Part shown: positions 1 through 64,000 of the stretch, piece after piece
Numbering within the stretch: position 1 is the first letter of the stretch
How the letters are laid out: each line of letters opens with the position of its first letter
Virus record (IMG/VR): IMGVR_UViG_3300046542_000168
Coordinates: 1-64,000 of that record
DNA: 64,000 nt
Source of the DNA: a virus
Reading direction: 5' to 3' (one strand)
Position numbers and translations under genes: made by a program
Notes under the pieces: generated by a model
Seen by the model: the letters and a program-made list of their open reading frames with translations, nothing else
The model's database searches: none
Told to the model about the DNA's origin: nothing

Positions 1-747
1 GATAAAGACGGTTATTTTTATCGTGCTAAAGGGCTAAGCGGCGCGCACGACTGGCGGAAAGATAACGACCATCGCCCGACTATCGATGACGTTAAGCAGG
101 ACTTGCCCCCAGGCGGTACTATCCCCCAGGTTAAAGCCCCCCAGGAAAAGAAGGGGCAAGCGAGCAAGCCCGCTCCCCAGGGGCAAAAGCCGCAACCGAA
201 GGCAGAAGCCCCCCAGAAGGCCCCCCAGGCGAAAGAAACGCCCCAGGCTACCCAATCCCCCCAGGTTAAGCCCGACCATGCCCAGACTAAGCCCCAGGAA
301 GCGGCAAAGGCTGGCCAGGAAAGGCACAAGGGTAATAAGCCCGACCCTAGGTTGATCCACGCAACTGCAAGCGGGGTTAAACCCGTATCCCCTGGGGAGG
401 AAGTAAAAACCCTGGTACGTGAAAGCCTGGAAAGGATAGAGGAACAACGGAAAGCCCAGGGCCCTGGCCACGCCTCTAAAGTCCGTTATAAGTTGGTAGA
501 GGCCCAGGGCCGTTACGGCGTGCAATACTGGCTTTATCCTGGCTATAACCGCCCCCAGGGCTTTAAATGGGAAAGCTTGAGCGGGTTTATGTTTCTCAGT
601 CTGGCAGACGTGGAAACTTTCCTTGCTCTTAATGGAATCGCCATAACCGAGGAAGTAGAAAAAGCCGACGTAAGCCAGGGGAGCTATAACCCGAATAAGG
701 GCGTAATACCTAACGACGACCCTAACGGTCAGCGGAATCTATTGTAA
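1..747 (+). CDS. Pro/Gln/Lys-rich protein of unknown function, 5' end outside window
   Basis: Open from base 1 to a TAA at 745-747 (248 codons visible), so the true start lies left of the window. Three parts are visible: an N-terminal stretch rich in charged residues (to about residue 34), a low-complexity linker of about 80 residues built from P, Q, K and A, and a C-terminal part of about 130 residues with aromatic residues and a helical segment. The linker comes from tandem CCCCAGG-type DNA in which CCC, GCC and CAG codons recur. I recognise no family. The layout, a folded end joined by a Pro/Gln linker to another domain, is common in DNA-processing and mobilisation proteins, but that is only a comparison. 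Codon choice is strongly skewed to CCC and CAG, unlike most of the window. Confidence 0.7.
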   Translation, partial: DKDGYFYRAKGLSGAHDWRKDNDHRPTIDDVKQDLPPGGTIPQVKAPQEKKGQASKPAPQGQKPQPKAEAPQKAPQAKETPQATQSPQVKPDHAQTKPQEAAKAGQERHKGNKPDPRLIHATASGVKPVSPGEEVKTLVRESLERIEEQRKAQGPGHASKVRYKLVEAQGRYGVQYWLYPGYNRPQGFKWESLSGFMFLSLADVETFLALNGIAITEEVEKADVSQGSYNPNKGVIPNDDPNGQRNLL

Positions 748-757
748 TACTACGTTA

Positions 758-781
758 GCCCCTGGGAGCATTCCCAGGGGC
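758..781 (+). other. GC-rich intergenic hairpin
   Basis: A 10-bp stem (GCCCCTGGGA with its complement) around a 3-base loop lies between the first two genes. It has no T-tract, so it is more likely an RNA-stabilising or translational element than a terminator. A close copy of the stem, followed by T5, forms the terminator at 1036-1065. Confidence 0.5.
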
Positions 782-795
782 CAGGGGATAAAGTA

Positions 796-996
796 ATGTC
801 ATTAAAAACGATTATTCCACTACTTGAGCCTAAAACCTGGATAACTGTATATACATTATTCGGCCAGTTTTATGGAAGTGTCCGCACTTCGGAACATCCA
901 GAAACTACACTAACCCTACAGGCAAGTAAGGGCATGCTTTATATAGAACTTGATGAAATCAAGGCCCTACAGATAGAGCCCGACCGGGAATTCTAG
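796..996 (+). CDS. Small unknown protein (66 aa)
   Basis: ATG start preceded by AGGGG at 783-787. The protein has a hydrophobic/aromatic first half and an acidic C-terminus, with no recognised motif. It follows the Pro/Gln-rich gene after a 24-base hairpin and is followed by a terminator at 1036, so the two are probably the last genes of one rightward transcript. Confidence 0.55.
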   Translation: MSLKTIIPLLEPKTWITVYTLFGQFYGSVRTSEHPETTLTLQASKGMLYIELDEIKALQIEPDREF

Positions 997-1035
997 CCCG
1001 CCCTGGGCCCACCCCATGCTAAACCCTACCTGTAA

Positions 1036-1065
1036 GCCCCTGGGAAGCGATTCCAGGGGCTTTTT
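1036..1065 (+). terminator. Rho-independent terminator
   Basis: An 8-bp GC-rich stem (GCCCCTGG / CCAGGGGC) with a 9-base loop is followed directly by TTTTT. It lies 40 bases after the stop of the 66-aa gene and ends the rightward transcript before the non-coding region. Confidence 0.8.
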
Positions 1066-1579
1066 CATGCCTACCTATCCAACCCCCCAGGATAGGCGCC
1101 CCAGGTAGCTAGGCCCTCTATTAGAATGCCCCAGGTATGCGCCTGTTAGTTATCTAATAAATAACTATTAATATAGTGTCGTTAACGACACGGGTTATTC
1201 TATCCCTAGGCTATCGCCTAGCCCTATATAGTGGGGGCAGGGGCAGAAAAGCCCCCCTATTAAAAAGCTATCAATCCCACGTATTACGTGGGCTCTAGCC
1301 ATATCGTGTGGCGTTATACGCCACGTATATACATACCGCATTGCGTAGCAATGAGTTACTTAATATCCCCCTTGCATATCCCCCAGGTACTGCCCCAGGT
1401 TAGCCCCCTGGTCGGCTTACCTCTAGCCCTGGGCTAGTGTTATACCTCTATGCATAATCCCCGTATCGCAAGCGATACAGTCTATTAACTCTCTGATATA
1501 GCTATTCTCTAATGTCTGTTATTCGTGATGATGGGGTTAAGCCAACTTCCCTTGATAACAATTTAATTGTTAACTCTAG

Positions 1580-1595
1580 TGTTTCACGTGGAACA
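1580..1595 (+). promoter_or_regulatory. parS-like ParB-binding site
   Basis: TGTTTCACGTGGAACA. The chromosomal parS consensus is a 16-bp palindrome of the form TGTTnCACGTGnAACA. This copy is one base from the perfectly symmetric pseudomonad type (TGTTCCACGTGGAACA) and keeps the central CACGTG and both outer half-sites. It lies in the palindrome array about 600 bp upstream of the recombinase gene. No ParA or ParB gene is in the window, so if it works it would use host ParB or one encoded elsewhere on the phage. Confidence 0.6.
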
Positions 1596-1922
1596 TTAAA
1601 TTAAATAACGAATAATCGTTATTCCTGGGCCAGCCCAGGGCGATAGCCTGGGATAACCTACGGTTATAGTAGTATGGACAATGCATGCATAATGGTTATA
1701 GATTGGCTGAAAGGCCCGTATTACCTGGGCTCTAGCCCAGTTCGTATAATGCCCATTATGCGAACTCTGATATGTATAGCCGACCAATGGTAGCAATACA
1801 GGGGTTGACAATATTTTAAAATCATGATCCTGGGCCGGTAGAGCCAGGAGCAAGGGCGTTAAGCACCGAGCCACATATTGTTGAAAATTCAGAATTAGCC
1901 AGACCCACATATTTGCTAATTC

Positions 1923-1990
1923 CCCAGGTTCACTAGTTCTCCCAGGTAGGCTTCCCAGGTTTATAAAATTCCCAGGTAGCAGCCCCCAGG
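1923..1990 (+). repeat. CCCAGGT direct repeats upstream of recombinase
   Basis: CCCAGGT occurs at 1923-1929, 1941-1947, 1954-1960 and 1971-1977, with a CCCAGG at 1985-1990, at spacings of 18, 13, 17 and 14 bp. The copies are in direct orientation and lie 130-210 bp upstream of the recombinase promoter. They could bind a regulator or the recombinase, or simply reflect the general CCAGG richness of the region. Confidence 0.45.
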
Positions 1991-2108
1991 ATCACGCCTG
2001 CCAGGTTTAATGGTTGCAGGTGGATATTTCCCAGGCGCTACTGGTAGGGCCTCCCTGGTAGAGGCATATTTGATGTAGAAAAATGCCTATATATTTCAGC
2101 CTTAGTTG

Positions 2109-2136
2109 TTGGATATTCTGTTGGGGGTGCTATAAT
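2109..2136 (+). promoter_or_regulatory. Sigma-70-type promoter for the recombinase gene
   Basis: Perfect -10 box TATAAT at 2131-2136 with a moderate -35 (TTGGAT, 2109-2114) and a 16-bp spacer. Transcription would start near 2143, which argues for the downstream ATG at 2198 as the recombinase start. Confidence 0.6.
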
Positions 2137-2197
2137 TACCCGTATGGAAAGAGGCACTCTGCCTCTCCCGCTTCGAAGTTCTCTGGGGAGATTTGAA

Positions 2198-3076
2198 ATG
2201 GAACTGATGAAATCGCAGGCTGAGACTTACATTGATTTTCTTCGCTTTCAGCGTTATTCCCCTGAGAATACTGTTGTTGCTAAGCAGCAGGACTTGAAGA
2301 AGGTCTATGCCCTCTGCCTGAAGAAGAAGGTGAGTTCCTGGGTAGACTTCACCCCTACCCATCTGCGTGAGTTGGTAGCAAGTGAACTTAAGGCAGGCCG
2401 TAACCCTAAGTCTGTTAACCGTCTCCTAACTACTGTGCGTACTCTGTTCAAGCATTTAAAGCGTGAGGGTTATGTGCAAGTTAACCCTGCTGATGACTTC
2501 CAGGGTCCGAAGGAAGCACAGAATATTCCAACGATCCTGGCTGTAGAAGAGTGCAGCCAGATGCTCGATGCTGAAGTGGACGGCTTCCTGGGCTACCGCG
2601 ACCAAGCGATTCTTGAGCTGTTCTACTCTGCTGCTCTGCGTCTGTCCGAGCTGGTGGGCCTGACCATGGACAAGCTCAACCTGAAGGAAGGCTATGTGCG
2701 TGTTGTGGGCAAGGGTAACAAGGAGCGCTTGGTGCCTGTTGGTGGTAAGGCTAGCGAGGCCCTGGTGCTCTGGCTGCAACACCGTAGCGGGATCAAGGCC
2801 CAGGACAACAACGTGTTCCTCTCTCACCACGGTAAGGCCCTCACTCAGCGGGCTGTACAGAAGCGTGTGAAAGCCTTCGGTCAGCAGACCCTGGGCAAGG
2901 ATCTACACCCGCATATTCTGCGACACTCTTGTGCCACACATCTGTTACAATCCACTCAGAATTTGCGGGCAGTGCAAGAGATTCTGGGTCACAAGAATAT
3001 TGCTACAACTCAGATTTATACCCACCTTGACTTGCCGTATATGCAGGGTGTTCACAAGTCTCACCCGCGTGGTTAA
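2198..3076 (+). CDS. Xer-type tyrosine recombinase
   Basis: A 292-aa site-specific recombinase, close to the roughly 300 aa typical of XerC/XerD. It has an N-terminal SAM-like core-binding domain (about residues 1-95) and a catalytic domain with the expected residues: Arg in the LRLSELVGL motif, Lys in VGKGNKERL, the HxxR box (HILRH) and a late His in GHKNIATTQIY followed by the nucleophilic Tyr. I chose the ATG at 2198 because GGGGAG precedes it at 2183-2188. The ATG 54 bases upstream has no ribosome-binding site and sits on the transcription start of the TATAAT promoter. There is no arm-binding domain as in lambda Int, so dimer resolution at a dif/cer-like site is more likely than regulated prophage integration. 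Confidence 0.92.
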   Translation: MELMKSQAETYIDFLRFQRYSPENTVVAKQQDLKKVYALCLKKKVSSWVDFTPTHLRELVASELKAGRNPKSVNRLLTTVRTLFKHLKREGYVQVNPADDFQGPKEAQNIPTILAVEECSQMLDAEVDGFLGYRDQAILELFYSAALRLSELVGLTMDKLNLKEGYVRVVGKGNKERLVPVGGKASEALVLWLQHRSGIKAQDNNVFLSHHGKALTQRAVQKRVKAFGQQTLGKDLHPHILRHSCATHLLQSTQNLRAVQEILGHKNIATTQIYTHLDLPYMQGVHKSHPRG

Positions 3077-3089
3077 GGGGTAAGTAATC

Positions 3090-3572
3090 ATGACTGACAC
3101 TCAGCCATCCGACTTCCTGCCATTTGATTTTGTTTATGCGGGCCAGCGTGCTTTAGAAGGTAATAAACCTGGGGCAGAGATATACAAGCTTGTTGATGGG
3201 CGGCTTGGTGATAGTTACGTCTTCGCTGCTAAGTCCCTGAAGGGTAAAGTCCTGGGTGGAATGTATCGCGGTGCGGAGTTTAGTCCCGACAAGGCTCGTG
3301 GGATTGGCTCAGCAGCTTATATTGGTCGCTGGAAAGAGATGACTGACTGTGTAATCTGGAGGGCTCGTGAAGAGGCTTTCGAGACTGCTCAGCGACTCAT
3401 TAAGTTGGAATCAGACGCTAAGAAGGTCAATGAGATTGAGGCAATCATGTTGCCCCTTAGAAAGTTGTACGCGACCTACGCACGGCAGTACGATCATGCC
3501 GGGAAAGAAGCCCTGGAGCAGGCAGTAATGCGGGCTCTACGCTCACCACCTCGTAAGAGTGAAACTGCCTAG
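3090..3572 (+). CDS. Unknown protein (160 aa)
   Basis: ATG preceded by GGGGTAAG, 13 bases after the recombinase stop, so probably co-transcribed with it. The first two thirds are mixed and the last third is helical and charged. No motif is recognised. Its position next to the recombinase suggests an accessory protein, but the sequence does not show that. Confidence 0.75.
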   Translation: MTDTQPSDFLPFDFVYAGQRALEGNKPGAEIYKLVDGRLGDSYVFAAKSLKGKVLGGMYRGAEFSPDKARGIGSAAYIGRWKEMTDCVIWRAREEAFETAQRLIKLESDAKKVNEIEAIMLPLRKLYATYARQYDHAGKEALEQAVMRALRSPPRKSETA

Positions 3573-3603
3573 GCGCCGCTCTAGTGGTATACTGTACATC
3601 AAC

Positions 3604-3682
3604 GGGGCGTGACTGCCACATATGGGAGGCAGGGGCCAGTAACTCTGGTTTGACGCGGGTTAGACTCCCGCACGCTCCACCA
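3604..3682 (+). tRNA. Isolated tRNA-like gene, apparent anticodon AAC (Val)
   Basis: A full cloverleaf can be drawn: acceptor stem 3604-3610/3672-3678 (one G-U), D-stem CTGC/GCAG with GGG in its loop, anticodon stem GGCCA/TGGTT, T-stem GCGGG/CCCGC, and encoded CCA at 3680-3682. The 7-base anticodon loop GTAACTC puts AAC at 34-36. Oddities: the T-loop is TTAGACT (A instead of C at 56), 32 and 38 can pair, and AAC is an unusual bacterial Val anticodon. The CCA is followed by TATT, as for several tRNAs in the main array 41 kb away. It is either a real unusual tRNA or a decaying one. Confidence 0.6.
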
Positions 3683-3701
3683 TATTGAAAGGGGTAAGCA
3701 G

Positions 3702-3932
3702 ATGGCGACGGGAACAGCTCAGACTGCTGTGATCGGTAAGACCTACCACGTCGGCGGTGAAGGCTGGTGGGGTGTGTCAGATACGGTGTTGATCCTTCCG
3801 ACTGACAGGGTTGTAGTGCTGGACAAAGATGAAGTGTATGTCTACGTCGATGTATTCCGTGAAGATGCACTAATTGGTTCGAAGCAGATCAACCTCTGCT
3901 TCTTCGATGAAGACTTTGAGCTAGCAGAGTAA
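3702..3932 (+). CDS. Small acidic unknown protein (76 aa)
   Basis: ATG at 3702 with AAAGGGG 11-17 bases upstream, directly after the tRNA-like gene. The C-terminal half is strongly acidic and beta-strand-like with alternating V/Y and D/E. No family recognised. Confidence 0.65.
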   Translation: MATGTAQTAVIGKTYHVGGEGWWGVSDTVLILPTDRVVVLDKDEVYVYVDVFREDALIGSKQINLCFFDEDFELAE

Positions 3933-3993
3933 TGCTCACCCACGGGCCAAACGCAGCACTACATCTCCAGATGCGTGATATCGGAAAAGCGCC

Positions 3994-4395
3994 ATGAACT
4001 ATAAAGGGTTTCGCATTGAGAATGATCCAGCTTACATCTGGCGTACCTACTGCTGGGGTTCGCATGCTGGGCATAACCATGTAGCTTGTTGGTACGTGTT
4101 CAATGCGGAAGGTAAGCGTGTTACAGGGGGTTATACTTCGGGAAACAATACCCGTAGTGGTTCGGTTGATCTGGCACGTCGCAAAGATGCCAAGGCCTGG
4201 GTAGATGGTTATTGTGCCTACCGCGATGAGCCAGAACATCGGGAGATTTGTGCTAATGGTACTGCCGTGTATGCACCAACTTATGCCCTACACGCTCTTG
4301 ACACGGAACAACAGGCGTCTTTTGATGCTGGCTACTGGGACGCGCAAAGGCAAATCCAGCGAGCTGCTAAACGCACTGCTCAAGAGGGGCAATGA
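3994..4395 (+). CDS. Unknown protein (133 aa)
   Basis: Starts with a short conserved-looking segment (MNYKGFRIE), is rich in Trp, Tyr and His in the first half and ends in a Gln/Arg/Lys-rich helix. It overlaps no other gene, and its TGA lies one base before the next ATG. Proteins of this style are common in small-gene clusters of large phages; no function is evident. Confidence 0.7.
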   Translation: MNYKGFRIENDPAYIWRTYCWGSHAGHNHVACWYVFNAEGKRVTGGYTSGNNTRSGSVDLARRKDAKAWVDGYCAYRDEPEHREICANGTAVYAPTYALHALDTEQQASFDAGYWDAQRQIQRAAKRTAQEGQ

Positions 4396-4396
4396 T

Positions 4397-4621
4397 ATGA
4401 GTTATAAGTTCAAACTGGTCTACACCATCCCTGCGGATCTGGTTAACATTGAACCAGCTATGCAGGAGTTGGGGAAGTACGGCCTTCAGGGTGGTGCCCT
4501 TGTGGACTACACTCTCACTCTCTGGTTCGAACGCGAAGATGTAGGTGATGCCGTAGCTGGTGCAATGGCTAATGTATTAAAGGTTCTTCCAGAAGTAAAG
4601 TTTGTTGAGGCTCAGGGGTAG
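4397..4621 (+). CDS. Small unknown protein (74 aa)
   Basis: The frame is open from 4205, but the credible start is the ATG at 4397, preceded by GAGGGG and translationally coupled to the previous stop. The longer version would overlap the 133-aa gene by about 190 bases. The predicted protein alternates strands and helices with no recognisable motif. Confidence 0.65.
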   Translation: MSYKFKLVYTIPADLVNIEPAMQELGKYGLQGGALVDYTLTLWFEREDVGDAVAGAMANVLKVLPEVKFVEAQG

Positions 4622-4624
4622 TGA

Positions 4625-4843
4625 ATGCGAACGTACCGAGTCACCCTGTTCCGAGCAGGAGAAGAACGTACCGGCCAGCCCCTACACTACCTGGGCGAAG
4701 TAGAGAGCCACCAACGGGGCGACGACGTGATTCATCAAGCCATGATGGCTCACCCGGATCTGGTGCCCCTCACCTGCACCCTGGTGGTTCGTGGTAAGCT
4801 CTGTGCTAGATGGCCAACCCTGGCTCAAGGCACGTTGCACTAA
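4625..4843 (+). CDS. Small unknown protein (72 aa)
   Basis: Begins 3 bases after the previous stop; GGGG lies just upstream inside the preceding gene. Basic N-terminus, otherwise mixed. No motif recognised; likely part of the same operon. Confidence 0.6.
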   Translation: MRTYRVTLFRAGEERTGQPLHYLGEVESHQRGDDVIHQAMMAHPDLVPLTCTLVVRGKLCARWPTLAQGTLH

Positions 4844-4867
4844 GTAAGGCAGAGAGAGGTAATTGCA

Positions 4868-5224
4868 ATGATCGGTGGACGTGGAATGTACCTCTACATC
4901 CTCGCTGAAGATGGTAAGACCCCTGTTGCCACGGACAGCATGATCCTCTGGGGCCGCACACAGGCAGACATCGAGCGCCGTACAGTCGCCAAGAGCCGTG
5001 ATGAGGAACGGGGGATAGCTGTATCTACTGTGTTCCTGGGCATCAATCACAACTTCGGTGACGGCCCCCCTATCTTGTTTGAGACGATGATATTCGACGG
5101 TAAGAGTAGTGATCGGCAATGGCGTTACGCTACCTGGGAAGAGGCCGAGCGAGGGCACAAAGTTGCTTGCGGTATTGCTGGTATTGCCTGGAGCAACTTC
5201 GATAAGGGGAGCATGTCTGCATGA
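4868..5224 (+). CDS. Conserved phage protein with HNFGDGPPILFETM-type core (118 aa)
   Basis: The segment around residues 60-80 (NHNFGDGPPILFETMIF) followed by a WEEAERGH motif is a pattern I associate with small conserved proteins found in many unrelated tailed phages, whose function is unknown. AGAGAGG precedes the ATG by a few bases. The gene overlaps the next one by 4 bases (ATGA). Confidence 0.8.
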   Translation: MIGGRGMYLYILAEDGKTPVATDSMILWGRTQADIERRTVAKSRDEERGIAVSTVFLGINHNFGDGPPILFETMIFDGKSSDRQWRYATWEEAERGHKVACGIAGIAWSNFDKGSMSA

Positions 5225-5406
5225 TCCAGAGTGACCGGGAGTACGCCATTGCCAGTACTAAGCTAGATACACTTAAAGAGGCATATGCCTTCTTCATGCC
5301 ACCAGAGAAAGATTGGCTAAGTGAGGCCCAGAAGCGAGCGATGGAGTCGATCATTACGGACCTTGAGGGAGAACTAGCAGAGTATCGGAACCGTAGTCAT
5401 GAATGA
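5221..5406 (+). CDS. Small helical protein (61 aa)
   Basis: ATGA overlap with the preceding gene. The pattern (short N-terminal segment beginning with REYAI, a helix, then a charged helix ending EYR) resembles the N-terminal part of some phage and antitoxin-type helix-turn-helix proteins, but no DNA-binding domain is present. The real role is unknown. Confidence 0.65.
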   Translation: MIQSDREYAIASTKLDTLKEAYAFFMPPEKDWLSEAQKRAMESIITDLEGELAEYRNRSHE

Positions 5407-5899
5407 TAGGTGGTCTAAGTCCATAGCAGAAGTACTTCGTCCTGCCGATCTGCAAGATGACTTTACAGCCTGGATGTTGAAAGAGAACGAAGGTATTTAC
5501 ATCGGAGCTAAGAGGCTCCCCGATGGTACTTATGCTGGGGTAATGCGGCTAGCTTTCACTGAGGCTATCGCCCTGGGAGTTACGCACGAGTGCCCCGCTG
5601 AGAAGCGCTATTGCTATGATCGCGGATCGTTAGCAGATATCCTGATAGCCTTCGACAAACTTACCTCGTTCGATGACGAACCTACGGGCTGGATTGCAAG
5701 TAGACCGAAGGCCCAGGAAGAGGACTTCCAGCCCATGGAGACTGCTCCAATGGATGGCTCCACTATTAGGCTGGCCAACTTCTGGTTCGGGCACTGCCAC
5801 TGGTGCCGCTCTGCTGTATATGAGAATGGCGAGTGGATAGAAGTTGATAGCTCCAGGGAAGGCCAGCCCCTGGTAGATGCTACACACTGGAGACCATAA
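5399..5899 (+). CDS. Unknown phage protein with C-terminal METAPMDG domain (166 aa)
   Basis: Overlaps the previous gene by 8 bases. The last 60 residues contain METAPMDGSTI and end with a Trp-rich THWRP tail. This resembles a short domain of unknown function (DUF551-like) often seen in phage and prophage proteins. The N-terminal 100 residues are unrecognised. Confidence 0.7.
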   Translation: MNDRWSKSIAEVLRPADLQDDFTAWMLKENEGIYIGAKRLPDGTYAGVMRLAFTEAIALGVTHECPAEKRYCYDRGSLADILIAFDKLTSFDDEPTGWIASRPKAQEEDFQPMETAPMDGSTIRLANFWFGHCHWCRSAVYENGEWIEVDSSREGQPLVDATHWRP

Positions 5900-5915
5900 A
5901 TTGGGAGTAAATTTC

Positions 5916-6206
5916 ATGCAAGGGATGTCACGGATTTTACTGCTCGCCAGTGCTCTTCTGCTCACTGCAAGTTGTGCCCATAAGCAGCAGTATGCGGTGA
6001 AGGCCGGGACTACTGCTGAGGATCGTGCCCAGGATGATGCCTACTGTCAGTCACAGTTAGTACAACCTGCCCCCCTACCTCGACGGGATGGCAACTGGAC
6101 TAAGCGGTCTTTTAGTGAGACTAGGGAGATTGAGATGCGGTTGCGGATAGACTACATCGCATGCCTAACTAGCATGGGTTACACGATCCACGCTGTAACT
6201 GAGTAA
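5916..6206 (+). CDS. Small secreted lipoprotein (96 aa), first of a tandem pair
   Basis: Start chosen at 5916 (GGGAG 5904-5908), giving an N-terminal signal with hydrophobic core LLLASALLLT and a lipobox ending at Cys. After lipidation the protein would lie in the periplasmic leaflet of the inner or outer membrane. The mature part shares a pattern with the next gene: Q-Y near the N-terminus, a GTT..-D-D..-C segment and a C-terminal C...GYT motif. Small lipoproteins of this type occur in proteobacterial genomes. In phages, lipoproteins often block superinfection or take part in lysis; which applies here is unknown. Confidence 0.75.
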   Translation: MQGMSRILLLASALLLTASCAHKQQYAVKAGTTAEDRAQDDAYCQSQLVQPAPLPRRDGNWTKRSFSETREIEMRLRIDYIACLTSMGYTIHAVTE

Positions 6207-6272
6207 TGTGCTTGCATTAAGCCACTATTGTGGCACTATGCTCCTACAAGATCAGTCTTTGGAGTGTAGTGT

Positions 6273-6542
6273 ATGAAAGGACGTATTCTAGTTGCCGGTA
6301 TGATGATCGCCCTGTTGGCTGGCTGTGCAGGTCAACCTCAATATCGAGCCGATAGGCCAGGGACCACTCGTGAACAGTTCACGAGAGACGATGCAAAGTG
6401 CCAAGTGCAGTCGAGCAATATTCAGACTGCTGACTGGGAGTATCAAGGCAGTTTTATGGAAGGAGCAAACATTCAAATTAAGCGGCAGAATGTTTACAAT
6501 CTCTGTATGACTGGCGAAGGTTATACGATGTCACGGATGTAA
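6273..6542 (+). CDS. Small secreted lipoprotein (89 aa), second of a tandem pair
   Basis: Signal peptide with hydrophobic core and a LLAGC lipobox. It aligns by eye with the preceding gene (QPQY, PGTT, RDDAKC, C-terminal LCMTGEGYT), so the two are probably duplicates that have diverged strongly. A 66-base gap separates them, and a bidirectional terminator follows at 6559. Candidate roles are superinfection exclusion or outer-membrane remodelling; neither is shown by the sequence. Confidence 0.78.
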   Translation: MKGRILVAGMMIALLAGCAGQPQYRADRPGTTREQFTRDDAKCQVQSSNIQTADWEYQGSFMEGANIQIKRQNVYNLCMTGEGYTMSRM

Positions 6543-6558
6543 TATTGCAGGCAAAGAA

Positions 6559-6580
6559 AAGCCCCGCATTAGCGGGGCTT
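6559..6580. terminator. Bidirectional terminator between convergent genes
   Basis: AAGCCCCGC / GCGGGGCTT, a 9-bp stem with a 4-base loop, with A-rich sequence on the left and T-rich on the right. It lies between the rightward lipoprotein gene and the leftward block that ends at 6585. Confidence 0.85.
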
Positions 6581-6584
6581 CTTG

Positions 6585-7289
6585 TTATGCGGATTGTACT
6601 GGTTTCTCTCTAATCCTAAAGCCTTTCTCAAGCCAGAACTTATGGCCGGCCAGCAGGTCATTAATGATGTTCTTCTTCGACTGCGTAGGGACAGTCTCCC
6701 CCTTAATATTCACGAAGCTTGCCGGGGAAACTTGCTTACCGTCTGCGGATACATCCAGGCCCATGAAGTCATAGAATTCTTTCTCTGCACCTGGGCTCTT
6801 CGCTGCACCAACGTTCTTCCTGACCTCGATGTGCTTACCGTCGTGACTGATGACGTAGAGGGGGCCAGTATCGCGGAATGGGCGCTCTCCTGCTGGACGT
6901 GGGGTCTTCTTCTGCTTCAACCCTTTCTCAGATGCCTCCAGCACGAGCAAACCCAACTCGTACACCAAGTCCTTGAACGCCGGGAAGGCCCTCAGCACGT
7001 CCTTCAGCGAGTATTCGCGGGCCATCTCGACCAGTCGGCCGTTTCGCTGGGCCTCGGCTGTCTTAACGGTCTTCAGTTGGTCTGCAAGCTGCTCGATCTG
7101 GTCAGTATCACCGGCAGCCGCTGCCGCCTGGATCTGCTTTAGAAGCTCTGCCGACTGTGGATCGTTGCGGGTGGCCAGCAGGGTTTCAACTACAGCGTTA
7201 GCGGCGCCACGGGAGACAACACTTAGGTCAGACCTCAGCACCTCTGCCTTATATTTTGCTTCGAAGCCGGTAGTGTTATCAGTGGTCAT
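6585..7289 (-). CDS. Unknown protein (234 aa), last gene of the leftward block
   Basis: The frame is open from 7406, but the ATG at 7289 is preceded by AAGGA and avoids overlap with the terminator at 7372. The first 110 residues are helical and Ala/Gln/Asp-rich (coiled-coil-like). The C-terminal half contains a KSPGAEKEF segment and a basic, hydrophobic end. No family recognised. It is isolated from the upstream gene by a terminator, so it probably has its own promoter. Confidence 0.75.
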   Translation of the reverse strand: MTTDNTTGFEAKYKAEVLRSDLSVVSRGAANAVVETLLATRNDPQSAELLKQIQAAAAAGDTDQIEQLADQLKTVKTAEAQRNGRLVEMAREYSLKDVLRAFPAFKDLVYELGLLVLEASEKGLKQKKTPRPAGERPFRDTGPLYVISHDGKHIEVRKNVGAAKSPGAEKEFYDFMGLDVSADGKQVSPASFVNIKGETVPTQSKKNIINDLLAGHKFWLEKGFRIREKPVQSA

Positions 7290-7371
7290 GCGGGTGTTCC
7301 TTGCTCTTGGGGGAAGCGAACATACTACTGCAAACCTTGCGGGAGTGGAAGCCATATGCCACAAACAATAA

Positions 7372-7393
7372 AGCCCCGGCATTTGCCGGGGCT
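7372..7393 (-). terminator. Terminator (leftward)
   Basis: A 10-bp stem AGCCCCGGCA / TGCCGGGGCT with a 2-base loop; read leftward it is followed by TTATTG. It lies just after the stop of the YkgJ-like gene and separates it from the 234-aa gene. Confidence 0.75.
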
Positions 7394-7405
7394 CTAGTGT
7401 GAACA

Positions 7406-8002
7406 TTACTTAGTGGGAAAGAAGTCCCGTATATCTGCCCAGACTTCTTTACCGAAAGCCTGGAAATGTGCCCTATCAATCTCCGAATTATTGATCTGTG
7501 GAACAACGCTCTCCCCTGGTGGGATATCTGTATTGCAGAAGTGCGGTGTATCAGCGAGATTGAAGTGTATCCGGCATGCAAGTGGCCTAACTTCGTACAC
7601 ACTGCACTTGCCCTTCTTAAGAAATGGGCACGGCACACCAGAATACTTCGGGATATTCGCCAGGATATCCACTCGCTGAGTAATCTTCTTAGGCTTGCGG
7701 CCTACATACTTGCCCAGGATATCCGCTTCAGTCTCAGTCATGGTCGCTGCAATGTTGCAGCAGTAACTACACTTGTTCCTACAGGCTGTAAACGGGGTAA
7801 TAGCCTTGCAAAGCTTGTCAGCAGCCTCCCAGAACCGTTGCATCTTCGCCCGTGGGGGAATTTTCAGGCTTAGTGCGTGATTGAAGGCTGCTTCAATGCC
7901 TGGAAAGTCAAGGACCGCGTTGATCCGATCAGCATTGACCGTTGCTTGACGCATAGCCTCATCTTTCAGGGCCTCAATCTCAGCTACCGGGATCAGTTCC
8001 AC
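7406..8002 (-). CDS. YkgJ-family Cys-cluster (Fe-S or zinc) protein
   Basis: 198 aa, GTG start with GAGGAT upstream. It has the Cys signature of the YkgJ/UPF0153 family: CRNKCSYCC, then CPFL..GKCSVYEVRPLACR and a later Cys. Members bind a metal, probably an Fe-S cluster or zinc; their cellular role is poorly known. It lies four bases downstream of the 175-aa gene. Confidence 0.85.
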   Translation of the reverse strand: MELIPVAEIEALKDEAMRQATVNADRINAVLDFPGIEAAFNHALSLKIPPRAKMQRFWEAADKLCKAITPFTACRNKCSYCCNIAATMTETEADILGKYVGRKPKKITQRVDILANIPKYSGVPCPFLKKGKCSVYEVRPLACRIHFNLADTPHFCNTDIPPGESVVPQINNSEIDRAHFQAFGKEVWADIRDFFPTK

Positions 8003-8006
8003 AGGA

Positions 8007-8534
8007 TTAATCCTCGTATTCTTTAATTACAGTTATAGCAGCAAGTAAAGCATGCTGTTGTCGCTGTGCATTGATCCAGTAAGTAAGGGTTTGCCGTATC
8101 CAGGCAATCATGGAACCTGACCCCTCGTCAATTGATGCTTGAGTCATTGCAGGGCGCACTTCGTCTGGAAATCGAATAACGAACTTGTCATAATGCGTGT
8201 GGGTAGCCTCACACATAACAAATTCTGGTACTACGGCCAAGACCTCGGCACTAAGTTCCTCTCCCAGGTAGGCACATAGCCCACTAAGAGTTGCTGAAGA
8301 TTGGACGCGGCCATTAATAGAGTCCATAATGGCCATATTAACTTCGGAATTCTTGCTGCGGAGCTGAAGATCGGCAAGCCGCTCTATCTCCGCAAACAGT
8401 TCTTCGTACCCACGGATAACAAACTTATCAGCTAGTCGGCTACTTTCAGTATCAGCCCCACGGGGGAGCCACCTTGCAGCCTCGACGGCCTTGGTGCGTA
8501 TTGCGTGGTCGATGTTCGTTACTACAGCGTTCAT
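8007..8534 (-). CDS. Unknown protein (175 aa)
   Basis: ATG with GGAAGG upstream. Mostly helical, with a negatively charged middle and an Ala/Leu-rich C-terminal helix. No recognised motif. Probably co-transcribed with the YkgJ-like gene. Confidence 0.7.
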   Translation of the reverse strand: MNAVVTNIDHAIRTKAVEAARWLPRGADTESSRLADKFVIRGYEELFAEIERLADLQLRSKNSEVNMAIMDSINGRVQSSATLSGLCAYLGEELSAEVLAVVPEFVMCEATHTHYDKFVIRFPDEVRPAMTQASIDEGSGSMIAWIRQTLTYWINAQRQQHALLAAITVIKEYED

Positions 8535-8603
8535 TCTGCCTTCCTGCCTTCCGAGATGGGCTTATTTTACAGCCCTTCCGTCACAGCGTCATCAAGTAAA
8601 TCC

Positions 8604-9341
8604 TCAGACTTCCTCAAAGTGCTCATAACATTCACAGCACATGAGCCTTAATCCAGGCCTTGCCCACACTTGTATAGGTTTCGGCTTGCACTTGCATCGA
8701 TATTTTGCCCTGGTGGGCTTAGCAGGCGCTAACTCGGCCAGGATTGGCGACAGTTTCGTCCCTTCTGCTAGGCCGAGAGTTTCAATAAGGTTCACGCCTT
8801 CGACATTACCCGTCATTGCTGCTTGCAATACCCAGTCCGCAACATGGTGTGCAGGATAACGGTCAAACCAAGTGATCTTAAATGAAGTGGCCAGCAACTT
8901 ATCCAGGGCCTGCTCAAATACACCGCCTGCAATGGCATAGTCTGCCATCTGTTCACCCGTTTCCCTGCCCCCAGGCTTGCCTGTATTACTCGGCATCAGT
9001 CCAACAGACTTCATCTTCGCTCCCCACTCTTGATTGTGGTAGCTCCGACGCCCAGGATCACCGTAGTGTGCCTGCCACTGATGCACTTGTTCATGCACCA
9101 TTGTCTGCATTACTTCTTTCAGAGGGACAATAGGGAAGTAGGCCGGGTTTAAGGCAATCTCATCTGTGAAAGTCTTATCGCCATGGCGAACGAACGATTT
9201 ATGCTTGTAGTAGCCGTATATCTTCTTGCCCCGCTGGAGGGTAATCAGACACCCAGGCAGCTCCCCGCCGAACAGTTCGTTGTTGAAGTGATCGTATGCC
9301 AGATTCATCTCGGCATAGGCTTCAGTGGTGGGGAGTGACAT
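8604..9341 (-). CDS. SprT-like zinc metalloprotease domain protein
   Basis: 245 aa. The HEQVH zinc-binding motif lies at about residues 83-87, followed by a WG..MKSVGLMPS segment typical of SprT/Spartan-like proteins. The C-terminus has a CKCKP...CCEC zinc-ribbon-like segment. Family members cut or recognise DNA-bound proteins. The ATG at 9341 is preferred to the upstream frame start because GAGG precedes it and the longer version runs through a 16-bp operator-like palindrome. Confidence 0.88.
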   Translation of the reverse strand: MSLPTTEAYAEMNLAYDHFNNELFGGELPGCLITLQRGKKIYGYYKHKSFVRHGDKTFTDEIALNPAYFPIVPLKEVMQTMVHEQVHQWQAHYGDPGRRSYHNQEWGAKMKSVGLMPSNTGKPGGRETGEQMADYAIAGGVFEQALDKLLATSFKITWFDRYPAHHVADWVLQAAMTGNVEGVNLIETLGLAEGTKLSPILAELAPAKPTRAKYRCKCKPKPIQVWARPGLRLMCCECYEHFEEV

Positions 9342-9354
9342 AAAGGTGCGCCTC

Positions 9355-9370
9355 TGGATTGTACAATCCA
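9355..9370 (-). promoter_or_regulatory. 16-bp perfect palindrome upstream of the SprT-like gene
   Basis: TGGATTGTACAATCCA is a perfect inverted repeat beginning 13 bases upstream of the start codon. Read leftward, a weak -10-like TAGCAT directly precedes it, so a dimeric repressor bound here would cover the transcription start. The 12-mer TTGTACAATCCA recurs at 44649-44660 in the tRNA region. Confidence 0.5.
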
Positions 9371-9414
9371 ATGCTAGCACACGTAGCTTTATGCCACCAA
9401 TGCTTTAAGCAGCC

Positions 9415-9852
9415 CTAGTGGGAAATTTCCTTGAAGCCCAGGGGCTCGAACAAGACAGTAATCTGCCCGTCAAGCTCATTGCTTAGGTCGCCATAGAGGC
9501 AGACGCACCCTTGATCTGGAATGTTGTCCAGTATCTCGGAGACTTTCTGTAGTAATGGAGTCGGGCCTAGCTTCATCTCGACAAAGAACAGGGCCTTCTT
9601 ATCCCCGAAAGGCAGGTTCATCAGCGATTCAAGCGCAGCCTTGCCCACAAGAGTAAGTGCTGGTCCCTCTGGAGTTGTTTCACCACCAGACCAACTTGCA
9701 TAGATAGTCTTACCCTTATATTGCAGTTCAAACACTTGAAACTGCATCTGTGTATCAGGCGGCACTTTGTCGGGGTAGTTGGCCAGTATCTCAACCATTG
9801 TCGCAGCAGATGGCTTAGTGCCGATGAGAAACTTCATCTTTATCTTGTTCAT
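9415..9852 (-). CDS. Unknown protein (145 aa)
   Basis: ATGA overlap with the upstream gene. Mixed alpha/beta composition with a conserved-looking GDLSNELDG segment near the C-terminus. No function recognised. Confidence 0.7.
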   Translation of the reverse strand: MNKIKMKFLIGTKPSAATMVEILANYPDKVPPDTQMQFQVFELQYKGKTIYASWSGGETTPEGPALTLVGKAALESLMNLPFGDKKALFFVEMKLGPTPLLQKVSEILDNIPDQGCVCLYGDLSNELDGQITVLFEPLGFKEISH

Positions 9853-10055
9853 GCTTCCCCGCTCTCCACAGACGCAAACGTGCGAGTCTTGCTGATACGC
9901 TTGCTCATTCTAGTAAGTTCATCTTGACAGAGTTGTAATTCTTCTTCTGTGAACTCATCAGCCCACGGTTGGAAGATCGGTTCGGCATTCTCAATCATGC
10001 TCTGAGCGAAACCCCTGGCCCGGTCAACTATCCACGCCTTGCGTTCTCGATTCAC
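9849..10055 (-). CDS. Small acidic helical protein (68 aa)
   Basis: Helical, with an acidic central segment (EFTEEELQLCQDE). Coupled by ATGA to the 145-aa gene. The 97-base gap upstream of its ATG holds a strong interrupted hairpin (10092-10151). Confidence 0.6.
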   Translation of the reverse strand: MNRERKAWIVDRARGFAQSMIENAEPIFQPWADEFTEEELQLCQDELTRMSKRISKTRTFASVESGEA

Positions 10056-10091
10056 TGGTAAGCCCTCAGAACGTTATGGTAAAATGCCATC

Positions 10092-10151
10092 GCAGGGTGA
10101 GCATAGCTTTGCGTTCCACAACAATTCGGGGGAAGCGTTGTGGCACCCTGC
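10092..10151 (-). other. Structured intercistronic RNA element
   Basis: On the minus strand a continuous 15-base 5' arm (GCAGGGTG then CCACAAC) pairs with two separate 3' segments, GTTGTGG (plus 10116-10122) and CACCCTGC (plus 10092-10099), with a 16-base insert between them. The first base of the element follows almost directly on the stop of the 159-aa gene, and the element ends 36 bases before the next start codon. It could be a processing, stability or translational control element. Confidence 0.45.
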
Positions 10152-10152
10152 T

Positions 10153-10632
10153 CTACTTTCCAGTCAAGCCATCATTCAGACCCGCAAGATAAGCCTTTTG
10201 TCGCTCAGTCTTCATGTTCATGGTGCTGCCGAAGGGTTTCTTCTCACGAGCATCGTCCCACTTAGTAAACATCGCTAAGGCTTGTTGATCGCTAGGTACT
10301 TTTTGCCCCATCACCATATCTGCCATCGCGAATGCACGGAAACCCTTGTCATGGTCAATAGCGTGCATGATCCACTGCTTTTCAGGGTGGTGCTCAGTGC
10401 TTTCGAACTCAAACTTAATCGGTGTAGCTCTACGCTGGGAGAACTCACCCCTGTAGTTGGTGTAACCGAAGTTCCATGGCTCACCTTTAGCCCCTGAAAA
10501 GTGGCTATCACGAACTTCCAGGCACTCAGAGCAAAGACTTTCTTCGACTTGCCGTGGCGTCTCACAATAAGACTTGCAGAGATGGTGCAATTGGCACTCA
10601 GGGGGTGCTTCGGTGAACTTGGTTCTGGTCAT
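10153..10632 (-). CDS. Unknown phage protein with Cys-rich N-terminus (159 aa)
   Basis: The first 40 residues carry H, C and C spacings (CQLHHLCKSYC, CSEC) that could bind zinc. The middle contains a WIMHAIDHDKGFRAFAMAD segment resembling the WYL-like domains in some small phage proteins. Function unknown. Its start overlaps a possible small membrane ORF. Confidence 0.7.
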   Translation of the reverse strand: MTRTKFTEAPPECQLHHLCKSYCETPRQVEESLCSECLEVRDSHFSGAKGEPWNFGYTNYRGEFSQRRATPIKFEFESTEHHPEKQWIMHAIDHDKGFRAFAMADMVMGQKVPSDQQALAMFTKWDDAREKKPFGSTMNMKTERQKAYLAGLNDGLTGK

Positions 10633-10768
10633 TGCGCAATTCCCTGGACTGAATATTATGGGTATGACTCAACATATACTTCGGGGTAGGCAAGTCTCTC
10701 AACATTACTACTGCTACAGTACCTACCCAAAGTGCCATCATGAGGGCAAGTGTAAGAGATTTCAGCAA
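10598..10768 (-). CDS. Possible small membrane protein (56 aa, TTG start)
   Basis: A TTG overlaps the stop of the upstream 80-aa gene, with GCGGGG upstream. The first 24 residues form a single hydrophobic segment (LTLALMMALWVGTVAVVML) consistent with a signal anchor; the rest is polar. It overlaps the start of the 159-aa gene by 35 bases. It would fill the only sizeable gap in this part of the operon. Confidence 0.35.
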   Translation of the reverse strand: MLKSLTLALMMALWVGTVAVVMLRDLPTPKYMLSHTHNIQSRELRNDQNQVHRSTP

Positions 10769-11004
10769 TAGAGTAAACCCCGCTCTGACAGCATGTGATA
10801 AATACCCGTCCAGCGGCCTGCCCCGACGTTGAAGTCTGGGAGCCAGACGAACCAGCCACGCGGGTTGACGAGTCCTTTGCCCTTCTTCATCATCGTGGGA
10901 ACGTCTTCAACTATCGTCCATCGAATACCCTCTTCTTTCAGGATTCGAATTGGTAGGGTGAGGTCAGCATCAGGACCGTGGTAGATAACTGCTTGAAGCT
11001 TCAT
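10762..11004 (-). CDS. Small unknown protein (80 aa)
   Basis: ATG start overlapping the upstream stop by 4 bases. Contains a W/F/V-rich second half (GWFVWLPDFN). No motif recognised. Confidence 0.65.
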   Translation of the reverse strand: MKLQAVIYHGPDADLTLPIRILKEEGIRWTIVEDVPTMMKKGKGLVNPRGWFVWLPDFNVGAGRWTGIYHMLSERGLLYC

Positions 11005-11207
11005 TCGATTAATACGTCTTCTGGGTTAAAGTCTTGACCCCACACGTCCAATGCTTCTTTTAAAGTTGCATAGTAGACAACTGGAGGGGAGATATAAGTT
11101 CTGACGTACTCCCGAACACTTTCATTCATCGGTAAGTCACGCCAGAAAACAAGTTGGTCCTGGGGCAAACACTCAGGACATTGTTGCGTAGGGGTAGGTA
11201 GCGTCAT
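11001..11207 (-). CDS. Small unknown protein (68 aa)
   Basis: Overlaps the previous gene by 35 bases and the next by 4, as is usual in this tight operon. It carries a CPEC pair near the N-terminus. Function unknown. Confidence 0.55.
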   Translation of the reverse strand: MTLPTPTQQCPECLPQDQLVFWRDLPMNESVREYVRTYISPPVVYYATLKEALDVWGQDFNPEDVLIE

Positions 11208-11421
11208 CTTCTACAGCCTCTTTCGGGCTAACCGTCAGTTCTCCACCCTCATCTAGGTTGCGGTACATTAGCCTGGATGCGTAAACAGCAGCAGTGGCTG
11301 GTTCTTCGGGACCAAAGATGCCCATCAAGATCAACAGGTCTGCAACTTCTTGCTTCCAGTACTTACGCTCTGCTGCTTGGCGATTAACACGGGTAGTTCC
11401 GTGATTACCTAGTGCTGTCAT
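11173..11421 (-). CDS. Small unknown protein (82 aa)
   Basis: Basic N-terminus and an acidic C-terminal half; coupled by ATGA to the upstream gene. No motif recognised. Confidence 0.6.
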   Translation of the reverse strand: MTALGNHGTTRVNRQAAERKYWKQEVADLLILMGIFGPEEPATAAVYASRLMYRNLDEGGELTVSPKEAVEDDATYPYATMS

Positions 11422-11606
11422 TCATCTTCCTCGATCAATTCAATGGTGACTCTAACCTTCTGGTGTGGTCGCTTGCTCACATACTTAAGATACCCAACTA
11501 CATGGCTATCCCACTCTCTTCGAAACGCGGGTTCTTTTTTGCACCCTATGAAGCTCAGCCAGCCAACTTCATCAGTAACTAAGTCAGCTCGCAATATCGT
11601 ACTCAT
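11418..11606 (-). CDS. Small unknown protein (62 aa)
   Basis: ATGA overlaps on both sides. Ends in an acidic EEDE tail. Unknown. Confidence 0.6.
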   Translation of the reverse strand: MSTILRADLVTDEVGWLSFIGCKKEPAFRREWDSHVVGYLKYVSKRPHQKVRVTIELIEEDE

Positions 11607-11830
11607 TGCATAGCCTCAGCCAGTGTTACTGCTCCACCCTCGATTGCGGCGGACTGTCGCTGCATCTCTGCAAACTGTGGCCAGTTCTTAGTTGCATCAA
11701 CTACTAGGTCTGCCTCTTGCGTTACTAGGCCCAGGTAGTAGTTTGCCAGGAACTCTGCACGACGAAGGCGCTCTTCAATCGGCAGGCGGTTATATTCATT
11801 GCGCAACTTGATATAATTCTTGAATTTCAT
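11603..11830 (-). CDS. Small helical protein (75 aa)
   Basis: Predicted all-helical, with a basic N-terminus (KFKNYIKLRNEYNRL). AGGACTAGGTA precedes the ATG. Unknown function. Confidence 0.62.
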   Translation of the reverse strand: MKFKNYIKLRNEYNRLPIEERLRRAEFLANYYLGLVTQEADLVVDATKNWPQFAEMQRQSAAIEGGAVTLAEAMQ

Positions 11831-11841
11831 TACCTAGTCCT

Positions 11842-12177
11842 TTAGTTTCCGCGAAGTCGGCCCATCAGGTAGCCCACGTCTTCGTAAGGAATCCATGTGT
11901 GTAGTTCGATTCGTGTAAATTCACGGCCAGCATGAAGGTAGACCCACCTTCCCTTCCCTCCCGTGTACATATGGCTAACATCTTTAGGCCACGCCCATAT
12001 CCAGCGAGATGAGCCCTCATCGGTTTTAACCTTGGCCTGCAATCCGTTTGTATCGAGCGGTATCCCCTGAAGTTCACAGTACTTCTGGGCGTGCTTAAGG
12101 GCGTGCTCTTCATCTTCCATCACGAACAATATCCGATGATTCTTTATGTCATCGCCTAGGGAGATGATAATGCTCAT
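11842..12177 (-). CDS. Unknown protein (111 aa)
   Basis: Begins with a beta-strand (SIIISLGDDI), then a helical and Trp-rich middle. Coupled to the upstream membrane protein by ATGA. No family recognised. Confidence 0.65.
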   Translation of the reverse strand: MSIIISLGDDIKNHRILFVMEDEEHALKHAQKYCELQGIPLDTNGLQAKVKTDEGSSRWIWAWPKDVSHMYTGGKGRWVYLHAGREFTRIELHTWIPYEDVGYLMGRLRGN

Positions 12178-12476
12178 TGCTCGCCACGCTCATTTTCACG
12201 GTAGTGGTTAACGATCACGGCGAAACTACGGCGGATCTGCCTGAATCCATTTCTCACGCTCTGGAGAACAATGAGTGCGAAGTTGATAAAGCCGATAATG
12301 ATGATTGCTGGCCAGCCCAGGGGCCAGAATGTTGCTGCTATGATCCCTGCTGCGTCTCCCAGGGGGTAGTTGTAGTTAAACAACACTCCACACCAGTCTT
12401 GAAACAAGCCTTTTGACGCATATCCGATGAGTGCGTATACTGCTGCGAAGAAGAGTACTACTAATGCCATTTCCAT
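12174..12476 (-). CDS. Small membrane protein (100 aa)
   Basis: Two or three hydrophobic segments (MALVVLFFAAVYALIGYA, and a second between residues 40 and 75) and a basic, Arg-rich C-terminal tail that would stay in the cytoplasm. The ATG at 12476 is chosen because AGGAG lies just upstream; the longer frame to 12557 adds a polar N-terminus with no ribosome-binding site. Confidence 0.65.
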   Translation of the reverse strand: MEMALVVLFFAAVYALIGYASKGLFQDWCGVLFNYNYPLGDAAGIIAATFWPLGWPAIIIIGFINFALIVLQSVRNGFRQIRRSFAVIVNHYRENERGEQ

Positions 12477-12574
12477 ATAGCTCCTATGACGCCCTACAAG
12501 CGTCTCTGAGGCGTCCCCTAGTATGTCTGGGTGCCTTTGTCCTTTAATGCCTCTCAAAACGCACTACAGAGCGT

Positions 12575-12781
12575 TTAAATGGCTGCGTTACCCCACCACG
12601 GTGTGTCCGGGTGATATGGATGTTCTAAGTATCGCTTCTGGGGTAGCATGTACCGCTCCATAAGCTCTCGAATAACATCGTGCGGCTGTCCTGAATAGCT
12701 GAAGATCGTTACAGTACCGTCTTCGTGCTTGTATTCAATCGAACAGTTCTCCAGGGTAAGTTTCTGTAGCTCAGTACTCAT
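12575..12781 (-). CDS. Small unknown protein (68 aa)
   Basis: ATGA overlap with the SLOG gene. Begins with short strands and ends with a Pro/Trp/His-rich segment. Unknown. Confidence 0.6.
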   Translation of the reverse strand: MSTELQKLTLENCSIEYKHEDGTVTIFSYSGQPHDVIRELMERYMLPQKRYLEHPYHPDTPWWGNAAI

Positions 12782-13326
12782 CGTCCGAACCCCACTTCCG
12801 CATAGCGCTTGATCCGCGATCTATCAGATTGATTTACTAGATTGAAGCGAGGGATTCCGTACATCTCTGCGATCTTCCACGCTGTGCGGGTTCCGCCTTC
12901 TGGAACTCCGTGAATATCAGGTATTCCCCAACAAACAAGTAGTTTGCTGTAAGTGCTTGGAGCAAGCCCTGGACCGAGTACCTGATATACGTTCCGTGCG
13001 TGAAGCTGCTGGGCACTATCGTTTAGTCGCGCCCAGCGTGGATGTACTTCTGATGCAATTCTTACAGCTTCGTCATAATCGGCATACCGTTGAGCGTTAA
13101 ATACTCCGCATCTTACGCTGTGCCGCCTGCCGTGCGCGTTCTCCTTGTGAATGAATATCTGTTTATGCTGATTCTCAGTAACACCATCTTCGAAGAAAGT
13201 GTCTGCGCCTCTAGCCCCGCCTGATCTGAGAATCCATCCATCTTTTTCCATCTTGGCAGCTAGTTGTGTCATTATGCTGCCCATCGTGGGCGGCGTCTCA
13301 CGGCTTCCAATGCCTGCGTAATACAT
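12778..13326 (-). CDS. SLOG-superfamily nucleotide-binding protein (DprA/YspA-like)
   Basis: 182 aa from the ATG at 13326. The N-terminus YYAGIGSRETPP followed by SGGARGADTFFEDG is the Rossmann-like signature of SLOG proteins related to DprA and YspA. SLOG domains bind nucleotides or NAD-derived ligands and appear in several phage-defence signalling systems. In phages they are of unknown role, possibly ligand capture. The upstream 27 residues of the open frame overlap the neighbouring gene and look non-coding. Confidence 0.83.
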   Translation of the reverse strand: MYYAGIGSRETPPTMGSIMTQLAAKMEKDGWILRSGGARGADTFFEDGVTENQHKQIFIHKENAHGRRHSVRCGVFNAQRYADYDEAVRIASEVHPRWARLNDSAQQLHARNVYQVLGPGLAPSTYSKLLVCWGIPDIHGVPEGGTRTAWKIAEMYGIPRFNLVNQSDRSRIKRYAEVGFGR

Positions 13327-13327
13327 C

Positions 13328-13528
13328 TTAGTCTTGAACTCTTGTTGGATACTCCAGTAGGTAGCACAAGCCAACTTCTGGGTAATCACCGTAGGCGAAC
13401 CCGCCACGAGTGATATTGAAAATACGGATGTAGTCAGTTAACGCTTCAATAGTCTTGAATGTTCGTTGTGTGATTTCCTGTGGTGGCAGGATTTGTCCAA
13501 CCAGTACATCTTGCTCACTTGCTTGCAA
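13328..13528 (-). CDS. Small unknown protein (66 aa, TTG start)
   Basis: TTG start with GAGG 8 bases upstream; ends 1 base before the SLOG start, so probably coupled to it. Unknown function. Confidence 0.55.
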   Translation of the reverse strand: MQASEQDVLVGQILPPQEITQRTFKTIEALTDYIRIFNITRGGFAYGDYPEVGLCYLLEYPTRVQD

Positions 13529-13541
13529 CTCACTTACCTCA

Positions 13542-14213
13542 TTACTGTATCTGGACTAAAGTTATTCGCCCGCCCTTAAACCCCGATCCCGTATCTAAGT
13601 ACGTCACGTTGCCTAGGGTTGTGGGATTTTCTACAAATGAGTGGCCGACATAGACGTGATCTATGCCCCACACTTGCCGGGTAGTTCCCCGTGCGAGCCT
13701 GGACCGCGACCAGAGCGCCACAGTTGTGAAGTGCTCTTTATTGTCGTTGTACAGATTCTTGAACTCGTTCCAGTTGCAGTGTGGTACTTCCGCATGGACG
13801 ATGCCGATAAGCCCGCGATCAGTCTCGACCTCGATGCCCAGGGGCAAGTCTTCAAACGTTAGGATTGTACACTGCTGCTCTACCGTAGGCAGACCATAGA
13901 GCCACATCCCACCCTGCTGCATATGGTGGTACTTAGCATCTGGATATTCAGGGTTGAAGGCGTCAATCGCCATCTGCTCATGGTTGCCCAGGACAGAATA
14001 GAACCATCGTTCTAGTTGGAGATAATACGCTGCTTCATAACTCTCAGGGCCTCTGTCAATCAGATCCCCTGCGGCGAAGAGTCGGTCAAATGCTTTGTCG
14101 AAGCCTACGGCCTCTAGTGCTTTCTCAAGGTCAGTGAAATGACCGTGGATATCACCCGCAACAAAGTCTCTTCCGTACTTGTTCTTCTCGAAACGTTTAA
14201 TTAATTCGTGCAT
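13542..14213 (-). CDS. Lambda-type serine/threonine protein phosphatase
   Basis: 223 aa. It has the three metallophosphatase motifs: GDIHGH (about residues 20-25), GDLIDRG and GNHE, with a later GHS. The family includes lambda phage phosphatase and bacterial PrpA/PrpB, which remove phosphates from Ser/Thr or His residues with Mn. It has its own promoter-like element at 14240-14269 and lies after a terminator, so it may be expressed separately from the nrd operon. Confidence 0.9.
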   Translation of the reverse strand: MHELIKRFEKNKYGRDFVAGDIHGHFTDLEKALEAVGFDKAFDRLFAAGDLIDRGPESYEAAYYLQLERWFYSVLGNHEQMAIDAFNPEYPDAKYHHMQQGGMWLYGLPTVEQQCTILTFEDLPLGIEVETDRGLIGIVHAEVPHCNWNEFKNLYNDNKEHFTTVALWSRSRLARGTTRQVWGIDHVYVGHSFVENPTTLGNVTYLDTGSGFKGGRITLVQIQ

Positions 14214-14239
14214 CTTAGGCGCTCATGCCATGGGCGGGA

Positions 14240-14269
14240 AGTGTAAGAGAAAACGATATTATTTGTCAA
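14240..14269 (-). promoter_or_regulatory. Promoter for the phosphatase gene
   Basis: Read leftward: consensus -35 TTGACA (plus 14264-14269), 18-bp spacer and -10 TACACT (plus 14240-14245). Located between the nrd terminator and the phosphatase start. Confidence 0.55.
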
Positions 14270-14281
14270 CCCCCAGAATGC

Positions 14282-14305
14282 AAAAAGCCCCGCTCCAGGC
14301 GGGGC
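14282..14305 (-). terminator. Terminator of the nrd transcript (leftward)
   Basis: Stem GCCCCGC / GCGGGGC with a 5-base loop, followed on the minus strand by TTTTTG. It lies just past the small gene that follows nrdB. Confidence 0.85.
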
Positions 14306-14319
14306 GTTTCACAGCAGTT

Positions 14320-14436
14320 TTATGGGTAGCGAACTTGCAATACCTTTGCAACTCTGAGTGTGTCTACACGTACTCTGGCCACCAGGGCTTCGGATGTATA
14401 AAACAGCCACTCAATCATATCCAGAGGCGTAATCAT
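14320..14436 (-). CDS. Small protein after nrdB (38 aa)
   Basis: The ATG overlaps the nrdB TGA (ATGA). The peptide begins MITPLDMIEWLFY and ends with a basic, Val-rich segment. It fills the gap between nrdB and the terminator, so it is probably real. Function unknown. Confidence 0.5.
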   Translation of the reverse strand: MITPLDMIEWLFYTSEALVARVRVDTLRVAKVLQVRYP

Positions 14437-15449
14437 GCTGCACCCGGCAGCATGTGACGATAACGGTTATAGTTGATTTCCCCAGGCAACTCTTTGTGGA
14501 CGTAATCTGTAACTTTCTTCTCGAAGAAGTTACTGTGCTTGTTAGCACCCAGCAACCATTCCATCCATGGAAGGGGGTTAACTGGAACATCCGACAACTG
14601 GCAGTAGCCCAGTTGGAACAAACGCAACTGGCACAGGTAGTCGATGTATCCTTTCATCTCTACCAGGGTCAAGCCTTCTGCCCCGCCCATCTGGAAGACT
14701 AGTTCGAGATAGCGGTACTCAGCCTCACGGAACTTATCAACAAACCGGCGTGTGATGTACTCAAGAGCCATCCGCTCAACTTCAGTTAGGTCCAGACGCA
14801 TTTCCTTAACTGTGTTGATGTTGTAGATAACGTGTTCCGACTCATCCTTGAGCGACCATTCGTTAATATCGTTGAAGCCGTTCATGATGCCGCAACGTTT
14901 CTGGTTCAACAGAGTAGCGAACGCACCGAACAGGCCAACACCTTCGCCCAGGAGGATCGTGGTCAGCTTGATAGTTGCCCGAAGTTCATCACGAGCCCCG
15001 GCTGGAACAACGTCTTCAGACATCAAGTCCAGCTTATCAACCATCTCCTTATATTCAGCGAACGCTGTCCAATCGGAGTTGCTGAAGCCGAAGGTTTCCG
15101 CTGCAAGAGCATAAGCCCGCTGGTGCGTAACTTCACGACAAGCGAAGGTCAGCATCATGTTGCGGATTTCATTGTTCTTAATGTACGGCAGAACTTCGGT
15201 GTAACCAGCGCCGACAGTTCGGTCCATCTCGGTGAAAAGACACAGAGTCTTATCAAGAATGGCCTTGTTCTGGTCGTGTGTTACAGTCGCAGTCTTCATA
15301 CCCTCTTTCGAGTAGTACTGCTGAATGTCATCTTGCAAGTTAATCTGGTGAACATCCCAGAACATCTCAATAGAGTGACGCTGGGCGGCGTCAACCGCCC
15401 AGGAGTAAGTGAATGGCCTGTAAGACAGGCTCTCTTTAAATACGCTCAC
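14433..15449 (-). CDS. nrdB: Class I ribonucleotide reductase, small (beta) subunit
   Basis: 338 aa. It holds the di-metal cofactor that starts the radical chemistry for dNTP synthesis. Ligand motifs are visible: Asp in the FTEMD segment, ExxH in REVTHQRAY (with Tyr four residues after the His, the position of the radical Tyr122 of E. coli NrdB), Glu in LLGEGVG and ExxH in DESEHVIY. It follows nrdA with a 3-base gap and would form the alpha2-beta2 enzyme with it. Confidence 0.95.
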   Translation of the reverse strand: MSVFKESLSYRPFTYSWAVDAAQRHSIEMFWDVHQINLQDDIQQYYSKEGMKTATVTHDQNKAILDKTLCLFTEMDRTVGAGYTEVLPYIKNNEIRNMMLTFACREVTHQRAYALAAETFGFSNSDWTAFAEYKEMVDKLDLMSEDVVPAGARDELRATIKLTTILLGEGVGLFGAFATLLNQKRCGIMNGFNDINEWSLKDESEHVIYNINTVKEMRLDLTEVERMALEYITRRFVDKFREAEYRYLELVFQMGGAEGLTLVEMKGYIDYLCQLRLFQLGYCQLSDVPVNPLPWMEWLLGANKHSNFFEKKVTDYVHKELPGEINYNRYRHMLPGAA

Positions 15450-15452
15450 AAT

Positions 15453-17309
15453 TTATCCTTCGCATGCGAGACAGCTAGTGTCTACATACTCAACTTTCTT
15501 CTTCACGGGCACGGCATTTAGTGGCTTATCCCCACCAGTACCGATATCAGCCTTGGCGGTGCCTTCTGCACGGCAGTAATACAACGCTTTAAGTCCCTTG
15601 TACCAAGCGGTAATAGTGATATCCATCATCCGCTCCTTGGTGATGTCGTTCGGAACCTTAATGTTGAGGCTTGTTCCCTGACAGATATATGGCGTGCGGG
15701 CTGCTGCCTGCTCGATGATCCACATAGGATCTGTCTCTTTGAAAGTCTTAAACACAGACTTCTCAAACTCGGTCAAGCAACTTAGGTTCTGTACACTACC
15801 GTCGTCGTTCTTAATGAACTCCCAGATTTCCGGGGTATCCATACCCTTCGAACGCAACAGCGCTTCCAGCCACTTGTTCTTAATCAAGAAGGCGCCTGCT
15901 CGACCATCAGCTACGAAGCAGTTATCTGCCCACGGCTCGATGGTCGGTGAAGCTCCTACCAGGCTAGAACTGGAGGCGTTCGGTGCAATGGCGAACAAGT
16001 GCGAGTTACGCATGCCGCTACCGGCACAATCTGGTGCCTCACCGCGTTCCAGGGCGAGCTGTAGGCTCGATTCAATACCCAGTTCACGTAGCCGCTTGTA
16101 GATCATATGGGTGTGCTGAATAGCACTGTTAAACCCACCACTCTCAAACGGAATCATCTTGCTCTGCAAGTAAGAGTGCCAGCCTAGTGTACCCAGGCCC
16201 AGGGCTCGCTCTTTCTTAGCGGAGTAAACTGCTTTCTTCAACTCTGGTGGTGCCAGTCGAATGAAGAACTCTAGTACGTTGTCCAGATAACGAATCAAGT
16301 CCGCAACTAGGGTCGTATCTTTCCACTCATCATACTTTTCAAGGTTAAGTGAGGACAGGCAGCATACAGCGGTACGCTTCTCCGAGGTCCACAACATAAT
16401 CTCGCTGCACAAGTTACTCTGGCCGACGTAATAGTGCGGGTTGCGAATCCAGCCCGGACGAAGACGGTTAACAGTATCGCGGAACAGGATATACGGCTCA
16501 CCAGTTTCGAAACGCATCTGATGGATGAGTTCCAGTACTTCACGAGCATTCAGGAATCGACCAGTAGGACCATGTTTCGGGTCTACCAGTTCGTAATCCT
16601 CACCCTTGATTACAGCGTGCATGAACTTGTCGGTAAGAGTTACCGCGTTGTTCAAGTTGAAGCATTTTTTGTTTGAGTCGCCACCTACTGGGTCACGCAT
16701 TCGAATGAACTGCATGATTTCCGGGTGATCGACATCAAGATAGGCCGCAATACTGCCTCGACGCGATTCCTTCTGCTTGAAAGCAAGGGTATCTGCATCA
16801 TAACCAGCGGCGTGAGCCATAACACCGGTAGACTTCTCGTCAGGCGCTCGGTTGCCGAACCATACACCAACACCACCACCCATCATTGAGAGCCATTCAG
16901 TCTCACTGCGGGTGTCTACCAGGGATTTCTTATTGTCGCTTACCTTCGTGAGGAAGCAACTAATAGGCATGCCATCTGGTTTGACGTTTCGTTCAAGCCA
17001 GTCACCAGCTTCTTTAAACTGATCTGGAGCGAAGTACGGCCAGTTAATTTCTACGGCATTCGAAAGTACTGGACTTGCGTTAGTGAACCAACCCTTAGAA
17101 GCAGCATCATAGATACGCTGTGCTAGGCCGTAATCACCGAACGAATAACAAGTTGCAGCTCGTGCGAATCCTTCCTGTGGACTGGTTTCCCAGTCCTTCT
17201 TGTAAAATCCCTTTCTGGTAAGCATTGCAAGTCCCTGTTCCGGCAGGGACGCATCACGCGAAAGGTCTACTCGCACACCCAGGTGCTGTCTAACGTAGCC
17301 TTCTAACAC
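15453..17309 (-). CDS. nrdA: Class I ribonucleotide reductase, large (alpha) subunit
   Basis: 618 aa, shorter than E. coli NrdA (761 aa) because the N-terminal ATP-cone regulatory domain is missing, as in NrdE-like and many phage enzymes. Active-site residues are present: Cys118 (ISCFL), Asn299/Cys301/Glu303 (NLCSEI), a Cys at 316-317 (VCCLSSLNL), and the C-terminal redox pair CLAC at 613-616 that is re-reduced by thioredoxin or glutaredoxin. A small thioredoxin-like protein is encoded 1.4 kb upstream in the same operon. Loss of the ATP cone suggests escape from dATP feedback. Confidence 0.96.
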   Translation of the reverse strand: MLEGYVRQHLGVRVDLSRDASLPEQGLAMLTRKGFYKKDWETSPQEGFARAATCYSFGDYGLAQRIYDAASKGWFTNASPVLSNAVEINWPYFAPDQFKEAGDWLERNVKPDGMPISCFLTKVSDNKKSLVDTRSETEWLSMMGGGVGVWFGNRAPDEKSTGVMAHAAGYDADTLAFKQKESRRGSIAAYLDVDHPEIMQFIRMRDPVGGDSNKKCFNLNNAVTLTDKFMHAVIKGEDYELVDPKHGPTGRFLNAREVLELIHQMRFETGEPYILFRDTVNRLRPGWIRNPHYYVGQSNLCSEIMLWTSEKRTAVCCLSSLNLEKYDEWKDTTLVADLIRYLDNVLEFFIRLAPPELKKAVYSAKKERALGLGTLGWHSYLQSKMIPFESGGFNSAIQHTHMIYKRLRELGIESSLQLALERGEAPDCAGSGMRNSHLFAIAPNASSSSLVGASPTIEPWADNCFVADGRAGAFLIKNKWLEALLRSKGMDTPEIWEFIKNDDGSVQNLSCLTEFEKSVFKTFKETDPMWIIEQAAARTPYICQGTSLNIKVPNDITKERMMDITITAWYKGLKALYYCRAEGTAKADIGTGGDKPLNAVPVKKKVEYVDTSCLACEG

Positions 17310-17311
17310 TA

Positions 17312-17713
17312 TTACTCAAAGCCTCGTTCACGCGATAGTTCGGTACTCATGCTGCGAAGTGCGAATCGCATGCTGTCATCTTTAGACGAAGCAATAACTG
17401 CACTCATACTTGCACACCCGCTACGAATCCACTCGTCATCAAGACGCTCTTGGCCTTCGAAGCGATAACCCGAAACAACCTTATTCTGTAAGTTTCGGTG
17501 CTGGATGAATACAATCTCAACCGGCTCCGCTGTATCAATCCCGTTGGGATAAAGATGATTCAGAATTGAATCATCTTTAACGAATACGTGGCGTTCACCA
17601 CACTCTTCTACAATTTCATAATGCTCAGGAAATCCGAGGATACTCGTATCAAAGTCTTTCTTGAACTCGTCAATCAACTTCAAGTCGCTGACGCTCAGGG
17701 CAAAGTCAACCAT
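17312..17713 (-). CDS. Unknown protein (133 aa) in the nucleotide operon
   Basis: Lies between thyX and nrdA with gaps of 2-3 bases on either side, so it is certainly in the same transcript. The C-terminal 30 residues are Ser/Arg/Met-rich. No motif recognised. Confidence 0.75.
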   Translation of the reverse strand: MVDFALSVSDLKLIDEFKKDFDTSILGFPEHYEIVEECGERHVFVKDDSILNHLYPNGIDTAEPVEIVFIQHRNLQNKVVSGYRFEGQERLDDEWIRSGCASMSAVIASSKDDSMRFALRSMSTELSRERGFE

Positions 17714-17716
17714 TGC

Positions 17717-18670
17717 TCAACCTTTTCTCACGTTATTATTAATCAGTTGGCGATGCTGAATGTAGCCACAGAAGTTACCGGACCAGTACTTACCTTCCCT
17801 ATCCGCGTGGGTAACACCCTCTTCCTCAGAGTCAAGCCATACACTCGAATCGAGATAACCCGGCCATTCGGTACGTTTCATCGGCGTTGCCTGATGTTCG
17901 AATGGACTTGCGTGTACTGGCTCACTATCTACCAACCGACCGAAGATCATTTTTGCCTTACTCAGGCTCATATCCAGGGTTCGGTAACTTACCTGGGCAC
18001 AGCAACTAGAACTTACTGCAAGCGCTTCCTCGACAGTTAGGATCTGTGTTTCGTAAACATCGTCCTCGATGTAGACCTCTGTGAGGTACATCAGACCCTC
18101 TGTGCCACGCATACGGTTAACGTAGGGTACGTGCCACTCACCAGGGTGGATAACGAACGGTGTAGACGCTTCCAGGGCCTCCCACATCTTGCGGGCCAGC
18201 TCGTGAATGGTCGGATCTGCATCATCGTGATCGCGGAGCCAGAACCAGTTGTTGCCCTCGGTGTAAGTCAGCACTACTTTCATCCACTGGTACGGCTCAG
18301 TGACGCGATTCGCTACCTGCTTGTGGGCTCCCAGTTTGGCCATGCCCTCTGAAAAGTCAGCGGCTGCCAGGGCCGCGTCACACCACAGGTCTTTAACTGC
18401 CTCCAGCTCGAAGCCGGTCAGTTCTTCAAACGCCTGCATACCTGGCTGGTTCTTACCCCAGTGCGACGGCTCCGCCATATCGCTACGGACCATATCCACC
18501 ACCTTGAGGATGGGGATAGCGCGGCTCGATGCACTATTGCGGCTAAACATCCGGTGCGTCATCAACTCCCCATGCACCATCCGTGGATACACGAGTTCGA
18601 ACGTTACAATCTCTTTGCCACTTACAGAGCACTTGCTACGCTGGATAATAGTTGCTGAAATATTAGACAT
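17717..18670 (-). CDS. thyX: Flavin-dependent thymidylate synthase
   Basis: 317 aa. The ThyX signature RHRxxSxNxxSxR is present as THRMFSRNSASSR (residues 38-50), with a downstream LRDHDDADPTIHELA segment matching the FAD/dUMP-binding region. It makes dTMP from dUMP using methylene-tetrahydrofolate and NADPH. Slightly longer than typical bacterial ThyX (220-250 aa). Confidence 0.93.
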   Translation of the reverse strand: MSNISATIIQRSKCSVSGKEIVTFELVYPRMVHGELMTHRMFSRNSASSRAIPILKVVDMVRSDMAEPSHWGKNQPGMQAFEELTGFELEAVKDLWCDAALAAADFSEGMAKLGAHKQVANRVTEPYQWMKVVLTYTEGNNWFWLRDHDDADPTIHELARKMWEALEASTPFVIHPGEWHVPYVNRMRGTEGLMYLTEVYIEDDVYETQILTVEEALAVSSSCCAQVSYRTLDMSLSKAKMIFGRLVDSEPVHASPFEHQATPMKRTEWPGYLDSSVWLDSEEEGVTHADREGKYWSGNFCGYIQHRQLINNNVRKG

Positions 18671-18905
18671 TCAGCAATTCCTTAACTTTCGGAACGTTGT
18701 TGCCAACTACATTTCCAACGTGCGACTCGCCACGGAAGACGATAGTTGTCGGCAGGCCGCGTACATTCATCTCGTGCAGGAACATCTCATTTTCTGGGCC
18801 GTCCGCATCTACCGATTCAAACTCAATCCCGGCTTTCTCCAGGGCCTGCTTATAAGGACCACACTGAGAGCACCAACTTGCGGAAACGACATAAACCTTA
18901 TTCAT
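18663..18905 (-). CDS. Thioredoxin/glutaredoxin-like protein
   Basis: 80 aa. Redox motif WCSQC at residues 11-15 after a beta-strand, and the cis-Pro loop RGLPTTIVF. Probably the electron donor for the phage ribonucleotide reductase. Overlaps thyX by 8 bases. Confidence 0.88.
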   Translation of the reverse strand: MNKVYVVSASWCSQCGPYKQALEKAGIEFESVDADGPENEMFLHEMNVRGLPTTIVFRGESHVGNVVGNNVPKVKELLNV

Positions 18906-19263
18906 CAGCTTTATCCGCCCGTTCCTGAGCAGCTTTATCGCTGTACTTCATGCCTTTATAACGCTCTTCAAGCTTATAAATGTTCTGGCGAAGGATAAAG
19001 TTCCGAGGGATACAGAGTTCATCCCGCATGCCTTCCATGTAGAACTCAAGGTCGCCAAGTTCTTCAACGATGTTCTTCAGGTCCGGCGCCTTGTTATAGA
19101 TAACGTACTTCTTGATTGCGTCTAGCAACTCACCGGCTTCACCGGCAATACCGATTGCCATATGGAGCAAGTGTGCTTTCTCTGGTGTCAGCGAGGCGAC
19201 GATATCCGCCCCTGGCTTAGCCAGGGCACGCACCATATCGGAGAATTCAGTATCAAGATTCAT
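18898..19263 (-). CDS. MazG-like nucleotide pyrophosphohydrolase
   Basis: 121 aa, all helical. The EAGEL motif (GIAGEAGELLDAIKK) followed by EELGDLEFY gives the four acidic residues of the MazG Mg-binding site. Such single-domain phage enzymes hydrolyse dNTPs or ppGpp-type nucleotides. Overlaps its neighbours by 4-8 bases. Confidence 0.87.
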   Translation of the reverse strand: MNLDTEFSDMVRALAKPGADIVASLTPEKAHLLHMAIGIAGEAGELLDAIKKYVIYNKAPDLKNIVEELGDLEFYMEGMRDELCIPRNFILRQNIYKLEERYKGMKYSDKAAQERADKADE

Positions 19264-19820
19264 TGTGCTTCCCCCTGGCGGGCGAAGCGCTTTTCCAGCT
19301 TATCAACGCTGTACTCGATCTTCTTCTTTTCGTAACTCACGGTGTTACCAGCTTTACCGGCACCGTTGAATGCACCCCACAAGCGAATCAAACTCTTGAA
19401 AGCGTTACCTGCGTCAAAGTCACTATTGAATGTTACTTCAATCAGCTCTTCGGTTTTAATGTAGGTACGGCCTTCTCGGTAGCGGTCAAATACTCGTGAG
19501 ATAAGCCAATCTGGTAGCTCGATGTCGTAATAAGTACTGGAACCGCCGTCTGATTTAATCGCCCCACCAACTTCAGTCGGAACAGGAGAATCATCATTGC
19601 TAGAAGGTTGGACAGTTTCTTCACAGGCATTGCACTCCGTCTCGGTGCTATCGTCTTGAATAACCCACAGGCCGGTCTGGAAAAACAGTTGAATCGCCTC
19701 GTCACCGAACTTAACTGGCGGGAGGTCATCTTTCAGTGAATATACGTTGCCGTTGCTTAGGAAAAACAAGGTGTCGCCAGTAACTTCTGGCATTTTAAAG
19801 AAGATATTGTGGTAAAGCAT
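19260..19820 (-). CDS. Unknown protein with DUF3310-like C-terminus (186 aa)
   Basis: The first 80 residues contain a CNAC motif in an acidic linker. The C-terminal 90 residues (YYDIELPDW ... GNAFKSLIRLWGA ... KIEYSVDKLE) resemble the small phage nucleotide-kinase-like domain DUF3310. The assignment is tentative. Its leader contains a GTAAG-type repeat. Confidence 0.7.
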   Translation of the reverse strand: MLYHNIFFKMPEVTGDTLFFLSNGNVYSLKDDLPPVKFGDEAIQLFFQTGLWVIQDDSTETECNACEETVQPSSNDDSPVPTEVGGAIKSDGGSSTYYDIELPDWLISRVFDRYREGRTYIKTEELIEVTFNSDFDAGNAFKSLIRLWGAFNGAGKAGNTVSYEKKKIEYSVDKLEKRFARQGEAQ

Positions 19821-19830
19821 ACTTACTCTC

Positions 19831-20625
19831 TTACTTGCTTACGGAATTACTTTTGTTTTTGCCGTAACGCTCGCTCAGATACTGGAGCGATAGTGGCATT
19901 GGTAGGGCGAAACCATCTTGTGCTTCATTGAGAACAATGATGCCTCGGAAGTGGTTGTTACCCTGGAATCCTTTGTACCCTTCATCGTGCGGATAGGCAG
20001 CACCGTTGATAACAGCGAACTGCATTTTGTCATCAATGGTTGGGCGAATAGCGATGTCGAGAACTTGTTTGTGGCCAACAACGAAACTACGACCTACAGT
20101 CTTCAACTGATTAAGTGCAGTGCCGCCATATGGCTTGCCAGTCATGGGGTTTGCGAGATAGTGAACGAAGAAGATGCCTTCAATCTCAACCGGCTTCAGG
20201 AAAGAGTAAACTTCGAAGCCCCACTTGTCTAGCGAAAGTGTTTCAGTACCAACAAATCCATCCAGCTCTGGCATATTCTCAGCCAGTCGGTCGAACCGCT
20301 CTTCGTGGTTGCCGTGGGTGAATACTAGTCGAGGACTATAAACCTTCTTCTTAGCTGCCTTCTGACGCTCTTGTAGAGCAACAATCGGAGCGAAGAACAC
20401 TTCCATTGCTTCATTACCGGCCTCGATGTCTGCCTTCAGGCGGCGACCCTCGAAACTCTTCTTGCCTTTGTCATATGAGGACAGGGATTCGAAGTCCCAC
20501 CAATCACCGATGATAACAACTACATCCGGTTGCTTATCGGCAATGTATTCACCCATATGTTGGATATGCGATAGGTCTTGCCCAGGCTTAACTTGCACAT
20601 CGCCAATTACAACAATTTTCTTACT
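19831..20625 (-). CDS. Calcineurin-like metallophosphoesterase
   Basis: 264 aa from the ATG at 20625, which overlaps the upstream stop. Motifs: IGDVQ, GDWWDFES, GNHEERFD and GHKQ, the metal-binding set of nucleic-acid or nucleotide phosphoesterases of the calcineurin superfamily. Substrate unknown. It lies upstream of the MazG-like and ThyX genes, so a nucleotide role is plausible. Confidence 0.87.
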   Translation of the reverse strand, partial: SKKIVVIGDVQVKPGQDLSHIQHMGEYIADKQPDVVVIIGDWWDFESLSSYDKGKKSFEGRRLKADIEAGNEAMEVFFAPIVALQERQKAAKKKVYSPRLVFTHGNHEERFDRLAENMPELDGFVGTETLSLDKWGFEVYSFLKPVEIEGIFFVHYLANPMTGKPYGGTALNQLKTVGRSFVVGHKQVLDIAIRPTIDDKMQFAVINGAAYPHDEGYKGFQGNNHFRGIIVLNEAQDGFALPMPLSLQYLSERYGKNKSNSVSK

Positions 20626-20935
20626 CATCGGCATATCCCAGGAACTTACGAATCGCATACCAGATATCTGTGTCGTATCCGTGAGAGTTATCCAGATGCA
20701 CTAGTACGTCTTCAAGAAGTTGTCGGGCCTCTGCGGCACGAATATCCTCGACGGCGGTAATCTCGACAATTTCATATACGTCCTGCTCATCGAAGGTAAA
20801 GCCACCCCGGTAAGCATGGGCATTAGTAAATGCAGACTTAGCGTGCCCTGGAGTCTTCCAGGCGCCTTTCTTGCCCTTAGATGTGAACAGTTGCTGATGT
20901 GTTTCTTTGTGGCGAATAATGTATAGCGAGGCCAT
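20621..20935 (-). CDS. Unknown protein (104 aa)
   Basis: The ATG at 20935 has AAGGGAA upstream and a TAATG overlap with the preceding stop; the frame extends 7 codons further without a ribosome-binding site. Short strands then helices; no motif recognised. Confidence 0.68.
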   Translation of the reverse strand: MASLYIIRHKETHQQLFTSKGKKGAWKTPGHAKSAFTNAHAYRGGFTFDEQDVYEIVEITAVEDIRAAEARQLLEDVLVHLDNSHGYDTDIWYAIRKFLGYADE

Positions 20936-21261
20936 TAAGTTCCCTTGGGTTTCCATAGTTTCGCGAAGGTAAGTAAAGGTGGTACTTCATGTGGGGTCAT
21001 AGGCTGGACCGCCAAGCATGAAGGCTCGCCTCCGCAAATAGTGTTTTCGTGTCCTTTCCAACACTGAAGTCGATCTGCAATCTTGTCGAACTCTTTACGG
21101 CCAACACGCACAACTACTTTCTTGAAGGAGTTCATCAGCCAGTCGTCGTACTCGTGGCAGCCCTCAAAGTACCTGTGTGCGTTAATGGCCGTGTGAGCGA
21201 CTAACGTTGGCACCATGTAATCTGGAGCATCGTCCAGTACGGCGAAGTACATCTTTCTCAT
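20935..21261 (-). CDS. Unknown protein, weakly PTH2-like (108 aa)
   Basis: The order of features (an initial strand, AHTAINAH, W-L-x-S-F-KKVVVRV, then an L-A-V-Q-P segment) faintly resembles bacterial/archaeal peptidyl-tRNA hydrolase 2, which would fit a phage rich in tRNAs. The match is too weak to assign; structure prediction would decide. Confidence 0.6.
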   Translation of the reverse strand: MRKMYFAVLDDAPDYMVPTLVAHTAINAHRYFEGCHEYDDWLMNSFKKVVVRVGRKEFDKIADRLQCWKGHENTICGGEPSCLAVQPMTPHEVPPLLTFAKLWKPKGT

Positions 21262-21392
21262 TCTACTAACTCAGCCTTGAATATTACGAACCCTGGAAGC
21301 CTCAAGAATTCCTTTTGTGCAAGAGCCTCTTCGTAGGTATCGAACTTTAAGACGGTGTAGAATGCCGAGCTGCATAATAGGTAGTAGGTCAT
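21258..21392 (-). CDS. Small protein (44 aa)
   Basis: ATG overlapping the upstream TGA, with AAAGGAAG just before it, and ATGA overlap with the next gene. The peptide is amphipathic, with a central acidic helix. It fills the gap exactly, so it is likely translated. Function unknown. Confidence 0.6.
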   Translation of the reverse strand: MTYYLLCSSAFYTVLKFDTYEEALAQKEFLRLPGFVIFKAELVE

Positions 21393-21913
21393 TTCTCTTC
21401 CTTTAGAACTGATTCAACTTGCTTCCTACGTCCCGCTGCATTCGATACAGGCTTAATTCCCCGATCCGTGAGGAACTGCTTATCTTGTTTGTTCTTACAG
21501 ATAAGGATGGCTTGCTTAATAGCTGCTGCCTCATTGAAACTAATTCCCATGCGATCAGCGTAGGACTTAATCCGGTGGGCTTCCTTGTCCACGTACTGCA
21601 TGTTCTCTTTACTTGCACATAAGTGCAGGATGAAAGGCAGAACGTCTTCCCACTCTTGCAGCGATACATGCCCATGGATATGGTCAACTTCAGCAGCGGA
21701 CTTCCCTACCCAGACCCCCGTTAGAGCACAGTAGCTGCCAGTCTTGGCCCTGCCGGTGTACCCTGGAGGTGGAGGCTTACACAGAGCGTTCTTAAACTCG
21801 AACTTCAGTGGCCACTTCTCCCAGACAGCCCTTCGCAGGGCTCCCCGTAGGAAGAGGAAGAACGCTGCCTTGGTCTTCCAGATATGAGGCGCCTCAATCC
21901 ATGGCTCACTCAT
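21389..21913 (-). CDS. HNH endonuclease-like protein (174 aa)
   Basis: The ATG at 21913 overlaps the stop of the exonuclease gene. It has the core EVDHIHGH followed about 30 residues later by NMQYV and H-R-I-K, matching the HNH nuclease layout found in many phage proteins. It may be a free-standing homing endonuclease or a packaging/recombination nuclease. The zinc-binding Cys pairs of some HNH proteins are absent. Confidence 0.75.
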   Translation of the reverse strand: MSEPWIEAPHIWKTKAAFFLFLRGALRRAVWEKWPLKFEFKNALCKPPPPGYTGRAKTGSYCALTGVWVGKSAAEVDHIHGHVSLQEWEDVLPFILHLCASKENMQYVDKEAHRIKSYADRMGISFNEAAAIKQAILICKNKQDKQFLTDRGIKPVSNAAGRRKQVESVLKEEK

Positions 21914-22850
21914 TCCAGGCACTACCGAAGTACGTCGCCGCGTCCCACTTATCCGTATCGCTTCGCAGCAGATACAAGTAGAAGGCATTGTCGTCTAGTC
22001 GCTCACGCCATTCCGTTGGGTGAGCTGTCCTGTACGCTTCTACTACTCGGGCCGCCAAGTCCTCTTCGGTCTTGCAATCAGCCAATAGCTTCTTTGCTGT
22101 GGCTGGCCCTACCCCACTAACGCGGATGTTAAACTTACGCTTAAAGTCTTCATCCAGAAACTCGATACCGGGAATCTCATCAGCATTATCGCCGGTAAGA
22201 CACTGAGTAGCGAAGTTGTAACTCTGAGTGAAGCCATCATTCCAGAAGATTCCTTCTTCTAGTTTGAAGTAGTTCAACATCCAACCTCGACCGTTCGCTG
22301 GGATGTCCTTATCACAGTAAGCAATCACGTAGTTTGCTTCGTCCTTATCCTTGTACTTGAAACTACGGTTGTAGCTTGCCCAAGATCGCATAACAACTTC
22401 GTCATCGGTTTCCCGATCAACAGCCATTAGGAGATTGTGGCGGTACTTAGAGCGAACAAACTCTTTACACTGGTGAAACAGCAAGGGCTTCTCTGGTCGA
22501 GAGCCTTTGTATTTGACAAACTTCGATTCGCGATCCATGCGAAAATTGCCAGGGCCTTCCATAATAATCAGGAAGTCATCACACTTGCCAGCGGTGATAA
22601 TGTTAGATAACTTCTGGTCAATTGTTCTGAAAGCATGGCTGGCTTCACCAGTTACCTCAGATTTAACCTTGAACTCGAAGTCATCCTTAGTCCAGCGGTC
22701 CTGTCCTTTGAGCCACGTATTGAACTCCGTCTTAGAGTCCCACAACTTTTCCCGGCCACTTTCCTTGTGGGTAGCGAGACAGCGATTAGTCTGTTGTTGT
22801 GCGGCAGAAGAGTAGAGAACCGTATCGAAGTCGATAACTAGTGTTCTCAT
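21906..22850 (-). CDS. 5'-3' exonuclease / flap endonuclease
   Basis: 314 aa from the ATG at 22850. N-terminal LVIDFDTVLY provides the first acidic metal ligand, the middle carries acidic clusters, and GDNADEIPGI plus the helix-hairpin-helix SGVGPATAKKLL are hallmarks of the FEN/T7 gp6/T5 D15 family. It degrades host DNA or removes RNA primers during phage replication. The open frame extends 32 codons upstream, but that part overlaps the previous gene. Confidence 0.92.
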   Translation of the reverse strand: MRTLVIDFDTVLYSSAAQQQTNRCLATHKESGREKLWDSKTEFNTWLKGQDRWTKDDFEFKVKSEVTGEASHAFRTIDQKLSNIITAGKCDDFLIIMEGPGNFRMDRESKFVKYKGSRPEKPLLFHQCKEFVRSKYRHNLLMAVDRETDDEVVMRSWASYNRSFKYKDKDEANYVIAYCDKDIPANGRGWMLNYFKLEEGIFWNDGFTQSYNFATQCLTGDNADEIPGIEFLDEDFKRKFNIRVSGVGPATAKKLLADCKTEEDLAARVVEAYRTAHPTEWRERLDDNAFYLYLLRSDTDKWDAATYFGSAWNE

Positions 22851-22857
22851 ACTATTC

Positions 22858-23121
22858 TCAGTCGTTGTAGCCTGGAGCCAGTTCTTCGTACTTGTCGAAT
22901 ACAGCCTTGGCAGCACTGCATTGTTCTTCGTACACGTTGCGTGCATGAATCGTAGCGGCCTTACTTACAAGGGCGACAACTTCAGGCGGAAGTCCATCAA
23001 GATTGGTCTTCTTGTTGAACTTGAAATCTTTCTTGAGCTGCTTGATATCGTCGCCAGTGACAAGCTTTTCACCCTCCAGGGTGACGAGGCGATCAAACAA
23101 ATCCTGTTCTGTGTATTTCAT
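22858..23121 (-). CDS. Small helical protein (87 aa)
   Basis: The ATG at 23121 is preceded by GAGAGGACC; the frame start at 23181 has no such signal. Highly charged Lys/Asp/Glu helices. Unknown; a DNA- or protein-binding accessory role is possible given its position between SSB and exonuclease. Confidence 0.65.
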   Translation of the reverse strand: MKYTEQDLFDRLVTLEGEKLVTGDDIKQLKKDFKFNKKTNLDGLPPEVVALVSKAATIHARNVYEEQCSAAKAVFDKYEELAPGYND

Positions 23122-23131
23122 ATCGGTCCTC

Positions 23132-23446
23132 TCAGCAGATAGCCGTGTGAATTGGCGATGTCGCAGGAACTGCGTAATCACTCAGGGACGGCGAACCGAG
23201 AGTCGTGATGCCACGGTACGGGGTAACTTTGTTGAATACAGTCTTCAGGTGATCGGTGATCGACTTCCATTGAACTTCATTAGGCATGGAGCCATTGAGT
23301 TCAACGAAGCCCTGGAGCCAGTAAGTAAATTGATCTGGGGTCATGCTTTCGATTCCATTCGAGTTGTTAACGCTACTGATTACTCTAGTTGTTAGAGTAG
23401 AGAGTGCCGAGGTAGAGGCTTGCGCATTTGAGGATTGCAAGGTCAT
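23132..23446 (-). CDS. Conserved phage protein with YWLQGF motif (104 aa)
   Basis: The MTPDQFTYWLQGFVELNG ... ITDHLKTVF core occurs in many small proteins of unrelated tailed phages, usually near replication genes. Role unknown. The N-terminus is Ser/Thr-rich. Confidence 0.82.
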   Translation of the reverse strand: MTLQSSNAQASTSALSTLTTRVISSVNNSNGIESMTPDQFTYWLQGFVELNGSMPNEVQWKSITDHLKTVFNKVTPYRGITTLGSPSLSDYAVPATSPIHTAIC

Positions 23447-23464
23447 ATCTAATCCTTTAGAAGT

Positions 23465-23484
23465 GGGGCGGTGTTACCCGCCCC
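23465..23484 (-). other. GGGGCGG hairpin between SSB and downstream gene
   Basis: A 7-bp GC stem (GGGGCGG / CCGCCCC) 8 bases after the SSB stop without a T-tract. A hairpin with the same arm sequence follows the major capsid gene at 56511, suggesting a shared mRNA-stabilising element. Confidence 0.45.
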
Positions 23485-23491
23485 TAGCTAC

Positions 23492-24520
23492 TTACCAGGG
23501 AACGTCACCTTCAGCGACTTCTTGTTCCTTTTCTTTAGCTGGCTTAGCTGCTGGCTTACGGCCTGCAACTTTAGGCGCCTGCTTTACTTCTTCCTGCTCT
23601 TCTTCACGATCAGAGTCAGTATCACCGTCGTCTGCCTGTGCCTCTTTACGCTTACGCAGAGTGTTAATCTGCTTCTCGATCACAGAGCCCTTGTAGTTCT
23701 CAGCACCCTTAATGGTATTGATAACGTGTTGACGCAACTCGGTGATTGCGGCGTCTGGGTTCTCTTCATCGAATTGAACGATGTAAGGGGAAGTGGACAG
23801 CTCAGGAACTGTTTGTCCACGGCCCAGGGCAGATGCAAAGCGCAGGTACTCGGTGAAGTACTCTTTCTGACCAGACTGCTTGAAGTAGACCTGGGCGTCA
23901 AACTGGAACGCTTTACCCAGCAGTTCGTCAATGCGATCCGGCAGGAATGTTTCGTCTGCCTTAATCAACTTCGCAGCAACAGCCATCTTGTGCAGCATGT
24001 TATTCTGAGCCAGGGACCAGCGCTTAGTCTTGCGGGTCTTGTCCAGGTTAACAACACGTAGAGGTGTTGGGCGAGCTACAACCATACCCTGGGTAGGAAT
24101 GTAGAACTGATTACCGGTGTAGAGACGCAACGGTTTCGGATCTGACGGTTCGCCGTAAGCCGAAGCCATATCAACAACGATATCGTCAATGTCGATTGCC
24201 AGGACAACACACTGTACAGGCTTTTGTGGCCAGCACTTCAGGCGAACTTCTTTCTTAGTGTCTTGATCTACACCATCTTTGAAATAAGTATCAGGGTATT
24301 GCGCCATGATAGCTTCTTCATCTTCCTCGGAACCGACGAAGACTGTTTCCGCGTCTGGTTGCTTCTGTACGCCGAGGTCGATAACTGCTGCTACGCGACC
24401 ACCGAGAGTTTCACGATCTTGGAGGCCAGCCGCTTCTACACGGTACTTATTGATTGCTTCAAAGTCAACGGTAGACTCTGAATTGCCCCCAGCAGGGGCT
24501 CCTACTGTTTTAAATGCCAT
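23492..24520 (-). CDS. Single-stranded DNA-binding protein-like
   Basis: 342 aa. The first 260 residues are mixed strands and helices; the last 70 are charged and disordered (KRKEAQADDGDTDSDREEEQ) and end EVAEGDVPW. An acidic tail with a terminal aromatic residue is the hallmark of SSB proteins, used to recruit partner proteins. Position next to exonuclease, polymerase and primase-helicase fits. The oligonucleotide-binding fold is not identifiable by eye, so this is an inference from tail and context. Confidence 0.72.
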   Translation of the reverse strand: MAFKTVGAPAGGNSESTVDFEAINKYRVEAAGLQDRETLGGRVAAVIDLGVQKQPDAETVFVGSEEDEEAIMAQYPDTYFKDGVDQDTKKEVRLKCWPQKPVQCVVLAIDIDDIVVDMASAYGEPSDPKPLRLYTGNQFYIPTQGMVVARPTPLRVVNLDKTRKTKRWSLAQNNMLHKMAVAAKLIKADETFLPDRIDELLGKAFQFDAQVYFKQSGQKEYFTEYLRFASALGRGQTVPELSTSPYIVQFDEENPDAAITELRQHVINTIKGAENYKGSVIEKQINTLRKRKEAQADDGDTDSDREEEQEEVKQAPKVAGRKPAAKPAKEKEQEVAEGDVPW

Positions 24521-24577
24521 CTTACTTAATTTCTCTATTACGTTCTTACAAGGTTTCTATTTAAGGTTATTACTGTC

Positions 24578-24742
24578 TTACTTCTTTACAGTGAATTCTT
24601 TGCCACTAACTGTGCATCGAACCACTACTTGGCCATCGGGGGCCTTCTTTGAGGTCGGGTTAGCTGCGCGCATGCCCGGACCATAAAGTTCGTCTTGAGT
24701 CTTGCTTACTGCGGAGGGGTTATAAACGATGTAACCGGCCAT
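24578..24742 (-). CDS. Small basic protein (54 aa)
   Basis: ATG in a TAATG overlap with the upstream gene and AAGGAAA upstream. Begins MAGYIVYNPSAVSK and ends in a Lys-rich tail. Unknown function. Confidence 0.6.
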   Translation of the reverse strand: MAGYIVYNPSAVSKTQDELYGPGMRAANPTSKKAPDGQVVVRCTVSGKEFTVKK

Positions 24743-25107
24743 TAGCGGATTTCCTTATCTGCTTGAAGGGTGAAGATAGTTACACCCTGTTGTTTACCAC
24801 CTAGCTTCGCCTTGATGCTACGTGCTTTATCTCGGTCTGTAACTGTGCTGTGCAACTTACCTTCCTTAGTAAGGATACCATAGGCCAGAACTTTACCGGG
24901 AGACTTGCGACGTTCGACTACCAGTTCCATTTCCTGCGATTCTGCCATCCAGCCACGCTGAGACGGAAAATCAACAATCATATCGGAGTCTTTCGTATCA
25001 ATAGTGCGTACTGTACCAACATCACCAGGGCTAACTTGCCCCCAGTCGAATGCGGGCTCACCTACACTAGCCTTAACTCTTACTTTATCACCAACTTTAA
25101 ACGTCAT
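24742..25107 (-). CDS. KOW/MIB-HERC2-like small-barrel protein (121 aa)
   Basis: The ATG at 25107 (ATGA overlap) gives MTFKVGDKVRVK ... GDVGTVRTID ... MIVDFPSQRGWMAE, the pattern of a small SH3-like/KOW or MIB-HERC2 barrel. The C-terminal 50 residues are basic. Possibly an RNA- or protein-binding factor; unknown in phages. Confidence 0.7.
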   Translation of the reverse strand: MTFKVGDKVRVKASVGEPAFDWGQVSPGDVGTVRTIDTKDSDMIVDFPSQRGWMAESQEMELVVERRKSPGKVLAYGILTKEGKLHSTVTDRDKARSIKAKLGGKQQGVTIFTLQADKEIR

Positions 25108-25397
25108 TCCTTGACTTTCCACTCTAGTCTTTTAACTTCTACTTGAACTACTTCATATGCATCTTCGCCGTATTCATATTCATAGTCGGACCAGTACGAC
25201 CCAGACTTCGAACATGATTGTAGGAAGAACTTACCGTCATCTCGACTGTAAATGCGATCCCAGAGGACATACTTGCGTTCATTGATTTCATCTGTCTCTT
25301 CATACAGGGCGTATGAATGACCATCTAGCTCAAGCGTTTCGCCGTCGTACAGCTCGCTTAGCTCTGCGACCAGCGCACTTCCTAGTGATGTGGGCAC
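25104..25397 (-). CDS. Small acidic unknown protein (97 aa)
   Basis: GTG start with GGGGAGG 7 bases upstream and a strong promoter at 25432-25459, so this is the first gene of a sub-operon that includes SSB and exonuclease. Strongly acidic with many Tyr; no motif recognised. Confidence 0.68.
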   Translation of the reverse strand: MPTSLGSALVAELSELYDGETLELDGHSYALYEETDEINERKYVLWDRIYSRDDGKFFLQSCSKSGSYWSDYEYEYGEDAYEVVQVEVKRLEWKVKE

Positions 25398-25431
25398 AGT
25401 TTTACCTCCCCTCTCTGGGGTGGTGAGCGCA

Positions 25432-25459
25432 ATTCTACAGCGTTTCCGTGCTGTGTCAA
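25432..25459 (-). promoter_or_regulatory. Strong internal sigma-70 promoter (leftward)
   Basis: On the minus strand: perfect -35 TTGACA (plus 25454-25459), 16-bp spacer and -10 TAGAAT (plus 25432-25437, five of six consensus). It would drive the 97-aa gene, SSB and downstream genes independently of read-through from the polymerase gene. Confidence 0.75.
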
Positions 25460-25506
25460 GCGCTTACCACCTATTTTTTATAAAATGGTTGAAGCCAACG
25501 GGTGAC

Positions 25507-28152
25507 TCAGTGGCAATCCTTCCAGCTCCGGCCCAGGACGTACCCGGCATCGAGCGGAACGTTGAGGTCGAAGTCTCTGTTGACCAGGGCTACAGCCTCG
25601 GAGATGAGTTCTCCCTGGCGGCAATAGGCCACGAACCACGCCTTTTCTGTGTGCTGTACATCGCTCCAGACACCCTCTTGAGCGGCCTTAAAGTCGCTGG
25701 CCACCTTCTCGCATCGGGCATCCTCGGCAGCCTGGAGCTTTTTACGCTCAGCCTTGTCTGGGTGCTCGATCTTCTGCCAGCCCAGGGCCTCTTTAGTGAA
25801 GACCTTGAACTTGACCGACTCACGGTTGACTTCGCCCTGAGCTTCATCATGCATTGCGATCATTTGTTGCCACCAGCTAGTAACTTCGTCCAGAGACTGT
25901 TTGAAGAAGTCCACAATCATTCCTTCAGCGGCTGCTAGTCGGTCGTGGTAAACCATAACTTTCTTCGCACATACAACACCGCCACCCTGGAACAGGCTGT
26001 TGAGGATTGCGTGAGCTGAACGAGTCGGAATAAGACGGCCATCAATACCAATGATGCGTTTCTTCTGGAACTGCTTTTCCCACTCTTTCTTCAGAGCATC
26101 TTTCAACTTAGCTAGTGGCTCAGCGGCTTCCCAGAAGGCGTCATAGATCATCTGACCAATCTCCAGGGAGCAACCGATGGTCTTAGCAATCTTCGCAGCC
26201 TGGGCACCATACGTGGCGCCATATTTAACGTTCTTCGCGGGGCTACGGCCAAAGTCACTGGCGATAATTGCACTAATGCGTTGAGCCATCATTGTGTGAA
26301 CGTCAAACGGCTTCTCCTGAATAAGCGAGTTGCAATATGCCTTCAGGTCATCGGCCTCGTGAATCCAGCAGTAGTGCCCTTCAATGCGTGCTTCCAGGGA
26401 ACTAAAGTCATAGCCTAGTTGCCATGCGACATTGCTGTCTGCCATGAACAGAGCGCGCATATTCTCACCGTACAGGCTGGTTGAGCGCGGAACGTTAACT
26501 ACAAGACGGTGCCTCATCCTTGAGGTAGCGGCATCACAAGTACCAGCAGGGGTTGGGATACGCCCGTCTTCACGGATGTTCGCCAGATACCCCTTAGAGG
26601 TCTGTTCGTCTGTATCGTCTTCGAAGTCTTCGAAGGTCTGGCCACCACCCAGGATGGAGTTGCGACGGTGACGATAGGTCAAGTATTCAGTGATGTCTGT
26701 AATGCAAGCCAGCTCTTCGGAACTTTCAGCAATCTCTTTCAGGTTCGGGCAAATCTCCTTCTCCTGACCAACTGTAAAACTAGGGTTGGTTTGAACCTTA
26801 AGTCCACCACCCCGTTGTTTACGCTTGAGGAAGAAACCTTCCAGGCGCATACGGTTGGTTCGTTCATTGCCGAGCGGCGAGAGTTCAAGGAACTCCATCC
26901 GGTCTTTACGGAACTCGACGTTAAGAGTTTGCTCGATATAACGATTGATTGCTGCATCAAGTTTCTCAGGCGACAACTTGTTCTTCTTCGCGTCAACCGT
27001 CAGGTCTTTCTCTTTGTACTCTAACGGCCTCCATCCGAGAGATACCAGCCACTCTTTAATGTGGGTCGTATCGTTGATAGTCGCCGTCATGGTAGTACGA
27101 AGAGGTACATCAGCAGGCAGGGGTAGCTGGTATGTTTTTCCTTCCCATACCAGTTCGTAGCCTGTTTCTGTTTCCGCGATTTCCCCGCCGATCTTCTCGA
27201 CAAACTTCCGCATATTGGCCGATGGCTCGCCCGTAGACTTCTTGAACTGAAGTTTCGGTGGAGTAAAGTCGGCCATGTAGCCTTTCGTTGCTGGCCGTGG
27301 CGGAATAATCGCCTCGATCTTCACTCGGCGCTCTTCCATCATGGCGTCAAGTTCGGTCAAGCACTCTTCAGCCAGGGCCTTGTCGAACGCAAACCCACGG
27401 TGCTCCTGTCGAGTGATTAGCTCGACAGTCTGCTTCTCCAGCTTAATCGCCGGGTGCCACTTATCACCCCAGTCCCACAGCGTCATCTCGGCATCGAGTT
27501 TCTTCGCTACAAGCTTGTTCGCTTTAACGTCGAGGATGTTGTAATAGACCATATCTGCACCGGACAACAGAAACTTGAAGTCCCGTGGTACGTGTGGCCT
27601 GAAATCCATCTTCTCATCGCTAGAGCCTACAGCCAGGTTTTCCAGGCTGTGGCCCCCGAACCGATCCGGGTTGAGCGTCTTAGAGCGCACCATCGTGTCG
27701 TCAAACACAACGGGCTTGCCACCCCACGTATCATCCCCCAGCGGCGTATCCATGCCGATTTCAACCTTATAATCAACGCCGAAGTACAGCTTGATTACTA
27801 ACAAGTCGAAGTTAATCTGGTTGTGAGCGATGATCCGACTTCCTTCTGGAATCCATTCCAGAAACTTAATGTAGTCTTTCAGGGGGCGATGGACATAATC
27901 TAGCGGCTCATAGCCTTCGAAGGTGTATGTATAAGCATCATTGATGATGCCGAAGTCTACAACATAAGGGCGACCATCGAATACATACTTGGGTCCATCG
28001 TGGAACGCGACTACCTTGTCATCGAATTCAACAACAATACAGTGGATCGCGAAGTCTTCTTTCAACTTATAGGGAACACTGGAGTAGTCGATAGAACTGC
28101 TATTCAGCAGCCCCGTCGATTCCAGATCCCAGGTAATATCCTTGGGTAGCAC
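25507..28152 (-). CDS. Family A DNA polymerase with 3'-5' exonuclease domain
   Basis: 881 aa, longer than T7 gp5 (704 aa). N-terminal proofreading exonuclease: DxE in ITWDLES, ExoII IIAHNQINFDLL, ExoIII YNILDVKANK. Polymerase motif A GYDFSSLEAR, motif B RSPAKNVKYGATYGA with the catalytic Lys and Tyr, motif C MHDEAQGEV. It replicates phage DNA, presumably with the primase-helicase, SSB and exonuclease encoded beside it. The last part extends past motif C in a charged tail. GTAAG-type repeats lie in the leader. Confidence 0.96.
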   Translation of the reverse strand: MLPKDITWDLESTGLLNSSSIDYSSVPYKLKEDFAIHCIVVEFDDKVVAFHDGPKYVFDGRPYVVDFGIINDAYTYTFEGYEPLDYVHRPLKDYIKFLEWIPEGSRIIAHNQINFDLLVIKLYFGVDYKVEIGMDTPLGDDTWGGKPVVFDDTMVRSKTLNPDRFGGHSLENLAVGSSDEKMDFRPHVPRDFKFLLSGADMVYYNILDVKANKLVAKKLDAEMTLWDWGDKWHPAIKLEKQTVELITRQEHRGFAFDKALAEECLTELDAMMEERRVKIEAIIPPRPATKGYMADFTPPKLQFKKSTGEPSANMRKFVEKIGGEIAETETGYELVWEGKTYQLPLPADVPLRTTMTATINDTTHIKEWLVSLGWRPLEYKEKDLTVDAKKNKLSPEKLDAAINRYIEQTLNVEFRKDRMEFLELSPLGNERTNRMRLEGFFLKRKQRGGGLKVQTNPSFTVGQEKEICPNLKEIAESSEELACITDITEYLTYRHRRNSILGGGQTFEDFEDDTDEQTSKGYLANIREDGRIPTPAGTCDAATSRMRHRLVVNVPRSTSLYGENMRALFMADSNVAWQLGYDFSSLEARIEGHYCWIHEADDLKAYCNSLIQEKPFDVHTMMAQRISAIIASDFGRSPAKNVKYGATYGAQAAKIAKTIGCSLEIGQMIYDAFWEAAEPLAKLKDALKKEWEKQFQKKRIIGIDGRLIPTRSAHAILNSLFQGGGVVCAKKVMVYHDRLAAAEGMIVDFFKQSLDEVTSWWQQMIAMHDEAQGEVNRESVKFKVFTKEALGWQKIEHPDKAERKKLQAAEDARCEKVASDFKAAQEGVWSDVQHTEKAWFVAYCRQGELISEAVALVNRDFDLNVPLDAGYVLGRSWKDCH

Positions 28153-28161
28153 CTTACTTCC

Positions 28162-28527
28162 TTACTGTTTACTTACGATATTGCCAGAGTAGGTTTTAAC
28201 ACTACCCTCGATAAAACGACTTGAAACGTTGCCAGAATATGTACTGACACTCTCAACAATCCCTCCGCAACGGACATCGCCCGAAGAGGTATTGATTGAC
28301 TGACAATTGCCACTTACCCTAACGGAGCCTGAATGCGTCTCCAGTCGAGTCACGTCACCTTCAACGGTTACGATAACTCTGCGGTCAGGGATATTGCTTC
28401 CTTGCAACACCCCATCAACAAACACATCGTCGTGAATTATATTGATCTTTTGCCCGGTGTACTTTACGCCGTTAATGTTGACAGTGCCTACACCCTTAAA
28501 CATCGCATCGAACAACTCACCGATCAC
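28162..28527 (-). CDS. Repeat protein with beta-helix-like pattern (121 aa)
   Basis: The second half is built from four repeats of about 16-17 residues with the pattern T-x-S-G-x-V-x-x-x-G (HSGSVRVSG, SSGDVRCGG, YSGNVSS, YSGNIVS), as expected for a small right-handed beta-helix. Proteins of this kind are widespread in large phages; function unknown. ATGA overlap with the primase-helicase gene. Confidence 0.8.
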   Translation of the reverse strand: MIGELFDAMFKGVGTVNINGVKYTGQKINIIHDDVFVDGVLQGSNIPDRRVIVTVEGDVTRLETHSGSVRVSGNCQSINTSSGDVRCGGIVESVSTYSGNVSSRFIEGSVKTYSGNIVSKQ

Positions 28528-30335
28528 TGTTCATCCTCCAGTAGTGCCGCCAGATGCGGATTCGCGTCCATGTAATTATCGAAGTCGTGCAGGCGAGCGG
28601 TTGGAATGTCATAGAACATGCCGCCTGCTGGGCCCGTCTCCGAAAAGTCGCGGTTCTTCAAGATGTTTACAGAAGTCTTGTTCCGCAAGATCGGATTAGC
28701 ATTCTGCTTGTCACGCTCCAGGGAGAGTGTCAAACCAGAAGCTTTAACAAGGAACGAACTACCTTGTGCGTCATCTTCCGTCAGCGGAGAGTCTTTGCCG
28801 CCATTAGTTGTCTTACGAACGTGCGAAACGATAATCAGTGTAATGCCGTACTCCTTGATGATCTTCTTGAACCAAGTTGCAACTTCCTCTTGATCGCTAA
28901 CACTCATACCAGACAACAAGTCGGAGTAAGGGTCAACGATCAGAAGCGTGATGCCCTGGCCGATAATCATCTCAAGGATCTTCTCCTTGATTTGTTCCCA
29001 GGAAGCACCCCGGTCATCGCAAACATAGAACGTTGGTGAGCCATCAGGGCGGGCATACAACTTGTCGATTTGAGCATCATGCGCAGTCAAGTAAGCTTGC
29101 CGCTCTTCCTTGTCCATTCTGTGCAAGGCTTTGCCGAGGTAGTACGACAACAAGTTCAATGAGAACTTACCGTGAGCCTGCTCTAGCGACAGAACACCAA
29201 CACGCTCTGTTGGTTCGCAAAGTGCCATATGCTCAGTAAGAGCACTCATCGCAGTAGTCTTACCGATACTGGTTTTAGCCAGTAGTAGGAAGATTTCCTG
29301 CTTTACAATACCACCACCACTCTTAGCCGATACTCCAGCGAAACACTCTGGAAGAGTAATGATCGGTAGGTCTGCCTGATCCATCGCGGCCTGTTTAAGT
29401 GCCGTTGATGCATGGATACCTGCTGGTGTATAAGGCTGGGCACCCCAGAAGTCGTTGATAAAGTCTTGTTCCGCACGCACAGCTCTTCCAGACGCATTGT
29501 CGTGGATATAGGCGTTCGGATCTTTCTTCCGCATCTTCATTACAAAGACTTTACTGCGGGGAAGTACTTTAACGACCTTCTCTAGCGCCTTCTGTCCGGC
29601 ATCGTCCTGATCCATGCAAATAACGATCTTCTTGAACTTATTGAAGAACTCGTACTGTGCCTGGACTTGCTTATGTAAAGAACTTTCCCCAATGGTGCTG
29701 GATACAACTGCAACTGGATCGAATGCCTTGTTCTTCTGGGCATCACTGAGCATCTGATATGCGGCTAGAGCGTCATGCTCGCCACCAGTAATAAGCACTG
29801 TGCCGTTGAACGTTTTAAACCACATCTGGCCAAAGAGGTCGCAACTCATGCCAGTCTCACCGAACGGATTCGAGAACTCTTTCGGATGTTTGCGGATCTT
29901 GTAACCGCTGAGCTTGTAGTTCTTAGTACACGGGTAGTAAATCTCGTCTACTGTACCGTCTGTCTCATTATATCGGTAACGCACCATGAACTTCTGTGAA
30001 GTCTCATCGCGAATTCCGCGATAACCCTTCGTCTTGCTTCCAGTCTCTGCCTTGAGTTGGTTGTGAATCTCTTCGTTAAACGGCTTGCCCACTACTGATA
30101 TCTCTTGCTCTCTTTCTTCATAACCGCCATTCGCTTCCATCCATTCAATGCTTGGATAACTCCATTCACACGAGAAACAGCGACAGCCCTTGTGTCTGCC
30201 TGAAGAGTCCAGCCCGTAAACAACTAGGTTATCCCCAGAGTTATCATGGCCTGTCTTCCGGCAAACGGGACACGCAATGTGCCCAGCTTGCGACAAATCT
30301 AATACTTGCCCATACTTTTTAATTTCGTGACTCAC
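28524..30335 (-). CDS. T7 gp4-like primase-helicase
   Basis: 603 aa. N-terminal zinc-binding motif CPVC (22-25) and CFSC (53-56), then a TOPRIM primase domain (GEHDALAAYQML) and a RecA-like helicase with Walker A TSIGKTTAM and Walker B LLIVDPYSDLL, plus an ASVL-type Gln-rich loop downstream. It unwinds DNA and makes primers at the fork. Confidence 0.95.
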   Translation of the reverse strand: MSHEIKKYGQVLDLSQAGHIACPVCRKTGHDNSGDNLVVYGLDSSGRHKGCRCFSCEWSYPSIEWMEANGGYEEREQEISVVGKPFNEEIHNQLKAETGSKTKGYRGIRDETSQKFMVRYRYNETDGTVDEIYYPCTKNYKLSGYKIRKHPKEFSNPFGETGMSCDLFGQMWFKTFNGTVLITGGEHDALAAYQMLSDAQKNKAFDPVAVVSSTIGESSLHKQVQAQYEFFNKFKKIVICMDQDDAGQKALEKVVKVLPRSKVFVMKMRKKDPNAYIHDNASGRAVRAEQDFINDFWGAQPYTPAGIHASTALKQAAMDQADLPIITLPECFAGVSAKSGGGIVKQEIFLLLAKTSIGKTTAMSALTEHMALCEPTERVGVLSLEQAHGKFSLNLLSYYLGKALHRMDKEERQAYLTAHDAQIDKLYARPDGSPTFYVCDDRGASWEQIKEKILEMIIGQGITLLIVDPYSDLLSGMSVSDQEEVATWFKKIIKEYGITLIIVSHVRKTTNGGKDSPLTEDDAQGSSFLVKASGLTLSLERDKQNANPILRNKTSVNILKNRDFSETGPAGGMFYDIPTARLHDFDNYMDANPHLAALLEDEQ

Positions 30336-30344
30336 GCGGCCCTC

Positions 30345-30584
30345 TTATGCCAACAGTGGGGCCGGTGGTAACTCGCCGCCAAGGAACTTCCAGAGTTCAT
30401 TGCTCACCTCTTTCGAGATGATAAAGCTAGCGTTTACAGTCCCGTCCCAGTTTTTAGTGATATGGAACTGGTTCCAGTCCAGCTGTCGGGCTGCTTTCGT
30501 CGCAAGGGCGTAGCTGATGTCTGCGATATAGGCACGGGTAGCGTGAATCTCCAGCTTCTTACCGAACGTTTTAAATACTTCCAT
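30345..30584 (-). CDS. Small unknown protein (79 aa)
   Basis: Nine bases upstream of the primase-helicase gene, in the same operon. Mixed composition with a hydrophobic Pro/Leu-rich C-terminus. Unknown. Confidence 0.65.
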   Translation of the reverse strand: MEVFKTFGKKLEIHATRAYIADISYALATKAARQLDWNQFHITKNWDGTVNASFIISKEVSNELWKFLGGELPPAPLLA

Positions 30585-30600
30585 GTACAGCTATTCCTTC

Positions 30601-30837
30601 CTACAGCTCTTTAAAGTAATCGGATGACTGCCAAGCCATCTCAGGGAATCGCTTGTTGGACGGCATATCAAACCAGTTGGGATTCCCGTCATCCTCAATA
30701 ATGAAGCCATCGGGACCGTGAATGTTCTCGAACGTAAACCGATACGTTTTACCGAGAGTTAGTTGTCCCGGTGTTGCCTTAATACAGAGCAGATACGCAA
30801 CCTTCCCATCATTGAAGTCCGGCCAATACGCTCCCAT
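30601..30837 (-). CDS. Small unknown protein (78 aa)
   Basis: Begins directly at the stop of the Nampt-like gene (1-base overlap). It contains a TLGKTYRFTFENIHGPDGFIIEDDG segment typical of a small beta-barrel seen in other phage proteins. Function unknown. Confidence 0.65.
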   Translation of the reverse strand: MGAYWPDFNDGKVAYLLCIKATPGQLTLGKTYRFTFENIHGPDGFIIEDDGNPNWFDMPSNKRFPEMAWQSSDYFKEL

Positions 30838-32522
30838 TACGCTCGGCCCTCCAGGCGAAGACGAATCTGCTCCAGGGTGGTAGTACGGACGAAGCGACCA
30901 TCCTTGAACACAAGCTTCAGCAAGTTATCTTCAGCAGCTTCTTCGGATGGAGTTACATCGTCATCCAAGAAGTAACCGGCTTCTGAATTGCGGCCTACAA
31001 ACAGCAAGCCTCGTGCAGATTTCTTCTTGCTGTCGGTCTTCGGATCTTTATAGATGCTGATACCTTTGCCATTAACTTCAGTGTAAGTAGCCTTTACCGC
31101 AAACCCGAAAGTATCTCTGGAATTCATCTGATAAGTATATGATCCGATGCCCATCGTTACGTTTCCAGAGGCAAAGCCCTTCGCCTCCAGGCGCTCCAGA
31201 ATCTCCAGGCAACGCTTGGTGGTAATCGAGTCGCCGTAGATAAGGCCAATATGCTCATCGAGCAGCTTATAGCCCTTCGAAGTTACGGTGCCGCCGAAGA
31301 TTTCCCAGAGGACTTCAATAGCGCCTTTAACTTCGTGCAACGGTACTTCTTCACCAAGTTCAAGTTCCCAGTCGGGACCACAGCACTCACATGCGCAAAC
31401 GTCTACAACTTCGAACCGGAAATACTTGCCATCCTGCTCGACAACATCGTATTCGTTCATCATATCCGTAACGTACATATCTTCTGGCGCGACAGTCATG
31501 CCGCAAACCACTTGTACTGGATCACCAGAGTCTGGACGAATCACTAACTTGCCGGGAGTAATACCATTGCTCTCACGAGCCATGATTACATCTTTCAAGT
31601 CCGGCAGGATTTCTGTCAGTACTGCCCAGAAGTCGAACGAGTCTGCAACATACGAGACGATACCTTTCGGGAACTTTCGGGTAATCAAGTCTTGCAGAAA
31701 CATCCGCTCAGCAATAAGGCGCAAATCTTCGCCGCATGGATTGACGTTAATGTCTTGCTCGATCTTCAAGATGTTGCTTGTTGCTACAGCGTGCTCAGTG
31801 GCCGGTACAGAGGCCGCAACGAAGTCCTTAGCCCCGTAGTACTCCATGGCGTACAACACGCTACCCAGGGTATCCGTACCCAGGAAGTGAGCGATATGAC
31901 CGAAGCCGCTACGTGCCGCGTCTTCTGGGCCGGACATACCACGGGCCGAGAAGTCATGAGCCTGGAACGCCACGCCTTCTACAGGGCTTCCTGTACGCTT
32001 AGCGAAGTCCAACAACATCGCCTTGTACTCACCAGCGATAGTCGCGTTGGTCATGCTCTTCCACGTCAGGTCGCTGAGCGTAGTTTCGAGGAAGTTCACG
32101 AGCCAGTAAGCGTGCGGCACAGTGTTGCGGATCGTCAGGACCGGGATACCCATCGGGACTTTGCGGCCCTCTTCGATGGTCTTAATCTCCAGCGGGAGAT
32201 AACCCAGGTCGTGAAGTTTCGACAAGCCGTCAGTACTTACAGAATCTGAGCCCAGGTAGAAGTCGCAGAGCAACTTGAATCGGGCAATTGCCAGGCCCTT
32301 ATCCATATCGAAGAACTTTTGCCAGTTCTCGACAATCTCCATAATGGCGCCCTGCATACCGATAACAACAAGTTTGCCGTCGTAGTAGCGGGTTGCCTTC
32401 TGGCGATAGATGCGATCAGAGCGGGGAGTTAGGTTGCTGTAGACAGTTTCAGTGCCATCAGCGTACATCGCAGCATGGCCAAGTTTATAGCCGTCGCTGT
32501 TGAAGGGTGCAAAGATATTCAA
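30837..32522 (-). CDS. nadV: Nicotinamide phosphoribosyltransferase-like enzyme (NadV/Nampt or Namat)
   Basis: 561 aa, somewhat longer than typical bacterial and human Nampt (about 460-490 aa). The N-terminus DGYKLGHAAMYADGTETVYSN, the FQAHDFSARGMSG segment and the VPATEHAVATSN segment match the Nampt active-site regions. Classical Nampt joins nicotinamide and PRPP to give NMN. In the phage NARP1 pathway a Nampt homologue (Namat) instead uses ADP-ribose-pyrophosphate and makes NAD directly. The adjacent Prs-like gene, with no NMN adenylyltransferase in the window, favours the NARP1 reading. Confidence 0.93.
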   Translation of the reverse strand: MNIFAPFNSDGYKLGHAAMYADGTETVYSNLTPRSDRIYRQKATRYYDGKLVVIGMQGAIMEIVENWQKFFDMDKGLAIARFKLLCDFYLGSDSVSTDGLSKLHDLGYLPLEIKTIEEGRKVPMGIPVLTIRNTVPHAYWLVNFLETTLSDLTWKSMTNATIAGEYKAMLLDFAKRTGSPVEGVAFQAHDFSARGMSGPEDAARSGFGHIAHFLGTDTLGSVLYAMEYYGAKDFVAASVPATEHAVATSNILKIEQDINVNPCGEDLRLIAERMFLQDLITRKFPKGIVSYVADSFDFWAVLTEILPDLKDVIMARESNGITPGKLVIRPDSGDPVQVVCGMTVAPEDMYVTDMMNEYDVVEQDGKYFRFEVVDVCACECCGPDWELELGEEVPLHEVKGAIEVLWEIFGGTVTSKGYKLLDEHIGLIYGDSITTKRCLEILERLEAKGFASGNVTMGIGSYTYQMNSRDTFGFAVKATYTEVNGKGISIYKDPKTDSKKKSARGLLFVGRNSEAGYFLDDDVTPSEEAAEDNLLKLVFKDGRFVRTTTLEQIRLRLEGRA

Positions 32523-32557
32523 TTGTGTCTTCCTGACTTACGAACTTACTGACTTAC
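32523..32557 (-). promoter_or_regulatory. GTAAG-repeat leader upstream of the Nampt-like gene
   Basis: The 35 bases before the start codon read on the minus strand as a series of GTAAG/TCAGTAAG-like units. Similar leaders precede genes at 41134, 28152, 24520, 19820 and 43538. They may be extended ribosome-binding regions or protein-binding RNA sites. Confidence 0.45.
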
Positions 32558-33409
32558 TTAAACAACATAGATCCACTCAACCTTTTCGTTGACGACACCG
32601 AGATGGTCAACATTGCCCTTAGCTGTGCCGTGGTATGAGTTGGTGGTATAAATTTTATCGTACATGCCGGGAGCGGTTAGTAGTTCAAGGCCCTTAGTGA
32701 AGAGGCCGTGTGTAACTACAAGCTTCAAGGCTGCACACTTCTGGCTACGCAGTACAGTCGCCAGTTCTGTAAATGTCTTACCGCCGTCGCAAATGTCATC
32801 GGCTACTAGGAGGTTAAGACCTTTTACATCAGCTAGGACTTGGACGCCTTCAATTCTTCCTGTTGCTACATCCCGTACTTTGTTCGCACAGATAACACCT
32901 TTAGCGCCAATAGTTGTTGCCAGATTGTGGGCCTTTTTATATGCCCCTGCGTCCGGTGCAACTATATAGTAGTCATTAAAGTTGTCAACGATATTATTGA
33001 ATATCTTTGATTGTGGCATGTTTTCGCAATTCTTAATAACAGCGGACGCCACGTCACTATGAGCATCAAGAAGAACTACAGTGTTGAATCCACAAGAATT
33101 AATCAAAGATCCCATAACCGCAACACTAAGAGCTTCGCCATTTACGCACGGGCGGTCCTGGCGAGCATATGGCATGTACGGCATCCACAAATCCATTTCA
33201 GCTCGTGGATAGTGACGGCGAAGTGCATCTACCGTGAGCAGTAGAGCAATAATGTCGTCGCTAGTTTGAAGTGAAGCGTCAATACGCAGCCAGTCTACTT
33301 TGTTAGATGGGCTTTCGCTACCTACATTGATATCTACTTTAACCTCCCCACCTGGGAACTTACTTACAGATACAGCAGTAGTGTTAAAGCCGAAACGGTA
33401 CTTAATCAT
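32558..33409 (-). CDS. prs: Ribose-phosphate pyrophosphokinase-like enzyme (Prs or Adps)
   Basis: 283 aa from the ATG at 33409. It has the ribose-phosphate-binding FPGGEVKV, the DAHSD motif and the PRPP-binding loop LLVADDICDGGKTF. Prs makes PRPP from ribose-5-phosphate and ATP. The NARP1 homologue Adps pyrophosphorylates ADP-ribose instead. Shorter than host Prs (about 315 aa), with the regulatory-flag region reduced. Together with the downstream Nampt-like gene it forms a two-gene NAD-synthesis unit. Confidence 0.92.
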   Translation of the reverse strand: MIKYRFGFNTTAVSVSKFPGGEVKVDINVGSESPSNKVDWLRIDASLQTSDDIIALLLTVDALRRHYPRAEMDLWMPYMPYARQDRPCVNGEALSVAVMGSLINSCGFNTVVLLDAHSDVASAVIKNCENMPQSKIFNNIVDNFNDYYIVAPDAGAYKKAHNLATTIGAKGVICANKVRDVATGRIEGVQVLADVKGLNLLVADDICDGGKTFTELATVLRSQKCAALKLVVTHGLFTKGLELLTAPGMYDKIYTTNSYHGTAKGNVDHLGVVNEKVEWIYVV

Positions 33410-33740
33410 CAAGAATATCCCAGTTTGAAGAATCGCTAAATGCGTGATCGTGGTCCGACCGTGAAGAGTTTTTGCGAGTCGTAACTACGTCTGCAATATC
33501 TTCAACTGCGGATAAAATCTCATCGAGTACGTCACTTCTCCGTTCATCGCGGGAAGTTGAGCGAGCAAGTCGCCCCTGACTGTACGGAATAGATTGCCGT
33601 GCCGGTGCTGGTGGTCGTACTGGAGGCATCGCCGGACGCTTCACAGTTACAGGCTCAGGCTTCTTCCTGAGTTTAAGTAGGGTGGATAGGGACCAGACAA
33701 CAAGTACCACACCGATGATTACTAACGAACATTCGATCAT
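33402..33740 (-). CDS. Single-pass membrane protein (112 aa)
   Basis: N-terminal transmembrane segment (LVIIGVVLVVWSLSTLL), then a Pro/Arg-rich cytoplasmic tail and an acidic helix. Overlaps the prs start by 8 bases. One of three consecutive membrane or exported proteins of unknown role. Confidence 0.65.
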   Translation of the reverse strand: MIECSLVIIGVVLVVWSLSTLLKLRKKPEPVTVKRPAMPPVRPPAPARQSIPYSQGRLARSTSRDERRSDVLDEILSAVEDIADVVTTRKNSSRSDHDHAFSDSSNWDILDD

Positions 33741-34171
33741 ACGACTTCCACTATTGTGCAGATTCCTTCTTTACCATCTTTGATGCGTTGCTCAAGTACT
33801 GACAACTTCTTCTCGGTTTTACTATCCAACATTTTGCGAATTTTTGAGCTGTACTTTGTGAAGAGCACACCTCCGACTACGACAAGTAGCCACACCCAGC
33901 CGACAAGACAAGGGACGATAGCGCTCTTCAGTATGGTGAAGCCGAAGATTGCTGCAATCGGTACGTGGAGCATGCAGAAAGCGAAGTAGATGGCGAATAC
34001 AAGTACAAGCAATCCCAGGGCGATGTATAACAGTGTCTGGATTACGCTACGCAGTGTAGTGCGGATGTAGGTGCAAGTTGTGAACTTACGGCCTCGTGCT
34101 CGATCACGGAACGAGCTGCCCTGAAGTTGCGAGTTGAATCGGTAATGCCAGGAACGTTTGGAGATTTGCAT
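33737..34171 (-). CDS. Two-pass membrane protein with MQISKRSWHYRFN start (144 aa)
   Basis: The first 13 residues and the following segment are a pattern I associate with small membrane proteins in many phages. Two hydrophobic segments lie at about residues 45-70 and 80-105, followed by a Lys/Glu-rich tail. AAGG precedes the ATG. It overlaps the C-terminal end of the macro-domain gene by 130 bases in another frame. Confidence 0.72.
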   Translation of the reverse strand: MQISKRSWHYRFNSQLQGSSFRDRARGRKFTTCTYIRTTLRSVIQTLLYIALGLLVLVFAIYFAFCMLHVPIAAIFGFTILKSAIVPCLVGWVWLLVVVGGVLFTKYSSKIRKMLDSKTEKKLSVLEQRIKDGKEGICTIVEVV

Positions 34172-34653
34172 GTTTCACCTTCTCGGTCGTATACATGGAC
34201 TTGAAAGCCACGGGTAATAAGTTGACGCTCAATCATCGGCAGTACTTCGTCTTGCCAGGAAGCCCCGCCCAGTCCGCAACCCAGTCGCGGGAGGCAAATA
34301 GCTAGGCCGAGTTCACCGCCCAGGAAGAAGTGGCGAGCGAATGCAGACATTGCTGTTTCTAGTTCAGCAGGGAGTGTGTACTTTCTCCCGTCCCGTCCAT
34401 ATGTGTATTGCCCATACAGGTTAACTATGTACCCATATAACTTGTCGATCCCGACGTAGCTATATGTACCCAGCTTGTCTGGATCACCCTTCTGTGTCTT
34501 GCAGTCTACTGCGTATGCTTCGGGGAATTCCTCTCGGATGGCTTTCGCCACCCCAGAGTTCATCGTGTTGAAACAGTTTGCTTGGTGCAGCAGGGCGAAG
34601 TATTGGCCAGTCTTAAATGCTTCAACTACACAGCCGGTGCGGTACTCAATCAT
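34042..34653 (-). CDS. Macro-domain (ADP-ribose-binding) protein
   Basis: 203 aa. Macro-domain signatures: ALLHQANCFNTMNSGVA (ADP-ribose-binding loop 1), IVNLYGQYTYG and AICLPRLGCGLGGASW. T4-like and KVP40-type phages carry comparable proteins, which bind or hydrolyse ADP-ribose derivatives. Lying 1.5 kb from the Prs/Nampt pair, it could bind ADP-ribose released by NAD-cleaving defences or trim ADP-ribosylation. The last 43 codons overlap the next gene and look unconserved. Confidence 0.88.
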   Translation of the reverse strand: MIEYRTGCVVEAFKTGQYFALLHQANCFNTMNSGVAKAIREEFPEAYAVDCKTQKGDPDKLGTYSYVGIDKLYGYIVNLYGQYTYGRDGRKYTLPAELETAMSAFARHFFLGGELGLAICLPRLGCGLGGASWQDEVLPMIERQLITRGFQVHVYDREGETCKSPNVPGITDSTRNFRAARSVIEHEAVSSQLAPTSALHCVA

Positions 34654-35734
34654 CCTGCTCAACCCCGATCAGTTTCCACACGTTACCGTCTTTCTCGAAG
34701 TTCCAGTACTGCTTGATGCGAATAGCACCAGTACCATCGTCCAACTTAGCCTCAAACAATACGGAACCACGCAACTTGCCTTGTTCTACTACAACGTCGA
34801 TTGTTCGGTGCTCAAACATCAAGACCTTCGACGGAGCGGACAAACACTCTTCTACCGGCAAGTACTTGGTGTTAGCTTCTACCCAGGTAGCGTCATCGCT
34901 GTGCTTCTGGAATTCGTAGAAGATTGCCATCGCTCTTGAATCGAGGTCATCAAACTCTGATGGACCTTTAGGCGACAGGTCGAACTTTTCCTTGATCTTC
35001 CCTTCTACTCGGTCACGTACTTCTTTTTTACGACCAAGAGTTACCAACTTGTAAATCCCATAACCGATTGCACCAACAACGCTCAAGAAGAAAGCCAGCT
35101 TGATGACGAACCACAGGGCACCCCACAGAGCGCCGAAGAACGAGAATCCCGATTCCTGAGGTTGCTGTTGCTGCACGATCACTACTGGCTGTTGCTGCTG
35201 TTGCGATTGTGGCTGGTAGTATTGCTGTGGTGCCGCCTGGGGAGCCTGCTGTACGGGTGCTGCTACCGGTTGGCCCTGCTGGTTGAAGTACTGCCCAGGG
35301 TATTGCGGGTGGGTAAACATGCCAGCATGACCGGGGCTGCTAATCAGTGCGGTAATTGCACTTGCGGCCAAGATCCCGCCACCAACGCCTGCGGCAGTTA
35401 CACCGATGTCCCGCATGGTGGAGCTTTGGCGCGGCTGGTTGTACGAGTTGCTACGGTAGTTGTTATCGCTGTAACCGCTGTTGTAGTTGCTCTTGTAGCC
35501 ACTGTTGTTACTGCTGCCAGAGCTGTAGCTTGAGCTTGAGCTACTAGACGAGTACGAAGGCGTCTTGTAAGTGGTAGCCGGTTTACTATACGAAGTAGTA
35601 GCTGGCCGACTGTAAGAGCGGGAAACACCGCTAGAACCACGCGAACCACCAAACGCCGCAAAAGTGACATCAGTAAAAACGACCATACCCATCGCAAGCA
35701 GCGGTACAAACAACTTCCTCATTTTCATATCCAT
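34646..35734 (-). CDS. Exported or membrane Tim44-like protein (362 aa)
   Basis: Signal peptide (MRKLFVPLLAMGMVVF...TFA), then about 160 residues of Ser/Tyr/Asn/Gln low complexity with runs of Q, a membrane helix (residues about 205-230) and a C-terminal 120-residue domain resembling the bacterial Tim44-like domain (KHSDDATWVEANTKYLPVEECL, then a strand-rich end). Bacterial proteins with this layout sit at the inner membrane; their role is unclear. In a phage it may remodel the envelope. The Gln run is encoded by CAG/CAA tandem repeats. Confidence 0.75.
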   Translation of the reverse strand: MDMKMRKLFVPLLAMGMVVFTDVTFAAFGGSRGSSGVSRSYSRPATTSYSKPATTYKTPSYSSSSSSSSYSSGSSNNSGYKSNYNSGYSDNNYRSNSYNQPRQSSTMRDIGVTAAGVGGGILAASAITALISSPGHAGMFTHPQYPGQYFNQQGQPVAAPVQQAPQAAPQQYYQPQSQQQQQPVVIVQQQQPQESGFSFFGALWGALWFVIKLAFFLSVVGAIGYGIYKLVTLGRKKEVRDRVEGKIKEKFDLSPKGPSEFDDLDSRAMAIFYEFQKHSDDATWVEANTKYLPVEECLSAPSKVLMFEHRTIDVVVEQGKLRGSVLFEAKLDDGTGAIRIKQYWNFEKDGNVWKLIGVEQDD

Positions 35735-36279
35735 TAGTGATGCGTGATAATTTCTTTAGTATCGAGAAGAGCTTTAATCTCATCCCAGTTCCAGGGAGAC
35801 ATATCCGCTTCAGGGCGGTTGTCGATCCCCACGTTCAAGCTACGGCCCCGGACATTTCCGTAAGTGGCATGTACATGCCCGAACAAATGGAAGGCGCCTC
35901 GATGACACTGGTTCCACTCGTGAATCGGATAATGGAACATGCAAACCCGCTGAGTTCCGATCTTGATTTCCTTGTAATCCTGGCGAGAGTTGAAGTACTG
36001 GGCAAACTTAGCCGCTCTCAGTGCTTCGTCGTGATTGCCATAGATCAGATGGATATCGCCTTTCAGTCGTTTCAGTAGTTGCTCAGTCTGTTCAATGCTG
36101 CCGAACGATACGTCTCCAAGGTGATAGATCCGGTCCCCTGGGCGAACACACTGATTCCAGTTGTAAATCATCAGTTCGTTGTGTTCTTCCAGGGAAACCT
36201 GGGGCCTTGTATCGGGACAGAACTGCTGTACTCGGTTGTGGTGCCAATGTGTGTCAGATGTGAACCAGATGTTCGTCAT
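35734..36279 (-). CDS. Metallophosphoesterase (calcineurin-like)
   Basis: 181 aa. Motifs SDTHWHH, GDVSFGS, GNHDE and FGHVHA give the full metal set. Related phage and bacterial enzymes act on nucleotides or cyclic nucleotides. It overlaps the Tim44-like gene start by one base. Confidence 0.88.
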   Translation of the reverse strand: MTNIWFTSDTHWHHNRVQQFCPDTRPQVSLEEHNELMIYNWNQCVRPGDRIYHLGDVSFGSIEQTEQLLKRLKGDIHLIYGNHDEALRAAKFAQYFNSRQDYKEIKIGTQRVCMFHYPIHEWNQCHRGAFHLFGHVHATYGNVRGRSLNVGIDNRPEADMSPWNWDEIKALLDTKEIITHH

Positions 36280-36542
36280 TCAAGCCACACATAGCCCTCA
36301 GCGAACAGCTCAGGCACAGCAGCCTCGAAGGCTAGTTCAACTTCACGCTCAAATTCACGGGCCTCATCAGCGGTTGTGAATTCATCCTCTAGTACAGTAG
36401 CGAGGATCATTGTGATTACCTCATCTTCCACCATGTCGATATCGCGAATGAAAGCTTTAACTGCCTCCTTGGGATCAGTGGCACGCTCGATGGCATTATT
36501 CAGGCTACGGGTGGTTTCAATTGCAAGTGCAACAACGGTCAT
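36276..36542 (-). CDS. Small acidic helical protein (88 aa)
   Basis: Coupled by ATGA to the phosphoesterase gene. Glu/Asp-rich helices; unknown. Confidence 0.65.
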   Translation of the reverse strand: MTVVALAIETTRSLNNAIERATDPKEAVKAFIRDIDMVEDEVITMILATVLEDEFTTADEAREFEREVELAFEAAVPELFAEGYVWLE

Positions 36543-37132
36543 GGTGTATCCCTATAAAATTTATGTTTGCCGACTGTGGCGACGTATTGCATCTTGTTCG
36601 TCCACTTCGGCCTAACTTTTAAAGTGTGGTAGTGGTCAGACTTCCCGATGGGATTCTCAACCTCTCCGTGAAGTACCTGATAACTCGTGATGTACGCTCG
36701 TTCCCAGTCCTCTGGCTTAGGCTTAACCTTCTGCCGTTTCGTGACATATGAGAACTGAGCCTTCTGGTTAACAACCCCTCTAACTGTCTTTGGCCAGCGA
36801 GCAGGGTTCTTAGTACGTTCAACAATGACGTAGCCGACAGCTACAGCCCCCATCATGGATTCGCCTCTGGCTTCATATACCAGGGCCTCAGCCATCTTTG
36901 AGCATTCACTACTCCGCTTACAACGTTGCTGCCGATCTGTATCAGTTAACTCTCTGGGGTACTGCTTTTTAGCAACAGCGGCGTAGTTCAAACTCACCGG
37001 GACAACTTCTTTTCGGCTGTACTGCTCAGCCCAGGAAGCGAATGTCTGATCCACTGCCCAGTCACAAGTGTGCAACACAATCGCAAGACACAAGGCCATT
37101 GCGTAGAACTGGAAATCAGCCCGGTGAAACAT
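36539..37132 (-). CDS. SleB-type cell-wall hydrolase
   Basis: 197 aa. N-terminal hydrophobic segment (FQFYAMALCLAIVLHTC), then the Hydrolase_2/SleB domain: ALVYEARGESMMGAVAVGYVIVERT with the catalytic Glu, and VVNQKAQFSYV. It would cut peptidoglycan glycan strands. With a signal-anchor N-terminus it may be the phage endolysin, or it may act in DNA entry or release. No holin is adjacent. AAGGAG lies upstream of the ATG. Confidence 0.85.
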   Translation of the reverse strand: MFHRADFQFYAMALCLAIVLHTCDWAVDQTFASWAEQYSRKEVVPVSLNYAAVAKKQYPRELTDTDRQQRCKRSSECSKMAEALVYEARGESMMGAVAVGYVIVERTKNPARWPKTVRGVVNQKAQFSYVTKRQKVKPKPEDWERAYITSYQVLHGEVENPIGKSDHYHTLKVRPKWTNKMQYVATVGKHKFYRDTP

Positions 37133-37142
37133 GCCCTACTCC

Positions 37143-37493
37143 TTACAACAGCGCGACCTTGTGTTGCCGAACGGTCACGTTTCTACGGAGATTACGACCA
37201 GCGAGCCATACTTTCTTAATAAAGCCCTGCCCTTTAAGGGGCTCTCCCATCGCCGCCATGGTGTTGTTGTAAAGTGCAACCATGTTATCCAAGGTCATGA
37301 CACGGCTTGCAGGATTGTCGATCACAAATAGCCCTTGCTGGACCTGATAACCCTGGAAGTTCGCAAACTTCTCCAGGCACATCAATTGCAACTGGCTGGT
37401 GTCGTAAATCTGCGTGTTATCCTCGGGGAGCGACTTCAGGTTCTCCATGATCGTAAAAATGTATTTATCTAGGTGATGCTCGATACGCTGCAT
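37143..37493 (-). CDS. Unknown protein (116 aa)
   Basis: Predicted alpha/beta with a basic C-terminus. One-base overlap with the dCMP deaminase stop. No motif recognised. Confidence 0.65.
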   Translation of the reverse strand: MQRIEHHLDKYIFTIMENLKSLPEDNTQIYDTSQLQLMCLEKFANFQGYQVQQGLFVIDNPASRVMTLDNMVALYNNTMAAMGEPLKGQGFIKKVWLAGRNLRRNVTVRQHKVALL

Positions 37494-37960
37494 TAATTGT
37501 CCATTTGCGTAATAAAGTTTAAATCGTCCATGCTCAACTCTGTGTACTCGTCCCCGTGTTGTAGCAGAACTCGCACACCGGCATTCAGGAAGTGGGCCAG
37601 CCCTTCTGTTGTTCGGTAGAACTCCTTAAAGACAAACTCCTTAATCCCCGCGTCCACAATATCTACCGCACACAGATAACAACTCGAATGCGTACAGAAC
37701 ATCGTGGCACCAACGGCGCTCTCAGAAGACCTTACAAGACCCATAAGAGCGTTCTTCTCGCTATGCCGTACCTCTGGCTTAGTTTTGTCGTTGCTGTCCT
37801 CCAGCGGCCCGTGTAGGTGCTCAGGAAGAGCGTTATACCCACACGAGATGATACGGTTGCCTTTAACAATCACCGTACCTACTTTCAGACGTTCTCCAAC
37901 ACTGCAACCAGCGAAAGCGTGAGCACATGACATATAAGCGTGCATGTGTTTGAGCTTCAT
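37493..37960 (-). CDS. dCMP deaminase-like enzyme
   Basis: 155 aa. Zinc-binding motifs RHSEKN (His66, Glu68) and SCYLC (Cys94, Cys97). It converts dCMP to dUMP, feeding ThyX, and fits the phage's dNTP-synthesis set. Confidence 0.9.
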   Translation of the reverse strand: MKLKHMHAYMSCAHAFAGCSVGERLKVGTVIVKGNRIISCGYNALPEHLHGPLEDSNDKTKPEVRHSEKNALMGLVRSSESAVGATMFCTHSSCYLCAVDIVDAGIKEFVFKEFYRTTEGLAHFLNAGVRVLLQHGDEYTELSMDDLNFITQMDN

Positions 37961-38187
37961 GGGTAAATGATGAACACCTTATGCACCTGCTGACTCTCTT
38001 CGTTTACATCAACCTCTAACAACGTGTCGTAAGTGGTCTGAAGATCCTCTGTAATAAAACAGAAGTCAGTGCCTCGGGCGTAGTCATAACTGTTGCCCTC
38101 ACTGTCACCCTGGACAACGATAGGGTTATCACCAAACCTTTCGATATCAAGCTTAAGCTGTCGAACCAGTTCACTCGCTAGTAGCAC
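37957..38187 (-). CDS. Small unknown protein (76 aa, GTG start)
   Basis: I prefer a GTG at 38187, preceded by CGGAG 7 bases upstream, to the ATG at 38235, which would overlap the previous gene by 65 bases. The protein has a GDSEGNSYDYARGTDF segment. Unknown. Confidence 0.55.
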   Translation of the reverse strand: MLLASELVRQLKLDIERFGDNPIVVQGDSEGNSYDYARGTDFCFITEDLQTTYDTLLEVDVNEESQQVHKVFIIYP

Positions 38188-38548
38188 AAGCCAACTCCGA
38201 TTCAATTTGCAGATACGCTCGCATCGCACCAACACGGAAATCCACCAAGTTCTTATTCATGCGGAACTCTGCCGGGTAGAACTGCCGTTCAAGTTGCTCT
38301 GGTGATACGGTAATGTAGTTGCCGAAGTCCGTGAGAATGCAATACCAAGTGAAGGGGACTTCTTCAATTGTTTCCTCAATTACCTCGACAACGATCCCGT
38401 TGCCAGTGCGGCGACCATCTCTGGTCGATAGCTGAGCATACAGTTCCACTTCGCCGTGCAAGTTCTTGTCGGCCCAGTGCGGTAAGCGGTATTCGTACTT
38501 CAGCCCAGGGTGTGGCCCACGAGTCGTACCAGTTTCAATTGCACTCAT
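38171..38548 (-). CDS. Unknown protein (125 aa)
   Basis: Starts with a Thr/Gly-rich segment, has a strand-rich middle and an Ala/Glu-rich end. Unknown function; in operon with the membrane protein upstream. Confidence 0.65.
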   Translation of the reverse strand: MSAIETGTTRGPHPGLKYEYRLPHWADKNLHGEVELYAQLSTRDGRRTGNGIVVEVIEETIEEVPFTWYCILTDFGNYITVSPEQLERQFYPAEFRMNKNLVDFRVGAMRAYLQIESELACATSE

Positions 38549-38817
38549 TACACATCCTTCGGCAGTCCGGCGTTAACCATGCCGAGTACTGCGGTTTTAA
38601 TCAGACTGAAGAAGTTTTTCACAATCCGGCATGGCAGCAGGATAGGACCAATGAACGCTTCGCCCAGGACTTCATAGAAGTCAGATTCAGTTACACGGCG
38701 ACCTTGAGCTTGACGCTCGAAGCGGAGTGCGAACAAGGCGTAGATCACATACACGGCGTAGATAACGCCGTAAGCAATTGCAATGGCCAACCACTTGGCC
38801 AGGATAAAATCAATCAT
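38548..38817 (-). CDS. Small membrane protein (89 aa)
   Basis: Strong hydrophobic segment from residue 5 to 30 (WLAIAIAYGVIYAVYVIYALFAL), then a basic loop and a second moderately hydrophobic helix. Unknown role. Confidence 0.68.
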   Translation of the reverse strand: MIDFILAKWLAIAIAYGVIYAVYVIYALFALRFERQAQGRRVTESDFYEVLGEAFIGPILLPCRIVKNFFSLIKTAVLGMVNAGLPKDV

Positions 38818-39005
38818 TTAATTCTCTCGAAGTATTCGTCAAACAGGATCACTTCCCCAATGGACTCGATATCTACAAAGAAGAGGTCTTCGTCCTCATC
38901 TAGGTCAACGATCAGACCTTCTAGTCCTAGTAGTTGGTGTTTGCCGTTTTTGTTTCCCCAGCTAAATTCTTTAACTATTCGAACTTTGTCGTTGATCTGA
39001 AACAT
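38814..39005 (-). CDS. Small KOW-like barrel protein (63 aa)
   Basis: MFQINDKVRIVKEFSW with a GLEGLIVDLDEDEDLFFVDIE segment resembles the small KOW/SH3-like barrel pattern seen also at 24742. Possibly RNA-binding. Confidence 0.6.
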   Translation of the reverse strand: MFQINDKVRIVKEFSWGNKNGKHQLLGLEGLIVDLDEDEDLFFVDIESIGEVILFDEYFERIK

Positions 39006-39153
39006 CTCGTCCCTCTAGTTTCCGCCAAGCGGCATCAGTTTCTTTCAGAAGTGTGTCCAGCTCTTTCCACTTCTTCTCCTTGTAAAGCTCCAGGGCTTTA
39101 CTACCAGGGGCAAGGTAATGCCCTGGCCTGTATTCAACGGCATCGCGGTACAT
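38971..39153 (-). CDS. Small charged protein (60 aa)
   Basis: Overlaps the KOW-like gene by 35 bases; AAGG precedes the ATG by 6 bases. Helical and Lys/Glu-rich. Probably real but unconfirmed. Confidence 0.5.
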   Translation of the reverse strand: MYRDAVEYRPGHYLAPGSKALELYKEKKWKELDTLLKETDAAWRKLEGRDVSDQRQSSNS

Positions 39154-39198
39154 ATTGAGCCTTCGGAGATTGGCGCCCGCATAACAGGCGCCATATAA

Positions 39199-39867
39199 TT
39201 ACTCGTCGTCTTGTGCTTCGAAGTACTGCTTCATCTCGGCCATCTCTTGCTCTTCTTTCTCTGCCCGGTACGCAGCGTACTTAGGCAAGCGATCACGCAA
39301 ATCATCTGCGTGGAAGTACAAGTCCCGGCCATAGTCGAGAATCTGCACGAACTCTTCATCTGTGAGGAAGCCAGCGTATGTACGCTCTACCCACTCACGG
39401 TTGATTCGCTCCGTATAGGCGACGCTCAATCGAACATCCGACTCTTTGCCGTAGCCTGGAGAGTAGGAGCAGGCATGAATCATCATGGTGCTGCTGTCGT
39501 AAACGACCCACTCATCAGCGTGCAAAGCAATCGCGGAACATGCACTAGCACAGGTCAAGCCAATTTCAGCAATGATCTTCGCACGGCATTCATCCATTCG
39601 ACGGCAGAGGTAGTCACAAGTCTCCATACTTCCGCCTGGGGAAGAGAGTTGGAAATAAACCTCGTCGTCTTCAGTGGCGTGAGCAAGAATCTCTACTTCC
39701 TCACCGAACTCATCAATCTCGCCAATCGGTACAGTGATCGGAATTACAAACTCCGTGAACACTTTCTGACGGGCAATGATGTTCTTCGGTCGCTGGCCAG
39801 AGATAGGCATCAATGCCATACCATCTGGGTAAACACCGTCATTCACCTTCTTGTTCTTATCAGTCAT
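39199..39867 (-). CDS. ClpP-like serine protease (222 aa)
   Basis: A ClpP/crotonase-fold protease: QLSSPGGSMETCDYL, the nucleophile region GLTCASACSAIA, and MMIHACS containing the active-site His. The ATG at 39867 is 7 bases after GGGGG and overlaps the phoH stop. It lies in the early region, unlike the S49 capsid protease at 53493, so it is probably not the head protease; it may remodel host proteins. The C-terminal 30 residues are Glu-rich. Confidence 0.85.
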   Translation of the reverse strand: MTDKNKKVNDGVYPDGMALMPISGQRPKNIIARQKVFTEFVIPITVPIGEIDEFGEEVEILAHATEDDEVYFQLSSPGGSMETCDYLCRRMDECRAKIIAEIGLTCASACSAIALHADEWVVYDSSTMMIHACSYSPGYGKESDVRLSVAYTERINREWVERTYAGFLTDEEFVQILDYGRDLYFHADDLRDRLPKYAAYRAEKEEQEMAEMKQYFEAQDDE

Positions 39868-40655
39868 CACCATGCCCCCTGACTTTCGAAGATGCTGGCC
39901 AAGTGGCCAGAGATTCCCGAACGGCAGTTGTGCTCAGGTGAAAACTTGATAACTACAGCGTCCTCGTGCGGGTGAGCTGCCAGAGCCTCTTCCAACTTCT
40001 TCAAACCGTTTTCAGCAGGCTTGAGGGCCGACTGAGTGATGTCCCCTGCACAGATGAGTTGGCAACCCTCTTCCATGCGTGTAACCAGGGCCTTGATTTG
40101 AGCCGGGTAAGCGTTCTGAAGCTCGTCTGCAAGGATGATCGTGCGAGGGCCGAACGACAGCCCCTGAATCTTCTCGATAGGCACGATCTGGATGCCGGAT
40201 GCTTCTTGAAAGAGCCCTTCCTGTACTTCATACCGGAAGTTGTTCTGCAAGATGCCGATGCCCAGGTACTTCTTAAACTTGGTCAACATGCTCATACAGA
40301 ACGGCAAGAGCTTCTGAGTGTCGTTGCCCGTTACAGCGCCGTAGTCATTCCCCAGGGACTGGTGCGGACGGCAGATTACGATGTTGTCAATCTTACCTTC
40401 CAGCCACAACTTACTGGCCCACCAAGCCATCAGTTCTGTTTTACCAGTACCAGCAGAGCCCGACAGAACAATCATCTGCTTCTCAACGAATGCAGCGAGA
40501 GCCAACTTCTGGGGGGCACTTTTAGCGGAGAGCGCTACAACACGGGCCGCTCGTTCTTCCTGAAAGCTCTCCTTCTTCGGAGGGCGTCCACCTTGCTCTT
40601 GCTTATTAACTTCACGGGCTTGTTTTACAGCCTGTTGCGTTCTCTTACTTCCCAA
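39867..40655 (-). CDS. phoH: PhoH-like ATPase
   Basis: 262 aa with a TTG start preceded by GGAG at 7 bases. Walker A GSAGTGKT (residues 66-73), CRPHQSLGNDYG and ADELQNAY Walker B region, GDITQS motif. PhoH proteins are widespread in phages and act on RNA, sometimes with toxin-like nucleases. The first 40 residues are Gln/Lys/Arg-rich. Confidence 0.93.
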   Translation of the reverse strand: MGSKRTQQAVKQAREVNKQEQGGRPPKKESFQEERAARVVALSAKSAPQKLALAAFVEKQMIVLSGSAGTGKTELMAWWASKLWLEGKIDNIVICRPHQSLGNDYGAVTGNDTQKLLPFCMSMLTKFKKYLGIGILQNNFRYEVQEGLFQEASGIQIVPIEKIQGLSFGPRTIILADELQNAYPAQIKALVTRMEEGCQLICAGDITQSALKPAENGLKKLEEALAAHPHEDAVVIKFSPEHNCRSGISGHLASIFESQGAW

Positions 40656-40744
40656 TCTACAGCTCCATCTGTTTCTTGAATAACGAGCATCATTTCTCGC
40701 CTGTATCTTCGCCGGACATCTTCACTAATGAACGGCGATGAATC

Positions 40745-41134
40745 TCACTTCTTAAGCGGAACTCCTTTCACCTTAGATACACGCTTGTGCATACGGATCA
40801 ATGCAGTAGATGCAGTGCCCATATCCAGTGGATACTTAGGGTTCTCGAAAATGCTCTTGAAGTTGTTTGCCATGCGACTGATAGCCATGACGTTACCAGG
40901 GACGTAGCCCTTGGTATTGTCGATGCGGTCGATGGTGATGTCTGTGGGCCTCGGTGTGCTCAGGCTGGGCTTAGTCATAAGCACTCCTGTGTAAGGGCAC
41001 ACCGTGCAACGCATCATGTTTCGGAAGCTAACTAGGCTGATTGCCCAGTTAATGTTTCGCTCGCTAGCGGAGCGGGACTTGCCTATGTAGTATTCAGCGA
41101 CAAAGCGCTCAAACTCGGCGGAAATGAATTTCAT
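40745..41134 (-). CDS. HNH-like small protein (129 aa)
   Basis: Contains CTVCPYTG and then ITIDRIDNTKGYVPGNVMAIS ... N..K, an HNH-nuclease-like core in which the first His is replaced (DRID). Similar proteins accompany phage early regions and mobile introns. The leader carries GTAAG repeats. Confidence 0.68.
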   Translation of the reverse strand: MKFISAEFERFVAEYYIGKSRSASERNINWAISLVSFRNMMRCTVCPYTGVLMTKPSLSTPRPTDITIDRIDNTKGYVPGNVMAISRMANNFKSIFENPKYPLDMGTASTALIRMHKRVSKVKGVPLKK

Positions 41135-41168
41135 GGTCTTACTGACTTCCTGACTTACTTACTTACAG
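41135..41168 (-). promoter_or_regulatory. GTAAG-repeat leader
   Basis: The 34 bases between two genes read on the minus strand as GTAAGTAAGTAAGTCAGG followed by TCAGTAAGACC. It is the clearest case of the GTAAG-type leader repeated upstream of several phage genes. Confidence 0.5.
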
Positions 41169-41447
41169 TTAACGAGTGAATCGGCCTGTCTCAGAGTCAC
41201 GCTGACGCACACCAACTAACCCGAATGGGGTGTCTTGCCATACTTCAGCTACAAGCTTGTGGACGTACCGAGTCTTACCACCCAGGCATACGCGGTGATA
41301 CCGAAGCTCAGGTTTGTCCGGTTGCGGAGTGATGCTGGAGGCAGTGAGGAACCGTCCGGTCCTCGTGCTCCACACCCGGCCATCCTCAGTCACATAGTGG
41401 TGAGGGAAGCCCTTGCATTTCCGTACCTCTACATCCGGCAAGATCAT
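41169..41447 (-). CDS. NUMOD4-like fragment of a homing-type protein (92 aa)
   Basis: The segment FPHHYVTEDGRVWSTRTG ... RYHRVCLGGKTRYVHKLVAEVW matches the NUMOD4-like region at the start of HNH homing endonucleases, but no HNH nuclease domain follows. It is either a trimmed homing nuclease or a co-opted DNA-binding module. Confidence 0.7.
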   Translation of the reverse strand: MILPDVEVRKCKGFPHHYVTEDGRVWSTRTGRFLTASSITPQPDKPELRYHRVCLGGKTRYVHKLVAEVWQDTPFGLVGVRQRDSETGRFTR

Positions 41448-41749
41448 CGCTGTTGGCCCCGTCGTGTGTGGGTTCCAGTGCAGGTTGGGGTCTTCCGGCT
41501 CTTCGAAATCTCCGAGCTGTTGACCGTATAGCGACCCTTGCCGAATAGCTCGTCACACGCCTCCTGAGCCTTCGCCCTGGCACGAGTGTGGTAGTAGTAG
41601 TACTGACCCATGGCAGACCGTGTAAAGAAGGTTGCCGGGGCTTCGAATTCGTAGTCTGCGAACTGCTCAAACTCTACGACGCTGTACTGTACACCGGCAG
41701 AAACCTGCTCGGCAGGGGTGAAATCGTTTTCTTGCGCACTTACGTTCAT
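41444..41749 (-). CDS. Unknown protein (101 aa), first gene of the leftward block
   Basis: Directly downstream of the leftward promoter at 41786-41813; AAGGAAG upstream. The first half is acidic, the C-terminus basic and Thr/Arg-rich. Probably the earliest leftward gene made. Function unknown. Confidence 0.65.
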   Translation of the reverse strand: MNVSAQENDFTPAEQVSAGVQYSVVEFEQFADYEFEAPATFFTRSAMGQYYYYHTRARAKAQEACDELFGKGRYTVNSSEISKSRKTPTCTGTHTRRGQQR

Positions 41750-41785
41750 TACTGTCTTACTTCCTTACCATGTTGCTAGGCCGCC

Positions 41786-41813
41786 ATCGTAGCAGCAGGA
41801 AAACAGCCGTCAA
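41786..41813 (-). promoter_or_regulatory. Leftward promoter for the early block
   Basis: On the minus strand: -35 TTGACG (plus 41808-41813), 16-bp spacer, -10 TACGAT (plus 41786-41791). It lies 37 bases upstream of the first leftward start codon. Confidence 0.6.
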
Positions 41814-42180
41814 CAGGGCAAAAACAAAAAAGTGGCACACTAACCATTTAACATGAGTATTTTTACGAAACAGCGAAATGGTGGCACCGTGACCACTTGA
41901 CAGGTAGGAATTTCATGTTAAGGTCGCCAGACCTTGTATAATACTTCTTAACTCTATTAAGGATTCTATTACTTCTCTACTCTATTACTTATCTACTTTA
42001 AGTATTAACTCTAAGATATATAACTCTATTATATATTCTATTCTTTTACTCTATTATGTACTCTATTAAGAATTCTATTAAGAGTTCTATAAGTCAGAGC
42101 AGGCGCCGGTCCTCGGCCCCCATCTATAGAGTCCTCCCTGGCTGCTTAGCCACCCCACCCCCTTACCCCTGGAGTCCACT
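41814..42180. other. Divergent control region with direct repeats and AT-rich TCTATTA iterons
   Basis: Between leftward and rightward gene blocks. Two direct copies of a 22-bp element, GTGGCAC-N2-T-N-ACCA-N-TT-N-ACA, lie 49 bp apart at 41832-41853 and 41881-41902; the second contains a TTGACA. From 41950 to 42092 about nine AT-rich TCTATTA or near copies follow, spaced irregularly, giving a long stretch with few G or C. This could hold regulator sites and an origin (iterons plus an easily melted segment) or form a repeat-rich leader RNA for the rightward genes. No ORF is supported. Confidence 0.6.
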
Positions 42181-42381
42181 ATGGAAGCCTCCCCACCCGT
42201 GTGTCCTGTCCACGGCCTCACAGACGTAATGCCCACCAGTGGCCGCTGCCGCGTCTGTATCGAAGAAAGCAACAATGAAGCCCGCCCCTACCTCGAAACC
42301 GCCCATACCGTGGCGGAATTGTGTCGAACTGTTAACAGATACTTGCGAGACAACCAGAAATCTGATACATCTATCGCGTAG
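42181..42381 (+). CDS. Small Cys/His protein (66 aa)
   Basis: ATG with GGAG 6 bases upstream. Contains CPVH and CRVC, a possible zinc-binding pair, then an acidic helix. First gene of the rightward block; perhaps a small regulator. Confidence 0.6.
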   Translation: MEASPPVCPVHGLTDVMPTSGRCRVCIEESNNEARPYLETAHTVAELCRTVNRYLRDNQKSDTSIA

Positions 42382-42510
42382 CATCGGTCCAATAGACTGC
42401 CTCTATTTGTGAAAAGTCCCACACTTCGGTACACTCGTCTCCAGCACTTAATGACGCGGTGGTATGCTGGCCGCTTAGTTAGTGAAACTTGATTAACGAG
42501 GTTGACGACC

Positions 42511-42957
42511 ATGACGAACACAGCACATAACATCATAGCAAAGCCCCTAATTAGAATGGCAAGTAAGAAACTCGGACTTAGGATATGTTATCTGTCGAGT
42601 CGCGCAGTAAGTACTATTCAGAAAATGCCCGATGGTAAGTATGTTGTTGTAAACGTCTACGAAAAGAAGATTTCCGAATACACTAAATATTCACAGGCTA
42701 GAAAAGCAGCGGAAAGAGCCTCCATGGTCCCCTTCCGTCGCAAGAGCCCGAAGGAGGTTCCAGATACAGTGCTTCAGGTCTGCCACAAGGCGGGTAGAGC
42801 CATTAGCACAATCCAGAAGATGCCAGATGGAAAGTGGATGGTTGTGAAGCTGTATGAAGAGCGCGTCAATGAGTACGACGAATACTCAGTGGCAGAAGAA
42901 GTCGCAACAAGAGCTGCAATGCAACACGCACCTCGCACCACTAAGGACGCCGCGTAA
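42511..42957 (+). CDS. Protein with two copies of a 45-residue repeat (148 aa)
   Basis: ATG chosen at 42511 after GAGG. Two tandem repeats share (R/A)-A-(V/I)-STIQKMPDGK-x-x-VV and end with a charged helix of the A/E/A type. The repeat begins at about residues 25 and 95. The repeats look like a small alpha/beta domain; no family recognised. Confidence 0.72.
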   Translation: MTNTAHNIIAKPLIRMASKKLGLRICYLSSRAVSTIQKMPDGKYVVVNVYEKKISEYTKYSQARKAAERASMVPFRRKSPKEVPDTVLQVCHKAGRAISTIQKMPDGKWMVVKLYEERVNEYDEYSVAEEVATRAAMQHAPRTTKDAA

Positions 42958-43019
42958 TAAAGGAAGTCTGTAAGGACGTGCCGAGCATCGAACAACAGTG
43001 AAGTGGTTTGGGGAGATGT

Positions 43020-43319
43020 ATGCCGTCGGCACAACATAGAGAGGCAGTAAGGGATTTCTCTACAGCGAACAAAGATACCAGAATGGATATCGGCGGTCAG
43101 GTAGCAGAACGGAGAGAAGCACTAGGGCTCACCTCAACGCAACTGGCAGAAGACGCACAGATCACGGAGATGAGCTTGCACATGCTAGAGCGTGGGGGTG
43201 GATTTGATGGAGGGCATACTGTGGCTTGTGCCGTCCTTAAAGCGCTAGCTAGGCTTGAAAGCGCGAACGAGGGACGGCCTGACTTCCAGTTGGCCCGGAT
43301 CAGATTCATGAGAAATTAG
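43020..43319 (+). CDS. XRE-family helix-turn-helix regulator (99 aa)
   Basis: The central region VAERREALGLTSTQLAEDAQITEMSLHMLERGG fits a Cro/C1-type helix-turn-helix. Starts with an ATG after GGGGAG; other starts at 43008 (TTG) or 43083 (ATG) are possible. Could control the promoters at 41786 or 43330. No cognate second repressor is obvious. Confidence 0.72.
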   Translation: MPSAQHREAVRDFSTANKDTRMDIGGQVAERREALGLTSTQLAEDAQITEMSLHMLERGGGFDGGHTVACAVLKALARLESANEGRPDFQLARIRFMRN

Positions 43320-43329
43320 CTGAAACAGC

Positions 43330-43358
43330 TTGACAAATCGGAGAAGCCATGGTATAAA
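43330..43358 (+). promoter_or_regulatory. Strong sigma-70 promoter
   Basis: TTGACA (43330-43335), 17-bp spacer, TATAAA (43353-43358). Near-consensus, directed at the coiled-coil protein gene and probably the tRNA array. Confidence 0.82.
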
Positions 43359-43428
43359 CCCCGACTTCTTCGATTTGTTTTCTCTTACACTAAGCCGATT
43401 TTCTTCCACACTTTCTCAACTTTCCCTG

Positions 43429-43456
43429 TTGACAGGAGTTGAAAGTCGTGTAGTAT
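43429..43456 (+). promoter_or_regulatory. Second sigma-70 promoter
   Basis: TTGACA (43429-43434), 16-bp spacer, TAGTAT (43451-43456). Tandem with the promoter at 43330, which points to high or regulated expression of the next gene. Confidence 0.65.
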
Positions 43457-43537
43457 GGCGTCTCCAGTTTGCTCAAGGGCAGACTGACGTAAGAACAGAA
43501 TTTATTTCAGTAAGTCAGTAAGACAGGAAGAACTAAA

Positions 43538-44152
43538 GTGACCCAGATTTCCGTAACTCGTGCTCTCGCCCAGGTTAAGAGCCTGAATGACCGCATTCAA
43601 CGTGGCACCGTAGCACAGTTCATCGCAATTGCCGTAGGTGGTAAGGTTTCCGGTAAGTCCTCTGTTCAAGAGGCAGAGCAAACCGTTACTAGCAACCTAC
43701 AGTCCGTCCAGGGCCTAATTGCCCAGCGGAACACCCTCAAATCAGCCATCGTCAAGAGCAACGCGACCACTACGGTGTCGATCGCCGGTAAAGTCATGAC
43801 TGTGGCTGAGGCCATCGAGCGTAAGTCCTCGATCATCCTCGAACACAACCTACTCCAGCAGATCCGTGGCCAGCAGAATCAAGCCATTGCTGCTGTAGAT
43901 CGCCACAACGTCGATGTACGTCAACGCTGTGACAATCTCCTGGCCCAGGCTTATGGCCGTGACGTGAAGATCAGCGAGGCCGACAGTCAGGCTATCACCG
44001 GCCCATACGAAGAGAAGCACAAAGCTGCTCTGGTAGATGCGAACAAGCTGGACACTGTTATCGAAAAGATGCAGGCCGAGTTGGACGCTTTTACCCTGGA
44101 AGTAGACTTCGCCCTGAGTGAAGTAAACGCTAAGACTCTGATCGAAGCGTAA
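43538..44152 (+). CDS. Coiled-coil-rich unknown protein (204 aa, GTG start)
   Basis: GTG start with AGGAAG upstream and GTAAG repeats in the leader. Mostly helical with long Ala/Gln/Leu/Val heptads, one short Gly-rich segment near residue 35, and a Val/Thr-rich strand (TTTVSIAGKVMTVAEAI). Strong tandem promoters suggest an abundant protein. I do not recognise the family. Confidence 0.78.
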   Translation: MTQISVTRALAQVKSLNDRIQRGTVAQFIAIAVGGKVSGKSSVQEAEQTVTSNLQSVQGLIAQRNTLKSAIVKSNATTTVSIAGKVMTVAEAIERKSSIILEHNLLQQIRGQQNQAIAAVDRHNVDVRQRCDNLLAQAYGRDVKISEADSQAITGPYEEKHKAALVDANKLDTVIEKMQAELDAFTLEVDFALSEVNAKTLIEA

Positions 44153-44162
44153 CACAGTTCAA

Positions 44163-44232
44163 ACAAGTTTTCTCTTGTGACAGCGAGTTGTCTTAACTTA
44201 GCTGGGCTTCTAGGGGTGAGCCTATCACCTCT
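44163..44232 (+). other. Two hairpins at the start of the tRNA-region transcript
   Basis: ACAAG / CTTGT (44163-44178) and an 8-bp stem with one G-U at 44212-44232. No T-tract follows, so these are probably RNA-structural rather than terminating. Confidence 0.4.
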
Positions 44233-44308
44233 AACAATTACTGGCATGTAATCATAAACGACCAGTCCCGCCATTTCTGGGACATATCCTTCGTAGGGAT
44301 TTTAAGCA

Positions 44309-44404
44309 GTGACTAAGTTCATCGCTCAACGTTTAACCAGTAAAGATGCAACGCTCAACGAAGAAACTTTTAAACAGGTAACTTCTAAAGGCCAAAGCTT
44401 CTAA
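44309..44404 (+). CDS. Possible small protein (31 aa, GTG start)
   Basis: GTG with TAGGGA upstream; peptide rich in Lys, Thr and Ser. Short, so confidence is low, but no other feature claims this stretch before the tRNA array. Confidence 0.3.
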   Translation: MTKFIAQRLTSKDATLNEETFKQVTSKGQSF

Positions 44405-44484
44405 AATCCCAGAACAAGGTTGAGTAGTGGTTAGCTATCGACTCTGACGACGCCCTGGGCTGCTGTTCACAAGAAACCCATTAT

Positions 44485-44560
44485 AGAGGATTGGCGAAGT
44501 GGGAACGCTACGGGCTTTGATCCCGTCATTGACTAGGTTCGATCCCTAGATCCTCTTCCA
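44485..44560 (+). tRNA. tRNA-Gln (TTG)
   Basis: Acceptor AGAGGAT/ATCCTCT, T-arm CTAGG-TTCGATC-CCTAG, anticodon loop CTTTGAT with TTG, CCA encoded. First tRNA of the array. Confidence 0.93.
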
Positions 44561-44722
44561 CATTCGAAGTATCGTTGAAAACTACGGTTGTCTACGCGCA
44601 AACGCCGGACTTCGAACTCTACATACCTGGGAACTCAAGCGCCTTGGTTTGTACAATCCACTCGACCAACCGGATGGATTCAGACGCATGGGATCGTCTC
44701 TAACTTATCCCTACCTATTTCT
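44561..44722 (+). other. tRNA-array spacer without a recognisable tRNA
   Basis: 162 bases with no cloverleaf or CCA end. Contains TTGTACAATCCA (44649-44660), the same 12-mer as in the operator-like palindrome at 9355-9370. Confidence 0.5.
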
Positions 44723-44798
44723 ACCCAGGTAGCTCAACTGGCAGAGCAGCGGCCTCCAAAGCCGTTGGTTGTAGGTTCGACTCCTACCCTCGGTGCCA
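44723..44798 (+). tRNA. tRNA-Trp (CCA)
   Basis: Acceptor ACCCAGG/CCTCGGT with one mismatch, D-stem GCTC/GAGC, anticodon loop CTCCAAA, T-arm GTAGG-TTCGACT-CCTAC, CCA encoded. Confidence 0.92.
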
Positions 44799-44802
44799 CT
44801 TC

Positions 44803-44878
44803 GCAGATATAGATTAAACGGATAAATCACGCGGCTTTCAACCGCACGTTCCGAGTTCGATGCTCGGTATCTGCACCA
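44803..44878 (+). tRNA. tRNA-Glu (TTC)
   Basis: Acceptor GCAGATA/TATCTGC, D-stem GATT/AATC, anticodon loop CTTTCAA, T-arm CCGAG-TTCGATG-CTCGG, CCA encoded. Only four bases after tRNA-Trp. Confidence 0.93.
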
Positions 44879-44900
44879 TTATTCAAGTTAAGGAAGACTC

Positions 44901-45044
44901 ATGGCTCAGAAGCCTTACGATGCAACTAAAGAACACACCCCGTTCGACCGTACCCGTAAAACAGATGGGAAAGGTCGTCACCCTAATAAGGGGTTGAGTT
45001 CGAAGCACCCGGTGTCGGGCAAGAAGAACCGATACTTCGAATGA
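44901..45044 (+). CDS. Small basic protein inside the tRNA array (47 aa)
   Basis: ATG with AAGGAAG 8 bases upstream. Highly basic (many K and R), glycine-containing, no recognised domain. Basic small proteins in tRNA arrays may bind RNA, but this is speculative. Confidence 0.6.
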   Translation: MAQKPYDATKEHTPFDRTRKTDGKGRHPNKGLSSKHPVSGKKNRYFE

Positions 45045-45049
45045 TTCCA

Positions 45050-45143
45050 CCAGGGAGGCTATAGGGGTCTTATGACCGCTCCCCGCTGCTGAGGCTACTC
45101 AGTTGTCCCGATGACAGGCAACAGCGTCCTACCCGCTCCCTGG
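45050..45143 (+). ncRNA. Candidate structured RNA, non-tRNA
   Basis: An 8-bp closing stem CCAGGGAG / CTCCCTGG encloses three hairpins: GGTC/GACC (or GGGG/CCCC), CTGAG/CTCAG and TGTC/GACA. It is tRNA-sized but has no T-arm motif or CCA. Confidence 0.5.
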
Positions 45144-45180
45144 AGCGCTGAGGCACTAGAGAATAGTGCCGTTTATATTC

Positions 45181-45256
45181 GCATTCTAAGCTAACCCGGT
45201 GAAAGCGACGGATTGAAAATCCGTAGAGACTGGTTCGACTCCAGTAGATTGCACCA
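45181..45256 (+). tRNA. tRNA-Phe (GAA)
   Basis: Acceptor GCATTCT/AGATTGC with one mismatch, anticodon stem ACGGA/TCCGT, loop TTGAAAA, T-loop TTCGACT, CCA encoded. Confidence 0.9.
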
Positions 45257-45257
45257 T

Positions 45258-45331
45258 AACAATGAGAACCAGGGTACTGGTTGAGTAGCAGCCCATGGAG
45301 CCGCCAAAGGCGCTGGGCCCGGTTCATTGTT
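45258..45331 (+). ncRNA. Candidate structured RNA between tRNA-Phe and tRNA-Arg
   Basis: Closing stem AACAATGA / TCATTGTT extended by ACC/GGT encloses a GCCC...GGGC hairpin with a CGCC-AAA-GGCG tip. Begins one base after the tRNA-Phe CCA, so it may be released by tRNA processing. Confidence 0.45.
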
Positions 45332-45398
45332 GTACTGTACGCACTGGCCAGCGTACTTCGCGTTTACGGTAGAGGTCGCAAACCGCTTTATTTTCCCT

Positions 45399-45475
45399 AC
45401 TGGTATAGTTCAACTGGAAAGAGCATCCGCCTTCTAAGTGGTTAGTTGGGGGTTCGAATCCCTCTACCAGTGCCA
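45399..45475 (+). tRNA. tRNA-Arg (TCT)
   Basis: Acceptor ACTGGTA/TACCAGT, anticodon loop CTTCTAA (TCT), T-loop TTCGAAT, CCA encoded. Position 27-43 is mismatched. Confidence 0.88.
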
Positions 45476-45523
45476 GATATGCAAGAAAGTTGTAGAAAGT
45501 TCGAACTATTTTCATATTGCCTA

Positions 45524-45552
45524 TTGACAAAATAGAAAAGTGTGAGAATATT
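45524..45552 (+). promoter_or_regulatory. Promoter inside the tRNA array
   Basis: TTGACA (45524-45529), 17-bp spacer, AATATT (45547-45552). Could drive the downstream tRNA-Asp to tRNA-Met group. Confidence 0.5.
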
Positions 45553-45610
45553 CACGGACTCGAAGTTACCTTCGACTGAATTACCCCTCTTGTATGTAGT
45601 TCCCCTCTTA

Positions 45611-45686
45611 GCCTAATGATTCCTCTGGGAAGGAAGACGCACTGTCGATGCGTTCGCTGCGGTTTCGAATACCGTATTAGGCGCCA
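45611..45686 (+). tRNA. tRNA-Asp (GTC)
   Basis: Acceptor GCCTAAT/ATTAGGC, D-stem TTCC/GGAA, anticodon loop CTGTCGA, T-loop TTCGAAT, CCA followed by ATATT. Confidence 0.93.
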
Positions 45687-45691
45687 TATTT

Positions 45692-45769
45692 GCCCTTGTA
45701 GCTCTTAACTGGCAGAGCAGCCGCCTTGTAAGCGGACGGTTGGGAGTTCGAATCTCTCCTGGGGCACCA
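45692..45769 (+). tRNA. tRNA-Thr (TGT)
   Basis: D-stem GCTC/GAGC, anticodon stem GCCGC/GCGGA with loop CTTGTAA, T-arm GGGAG-TTCGAAT-CTCTC, CCA encoded. Acceptor has one mismatch. Confidence 0.9.
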
Positions 45770-45776
45770 TATTCTT

Positions 45777-45852
45777 TCCGGTATAGCTCAGTTGGTAGAG
45801 CAGCGGCCCGATAAGCCGTTTGTCACTAGTTCAAGTCTAGTTACCGGGACCA
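45777..45852 (+). tRNA. tRNA-Ile (GAT) with C33
   Basis: Acceptor TCCGGTA/TACCGGG, D-stem GCTC/GAGC, loop CCGATAA, T-loop TTCAAGT, CCA encoded. Position 33 is C where nearly all tRNAs have U. Confidence 0.88.
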
Positions 45853-45857
45853 TCTAT

Positions 45858-45931
45858 GGGCTGTAAGAATTACGACAGTTCGCCTGCCTTGCACGCAGGA
45901 AGCCAGGGTTTGACTCCCTGACGGTCCACCA
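45858..45931 (+). tRNA. tRNA-Ala (TGC)
   Basis: Anticodon stem CCTGC/GCAGG with loop CTTGCAC, T-arm CAGGG-TTTGACT-CCCTG (U at 56), CCA encoded. D-stem is short. Confidence 0.85.
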
Positions 45932-45999
45932 TTACAAATGCAGAGACTTACGGCTTATGTCGTTACAAGTCAAACCGGGGATATGCACCCCTTTACAAT

Positions 46000-46081
46000 A
46001 GCGAGAGAGTTAAGACTGTCTGGTGATGTCGCCCGGCTCATAACCGGCTGCTTTGTGGTTCGATTCCACCTCTCGCCACCA
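46000..46081 (+). tRNA. tRNA-Met (CAT), unusual
   Basis: Anticodon loop CTCATAA, T-arm GTGG-TTCGATT-CCAC, CCA encoded and followed by TATTT. The acceptor (AGCGAGA/TCTCGCC) has an A1-C72 mismatch, and the D-arm is set further from the acceptor than usual. An absent 1-72 pair is an initiator-like trait, but the three G-C pairs of the initiator anticodon stem are incomplete. Elongator, initiator or tRNA-Ile2 cannot be separated here. Confidence 0.75.
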
Positions 46082-46085
46082 TATT

Positions 46086-46180
46086 TGAAGAGAGAACCTG
46101 GGTTCAAGTCCCTTGTCTCGGAAGGCCCGCCTGTATAACAGGGCTGATAGCTTAGTGGATTAAAGCGCTCTTCATCTCAC
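46086..46180 (+). pseudogene. tRNA relics in permuted order (3' half then 5' half)
   Basis: A 3'-half-like piece (TGAAGAG, then a T-arm-like CTGGG-TTCAAGT-CCC) lies upstream of a 5'-half-like piece (GGGCTGA, TA, D-arm GCTT/AAGC with GG in the loop, CTCTTCA). The TGAAGAG and CTCTTCA segments are fully complementary, as for the two sides of an anticodon stem. Either a permuted tRNA gene or two decayed neighbours. Confidence 0.45.
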
Positions 46181-46245
46181 ACACTGGGTTGCTCCCCATG
46201 TGAACACTCGCCACAGAGTGTATAAATAAGTGTGGCACGATCAAT

Positions 46246-46322
46246 TGGACATAAGCTAACTAGGCGGAAGCGGGTGGCTGTTAACCACCAGATGCTAGGT
46301 TCGAATCCTAGATGTCCAGCCA
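46246..46322 (+). tRNA. tRNA-Asn (GTT)
   Basis: Perfect acceptor TGGACAT/ATGTCCA, anticodon stem GGTGG/CCACC with loop CTGTTAA, T-arm CTAGG-TTCGAAT-CCTAG, discriminator G and CCA encoded. Confidence 0.93.
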
Positions 46323-46438
46323 ACTTTGCGACGTGAGGTTTTATGCCCACGATCCTTCCAGGGCTTACCTGGGAGAGATGAGAGTCGCGCATTAAGCTGT
46401 CTGCTAGGCCCGGACGTTAAATGGGCGACAAGATCAAT

Positions 46439-46514
46439 ACCCCGATGGCTGATCGTCTTAGGCAATCGCCTGCAAAGCGATATCAGGCTGGTTAGATTCC
46501 AGCTCGGGGTTCCA
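46439..46514 (+). tRNA. tRNA-Cys (GCA)
   Basis: Perfect acceptor ACCCCGA/TCGGGGT, anticodon stem ATCGC/GCGAT with loop CTGCAAA, CCA encoded. T-loop is TTAGATT, with A at 56 in place of C. Confidence 0.9.
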
Positions 46515-46522
46515 GTTATAAA

Positions 46523-46608
46523 GGTCGTTGTAGAGTCAGATGGCTACTGACAGGGCGCTGTAAACGCCCCGCTTCTGCTAGAGGTTCAATTCCATCCTTC
46601 GACCACCA
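46523..46608 (+). tRNA. tRNA-Tyr (GTA)
   Basis: Anticodon stem GGGCG/CGCCC with loop CTGTAAA, extended variable region, T-loop TTCAATT, CCA encoded. Two mismatches at the base of the acceptor. Confidence 0.82.
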
Positions 46609-46694
46609 ATTTGCCGTATAGGTGCCATACCCGAAAGCATTCGTGCAGTGAGGGCAGGTTATCGTCCCCTTCCCAGGGCGGCAGACGCGAGAAT

Positions 46695-46771
46695 GAGACG
46701 TTGGCCGACCGGCGCTAGGCAACAGGCTTTTAACCTGTATTAATCTGGTTCGATTCCAGAGCGTTTCACCA
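46695..46771 (+). tRNA. tRNA-Lys (TTT)
   Basis: Anticodon stem ACAGG/CCTGT with loop CTTTTAA, T-arm TCTGG-TTCGATT-CCAGA, CCA encoded. Confidence 0.92.
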
Positions 46772-46776
46772 ACAAT

Positions 46777-46846
46777 GGAGGGTCCGCTGGGACGGGACTA
46801 CTGAAGAAGTAGAGAGTGTGGTTAGAATCCACTACCCTTCGCCTTA
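46777..46846 (+). pseudogene. tRNA-like sequence lacking CCA
   Basis: Acceptor GGAGGGT/ACCCTTC and T-arm-like GTGG-TTAGAAT-CCAC with A at 56; the anticodon arm (CTAC/GTAG) gives no loop with U33, and the 3' end is GCCT. Probably a decayed tRNA. Confidence 0.55.
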
Positions 46847-46849
46847 TAT

Positions 46850-46937
46850 AGTAGATTGACCGAGAGGCCGATGGTAGGGGATTGCTAATCCCTACGGTGT
46901 AACAGCCGCACAGGTTCGAATCCTGTATCTACTGCCA
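46850..46937 (+). tRNA. tRNA-Ser (GCT)
   Basis: Perfect acceptor AGTAGAT/ATCTACT, anticodon loop TTGCTAA, long variable arm (CGGTG...CCG), CCA encoded. Confidence 0.93.
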
Positions 46938-46954
46938 TATTCCAGGCAAACAAA

Positions 46955-46975
46955 AGCCGCCTTAGTAGGGCGGCT
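46955..46975 (+). terminator. Hairpin/terminator inside the tRNA array
   Basis: AGCCGCC / GGCGGCT stem of 7 bp with A-rich upstream and CTTG downstream. Weak T-tract, so possibly a leaky terminator. Confidence 0.5.
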
Positions 46976-47042
46976 CTTGACAACGAACTCTACCGTTCAT
47001 TGTAGGTGGGATGCACTGGCGTACTCCGAGGGGAATCCTATC

Positions 47043-47348
47043 ATGTGGACGAATGGCCGACAAGGCACCGGGTACGCGAAACTAACGCTCCTAGCCACCT
47101 CCAGGCTCGACTGTCACGTTTTACGATATATGCCTGGGGATAGCATTCCATCTCACACAGATAAGCTTGTGGACGGCAGGAAGCACTTCAGGATGAACAT
47201 CCGGCTAGCCGGTGAAGACACTTTCAAGTGCTGCAAGGTATTGTTTAGATTCTGGCGGGTTACGATCTTCCGACCGGACCTCTATGAGCACTCAGTACCG
47301 GCAGTAAAGAGAAAACGATACATGCTCAGCATCGGCTGGGTAATATGA
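47043..47348 (+). CDS. Possible Fe(II)/2-oxoglutarate dioxygenase-like protein (101 aa)
   Basis: Start at 47043 after GAGGGG. HVLRYMPGDSIPSHTD, then RMNI-L, then FRPDLYEHSV and KRKRYMLSIGW: an HxD...H...R order as in the double-stranded beta-helix dioxygenases (His and Asp for iron, late His for iron, Arg for 2-oxoglutarate). It is short (101 aa), so the fold would be minimal or degraded. Its place in the tRNA array suggests, but does not show, RNA modification. Confidence 0.5.
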   Translation: MWTNGRQGTGYAKLTLLATSRLDCHVLRYMPGDSIPSHTDKLVDGRKHFRMNIRLAGEDTFKCCKVLFRFWRVTIFRPDLYEHSVPAVKRKRYMLSIGWVI

Positions 47349-47353
47349 TACAA

Positions 47354-47438
<85 letters not shown>

Positions 47439-47490
47439 TTTACAACGATTGAAGGTTGAGCCTATCGCTCCCTCTCGTTACAACGAATAC

Positions 47491-47578
47491 GGCGTGTAGG
47501 CTCCATGGGGAGATGCGGTCTTGAAAACCGTCCCATTGCAGAGATGTGGTGAGGGTTCGATTCCTTTATGCGCCTCCA
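47491..47578 (+). tRNA. tRNA-Ser (TGA)
   Basis: Acceptor GGCGTGT/ATGCGCC, anticodon stem GCGGT/ACCGT with loop CTTGAAA, long variable arm, CCA encoded. Confidence 0.9.
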
Positions 47579-47680
47579 ACTTAACGCACGAGACTGGAGG
47601 CTGAAATGCCCGTGCGATCCGGCCGATACGGCTCCCAGCCTTGAGCGGGTATGAAAGGATAATGCCTGTAACGCACAAAC

Positions 47681-47704
47681 AAAAACACCGCCTTTCGGCG
47701 GTGC
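47681..47704 (-). terminator. Terminator of mvaT (leftward)
   Basis: CACCGCC / GGCGGTG with a 4-base loop; on the minus strand it is followed by TTTTTGTTT. 20 bases downstream of the mvaT stop. Confidence 0.85.
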
Positions 47705-47723
47705 TCAGGAACGCAAGTGAAGA

Positions 47724-48113
47724 TCAGCCCAGGATAGTTACCCAGCTCTCTACGGACTCATTACCCCACTTCGCTTTCCACTCTTTCAGAGTCTTGTGGT
47801 TGCCACCTTTCGTCTCGATGACTTCGCCGTTGTGCGGGTTTTTGTACTGCTTAACGTGACGCTGACGACGAGTAACGGAAGAGGATTTATCAGAAGCCTG
47901 CTTCGAAGACTTACCGCCGTGGCGACCGTCTGGGTCCATAATACCCAGGATGTCTTTCAACGACTTGCTATATTCGCCCATCAAGCTACGCAGCTTACCT
48001 TCGAATTCCAGTTCTTCTTGCAATTTACCGTCCGACTGGAGGGTAGCCATGCGGGCCTGGAGTTCTTTAATTGCGGCTTCTGTAGCGCGGTATTCAGCAA
48101 TAACTGACGACAT
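47724..48113 (-). CDS. mvaT: MvaT-family H-NS-type xenogeneic silencer
   Basis: 129 aa, close to P. aeruginosa MvaT (124 aa). N-terminal coiled coil for dimer and oligomer formation (EYRATEAAIKELQ ... ELEFEGKLRSLMGEYSKSL), a Ser/Lys/Arg linker, and the C-terminal AT-rich-DNA binding domain QYKNPHNGEVIETKGGN with HKTLKEWKAKWG. MvaT proteins coat AT-rich foreign DNA in Pseudomonas and repress it. The ATG at 48113 follows GGGGAA; the ATG 15 bases upstream has no such signal. It has its own promoter and terminator and runs opposite to the tRNAs. Confidence 0.95.
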   Translation of the reverse strand: MSSVIAEYRATEAAIKELQARMATLQSDGKLQEELEFEGKLRSLMGEYSKSLKDILGIMDPDGRHGGKSSKQASDKSSSVTRRQRHVKQYKNPHNGEVIETKGGNHKTLKEWKAKWGNESVESWVTILG

Positions 48114-48165
48114 ATTTGCGTTCCCCATGGGATGTCTGTGTGATGTGTCAGAGGATATACACGGC

Positions 48166-48194
48166 TTATTATTATGTAAAGCCCTTAGTGTAAA
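48166..48194 (-). promoter_or_regulatory. Promoter for mvaT
   Basis: On the minus strand: -35 TTTACA (plus 48189-48194), 17-bp spacer, -10 TAATAA (plus 48166-48171). The region is AT-rich, so MvaT could autoregulate here. Confidence 0.65.
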
Positions 48195-48207
48195 AGTTTT
48201 TTAAAAT

Positions 48208-48284
48208 CTCGCTGTAGCTCAGATCGGTAGAGCGCCTGCTTTGGGAGCAGGAGGCCGGGGGTTCGATGCCCTCCAGCGTGACCA
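48208..48284 (+). tRNA. tRNA-Pro (TGG)
   Basis: D-stem GCTC/GAGC, anticodon stem CCTGC/GCAGG with loop TTTGGGA, T-arm GGGGG-TTCGATG-CCCTC, CCA encoded and followed by TATT. Acceptor has one mismatch. Confidence 0.9.
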
Positions 48285-48299
48285 TATTAAGATGTAGTC

Positions 48300-48374
48300 G
48301 TGGGGCCGTGCTGCCTGGATGTAGCCATCAGGTTGTGACCCTGTTGTCGGAGTTCGAATCTCCACCTCACCCCA
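48300..48374 (+). tRNA. tRNA-His (GTG)
   Basis: Anticodon arm CAGG-TTGTGAC-CCTG, T-arm GGAG-TTCGAAT-CTCC, C at the discriminator opposite a 5' G as in bacterial tRNA-His, CCA encoded. Confidence 0.85.
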
Positions 48375-48379
48375 ATTTA

Positions 48380-48456
48380 GCGTGCTTCGTATAGCCAGGT
48401 TATTACCTCCGGCTTCCACCCGGATGACAACAGTTCGAATCTGTTAGCCCGCACCA
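48380..48456 (+). tRNA. tRNA-Gly (TCC)
   Basis: Acceptor GCGTGCT/AGCCCGC with one mismatch, anticodon stem TCCGG/CCGGA with loop CTTCCAC, T-loop TTCGAAT, CCA encoded. Confidence 0.9.
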
Positions 48457-48460
48457 ATTC

Positions 48461-48534
48461 GCTCGATTAGCTCAATGGGAGAGCAGAGCCCTTACAAGGC
48501 TTTTACGGTGGTTCGATTCCATCATTGAGCACCA
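48461..48534 (+). tRNA. tRNA-Val (TAC)
   Basis: Acceptor GCTCGAT/ATTGAGC, D-stem GCTC/GAGC, anticodon stem GAGCC/GGCTT with loop CTTACAA, T-loop TTCGATT, CCA then TATT. Last tRNA of the array. Confidence 0.93.
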
Positions 48535-48595
48535 TATTACGGATGAATGAGGTACATGCCCTCAGCCCTTACGGGTGCCGTAACCCCACCTCTGA

Positions 48596-48620
48596 AACCC
48601 AGCCCTCTGCTGGGTTTTTT
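48596..48620 (+). terminator. Strong terminator after the tRNA array
   Basis: AACCCAGC / GCTGGGTT with a 5-base loop running into six T residues. It separates the tRNA transcript from the virion genes that begin at 48638. Confidence 0.88.
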
Positions 48621-48637
48621 CGTTCCTGAGAAAAGAT

Positions 48638-49048
48638 ATGGCCGGAAACCCGAACCTACAAAAAGGTGGTGCCTCGCTGAATCCAGCAGGACGCCCGAAA
48701 GAAACCCCCGAACAGAAAGCCGCGAAGCTGAAGCAAAGTAAGCTGCGGAAGACTGAGAAAGCCCTACTTAACCTCAATGCGGCTGCCCTGGAGAACATCC
48801 GGCGAAGTGTAGAGGGTGAAGACATCGATAAAGAAGTGGTTAACACCAGTAAGTGGGTTGTAACGACAACTGTAACCGTTTCTAAGGCCGCAATGACCGA
48901 AGAGATGGAGTTGAACGGCCTGAAGGACAAAGCGGGCAGAGAGGCCCTAACAGAGGCCCAGGCAGATGAAGATGACGCCAGTGATGCTATCGCTGAGTTC
49001 TCGCTTCACATGCTCCCTACCCCAGCCCAGTTGAAAGGCGTTAAGTAA
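48638..49048 (+). CDS. DUF5681-like protein, possible terminase small subunit (136 aa)
   Basis: N-terminal KGGASLNPAGRPKETPEQKA is the GNP..GRP motif seen in DUF5681-type proteins near terminase genes. The rest is helical and acidic (EEMELNG ... DEDDASDAIAEFSLHML). The terminase large subunit lies 1.4 kb downstream, so a small-subunit role is possible, but no helix-turn-helix is evident. Confidence 0.6.
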   Translation: MAGNPNLQKGGASLNPAGRPKETPEQKAAKLKQSKLRKTEKALLNLNAAALENIRRSVEGEDIDKEVVNTSKWVVTTTVTVSKAAMTEEMELNGLKDKAGREALTEAQADEDDASDAIAEFSLHMLPTPAQLKGVK

Positions 49049-49338
49049 TGCCAGCAGGTTTACAAACCTGGGATGAATACGGACGCCTCCGATTAGATAC
49101 CAGTGTGCGTATGGCAAACATCGTTGGCCTAGTTTATACAAACGGGACAAACGGTAGTATTGCTACTGACACATCTAAGGGCACACCGTTCTTCTATGTA
49201 ACCCTTCCCTTCGACCCCTCCATTAGTACGCTTCTCCCGACTGTATATTTCAGTGGTAACACACTTATCTGGCAGTACATAGGCGGTACTGGGTATACCG
49301 CCCCAGTCGGTGTCTACATAACATATGGATTCTTTTAA
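49048..49338 (+). CDS. MPAG-type virion-associated protein, short copy (96 aa)
   Basis: Starts MPAGLQTWDEYGRLRLDT, a beginning shared with the following gene and common in small structural or tail-associated proteins of Pseudomonas phages. Beta-rich, Gly/Thr/Tyr-rich. TAATG overlap with the previous gene. Confidence 0.7.
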   Translation: MPAGLQTWDEYGRLRLDTSVRMANIVGLVYTNGTNGSIATDTSKGTPFFYVTLPFDPSISTLLPTVYFSGNTLIWQYIGGTGYTAPVGVYITYGFF

Positions 49339-49340
49339 CC

Positions 49341-50018
49341 ATGCCAGCAGGGTTTCAATCTATCAACGATAGCGGTACGGTCCAGATTGATGAAAACTAC
49401 TCGACTCTGACCCTTATCGCTGCACCGACGATCACAATCAATGGTGCAGGCCCAGGGTCAGCGTATCCTGGCACAATGTGGGCAAGTTACACGGTTAACA
49501 GCCCCAACCCCCAACTTTTTATCGGCAACACCTCCGGCGTATATGTAGCGGTTGTTAGCCGAACAAACCCCAGTGCTGGAGTCTGGACCTACACGTTCGC
49601 AGCAGGCGCTGCGGTTTCTGTACGGTTATTTATTTATTCACAAGCAGTAATGACTGCCGGTAACTGCGGAATGCAGGTATTTAATTCCGGTGGTGGACTC
49701 GTCTTCGATAGTTCTGCTCCATTCCTCCGTATGTCTGCGGTATATCAGATTGGTGGTGCAGCGGGCAGTAGCTCCTTCGGTATTCCGCAAGACGGTCGGG
49801 CCTACGCTGCCGCTCTCTCATATAGTCGGTGCTCGATCACTGGCCCAGGTGCTGGTTATTACTACTGGATGGCTGAGTGGATTAACGTCAGCGGGACCAC
49901 GATTACAACATCTACTCAGGGACCAATCTACCGGTTTCCTGCAAACAACCCGTATGCCTATCCCCCTCTTGCTAACGCACCCCCGCAAGTGTTGATGGTC
50001 GATGTGACATATATTTAA
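49341..50018 (+). CDS. MPAG-type virion-associated protein, long copy (225 aa)
   Basis: Starts MPAGFQSINDSGTVQIDENYSTL. Beta-strand-rich with many Gly, Ser, Tyr and Ala, resembling DUF6453-like phage proteins. Probably a surface or tail-associated protein. Paralogue of the upstream gene in its first 20 residues. Confidence 0.72.
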   Translation: MPAGFQSINDSGTVQIDENYSTLTLIAAPTITINGAGPGSAYPGTMWASYTVNSPNPQLFIGNTSGVYVAVVSRTNPSAGVWTYTFAAGAAVSVRLFIYSQAVMTAGNCGMQVFNSGGGLVFDSSAPFLRMSAVYQIGGAAGSSSFGIPQDGRAYAAALSYSRCSITGPGAGYYYWMAEWINVSGTTITTSTQGPIYRFPANNPYAYPPLANAPPQVLMVDVTYI

Positions 50019-50028
50019 AGGATTAATG

Positions 50029-50460
50029 ATGACCGAACAAGCAATCGCTGAAGTGGTGACTACCTCTGTAGTCAAGCCAACTAAAGCCACAAAGAAAGTA
50101 AAACTAGTCAAGCAGAAGATTACATTGTTCTCTGCTGACCCGATGACCCTTATCGCTAAGCTTGAGGAATACATCCTCGCAGGCGCTAAGGTAGACCCAA
50201 CGGAATTCTCCTACCTCAAGACACTGCCGATGCGAATTGGCCTGTACGTCGAAGGTCCGGCAGATAAAGACGACTGGTTGTGGAAGAGCGATGCCCACCT
50301 TAATTGCTTCGGCATTGATGTAGCAGAGTTCACATATGATGCAAAGGCTCTTGATGCCCTGGAGTGGAACGACTTCCGTAAAGTCTGTGCTGCTGTGGAC
50401 GTTAAAGGCCGGGACCGCGCCAAGATGACTAAAGAGTATCTGGCCGCGATTGCTGAATAA
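50029..50460 (+). CDS. Unknown protein upstream of terminase (143 aa)
   Basis: ATG at 50029, 6 bases after AAGGA. Lys-rich N-terminus and a C-terminal helical segment (WNDFRKVCAAVDVKGRDRAKMT). Its position just before the large subunit makes it a second candidate for the terminase small subunit. Confidence 0.6.
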   Translation: MTEQAIAEVVTTSVVKPTKATKKVKLVKQKITLFSADPMTLIAKLEEYILAGAKVDPTEFSYLKTLPMRIGLYVEGPADKDDWLWKSDAHLNCFGIDVAEFTYDAKALDALEWNDFRKVCAAVDVKGRDRAKMTKEYLAAIAE

Positions 50461-50469
50461 GGTTGACCT

Positions 50470-51975
50470 ATGGCCAATCCTCCATTTCAGCAGAAGAAGG
50501 AGCTGATTGGCCCCGCCTCAGCAAAGCAAGTAATGATGTTACAAGCCGCTGCATCTACCGCCGTTATCGGTGGAGCTGCTGGCTCTGGTAAAAGTCACAT
50601 TGCCCTTCTATTCCCTCTCAAGTACAAAGATGACCCCTACTTCCGTGGCGTTATCTTCCGTAAGACTACAGGCGAACTTCAAGACCTGTGGGACCGTGCT
50701 TGCGAGATGTATCCGAAGCTCTACCCGAAAGATGATCGCGGTAGAAGCCCCGTCAAGATCCACCAGCAGAAGATGCGTATTACCTTCCCTTCTGGTGCGA
50801 CTGTTTTATTCTCTTACCTCGATCACGAGAAAGATAAATACAAGCATCAGGGTAAGGAATACACCTTCATTCTTTTCGATGAAGCAACGCACTTCTCGCA
50901 AACTCAAATTGAATACCTACGTGGTCGTCTGCGTAGTTCCCGCTCTGAAAATCCAATTCAGATGATCCTCACGGCAAACCCGGACCCCGACTCAATTTTA
51001 TTTAACTGGGTTGAATGGTACTTGCACGAAGACGGGCTGCCTAATCTTGATAAAGATGGCGTTGTTCGTTACTACGTGATGGAAGGCGGTGAATACATCT
51101 GGGCAGACACTCGTGAGGAACTAGAGGCCATTCACGGCACCGGTCATGAAAGTGGTATCCAGTCGTTCACGTTCATCTCTGCAACGTGTTATGACAATCC
51201 CGTGTTGCTCTCCAACGACCCTTCATATCCGAGTCGGCTTAAAGCGAACAACGAAGTGGACGTGCAGCGGTTGCTATATGGTAACTGGAAAGTACGCCCT
51301 TCTGCTGCCGGGATTATGAAGCGTGAATGGTTCCACGAACTAGAGCAAGAGCCCGCCTGGACAGAGATTATCAAGTCGGTACGTGCGTTTGATTTCGCAG
51401 GTACGTTAAAGAGTGATTCAAACCCCAGCCCCGATTACACCGCTTGCGTGAAGATGTCACGACTCAAGAGCAGTACTTACCACATTCATGAAGTTCGCCG
51501 TACACGTATTCGTTACGGAGACTGGGTGAAGTGGATTCTACACTGCTGTGTCGATGATGGCCCGAAAGTCGATGTAATTATCCCTATCGACCCTAACCCT
51601 GCTGCCGCTGCTGCATCAATGATGCTGGCACGAACTCTCAGCGAACATGGGTTGTATGTTCGAAGGTTTAAAGCCTCCGGCAAAAAGATTGATCGTGCAA
51701 GGCCATTCGCCTCGATGCTGCTTAATGGTGGCGTCAGTATCTCTAAAGACTGTGCAGTCGATGAAGAGAACAAAATCAATTACGACAACACTTTCTATTT
51801 CAAAGAGTGCGAAGCATTCGATGGTGAAAAGAGGAAAGGCGAGAACGGTCACGACGATATGGTCGATGCCACTTCCGATGCCTTTATGGCCCTCGCTCAG
51901 AAAGCTGTTATCCCCAACGTTTCTCACGGATTGAAGCAATTCAATACCTCTTTCAGTAACCCATTCTCACGATAG
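50470..51975 (+). CDS. Terminase large subunit
   Basis: 501 aa. ATPase: Walker A GGAAGSGKS (34-42), Walker B FILFDEATH. Nuclease: FDFAGTL..SNPSPDYTACVK and C-terminal DMVDATSDAFMAL with the acidic metal ligands. It cuts and pumps phage DNA into proheads. The class resembles T4-like or P22/Sf6-type enzymes; mode of packaging cannot be read from the sequence. Confidence 0.95.
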   Translation: MANPPFQQKKELIGPASAKQVMMLQAAASTAVIGGAAGSGKSHIALLFPLKYKDDPYFRGVIFRKTTGELQDLWDRACEMYPKLYPKDDRGRSPVKIHQQKMRITFPSGATVLFSYLDHEKDKYKHQGKEYTFILFDEATHFSQTQIEYLRGRLRSSRSENPIQMILTANPDPDSILFNWVEWYLHEDGLPNLDKDGVVRYYVMEGGEYIWADTREELEAIHGTGHESGIQSFTFISATCYDNPVLLSNDPSYPSRLKANNEVDVQRLLYGNWKVRPSAAGIMKREWFHELEQEPAWTEIIKSVRAFDFAGTLKSDSNPSPDYTACVKMSRLKSSTYHIHEVRRTRIRYGDWVKWILHCCVDDGPKVDVIIPIDPNPAAAAASMMLARTLSEHGLYVRRFKASGKKIDRARPFASMLLNGGVSISKDCAVDEENKINYDNTFYFKECEAFDGEKRKGENGHDDMVDATSDAFMALAQKAVIPNVSHGLKQFNTSFSNPFSR

Positions 51976-51987
51976 TAGGGAACATGA

Positions 51988-53484
51988 ATGGACGAAGATA
52001 ATATCTCCCTGGAAACTGGGAGTAACGATACTCCTACGCTTACTATGGGTGAGATTGGCCGTTCTGGCTTGATCGTACTAGGTGGGAACATCTTCGAAGA
52101 GTGTCAGGATGAACTTCGGTGGCCACAAGCCGCTGAAACATATAAAGAGATGTCTAAAGACGCCTCTATTGCTGCCGCTCTCGATTATGTAGATAACAAA
52201 GTAGCCACAGCCGAGTGGGAAGTAAAGATCCCAGAAGGCTATGACGAAAAGCTCAAGACTCATGCAATCTTCCTGAAGCAATGCATGAACGATATGGAAC
52301 ACACATGGACCGACTTCATTAAGCAAGCTGCTTCTTTCGGTCGATATGGCTTCGCTCCTATCGAGAAGGTTTACCGCTACAGAGACAAGACAAAGGGAAG
52401 CAAGTACGGCGATATGCTGATTGCCCCCCGTAAGCTCGTTCTACGCTCCCAGGACTCTATTGATAGATGGAGATGGGGCACAAGCGGCAAAGACCTTCAG
52501 GGGTTCTACCAGAACGTCTGGAGCATGACATCCAACCCGATCAACAGTGAAGGTTGGGGCTACATTGATGGCCCACGCGAATTAGCACAGAAGTTTATCC
52601 CGCGTAAAAAGTTTCTCCTGTTCCGCCATAACCCACAGAAGGATAGCCCTACCGGCACATCCCCTCTGGCAAGTGTATGGCAAGCCTGGAAAATGAAGCA
52701 GGCATATCAAGAGGCTGAGGCCCTAGGTGCTGCTCAAGACGCAAACGCATTTAAGATCCTCTTCCTTCCGCCAGAGTATCTGGTATCGGACGCGGATGAA
52801 GATAAGAAAGAAGCCCTTAAGATTTTCCAGAAGGCTCTTTCAAACTCTCACAGAGCCCTGGAATCAGGAATCATCCTGCCTTACGTCACTGACGAACAAG
52901 GCAAGAAGATGTTCGACTTTGAAATTAAGAACATCGCCGGTACTTCCCGATATGACACTGACACCATTATTAATCGCTACAACCAAGAGATTCTTGTCGG
53001 CCTATTTGCCGACGTACTTGCTCTAGGAAGTGGTGGCGGTGGCGGTAGTTATTCACTCTCTGAATCGAAACTATCAGTTATCGACCTCGCTGTCCGGGCC
53101 CGCCTGGACGAGATTCGTAATCAGATCAACCACGACCTAGTTCGACAAATCTTCGAACTTAACGGATGGGACACTGAGGTAATGCCGTACTTCGAATACA
53201 GGCTACCAGAAGCAGTCAACTTAGAAGAACTAGGTAAGTTCATCCAGCGTGTTAAAGCGGTTGGTATGTTGCCTATTACTCCGAAAGTTGTGAACTGGGT
53301 ACTTAAGCTCGCTGAGATTCCTTATCAAGTTGATGAAGACGCCACTACAGAAGAACTTCTGAAGATGATGGGCGCCGATGAATCAGCATCTGGTGAGGGA
53401 ATGAAGGAAGGGTTGAGTTCGGGAACTGGCAAATCGTCGGGAGGAAGCGGTGACGCCTCTACCGGCAATAAAGAAAATGCCTAG
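51988..53484 (+). CDS. Portal protein
   Basis: 498 aa. Layout and segments match phage portal proteins: helical first third with the DNA-facing WEVKIPEGYDEKLKTH region, then TSPLASVWQAWKMKQAYQE and a long, Gly/Ser-rich acidic C-terminus. Followed directly by the capsid protease, as usual. Confidence 0.9.
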   Translation: MDEDNISLETGSNDTPTLTMGEIGRSGLIVLGGNIFEECQDELRWPQAAETYKEMSKDASIAAALDYVDNKVATAEWEVKIPEGYDEKLKTHAIFLKQCMNDMEHTWTDFIKQAASFGRYGFAPIEKVYRYRDKTKGSKYGDMLIAPRKLVLRSQDSIDRWRWGTSGKDLQGFYQNVWSMTSNPINSEGWGYIDGPRELAQKFIPRKKFLLFRHNPQKDSPTGTSPLASVWQAWKMKQAYQEAEALGAAQDANAFKILFLPPEYLVSDADEDKKEALKIFQKALSNSHRALESGIILPYVTDEQGKKMFDFEIKNIAGTSRYDTDTIINRYNQEILVGLFADVLALGSGGGGGSYSLSESKLSVIDLAVRARLDEIRNQINHDLVRQIFELNGWDTEVMPYFEYRLPEAVNLEELGKFIQRVKAVGMLPITPKVVNWVLKLAEIPYQVDEDATTEELLKMMGADESASGEGMKEGLSSGTGKSSGGSGDASTGNKENA

Positions 53485-53492
53485 GAGTAGAG

Positions 53493-54887
53493 ATGGCTCA
53501 CACCCTTATTAGACTCAGGGAGAAGTATTACAACACTCCCCTGTTGGTAGACACAGAGACATTTAACTCTGTGATGTCCTACCTAGATACACGCAACGAC
53601 GGCAATGTAGAAATTAACGCTCGAAGCGGAGAGGACGAAAGCGGGCATTCCCGCATCCTCTACAACGAAGATACACAGACCGCTGTTATGCACATTGAAG
53701 GTCCACTGACATATCGTCCAGTTACTTTCATGGGCTTCGACTGCGGCGGAACTAACTACACCGATCTAAAGCAAGATGTTGAAACGGCCATTGATATGGG
53801 CGCCAAGACAATTGCCTGGATGGTAGATAGTGGTGGTGGTGAAGCACATCAGATGTCGGACTCTGCGAAGTACATTCGCAAGCTACTTGATGAAAGTGGT
53901 GTTCGACTCCTGGCGTATGTAGATGGCCGGTCGGCCTCTGCTGCTTACGGCCTTACAGCTATCGCTGATGAAATCATTGCCTCACGAGATTCCGAACTAG
54001 GAAGCATCGGGGTACTTGTTCAACTCATCAACGATTCCCAGGCCATGAAGAAAGAAGGCTATGAACGCACGTTCATTACTGCCGGTGACGACAAGATCCC
54101 GTTTGCCGAAGATGGAAGTTGGCGTGAAGGATTCTTAGCTGATCTTCAGAAAAAAGTAGACATCACCTACAAAGACTTTACCGAGCATGTTGCTGACCAC
54201 AGAGGCATCTCAGTAGAAACAGTTAAGTCCACTCAAGCACGAATGTTCTTTGCAACAGATGCTATCGGGTTGGGCCTCGCTGACAAAGTAATGACTCCTG
54301 AAGAGTTCTATACATATCTGGCTGATGAAGCCCAATCAAACATGAGTGGAAACGCTGTGTTCAAACCACGCATTTTTAAATCTATGTCCGCACAGGATGA
54401 CCCTATGAAACTAGCTGAACTGGAAGCTCAACTTACCGAGCTGACAACTAAACTAGCCGACGCCGAAGCAACTATCGCTGCAAGCGTAGAAGCTAACACA
54501 TCAGCCGCTCAGGCTGTTGTCGAGGCTCTGGCAACTAATGAAACTCTGGCTTCGCAACTACTGGCTGCTCAAGACGAACTAACTTCGCTTAAAGCAGAGA
54601 AAGCAGAAGCTGCTCTAGCCTCTCGTAAAGCTTCCCTACTTGCTGCTGCTGTTCCGGCTGATCGTGTTGAAGGAATGATGACAAGTCTGTCGTCGCTTGA
54701 TGACGCAACCTTCCAGACTGTAGTTGATGGCTTCGCTGCCACTAAAGCAACTGTAGAACAATCTGCACTTATGACCGAACTAGGTCAAGACGCAGAAGTT
54801 GAAGCTCCTGCAAAAGCAACTGCTGATGCTGACGCAGCAGACGCTGCAACTCGTGCCGCTATCGCTCGTCGCGCTAACCGCAAGTAA
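53493..54887 (+). CDS. S49-family head protease with C-terminal scaffold
   Basis: 464 aa. The first 290 residues match SppA/lambda C-type proteases: MVDSGGGE, SRDSELGSIGVL and DGRSASAAYG with the nucleophilic Ser; a later KKEGYERTFITAG contains the probable Lys partner. The last 170 residues are Ala/Glu/Lys/Leu coiled coil. An internal ATG at 54405 has AGGA at 8 bases, as for the lambda Nu3 scaffold nested in gene C. Confidence 0.9.
   Translation: MAHTLIRLREKYYNTPLLVDTETFNSVMSYLDTRNDGNVEINARSGEDESGHSRILYNEDTQTAVMHIEGPLTYRPVTFMGFDCGGTNYTDLKQDVETAIDMGAKTIAWMVDSGGGEAHQMSDSAKYIRKLLDESGVRLLAYVDGRSASAAYGLTAIADEIIASRDSELGSIGVLVQLINDSQAMKKEGYERTFITAGDDKIPFAEDGSWREGFLADLQKKVDITYKDFTEHVADHRGISVETVKSTQARMFFATDAIGLGLADKVMTPEEFYTYLADEAQSNMSGNAVFKPRIFKSMSAQDDPMKLAELEAQLTELTTKLADAEATIAASVEANTSAAQAVVEALATNETLASQLLAAQDELTSLKAEKAEAALASRKASLLAAAVPADRVEGMMTSLSSLDDATFQTVVDGFAATKATVEQSALMTELGQDAEVEAPAKATADADAADAATRAAIARRANRK
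54405..54887 (+). CDS. Probable nested scaffolding protein (Nu3-like)
   Basis: In-frame ATG at 54405 with AGGATGACCCT upstream would yield about 160 residues of Ala/Glu/Leu/Lys coiled coil, matching the size and style of lambda Nu3. Expression from an internal start is inferred by analogy. Confidence 0.55.
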   Translation: MKLAELEAQLTELTTKLADAEATIAASVEANTSAAQAVVEALATNETLASQLLAAQDELTSLKAEKAEAALASRKASLLAAAVPADRVEGMMTSLSSLDDATFQTVVDGFAATKATVEQSALMTELGQDAEVEAPAKATADADAADAATRAAIARRANRK

Positions 54888-54914
54888 TTACCCCCCGAAC
54901 TTTAAGGAATAAAA

Positions 54915-55367
54915 ATGCCATTCCAAGCTATGCCTGTGCGTGAAAAACGCCTATCTGACCTAGTTGTTTTCGAAGGTTTCGAACCAACAGTTGGTTATAA
55001 CCGTCGTGACATTAACGTCACCCCTCCTGCCGCTAGTGCTCCAGTAAAACTAGGGACCATCGTGTTCCGTGCTAAATCGACTGACGAAGCTGCTCCATTC
55101 GCAGTAGTTGCGGCTGTTGGTGACATTGCTCTGACTAACGAGTACGCAGTCGTTATTGGCGACCACTACGGCTACAAGCCTTCATTTGTTCCTGCCGCTA
55201 TTGCTGCTGGCAAGTTCAACTCGATTGGTTACACAAGTGGTCCGATGAAAATCAAAGACTACCTGCCTAAACAAATCCACTCCGCCCTCAACCCTACTCA
55301 GTTTGCTGCCCTGGCACAAGCACTAGAGAAGCAGGGCATCGTCGTAGTTGACCACGTAATCGTTTGA
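54915..55367 (+). CDS. Head decoration protein (lambda gpD-like)
   Basis: 150 aa, between the protease and the major capsid gene, where gpD-type proteins sit. Gly/Ala/Val-rich with a YNRRDINVT segment and an ALAQALEKQGIV end. It would cap the trimer positions of the expanded head. Confidence 0.78.
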   Translation: MPFQAMPVREKRLSDLVVFEGFEPTVGYNRRDINVTPPAASAPVKLGTIVFRAKSTDEAAPFAVVAAVGDIALTNEYAVVIGDHYGYKPSFVPAAIAAGKFNSIGYTSGPMKIKDYLPKQIHSALNPTQFAALAQALEKQGIVVVDHVIV

Positions 55368-55417
55368 TTACGTGTTTCACCACAACTAACTAATATCATA
55401 GGACATAGAGACTTATT

Positions 55418-56503
55418 ATGGGTATCACTCTTAACCGTAACAACCTTGGTAAGGTTGTTGACCGTACCGACGTACTGGTAGATGTACCGTACACAGCGGA
55501 CATCACCGAAGCACTGGGTCTGTTTACTGACCACTACAGCACACAGAAGACTGTTGAAATTGTTCGTAAGAGCAGCAACCAACAAATTCTGACCGACAGC
55601 AACTGGGATAGTGGCCGTGGGCAAACACTGACTGTAGAACCAACTCGTGAATTCGTTCACGCTAGCATCCCGCACATCAGTGCATCGGACGCTATCTACC
55701 CGCACGACCTAGACGGCGTAGTGCAGATCGACGACAGCGTTGAAATCATGAATCTCGCTCAGGTAGCGGACATTCGTGCAGAGAAGATGCTGACTCTGAA
55801 AGATGCTCACAACCTGACTCAGGTTGCAGCTCGTTTCCAACTTCTGCGTGACGGTACTGTTTACGCACCGAACAAAACCCTGCGTACAAGCTACGGCGAC
55901 ACCATCAACTTCTACACAGAGTTCGGTGTTACACGTCAGTCTATCGCAATGGACTTCGGCAACACAGTAGACCCGCGTGCTCAGTCCCGCGAAGTACTGG
56001 CCAACCTGCGTAAAGACCTGCGTGGAACAACTGGCGCCCTTCGTGGTGTAGTTGCACTAGTAGGTAGCGAGTTCTTCACCAAGGTGATTATGAACCCGTA
56101 TGTAACAGAAATGCTTAAGAGCCTGCCGACTTCCCAGTCCCTGGCAACTCTTCTGGGTGTTAATGCTGATGACCCGCGCTTCGCTGGTCTGAATGAGCGT
56201 TTCCCTAGCATCAGCCTGTTCGGTATCACCTATGTAGACGTAGGTGTTTCGGGTTACGACGTAGGGAACTCTTTCGTTCCGTTCGTTGCTGATGACGAAG
56301 GTATTCTGCTGCCAGTAGGTCTGACCAACTTGGCGAAGACTTACTACGCTCCAGCTAACCGCTTCAGCTCGGTTAACAAGAAGTCGCAAGGTAGCTACTG
56401 GTTCGAATCCGCTTCTGACCAGAAGATCACCATCGACACAGAACAGAACTTCATGAACGCCCTGCTATGGCCAGCGGCTGTGAAGACTCTGACCCTGGCG
56501 TAA
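55418..56503 (+). CDS. Major capsid protein (lambda gpE-like)
   Basis: 361 aa. It follows protease and decoration genes and shows the gpE-type pattern (N-terminal strand, VDVPYTADITEALGLF, later FESASDQKITIDTEQNFMNALLWPAAVKTLTL). Highly expressed style of codons; RBS AGGAC upstream of ATG. A GGGGCGG hairpin follows. Confidence 0.9.
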   Translation: MGITLNRNNLGKVVDRTDVLVDVPYTADITEALGLFTDHYSTQKTVEIVRKSSNQQILTDSNWDSGRGQTLTVEPTREFVHASIPHISASDAIYPHDLDGVVQIDDSVEIMNLAQVADIRAEKMLTLKDAHNLTQVAARFQLLRDGTVYAPNKTLRTSYGDTINFYTEFGVTRQSIAMDFGNTVDPRAQSREVLANLRKDLRGTTGALRGVVALVGSEFFTKVIMNPYVTEMLKSLPTSQSLATLLGVNADDPRFAGLNERFPSISLFGITYVDVGVSGYDVGNSFVPFVADDEGILLPVGLTNLAKTYYAPANRFSSVNKKSQGSYWFESASDQKITIDTEQNFMNALLWPAAVKTLTLA

Positions 56504-56510
56504 TTGAACT

Positions 56511-56531
56511 GGGGCGGTCTTGTGCCGCCCC
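56511..56531 (+). other. Hairpin after the major capsid gene
   Basis: GGGGCGG / CCGCCCC stem with a 7-base loop, no T-tract. The same arm occurs at 23465 behind the SSB-like gene. Confidence 0.5.
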
Positions 56532-56554
56532 ATTCTGCCTTCTAGGAGAAGTAT

Positions 56555-56761
56555 ATGAAACTTGATGACTTGTTCATCCAGGCTGGCTGGATTGCTACTT
56601 GCCGCCAACTTGCCGCTACGCTGCCGAATAAGGCTGGTATTACCGCTCTTACTCCAGTGTCAGTTGCAAACGCTACAGACGCTACAACTGCTGCAACCCT
56701 GGCTAACGCTAATAAGGTTGCTATCAACGCAATCATTGCTGCACTAAAGAACGTGGCGTAA
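56555..56761 (+). CDS. Small Ala/Thr-rich virion-region protein (68 aa)
   Basis: ATG with AGGAG upstream. Two halves, a short amphipathic start and an Ala/Asn/Thr helix. Unknown; possibly a small connector or accessory protein. Confidence 0.65.
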   Translation: MKLDDLFIQAGWIATCRQLAATLPNKAGITALTPVSVANATDATTAATLANANKVAINAIIAALKNVA

Positions 56762-56767
56762 ATAAAG

Positions 56768-57406
56768 ATGGCGTATCAACTCCCTAACGGATCTACTTTT
56801 GAATTTGCTAGCGGGTATACGCCGTTTTTAACAATCACGGCGATTTCTCGTGCTGCAAACGCTGTATGTACCGTATCAAGTCACACCCTAACAATCAACC
56901 AGATCGTAATGATTAAGTCTGGCTGGTGGGACATTGACGGACGCGCATTTAGAGTTTCAGCAGTTACGGCTACAACATTCACGTTGGCCGGTGCTGATAC
57001 TACAGATACAAAGAGGAACGTTGGAACTAACTACGGCACAGCCCGTGGAGTTACCGCATGGGTACAAGTACCCCAGATCCTCAATCTCACTCTCTCCGGT
57101 GGAGAGCAGCAATACACAACATTTAGCCCCTCACGTTCCGGCAAGGAAGTCAGTCGCCCCACTATAAAGAGTGCAGCGGTCATGACACTTGAGGTAGCTG
57201 ATGACAAATCCCTCCCCCTGTTTTCCACAATTGAACTTGCATCGGAAACAGAAGAGATTCAGGTGCAACGCCTGACACTTATTAACTCCGATTACATCTT
57301 GTACGCAAGCTTAGCCTCGATGACTAAGACGCCTAAGATGCAACGCGATCAGTTAATGACAAGAACAATTTCCCTGGCTCTCCAGGGAGACAACACCCGA
57401 TATTAA
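56768..57406 (+). CDS. Tail-tube-like protein, upstream paralogue (212 aa)
   Basis: MAYQLPNGSTFEFAS, SGWWDIDGRAFRVS, LSGGEQQY and MTRTISLALQ correspond to segments of the major tail protein at 59085. By eye the two are clear paralogues. It lies between capsid and connector genes, which is unusual; it may be a head-proximal tube variant or a minor tail protein. Confidence 0.85.
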   Translation: MAYQLPNGSTFEFASGYTPFLTITAISRAANAVCTVSSHTLTINQIVMIKSGWWDIDGRAFRVSAVTATTFTLAGADTTDTKRNVGTNYGTARGVTAWVQVPQILNLTLSGGEQQYTTFSPSRSGKEVSRPTIKSAAVMTLEVADDKSLPLFSTIELASETEEIQVQRLTLINSDYILYASLASMTKTPKMQRDQLMTRTISLALQGDNTRY

Positions 57407-57415
57407 GGAAGCAAG

Positions 57416-57850
57416 ATGGCTGCAACAACTGAAGAAAAGATTGCTTTTATCAAGCTCCGTATCGGTGATGTAACTAGTAACCCTATCTTCCCTATGTTTA
57501 CCGATGAAGAGTACACAGTTGTACTTGATGGGAACAGTGGGAACATTGAACGAACTACCCGCATGATGGCTATCAGTGCCACGATGATTGTTGGCTCTGT
57601 TAGCACTAGGGAAATGGTTGGTGACATCGAAGTACAGAACGTCTTCGCTACGAACTACCTGAAAGCCCTGGACTACCTGATTAACGATCCGATGACCCGC
57701 ATTCCAGCGAACCTAATGCCGTGGGTAGCAGGTATGGATAGCCAACCAACTAAGTTGGAACAGGCTTCCGACCTATCTTGTGGATGCCGCAACGGCCTAA
57801 CATTCGGCGGATATCAGTCAAGTTATCACCTCTGCACTTGCGGAGGTTGA
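57416..57850 (+). CDS. Head-tail connector protein (gp6-like)
   Basis: 144 aa, helical and positioned first among the connector genes. Ends in a Cys-rich tail (CGCRNGLTFGG ... CTCGG). Assigned from order, size and composition. Confidence 0.7.
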   Translation: MAATTEEKIAFIKLRIGDVTSNPIFPMFTDEEYTVVLDGNSGNIERTTRMMAISATMIVGSVSTREMVGDIEVQNVFATNYLKALDYLINDPMTRIPANLMPWVAGMDSQPTKLEQASDLSCGCRNGLTFGGYQSSYHLCTCGG

Positions 57851-57851
57851 T

Positions 57852-58241
57852 ATGGCCGATCTATTCGACCGACTGAGGAAGACAGTTGTTAAGCAACTGG
57901 CTCCCCGCTCTGTTGGTGGTAAGGGTATGGCTGGACTCCTTATTCGTAAGGAACGCACTTACAACCCCGATACTGACATGAACGAAGTGGTTGATACCAC
58001 TTACGACATCTCCGGCCTCAAGGCTACTTACAAGCTCCACTACGTCGATGGCTCGCTTATCCGTATGAGCGATGTGAAGTTCGATCTTAGTCCGTCGCTG
58101 TTAGATGGCACCGTATGCCCTACCCCAACTACTTCCGATCAGATTCAACTTGATGGAAAGGTTTACACCGTCGTCACAGTTGCTAACTGGAATGGTGCTG
58201 GTGATGACCTGGGCTGGGTCTTGCAACTGAGGACAGCCTAA
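57852..58241 (+). CDS. Head-closure or neck protein (129 aa)
   Basis: Beta-rich with a GLLIRKERTYNPDTD segment; lies between connector and gp10-like genes, fitting the head-closure slot. Confidence 0.7.
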   Translation: MADLFDRLRKTVVKQLAPRSVGGKGMAGLLIRKERTYNPDTDMNEVVDTTYDISGLKATYKLHYVDGSLIRMSDVKFDLSPSLLDGTVCPTPTTSDQIQLDGKVYTVVTVANWNGAGDDLGWVLQLRTA

Positions 58242-58660
58242 TGGCTAATGGATTCGACTCTTTCACAAAAGACCTCGAAGGCTTTGTTAAGCGTACAGAG
58301 AAGGCTCTGACAGATTCATTCAGAGAGTTGGTAGTAGAGATTGGTGCAACAGTAATCAAGTTCTCTCCAGTCCTTACAGGCCGCTTTAAAGGCAACTGGC
58401 AGATGACTGTCGGTTCACCTTCGACCCACAGTGTACCTAACTACGATCCTGAAGGGGCAGCAACACTCGCTCAACTCAAGATCATGGCTTCAACACTTAC
58501 TCCAGGCGAGATTGCTTACATCGTCAATAACCTCTCCTACGCCTATAAGGTCGAAGTTGAAGGTTGGAAAGTTACACCCGCCTATCAGCCAGTGCTACGC
58601 ACATACGCAGAGTTTGATGCTCTTGCGAATGAGGCAGTACTAAGGAACAGGGTGGGCTAA
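58241..58660 (+). CDS. HK97 gp10-like tail-completion protein (139 aa)
   Basis: N-terminal helix, then SPVLTGRFKGNWQMTVG, the pattern shared by gp10/lambda gpZ-type proteins that finish the tail end for head joining. TAATG overlap with the previous gene. Confidence 0.85.
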   Translation: MANGFDSFTKDLEGFVKRTEKALTDSFRELVVEIGATVIKFSPVLTGRFKGNWQMTVGSPSTHSVPNYDPEGAATLAQLKIMASTLTPGEIAYIVNNLSYAYKVEVEGWKVTPAYQPVLRTYAEFDALANEAVLRNRVG

Positions 58661-59070
58661 TGAGCGATAGTAAAATTCGCAAAGCTTTTAACGACATCGT
58701 TCGAGGATATGGAACTTCGAAAGGTTGGGTAGTTGTTATTGAGAACTCAGTAGCCACGCCGCCGCCTAATCAACCATATCTGAAAACAACACTTGGCCCA
58801 TCTACACCTAGGGCCAGTACTTTAGCAGGTGATGGCAAGACTTACCGTGGAGCATTCCAGGTGATGGTTGTTGTTCCTGCTGGAGAAGGAACAGGACGTG
58901 TCACGACCATCATTGATGAGTTGCAGGAACTCTTCCCGCTCTATGGGCGAGTAAGTTACGGCACTAATGAAGCCGTGATTATGACGCCGATTCAAACATT
59001 AATGGGCATTACAGATGGTGGAAATTACTCCACCCCAGTCTCTTTTACCTACCGCTCTGATACAAACTAA
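58660..59070 (+). CDS. Tail terminator (gpU/DUF4128-like, 136 aa)
   Basis: Size, order and pattern (VMVVVPAGEGTGRV ... IIDELQELFP ... GGNYSTPVSFTYR) fit the tail-terminator proteins that cap the tail tube. Confidence 0.82.
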   Translation: MSDSKIRKAFNDIVRGYGTSKGWVVVIENSVATPPPNQPYLKTTLGPSTPRASTLAGDGKTYRGAFQVMVVVPAGEGTGRVTTIIDELQELFPLYGRVSYGTNEAVIMTPIQTLMGITDGGNYSTPVSFTYRSDTN

Positions 59071-59084
59071 CGAGGAAACTCAAT

Positions 59085-59726
59085 ATGGCATATGCATTGC
59101 CGAACGGCAGCACCTTCGACGTGGCAAGTGTCCTTGCTGCTGCGAAACCAATTACAACCATCACTAACGCTACTACCCCGCTAGTTACATCGACAGCTCA
59201 CGGTCTTCTGACTGGTGATTATGTTGTCGTTACATCGGGCTGGTCGAAGCTAAACAACCGCGTTTTCCGTATCACAATCGGTACTGCAAACGACTTCACA
59301 CTTCAGGGTGTAGATACTACTTCTACTGCCAACTTCCCTGCTGGCCAGGGTGTAGGTACATACCAGAAAGTGACTACCTGGGTAAACATCCCACAGATCA
59401 CTGAAGTATCGTTCTCTGGTGGTGAGCAACAATTCATTAACTTCGCCTTCCTTGAAGATGTTGATGAGAAGCAGATGCCAACAAGTAAGTCGGCTATCTC
59501 GATGTCACTGACTGTAGCGGATGACCCATCCCTTCCATACGTGACTATTGTTGAAGCTGCGGACGTTGACCTGAAACCTCGCCCAGTTCGCCTTAACCTA
59601 GTCTCTGGCTCGGTAATGGCTTACAACGCGATTGTCAGCATCACTGCAACTCCGACTGTTACCCGCGATGAACTGATGACCCGTGTTATCACCCTCTCGC
59701 TGCAAGCACGTCCAACACGTCTGTAA
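59085..59726 (+). CDS. Major tail (tube) protein
   Basis: 213 aa. Beta-rich with SGWSKLNNRVFRI, FSGGEQQFINF and a C-terminal LMTRVITLSLQ; sits just before the tail chaperone genes, the usual slot. Followed by a strong terminator. Paralogue of the protein at 56768. Confidence 0.87.
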   Translation: MAYALPNGSTFDVASVLAAAKPITTITNATTPLVTSTAHGLLTGDYVVVTSGWSKLNNRVFRITIGTANDFTLQGVDTTSTANFPAGQGVGTYQKVTTWVNIPQITEVSFSGGEQQFINFAFLEDVDEKQMPTSKSAISMSLTVADDPSLPYVTIVEAADVDLKPRPVRLNLVSGSVMAYNAIVSITATPTVTRDELMTRVITLSLQARPTRL

Positions 59727-59733
59727 GGACATA

Positions 59734-59757
59734 GCCGCCCTTCGGGGCGGCATTTTA
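59734..59757 (+). terminator. Terminator after the major tail gene
   Basis: GCCGCCC-TTCG-GGGCGGC with a UUCG-type tetraloop and ATTTTAT tail. It may reduce expression of downstream genes relative to the abundant tail protein. Confidence 0.82.
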
Positions 59758-59776
59758 TAACAAGGAAAAAGTTATA

Positions 59777-60154
59777 ATGGCTAAATTTAAGATTGCCCAG
59801 AATCCAACATTCACTACTACCGTATCTATTCCACGGGTTGGTGGTGATCCGATTGATGTACCGTTCACATTTCGCAACCTAGGCCGTACCCAGCTCGCTG
59901 CTGTTTACGACAAGTGGAGCGATGCAGCTAGCCAATTCTCGCTAGATGACGATGACATTACATTTACATCGCTGGCTGATGCCGACAAGACCGTCCAGGC
60001 ACAGCAAATTAAAGATATCGTGCTGAGCTGGGGATTCGAAGATGACTTCAATGAAGAAAACATCCTCGCCCTTTGCGACACATGCACCCTTGCTGCACAG
60101 GCTATTGTTGAAGCGTACCGTAAAGAGTATGCCGAGGCCCGCCTAAAAAACTAA
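59777..60154 (+). CDS. Tail assembly chaperone, short form (G-like)
   Basis: 125 aa acidic protein; gpG-type. Ends at TAA directly after a slippery A AAA AAC (60145-60151), where -1 frameshifting would join it to the next frame. Confidence 0.85.
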   Translation: MAKFKIAQNPTFTTTVSIPRVGGDPIDVPFTFRNLGRTQLAAVYDKWSDAASQFSLDDDDITFTSLADADKTVQAQQIKDIVLSWGFEDDFNEENILALCDTCTLAAQAIVEAYRKEYAEARLKN

Positions 60155-60471
60155 GAAGCGCCGCCCGTGCGCTATACGACAGAGCCCCAGACGCTAACAA
60201 GATGGCGGCCTGGGGCTTTTCTATGGGCGACTTGCTAGAAGAAGAGATTGAACTATGGCCAGACTGTTGGCCTGCATTCCTTATCTTCGAAGCAATGTCC
60301 ACTCAATGGAGAGTCGGTATGGGCGGTGCTATCGGTCTTGACTATCAGGCCCTTCCCGTCGTTGTGAAGTACCTCGAAGTCGATGAACAAGATATGCCCC
60401 TGGCGTTTAATGACATTCGCGTAATGGAAGCGGAAGCTCTGAAGAAGATGGCCGAGGGGAGAGATAAGTAA
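60145..60471 (+). CDS. Tail assembly chaperone, frameshift extension (GT form)
   Basis: The -1 frame continues from the slippery site through LRSAARALYDRAPDANK, then WGFSMGDLLEEEIELWPD and a 90-residue acidic end. A -1 shift on A AAA AAC gives the gpGT-like long form needed for tape-measure folding. An independent ATG at 60202 exists but has no good ribosome-binding site. Confidence 0.8.
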   Translation, partial: KKLRSAARALYDRAPDANKMAAWGFSMGDLLEEEIELWPDCWPAFLIFEAMSTQWRVGMGGAIGLDYQALPVVVKYLEVDEQDMPLAFNDIRVMEAEALKKMAEGRDK

Positions 60472-60485
60472 GACTTGGAGACACA

Positions 60486-63400
60486 ATGACATATATTGCT
60501 AATTTGCAAATCAAGGTTGACTCCACGGAAGTTGAATCAGCCACAGATAAACTTCATGAACTGATCCAGGCTTCTAAGGGCCTGGGCAACAGTCCTCTCT
60601 CGAAACCACTTCCCCCTGTTAAGCCGCCTCCACAGCCGAAGCAACCTAAGAGTAGTCCAGATGATAAGTCTGCTGATAAGCTCCTGGCTCAGATTGATAA
60701 ACAGACCGGTAGCCTACAGAAACTGACTAAGCAGCAGTCCATGCTTAATCAGGCCCGTGATGCTGGTACTGTATCTGATGATAGCTTTGCTAAATACAAT
60801 CAGATTATCGAGACAAACAAGAAGGCAGTACTCGACCGGGGTAATGTTGTAGAGCAAGCCAGCAAGAAGGAAATCGCTGCTGAGCAAGCCCGCCTCGATG
60901 CGTGGTACAAAAGTGCTGATGGACGTAAAACGGTTGACTCAGAGTATCTAGACTCACTTGCAAAAGGCTCCCAGGCTCGCCAGAAGAGAGTTGCGGAAGA
61001 AGATGCCAGCGAGCGTCAGCGCCTTGATAGCTGGTTCGCTAACGCGGACAAACAAAAGAAGGCCGAAGCTAAGGATATTGAAGACCGGCATTCAGCTCTT
61101 GCAACAGCTTCGAAAGATCGAATTAAACAAGAAGCGGCTGCTCAAAAAGCCCGTGATGCTATTGACAAAGCGAAAAAGGATAGTACACTTGCGGCATCTA
61201 AAGCAGATGATGATGCAGCCGCAAAAGCTGAACTAGCCTCGAAGAAACGTCAGAAGGCGTTGGACGATGAGGCTAAAGGTTTACAGAACCTTCTAGCAGC
61301 AATTGACCCTGTTACAAAAGAGCGTCAACGCCTCGCTAAGCTAGAAGCTGAGTTAGAGAAAAATTACAGTAGCGGTAAAATCACTGAGCAACAACGCGGC
61401 CAATACCAGTCGGTAATTGACGAAGCTCGGCAGAAGACTGACCGCTATAAAAACTCCCTAGGCCGAACTGCCCTGACTGCTAAGCAGCTTCAGATGGCAC
61501 AAGCTGGCCTCCCCGCTCAGTTTACTGACATTGCTGTTTCCCTTCAGGGTGGACAAGCGCCGCTAACTGTCTTCCTGCAACAGGGCGGGCAGATTAAGGA
61601 CATGTTCGGTGGAACAGTCCCTGCAATTAAGGGTGTTACATCGGCATTTGTCGGTCTGATTAATCCTATTACTATCCTCGGCGCCACGGTCCTAGCACTT
61701 GGCGGTATCTGGTATGACGCTGAGCGCCGGATGTCTGCTCTCAATGCGGCCATCTATAAAGGCAATGAATTGGTCGGAACTTCTAAGTTCGGGCTTGAGG
61801 TAATTGCTGAAGGTGCAACTGTTGCTGGCAACTCTGTTGCTGAAGCTCAAGAGGCCATCACGGCCCTGGCTGCAACTGGTGAAGTATCCTCTAGCCGTCT
61901 CGCTAACTTCGGTAAGGCCGCTCAGGCTATCGCTGTAACGTCTGGTAAAGACATTAGTGCAGTAGCTGAAGAGATGGCAACCCTGGGCGACACGGCCACA
62001 GAGAAGGCTGAGAAGCTTAGTGAGAAGTACGCGATTGTAACTGCTGAACAGTATGAAACAATCCGTGCCCTGGAGAAGAAAGGCGAAACTGAAGAGGCAA
62101 TGGACGTACTTAGTTCAAGCCTCGCAGGAAACGCTCAGGAACGCTTGCAGCGCTACCGTGACTCCCTCTCCGACCTCGAAAGAGATTGGATGGATGTTAA
62201 GACCGCGATCAGCAATGCCTATGGCGCAGTTCGTGCGGAACTCTTCCCCGACCTCAACGATGAGATTACCCAACTTCAGCGTATTATCAAGACGCGGAAA
62301 GAAGGTGGTGTAACTGGCACTATCTCTAGCTTCCTCGGCTTCGGTGATAATTCAGACGAAGCTCTGAGCCAGCAACTACAGTCGCTAATTAATCGCAGAG
62401 ACTTTAAGAACAAGTATGATGCGGAAGTTGCTCGCCGCAATCAGGCCAACAAAGAAGTAGTTGAGTCTGAGAAAAAGCTATTCAAGGATCTTGAGAAAGC
62501 TGGCAAGACCGTCAAGAAGAACGAATACCTTGAAGACCTCAATAAGGAATTCGATTCTCTTGTTGAGAATGCTAAGACTCTTAAAACTATCCCTAAACTG
62601 CTGGAAGGCGTCACATGGACGACAGAAGGTGGATACAAGGGTGGTGCCTACGATACCCTGAAAGCTGAAGCTGAGCGTAAGTTTAAAGAGAAACAGCCTA
62701 AAACTCCTAAGTCCGCTATCCTAGATAACACTGACGCTAACGAGTTCCAGAATCAAGTTAACGAAGTTAAAGCCCGCTATAAGTCGATGAATGAGGACAT
62801 CATTCAGGCACAGAACGCTGGCACAATTTCAATGGCTGCTGGTGTAACTAAGCGTAAAGCTCTACTGGAGCAAGAAGCTACCCAGGTTAAAGATGCCTAT
62901 GAGAAGCAGATTGCTTCCCTTGAGGCATTGAAGGGCAGTAAGAACATCTCTGCCAATCAGGTTATCTCGATTGATCGTCAGATTGCTGATGCTCGCTCGA
63001 AGATGGTTGTTGCCCAGGAAGAGTCTGAGAAGCAACTGAAGAAGCTTGCCGGTGATGAAGAGACTCGCCTTAAAAAGCAGAGTCAAGCAATCTCCGCATA
63101 CGCTGAAAACCTCAATCAGATGGTGAAGAACCTCGAAGTTGCTGGCCAGCGTCAACGTGCTGCTCTATCAATGAGCAGTGGGCAGGCCGGACTTCAGGAC
63201 CAACTTAGCTCGGAAGATGACCGTTACAACGAAGAGCAACGTACTCTTACCCTGCAACTGGGTGAGGCTGGACGCGACCAGACTGAAGTAATTGCTAACT
63301 TGCGGGCTTCTGCTGCCGCTCACACTGCTATGAAAAAGCAGATCGTTACCAACTACGAAGAGATGAAAGCCGCCCAGGCTGATTGGGGAGCCGGTGTTAG

Positions 63401-64000
63401 TAGCGCCTTCCACCAATATATCGAAGACGGTCAGAACTACGCTCAGATGACGAATCAGGCGTTCACAAGTGCCTTTACAGGTATGGAAGACGCACTGGTT
63501 AACTTCGTTACAACTGGCAAGCTCTCCTTCGCTGACCTAACTAAATCCATCCTCGCTGATATGGCACGTATTGCTGTCCGCATTGCTGCGTCTAGAGCGC
63601 TTATGGCGATCTTCCAGGTATGGGGTGGACCTAAGACTGCTGATACGGCTTCGATGAACAGTGCTACAGCTTATGGCGACGGCATCGCAGCGGCGAAAGG
63701 TGCGGCCTTCGACGGCGGTACTCAGTACTTCGCTAAAGGCGGATCGTTCACCAACTCAATCGTAAGTAAGCCTACATCGTTCGCTACCAACAAGAGCAAC
63801 AACAATGTAATGGGTGAAGCTGGGCCAGAGGCGATTATGCCGCTGACTCGCTCTGCCGATGGTTCGTTGGGTGTTCGTGCTTCGGTCGATGTATCTGGCC
63901 TACAGCAAGGTGGAGGAAGTGGTGTACAGGTTTACATCACTGTTGACGGTCAAGGGAATACGAAAAGCTCAGCTACTGATTCTGGCTACTCGTCGTTCGG
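60486..64000 (+). CDS. Tail tape measure protein, 3' end outside window
   Basis: Begins at an ATG after TTGGAG and stays open to the window edge (over 1170 codons). N-terminal half is Ala/Lys/Gln/Asp coiled coil; a hydrophobic segment (VTSAFVGLINPITILGATVLALGGIW) follows in the middle. The C-terminal part carries FTSAFTGMEDALVNFVTTGKLS and MGEAGPEAIMPL, which are tape-measure and lambda gpH-like signatures. It sets tail length and helps DNA delivery. Its length predicts a long non-contractile tail. Confidence 0.93.
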   Translation, partial: MTYIANLQIKVDSTEVESATDKLHELIQASKGLGNSPLSKPLPPVKPPPQPKQPKSSPDDKSADKLLAQIDKQTGSLQKLTKQQSMLNQARDAGTVSDDSFAKYNQIIETNKKAVLDRGNVVEQASKKEIAAEQARLDAWYKSADGRKTVDSEYLDSLAKGSQARQKRVAEEDASERQRLDSWFANADKQKKAEAKDIEDRHSALATASKDRIKQEAAAQKARDAIDKAKKDSTLAASKADDDAAAKAELASKKRQKALDDEAKGLQNLLAAIDPVTKERQRLAKLEAELEKNYSSGKITEQQRGQYQSVIDEARQKTDRYKNSLGRTALTAKQLQMAQAGLPAQFTDIAVSLQGGQAPLTVFLQQGGQIKDMFGGTVPAIKGVTSAFVGLINPITILGATVLALGGIWYDAERRMSALNAAIYKGNELVGTSKFGLEVIAEGATVAGNSVAEAQEAITALAATGEVSSSRLANFGKAAQAIAVTSGKDISAVAEEMATLGDTATEKAEKLSEKYAIVTAEQYETIRALEKKGETEEAMDVLSSSLAGNAQERLQRYRDSLSDLERDWMDVKTAISNAYGAVRAELFPDLNDEITQLQRIIKTRKEGGVTGTISSFLGFGDNSDEALSQQLQSLINRRDFKNKYDAEVARRNQANKEVVESEKKLFKDLEKAGKTVKKNEYLEDLNKEFDSLVENAKTLKTIPKLLEGVTWTTEGGYKGGAYDTLKAEAERKFKEKQPKTPKSAILDNTDANEFQNQVNEVKARYKSMNEDIIQAQNAGTISMAAGVTKRKALLEQEATQVKDAYEKQIASLEALKGSKNISANQVISIDRQIADARSKMVVAQEESEKQLKKLAGDEETRLKKQSQAISAYAENLNQMVKNLEVAGQRQRAALSMSSGQAGLQDQLSSEDDRYNEEQRTLTLQLGEAGRDQTEVIANLRASAAAHTAMKKQIVTNYEEMKAAQADWGAGVSSAFHQYIEDGQNYAQMTNQAFTSAFTGMEDALVNFVTTGKLSFADLTKSILADMARIAVRIAASRALMAIFQVWGGPKTADTASMNSATAYGDGIAAAKGAAFDGGTQYFAKGGSFTNSIVSKPTSFATNKSNNNVMGEAGPEAIMPLTRSADGSLGVRASVDVSGLQQGGGSGVQVYITVDGQGNTKSSATDSGYSSF

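Follow-up and report, generated by a model that had tools for sequence, protein, structure and literature searches.

Phage modules designated NARP1 rebuild NAD+ from ADP-ribose and nicotinamide by means of two enzymes, the Prs-like ADP-ribose pyrophosphate synthetase (Adps) and the Nampt-like nicotinamide ADP-ribose transferase (Namat). Structures are available for the system of the Bacillus phage SPbetaL1 (PDB 9w5w/9w5x; PMC12774641), and Adps and Namat of DyoEdafos were found to remake NAD+ in vitro (PMC13232231). In the Pseudomonas phage Adele (Pakpunavirus), NARP1 was annotated with a macro-domain gene nearby, the product of which was proposed to release ADP-ribose (PMC12846349). NARP2 systems combine a Nampt with a phage NMN adenylyltransferase, and a Nampt of Haemophilus ducreyi, HdNadV (PDB 9ke8), has served for the production of NMN from nicotinamide (PMC6095924). 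Among phage records, 1938 contain a Nampt-like match and 1477 a Prs-like one.

The window analyzed here comprises 64,000 nucleotides (positions 1-64000 of a virus record 107,407 bp long) and contains a gene pair that is assigned, from sequence comparisons and with a probability of roughly 0.88, to NARP1. The pair adds to the NARP1 set already known from related phages, macro-domain neighbor included, and contributes one more probably complete phage genome carrying this module. As the window finding itself is of a known kind, the main interest lies in a variant of the Namat selectivity clamp and in a sister operon located outside the window.

The Locus and Its Genome

The two genes lie on the minus strand, with adps (32558-33409; 283 aa, PF13793/PF00156, PHROG 619) upstream and namat (30837-32522; 561 aa, PF04095, PHROG 448) 35 bp downstream, which bears out a preliminary description that had placed a Prs homologue directly upstream of a Nampt homologue in one operon. 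They belong to a tight run of genes that opens with a phosphoesterase (35734-36279), a 362-aa ORF, a macro-domain protein (34042-34662) and a 144-aa membrane protein (33737-34171; PHROG 19964), the last two likewise on the minus strand. A 112-aa ORF with no family match (33402-33740) follows in the same direction and overlaps the start of adps; downstream of namat come two small ORFs and a primase/helicase-like ORF (28524-30335), the latter assigned by reading the sequence only. A promoter and terminator scan of positions 28000-41500 returned about as many sites as shuffled sequences.

An exact 127-bp direct repeat is common to both ends of the record (positions 1-127 of the window and the final 127 bases of L080), from which the 107,407-bp record is probably complete, being either a circularly assembled or a terminally redundant genome. 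Its size resembles that of its relatives, the closest of which is a 105-kb contig (L012) with a Namat 75% identical. The earlier attribution to a Pseudomonas phage is based on relatives. The window also carries 18 tRNA genes covering 17 amino acids, clustered at 44485-48534 on the plus strand. A search for PF02026 (RyR), the family of a RyDEP-like gene, gave no match in the record, nor did it in any control genome, and thus does not speak for absence.

Profiles for PF01467, NUDIX and AAA_28 found no match at E<=1 across the whole 107,407-bp record, and each of these families was matched in 14/14 control genomes. The preliminary description, which had seen no NMN adenylyltransferase and proposed a search for NadM/NadR in the rest of the genome, can thus be extended to the whole, probably complete record as far as sequence searches reach. 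NARP2 was set aside as a candidate, there being no PF01467 in the record.

Adps

The Prs-like protein matches PHROG 619 (phage ribose-phosphate pyrophosphokinase) at E=1.3e-85. Its open reading frame is listed from a TTG at 33412; ATGATTAAGTAC at 33409 overlaps the upstream stop, which makes 283 aa the likelier length. Described earlier as unusually short, the protein is so in relation to cellular Prs but not to the Adps of named phages, which measure about 272-295 aa. In the alignment, the catalytic Lys/Arg, ATP and HxD motifs of the Prs fold are intact (NKVRD, YARQDR and DAHSD). The ribose-5-phosphate loop, DDxx(D/S)TxGT in Prs, reads DDICDGGKTF (32771-32800, minus strand), with DGGKT replacing (D/S)TxGT. 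The Thr of this motif is present in 4/4 solved Prs and in none of the aligned Adps; the Thr-less loop as a mark of Adps was derived in this analysis and not taken from the literature. In the Adps tree, which has many long branches, the window protein sits among verified Adps, and the branch dividing these from Prs has full support. Both window proteins also match PHROG 12872 (547 positions), Adps along its N-terminal part and Namat along its C-terminal part; judging from this family, some phages seem to encode Adps and Namat as one fused protein.

Namat

The namat gene starts with TTG preceded by AGGA, and its product matches NAPRTase PF04095 (E=1.4e-36) and PHROG 448 (E=1.6e-183). These matches and that of Adps to PHROG 619 indicate homology far beyond chance. 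The best PDB match is SPbetaL1 Namat (9w5x, 392 bits), and the mouse, human and Xanthomonas (Xcc) Nampts score 195-197 bits; in the mirror control, the Nampt of phage nt-1 scored higher against Xcc Nampt (403 bits) than against Namat (250 bits). An AlphaFold model built from 26 sequences (pLDDT 92.5) resembles NAD-bound Namat most closely (9w5w, Z 46.4), followed by HdNadV (45.4) and human Nampt (at most 41.5). The catalytic residues Asp13, Tyr15, Phe189, Arg192, Asp215, Arg306 and Asp308 (SPbetaL1 numbering) are all identical, as are 16 of the 20 NAD contacts listed in PMC12774641. The four differences are A362S, F392Y, Y396M and T398S. A362S recurs in the active DyoEdafos enzyme, and F392Y is shared with a Bas63-related Felixounavirus; the window protein differs from both by Y396M and T398S. 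Bas63 itself belongs to Felixounavirus, and the pair from that group, itself without assay, served as its stand-in in the trees.

The preliminary description also regarded the Nampt as unusually long. The length is accounted for by a loop insertion of about 50 aa (31329-31493, minus strand), common but variable in the clade and missing from L018, a close relative (503 aa). The idea of a different chemistry behind the odd lengths was consequently abandoned, as Adps has a normal length and the Namat insertion ranges from absent to long within one clade.

In the Namat tree, the window protein falls with verified Namat, and a fully supported branch separates them from four Nampts. When the NMN-making HdNadV was added, it fell inside the Namat clade, adjoining SPbetaL1 Namat, so phylogeny alone is no proof of a Namat substrate and the tree was dropped as a stand-alone argument. 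This placement of a Nampt in the same clade is in line with ordinary nicotinamide salvage, in which the Prs homologue would make PRPP, the Nampt homologue NMN and a host adenylyltransferase NAD+, as in NARP2 but without an NMNAT of the phage. NMN adenylyltransferase is supplied by the host, both folds are common to Prs and Nampt, and one clamp aromatic is missing in the window protein. Salvage is nevertheless improbable, in view of the Adps-type loop found in place of (D/S)TxGT, the bit scores two-fold higher for Namat than for human and Xcc Nampt, the lack of an NMNAT match in the record and a clamp Arg and Tyr kept at positions where HdNadV has other residues.

The Selectivity Clamp

In the clamp loop, TPRSDR (32412-32429, minus strand), the stacking residue R40 of SPbetaL1 is kept, aligning with R37 of the window Namat. 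The clamp helix, a motif described in PMC12774641, reads GSYTYQMNSRD (31113-31145, minus strand) vs. GSFTYQYNTRD in SPbetaL1, with Y462, M466 and S468 equivalent to F392, Y396 and T398, respectively. Within the GS...TRD motif, position 3 is thus aromatic (Tyr), position 7 is Met and TRD is replaced by SRD. Having Met466 as the second clamp aromatic, rather than Tyr, Phe or His, counts against NARP1. Mutating a single clamp residue of SPbetaL1 Namat costs only 1.3-1.7 fold (PMC12774641), and position 396 (motif position 7) is His in the Namat of DyoEdafos, an enzyme with activity in vitro (PMC13232231); by analogy with these cases, Met at 396 is likely to be tolerable. Cys at this position is the rule among the aligned Pseudomonas-phage relatives. 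In HdNadV, positions 40, 392 and 396 are Glu, Gln and Arg, so that all three clamp residues are missing vs. one in the window protein. A lineage of Pseudomonas phages that tolerates one lost clamp aromatic offers a cheap test for the published selectivity-clamp model.

Four relatives (L023, L041, L043 and L072; Namat open frames of 591-615 aa) form a divergent subclade with the clamp helix GSYSLNM(I/L)SRD or GSFSLGMLSRD, in which the Met and Ser of the window Namat recur at the equivalent positions.

Proposed Function and the Macro-Domain Neighbor

In agreement with the initial proposal, NARP1 is favored over NARP2 by the Adps-type loop, a clamp of the Namat type in all but one residue, the closest matches being Namat proteins and the lack of an NMN adenylyltransferase in a record that looks complete. 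In the two-step route envisaged, defense NADases, such as those with TIR or SIR2 domains, would cut NAD+ and release ADP-ribose, which Adps would convert with ATP to ADP-ribose pyrophosphate (ADPR-PP); Namat would then exchange the pyrophosphate for nicotinamide, yielding NAD+ with no need for an NMN adenylyltransferase. Adps lies upstream of Namat in 53/54 loci having both genes. Namat can also make NMN from PRPP in vitro (PMC12774641), a point against NARP1; for the window enzymes, we infer a preference for ADPR-PP over PRPP from their sequences, and the pair is presumed to be active during infection.

A metabolic role in general NAD supply during infection, and not in counter-defense, could apply whatever the exact donor. 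Phage NAD genes are widespread, as the 1938 records with Nampt-like matches illustrate, and NAD+ reportedly drops in cells infected with the related phage PaP1 despite these genes (PMC12846349). Such a role is very improbable considering that SPbetaL1 NARP1 protects E. coli cells against the Kongming NADase (PMC12774641), that DyoEdafos NARP1 is coupled to degradation of the Thoeris signal (PMC13232231) and that NADases leave the donor behind as waste.

Counter-defense by NARP1 may further involve the macro-domain protein, an ADP-ribose hydrolase/phosphatase-like protein (PF01661, 25.6 bits; weak DarG similarity) which might supply the pathway with ADP-ribose released from 1''-modified or attached forms. 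The gene is a likely operon partner of adps and namat. It lies upstream of adps in the window and in L012, between the pair in L027 and downstream of namat in PAK_P2, phiPsa315, L003 and L041; in three records (C600M2, L035 and L072) it is well away from the pair. This recurrence in several lineages, to which no formal null is attached, suggests a working link, perhaps ADP-ribose supply.

A Sister Operon With Asp215 Changed

Comparison with 66 relatives from IMG/VR revealed a fully supported Namat sister clade with Ser (17 rows) or Ala (2 rows) in place of Asp215, which holds the amide of nicotinamide. In human nicotinate phosphoribosyltransferase, Ser214 occupies the position of Nampt Asp219 and was linked to the choice of nicotinate (PMC4442680). 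Genes for a nicotinamidase-like (isochorismatase-family) protein and NadE occur together in the 6-kb flanks of 17/17 Ser rows, and neither occurs in those of 36 Asp rows; since the change from Asp to Ser is one event on the tree, this split does not represent 17 independent observations. Record-wide NadE searches agree (17/18 sister-type vs. 0/5), and the closest solved match of the isochorismatase-family protein is a pyrazinamidase/nicotinamidase.

The conserved order is PncA-Adps-Namat(D215S)-(macro)-NadE. Members, with Ser or Ala at position 215, are L042, L046, L049-L057, L059-L063, L065-L067, L070, L071, L074, L075, L077 and L081-L084, with L044, L058 and L073 partial and L069 without NadE. 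They derive from phage contigs, which reach 434 kb, and from MAG contigs of Lachnospiraceae, Clostridium and Methanomassiliicoccaceae; as far as they reach, the MAG contigs carry the Adps-Namat variant with PncA-like and/or NadE genes, as well as NrtR-like genes. In the aligned phage members, the Adps protein has the Adps-type loop, and the clamp region of the sister Namat differs, with Met at 40 and an insertion in the clamp helix.

In the putative sister route, nicotinamidase would convert nicotinamide to nicotinate, Adps would provide ADPR-PP, Namat D215S would join the two into deamido-NAD and NadE would amidate this product to NAD+. An adenylyltransferase is found near only a few sister operons (L051/L052/L075 and L056), which favors direct deamido-NAD synthesis over the ordinary Preiss-Handler route, though unproven. 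It is a tentative proposal, held at somewhat less than even odds, that the window operon belongs, as the branch using nicotinamide, to a broader family of ADP-ribose recycling systems, the sister branch of which rebuilds NAD+ via nicotinic acid. An open-literature search, which did not reach the original NARP1 paper (Osterman 2024), found no paper on phage nicotinamidase or NadE with ADP-ribose recycling, and a nicotinic-acid version of NARP1 is apparently undescribed so far. If true, synthesis of NAD+ from ADP-ribose and nicotinic acid would be a third phage way of undoing NAD+ depletion, and cellular operons now annotatable as Prs-NAPRT-NadE would need re-reading.

Comparison With Known Systems

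The window pair shares with SPbetaL1 NARP1 the gene order, fold, catalytic residues, clamp Arg and first clamp aromatic, and the SPbetaL1 record likewise has no PF01467. It differs in having Met for Tyr396, Ser for Thr398, the loop insertion in Namat and DGGKT instead of SFGGT in the Adps loop. The nt-1 (Vibrio) and Miro (Klebsiella) phage Nampts, of the NARP2 type, have the Nampt fold in common with the window protein but carry the motif GGGLLQ, with no Prs-like gene within the stretch read and with PF01467 (adenylyltransferase-like) matches elsewhere in their records. HdNadV has the same fold, with 41% identity in the structural alignment, but is devoid of the clamp residues. The NARP1 modules of Pakpunavirus, Otagovirus and Plaisancevirus (Adele; PAK_P2, phiPsa315, phiPMW) agree with the window in the two genes, the length class and a non-aromatic residue at 396, which is Cys there and Met in the window; Namat identity to these named phages is about 51-61%. 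The macro-domain neighbor is also present in Adele, PAK_P2 and phiPsa315, although it follows namat in the latter two and precedes adps in the window.

Follow-up and report, generated by a model that had tools for sequence, protein, structure and literature searches.

A core-type MvaT silencer gene in the tRNA array of a probable Pseudomonas phage with plasmid-type maintenance genes

Why should a phage carry, inside an array of its own tRNA genes, an intact gene for a silencer of the host's MvaT family? The question is raised by a window of 64,000 nucleotides (the whole stretch of DNA that was analysed), which is part of a 107,407-base virus record, here G000. A second genome in IMG/VR, G001 (105,402 bases), has the same layout of two mvaT genes, mvaT1 inside the window and mvaT2 beyond it. 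Because G001 has the two ends of the G000 contig side by side and colinear, both records can be read as near-complete permuted maps. The layout was common to these two near-complete genomes only; a third terminase relative (L016) is 8.6 kb long, and its left end stops short of the mvaT position. The features around mvaT1 are as follows.

44485-48534, forward strand: tRNA array, 18 tRNAs by ARAGORN, with mvaT1 inside in the opposite orientation
47683-47706, reverse strand: intrinsic terminator of mvaT1, GCACCGCC-GAAA-GGCGGTG-TTTTTG, found by pattern scan
47724-48113, reverse strand: mvaT1, an ORF of 129 amino acids, full-length MvaT-family silencer gene
MvaT1 residues ~1-62: N-terminal helical oligomerisation region, followed by a linker
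MvaT1 residues ~82-129: C-terminal AT-pincer DNA-binding domain
48122-48126, reverse strand: Shine-Dalgarno sequence GGGGA, 8 nt before the ATG at 48113, with AAGGA in the same place in G001
48152-48180, reverse strand: sigma70-like promoter of mvaT1, TTTACA-17-TATCCT, found by pattern scan
50470-51975, forward strand: terminase large subunit (phrog_979, 538 bits), start of the virion module

Over residues 3-129, MvaT1 matched NCBI's strict MvaT model, NF041860, at 196.4 bits (E 1.5e-58; cut-off 180 bits) and the MvaT/MvaU equivalog model NF041859 at 161.7 bits against a cut-off of 75. With the Pfam model MvaT_DBD, whose cut-off is 27 bits, it scored 77.3. Its N-terminal half aligned to the oligomerisation structures 5b52 and 8h8h, and its C-terminal half to the solved MvaT domain 2mxe. 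These matches rule out a chance ORF and bear out the preliminary description of this DNA, which had read the gene as a full-length MvaT. That description had also given the protein an AT-hook-like domain, a motif that MvaT does not have; DNA binding by MvaT is instead through an AT-pincer (PMC4466236). The residues of the AT-pincer and its lysine network (R80, K83, N100, K105 and K108) are all conserved in MvaT1, and mutating any of them in P. aeruginosa MvaT abolishes cupA repression (PMC4466236). The alignment also retains the arginine and the glutamate of the R8-E37 oligomer contact of TurB, a salt bridge in the terminal dimer of that protein (PMC13141940). A reading of mvaT1 as a truncated, dominant-negative silencer was rejected: antagonists of MvaT and H-NS are defined either by having no DNA-binding domain or as unrelated inhibitors, and the DNA-binding domain of MvaT1 is complete.

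The gene runs against the tRNAs and has a promoter and a terminator of its own, as had been noticed at the outset, and both signals are conserved in G001. There the promoter reads TTTACA-17-TATTCT, and a second TTTACA found upstream of the G000 promoter is TTGACA; the terminator core, hairpin and T-run, is identical. The upstream regions of the two genes align with a score of 66, whereas shuffled sequences reached 22 at most. Inheritance of the promoter from a host gene was rejected, as the mvaT promoters of hosts and plasmids do not resemble it. The ATG at 48113 is the likely start codon: the Shine-Dalgarno sequence 8 nt upstream of it is conserved, unlike the other candidate start, ATG 48128. 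In both genomes mvaT1 lies between tRNA-Ser(TGA) and tRNA-Pro(TGG) (locus L001 in G001), and host contamination or misassembly was rejected because G001, an independent contig, has gene, promoter and terminator at this same point of its array. The array itself may exceed 18 tRNAs, given a tRNA-His-like sequence (anticodon GTG) seen by eye between tRNA-Pro and tRNA-Gly at 48297-48373, where ARAGORN made no call. It also holds a gene for a small protein at 46977-47348 (phrog_13746, 88 bits; weakly 2OG-Fe(II) oxygenase-like), of which G001 has a counterpart (L001 8760-9065).

A phylogeny against chromosomal MvaT and MvaU, which the preliminary description had proposed as a check, was run with 62 proteins. 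The mvaT1 products of G000 and G001 pair up (91/90) inside the core MvaT clade, together with chromosomal and plasmid copies, a placement with split supports of 99/99 and 100/99. Nearly all other viral MvaTs (30 of 31) fall on the opposite side of the split, with MvaU and the accessory MvaTs (100/99). Descent of mvaT1 from prophage MvaTs is thus unsupported by the tree, and the separation implies that mvaT1 was acquired separately from them. Other viral carriers are few among the 50,697 phage records searched by tblastn, where MvaT was found in two unannotated faecal contigs only; a scan of IMG/VR with the family alignment found it in at least 43 contigs, and all these sets are lower bounds from pattern-limited searches. 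Apart from G001, each of the 36 other MvaT-bearing viral contigs examined has a single copy; 28 of them encode a tyrosine recombinase, none encodes RepL, and none has tRNAs within the flanks covered. Scans of IMG/VR for further MvaT2 and RepL relatives returned none, using exact short patterns that missed the known G001 copies too. About ten MvaT-family matches in the genome of Pseudomonas sp. LS-2 (G007, L022) illustrate the number of accessory copies that one host may contain.

The preliminary description had taken the gene to identify the host as Pseudomonas. By itself MvaT points only to Pseudomonadales or thereabouts, as plasmids of Halomonas, Marinobacter and Azotobacter carry it as well, but a Pseudomonas host is well supported overall, by the 65-70% identity of MvaT1 to chromosomal Pseudomonas MvaT, by the phage relatives and by Pseudomonas-phage tRNAs. 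The virion module is colinear with that of Pseudomonas phage phiPMW (Plaisancevirus; terminase 42.5%, 36 of 182 called ORFs matched), which likewise has tRNAs upstream, and the organisation around the terminase is the same in vB_PpS_SYP; the hosts of these phages are P. putida and P. plecoglossicida. At ~42% terminase identity, both differ from G000 in that MvaT, RepL, ParA and a tyrosine recombinase were not found in them, the two nearest cultured phages checked.

What sets G000 and G001 apart from these relatives lies largely beyond the window (coordinates below are those of the whole record).

2144-3076, forward strand: XerC/XerD-like tyrosine recombinase (Phage_integrase 151.7 bits; XerC 279.7 bits, below the equivalog cut-off of 335)
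89178-89675: RepL-type plasmid replication initiator (39.5 bits, cut-off 20.3)
89779-90372: small candidate ribbon-helix-helix protein (weak match, E 0.03)
90763-91542: ParA-family partition ATPase, near mvaT2
93112-93504, reverse strand: mvaT2, MvaT family, 35% identical to MvaT1, outside the window

G000 therefore combines phage virion genes (terminase, tail module) with plasmid replication and partition genes (RepL, ParA). RepL, ParA, the ribbon-helix-helix candidate and the recombinase are present in both genomes, as are sequence-degenerate arrays with 4-nt periodicity on both sides of parA, at 90.35-90.9 kb and 91.5-92.4 kb in G000 (z 6-15). In G001 the arrays also flank parA (L015 3300-3700 and 4450-5400), their phase conserved and their sequence different; elsewhere in the scanned parts of the two genomes there was only a weaker periodic patch, at 93.7-93.9 kb in G000. 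These arrays resemble a tetramer-box centromere, the target of ribbon-helix-helix proteins such as ParG (PMC7308502), and may be the centromere of a partition system of that type. Matches to RepL among phage records include Sodalis phiSG1 and phages annotated with plasmid replication proteins. The XerC-like recombinase is a candidate resolvase or integrase of an episomal or prophage form; that it could be an integrase argues against reading the phage as an episome. A match to a HicA-type toxin at 82028-82279 (L012 18028-18279; Pfam 32.1 bits, cut-off 27) is a possible addiction module, which would fit plasmid maintenance.

The carried state was also looked for directly. The terminase had no match in 400 Pseudomonas genomes, which were searched for lysogens without a positive control; in 72,556 plasmids its best match, at 32.8%, was not a close one. 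No clear CI-type repressor was identified, the only candidate being a weak HTH at 43008-43319. The phage also has a lytic metabolism gene set, typical of its virulent relatives.

The second gene, mvaT2, lies ~45 kb from mvaT1 in G000 and ~44 kb in G001. The MvaT2 proteins score 92.3 (G000) and 101.8 bits (G001) against NF041859 (cut-off 75), and the G000 copy exceeds the Pfam MvaT_DBD cut-off; both are below the strict MvaT model. With 55% identity to each other, the MvaT2 proteins make up a clade of their own in the tree, one that is very divergent. DNA binding by MvaT2 is uncertain, because the G000 protein, which keeps R80 and N100, has lost lysines (K97S, K102T, K105N), and in G001 R80 is replaced by proline. 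Neither MvaT1 nor MvaT2 matched a defence system. Together, the second MvaT and the RepL/ParA module favour reading the locus as a stealth silencer of the plasmid kind rather than as a means of counter-silencing during lytic growth; the suggested functional link between mvaT1 and the partition module, 45 kb apart, is one of co-occurrence.

Where such a silencer would act can be predicted from the preference of MvaT for flexible DNA rich in TpA steps, with A-tracts penalised (PMC4466236). Three stretches of the window stand out.

1066-1760: second TpA-dense stretch, 19 TpA per 100 bp, upstream of the recombinase gene; dense also in G001 (L137 7956-8670)
41891-42135: ACTCTATTA-type array where TpA density is highest in the phage genome (24 per 100 bp; mean 5.7), lying where leftward genes give way to rightward ones
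48114-48213: AT-rich region upstream of mvaT1, 38% GC, among the lowest 0.7% of 100-bp windows; 44% GC in G001

With its equivalent in G001 also reaching 23 TpA per 100 bp (L139 8426-8665), the array at 41891-42135 is the predicted strongest MvaT target, given the measured TpA preference (PMC4466236). The very AT-rich part at 41930-42085 (~20% GC) is kept in G001 (L139 ~8440-8620) and adjoins a promoter-like site, TTGACA...TTAAGGT; an origin for lytic replication or a leader is another possible role for it. A further TpA-dense stretch lies upstream of mvaT2 (93751-93915 in G000), and the AT-rich DNA upstream of mvaT1 is a candidate target that would allow autoregulation.

The explanation that we favour, and regard as moderately probable, is that a phage-plasmid carries its own MvaT silencer, which acts on the AT- and TpA-rich control DNA of the phage and tops up the host MvaT pool, a stealth function of the type described for the plasmid protein Pmr. 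The phage-plasmid would have acquired mvaT1 from the chromosomal or plasmid MvaT pool of Pseudomonas and kept it under its own sigma70-like promoter. In a lysogen-like, episomal carrier state, MvaT1, alone or in filaments mixed with host MvaT and MvaU, would coat the AT- and TpA-rich control DNA, above all at 41.9-42.1 kb, and so keep lytic promoters quiet, assisted by MvaT2, which is encoded beside the partition locus. At the same time it would replace host MvaT otherwise titrated by 107 kb of 50%-GC DNA, as Pmr does for pCAR1. DNA binding, mixed filaments and silencing by the phage MvaTs, and the episomal state itself, are what we infer from the complete, conserved MvaT1 and the module that accompanies it. 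Among the three functions offered by the preliminary description, action on the AT-rich control region of the phage is the one that fits best. As a tentative extension, general silencing might fall to MvaT1 and a specialised task to its paralogue MvaT2, acting with the RepL/ParA locus and the 4-nt-periodic arrays, the two forming a dedicated two-protein chromatin set. If true, silencing would be linked to episome partition, and an unrelated protein family would have arrived convergently at the arrangement seen in mycobacteriophages, where Lsr2 lies beside ParAB.

Among the alternatives, one directed at the host survives best, although we consider it unlikely: extra MvaT made during infection would repress the AT-rich islands of the host, among them defence systems and prophages, whether resident or competing. 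An intact silencer of chromosomal type should join host filaments, its sigma70-like promoter is usable by host polymerase early in infection, and the H-NS of phage EPV1 offers a precedent, itself a hypothesis (PMC3097231). However, host MvaT is already abundant, so that added copies would matter little unless very highly expressed, and the occurrence of two copies beside plasmid maintenance functions, with none in the nearest cultured relatives, suggests a role in carriage.

A passenger gene, or moron, gained from a host within a gene-rich tRNA cargo region and of little effect on the phage, is improbable. Such arrays are hot spots for cargo, a promoter and terminator of its own are typical of morons, and mvaT1 diverges faster than the terminase between the two genomes (dN 0.25 against 0.027). 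Nonetheless, position, promoter and terminator are conserved in two phages whose mvaT1 genes differ by 30% (69% identical), the dN/dS ratio of ~0.2 (dS 1.23) indicates that the gene is under purifying selection, and a second paralogue has been retained in both. Least probable, and the worst fit among the functions first offered, is a counter-silencer whose mixed or altered filaments loosen host silencing of incoming AT-rich phage DNA: although a 50%-GC phage genome should be a target of host MvaT, virulent phages do block MvaT (LUZ24 Mip, PMC4635203) and the altered DNA-binding domain of MvaT2 could poison filaments, MvaT1 is intact, with every key DNA-binding residue, unlike the antagonists known so far, which are either truncated or unrelated (PMC4635203).

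Mobile xenogeneic silencers are known already; what is new here is the combination of a tRNA array that houses an MvaT of the core type with a divergent second MvaT next to RepL and ParA. A 2020 review of such silencers lists phage H-NS and Lsr2 and no phage MvaT (PMC7074111), and our targeted literature searches found no report of a phage-borne MvaT. Phage MvaT proteins are held in PHROG 34034, which is labelled as of unknown function and should be annotated as MvaT-family silencers. These Pseudomonas prophage proteins share with MvaT1 the family and the setting on viral contigs, mostly with an integrase, but of those placed in the tree all except one fall with MvaU and the accessory MvaTs, and they occur in single copy, with no RepL and no nearby tRNAs. 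The silencer's part in the switch between lytic growth and carriage is open to test, by deleting the gene and by comparison with those relatives that lack the module.

Other phages offer partial parallels. LUZ24 Mip, T7 gp5.5 and T4 Arn are phage proteins that act in the MvaT/H-NS system, but as inhibitors and not as MvaT homologues. Phage EPV1 likewise carries a full-length silencer of host type (PMC3097231); it is H-NS rather than MvaT, the host is Candidatus Accumulibacter, and its role in repressing defence is hypothetical. The Lsr2-type silencers of actinobacteriophages, with CgpS as a precedent (PMC7074111), are also phage-encoded and lie near ParA/ParB or are duplicated: Lsr2 is enriched in temperate actinobacteriophages and has a GC dip upstream; cluster A phages encode it next to parAB, and cluster J phages have it twice (PMC8612146). 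Their protein family is unrelated to MvaT and their hosts belong to another bacterial phylum, so that only the arrangement is similar. The two MvaTs, on a large phage that has plasmid maintenance genes, offer a testable case for independent recruitment of local silencer families by phage-plasmids of different phyla, each to quiet a large AT-rich episome. Closest to MvaT1 in kind are Pmr of pCAR1 and the MvaT of pQBR57, which are also full-length, mobile-element MvaTs of the core subtype, and Pmr has a documented stealth effect and forms hetero-oligomers with host TurA and TurB (PMC7273181, PMC13141940). They are 54-60% identical to MvaT1 and differ from it in residing on plasmids, with one match per record.
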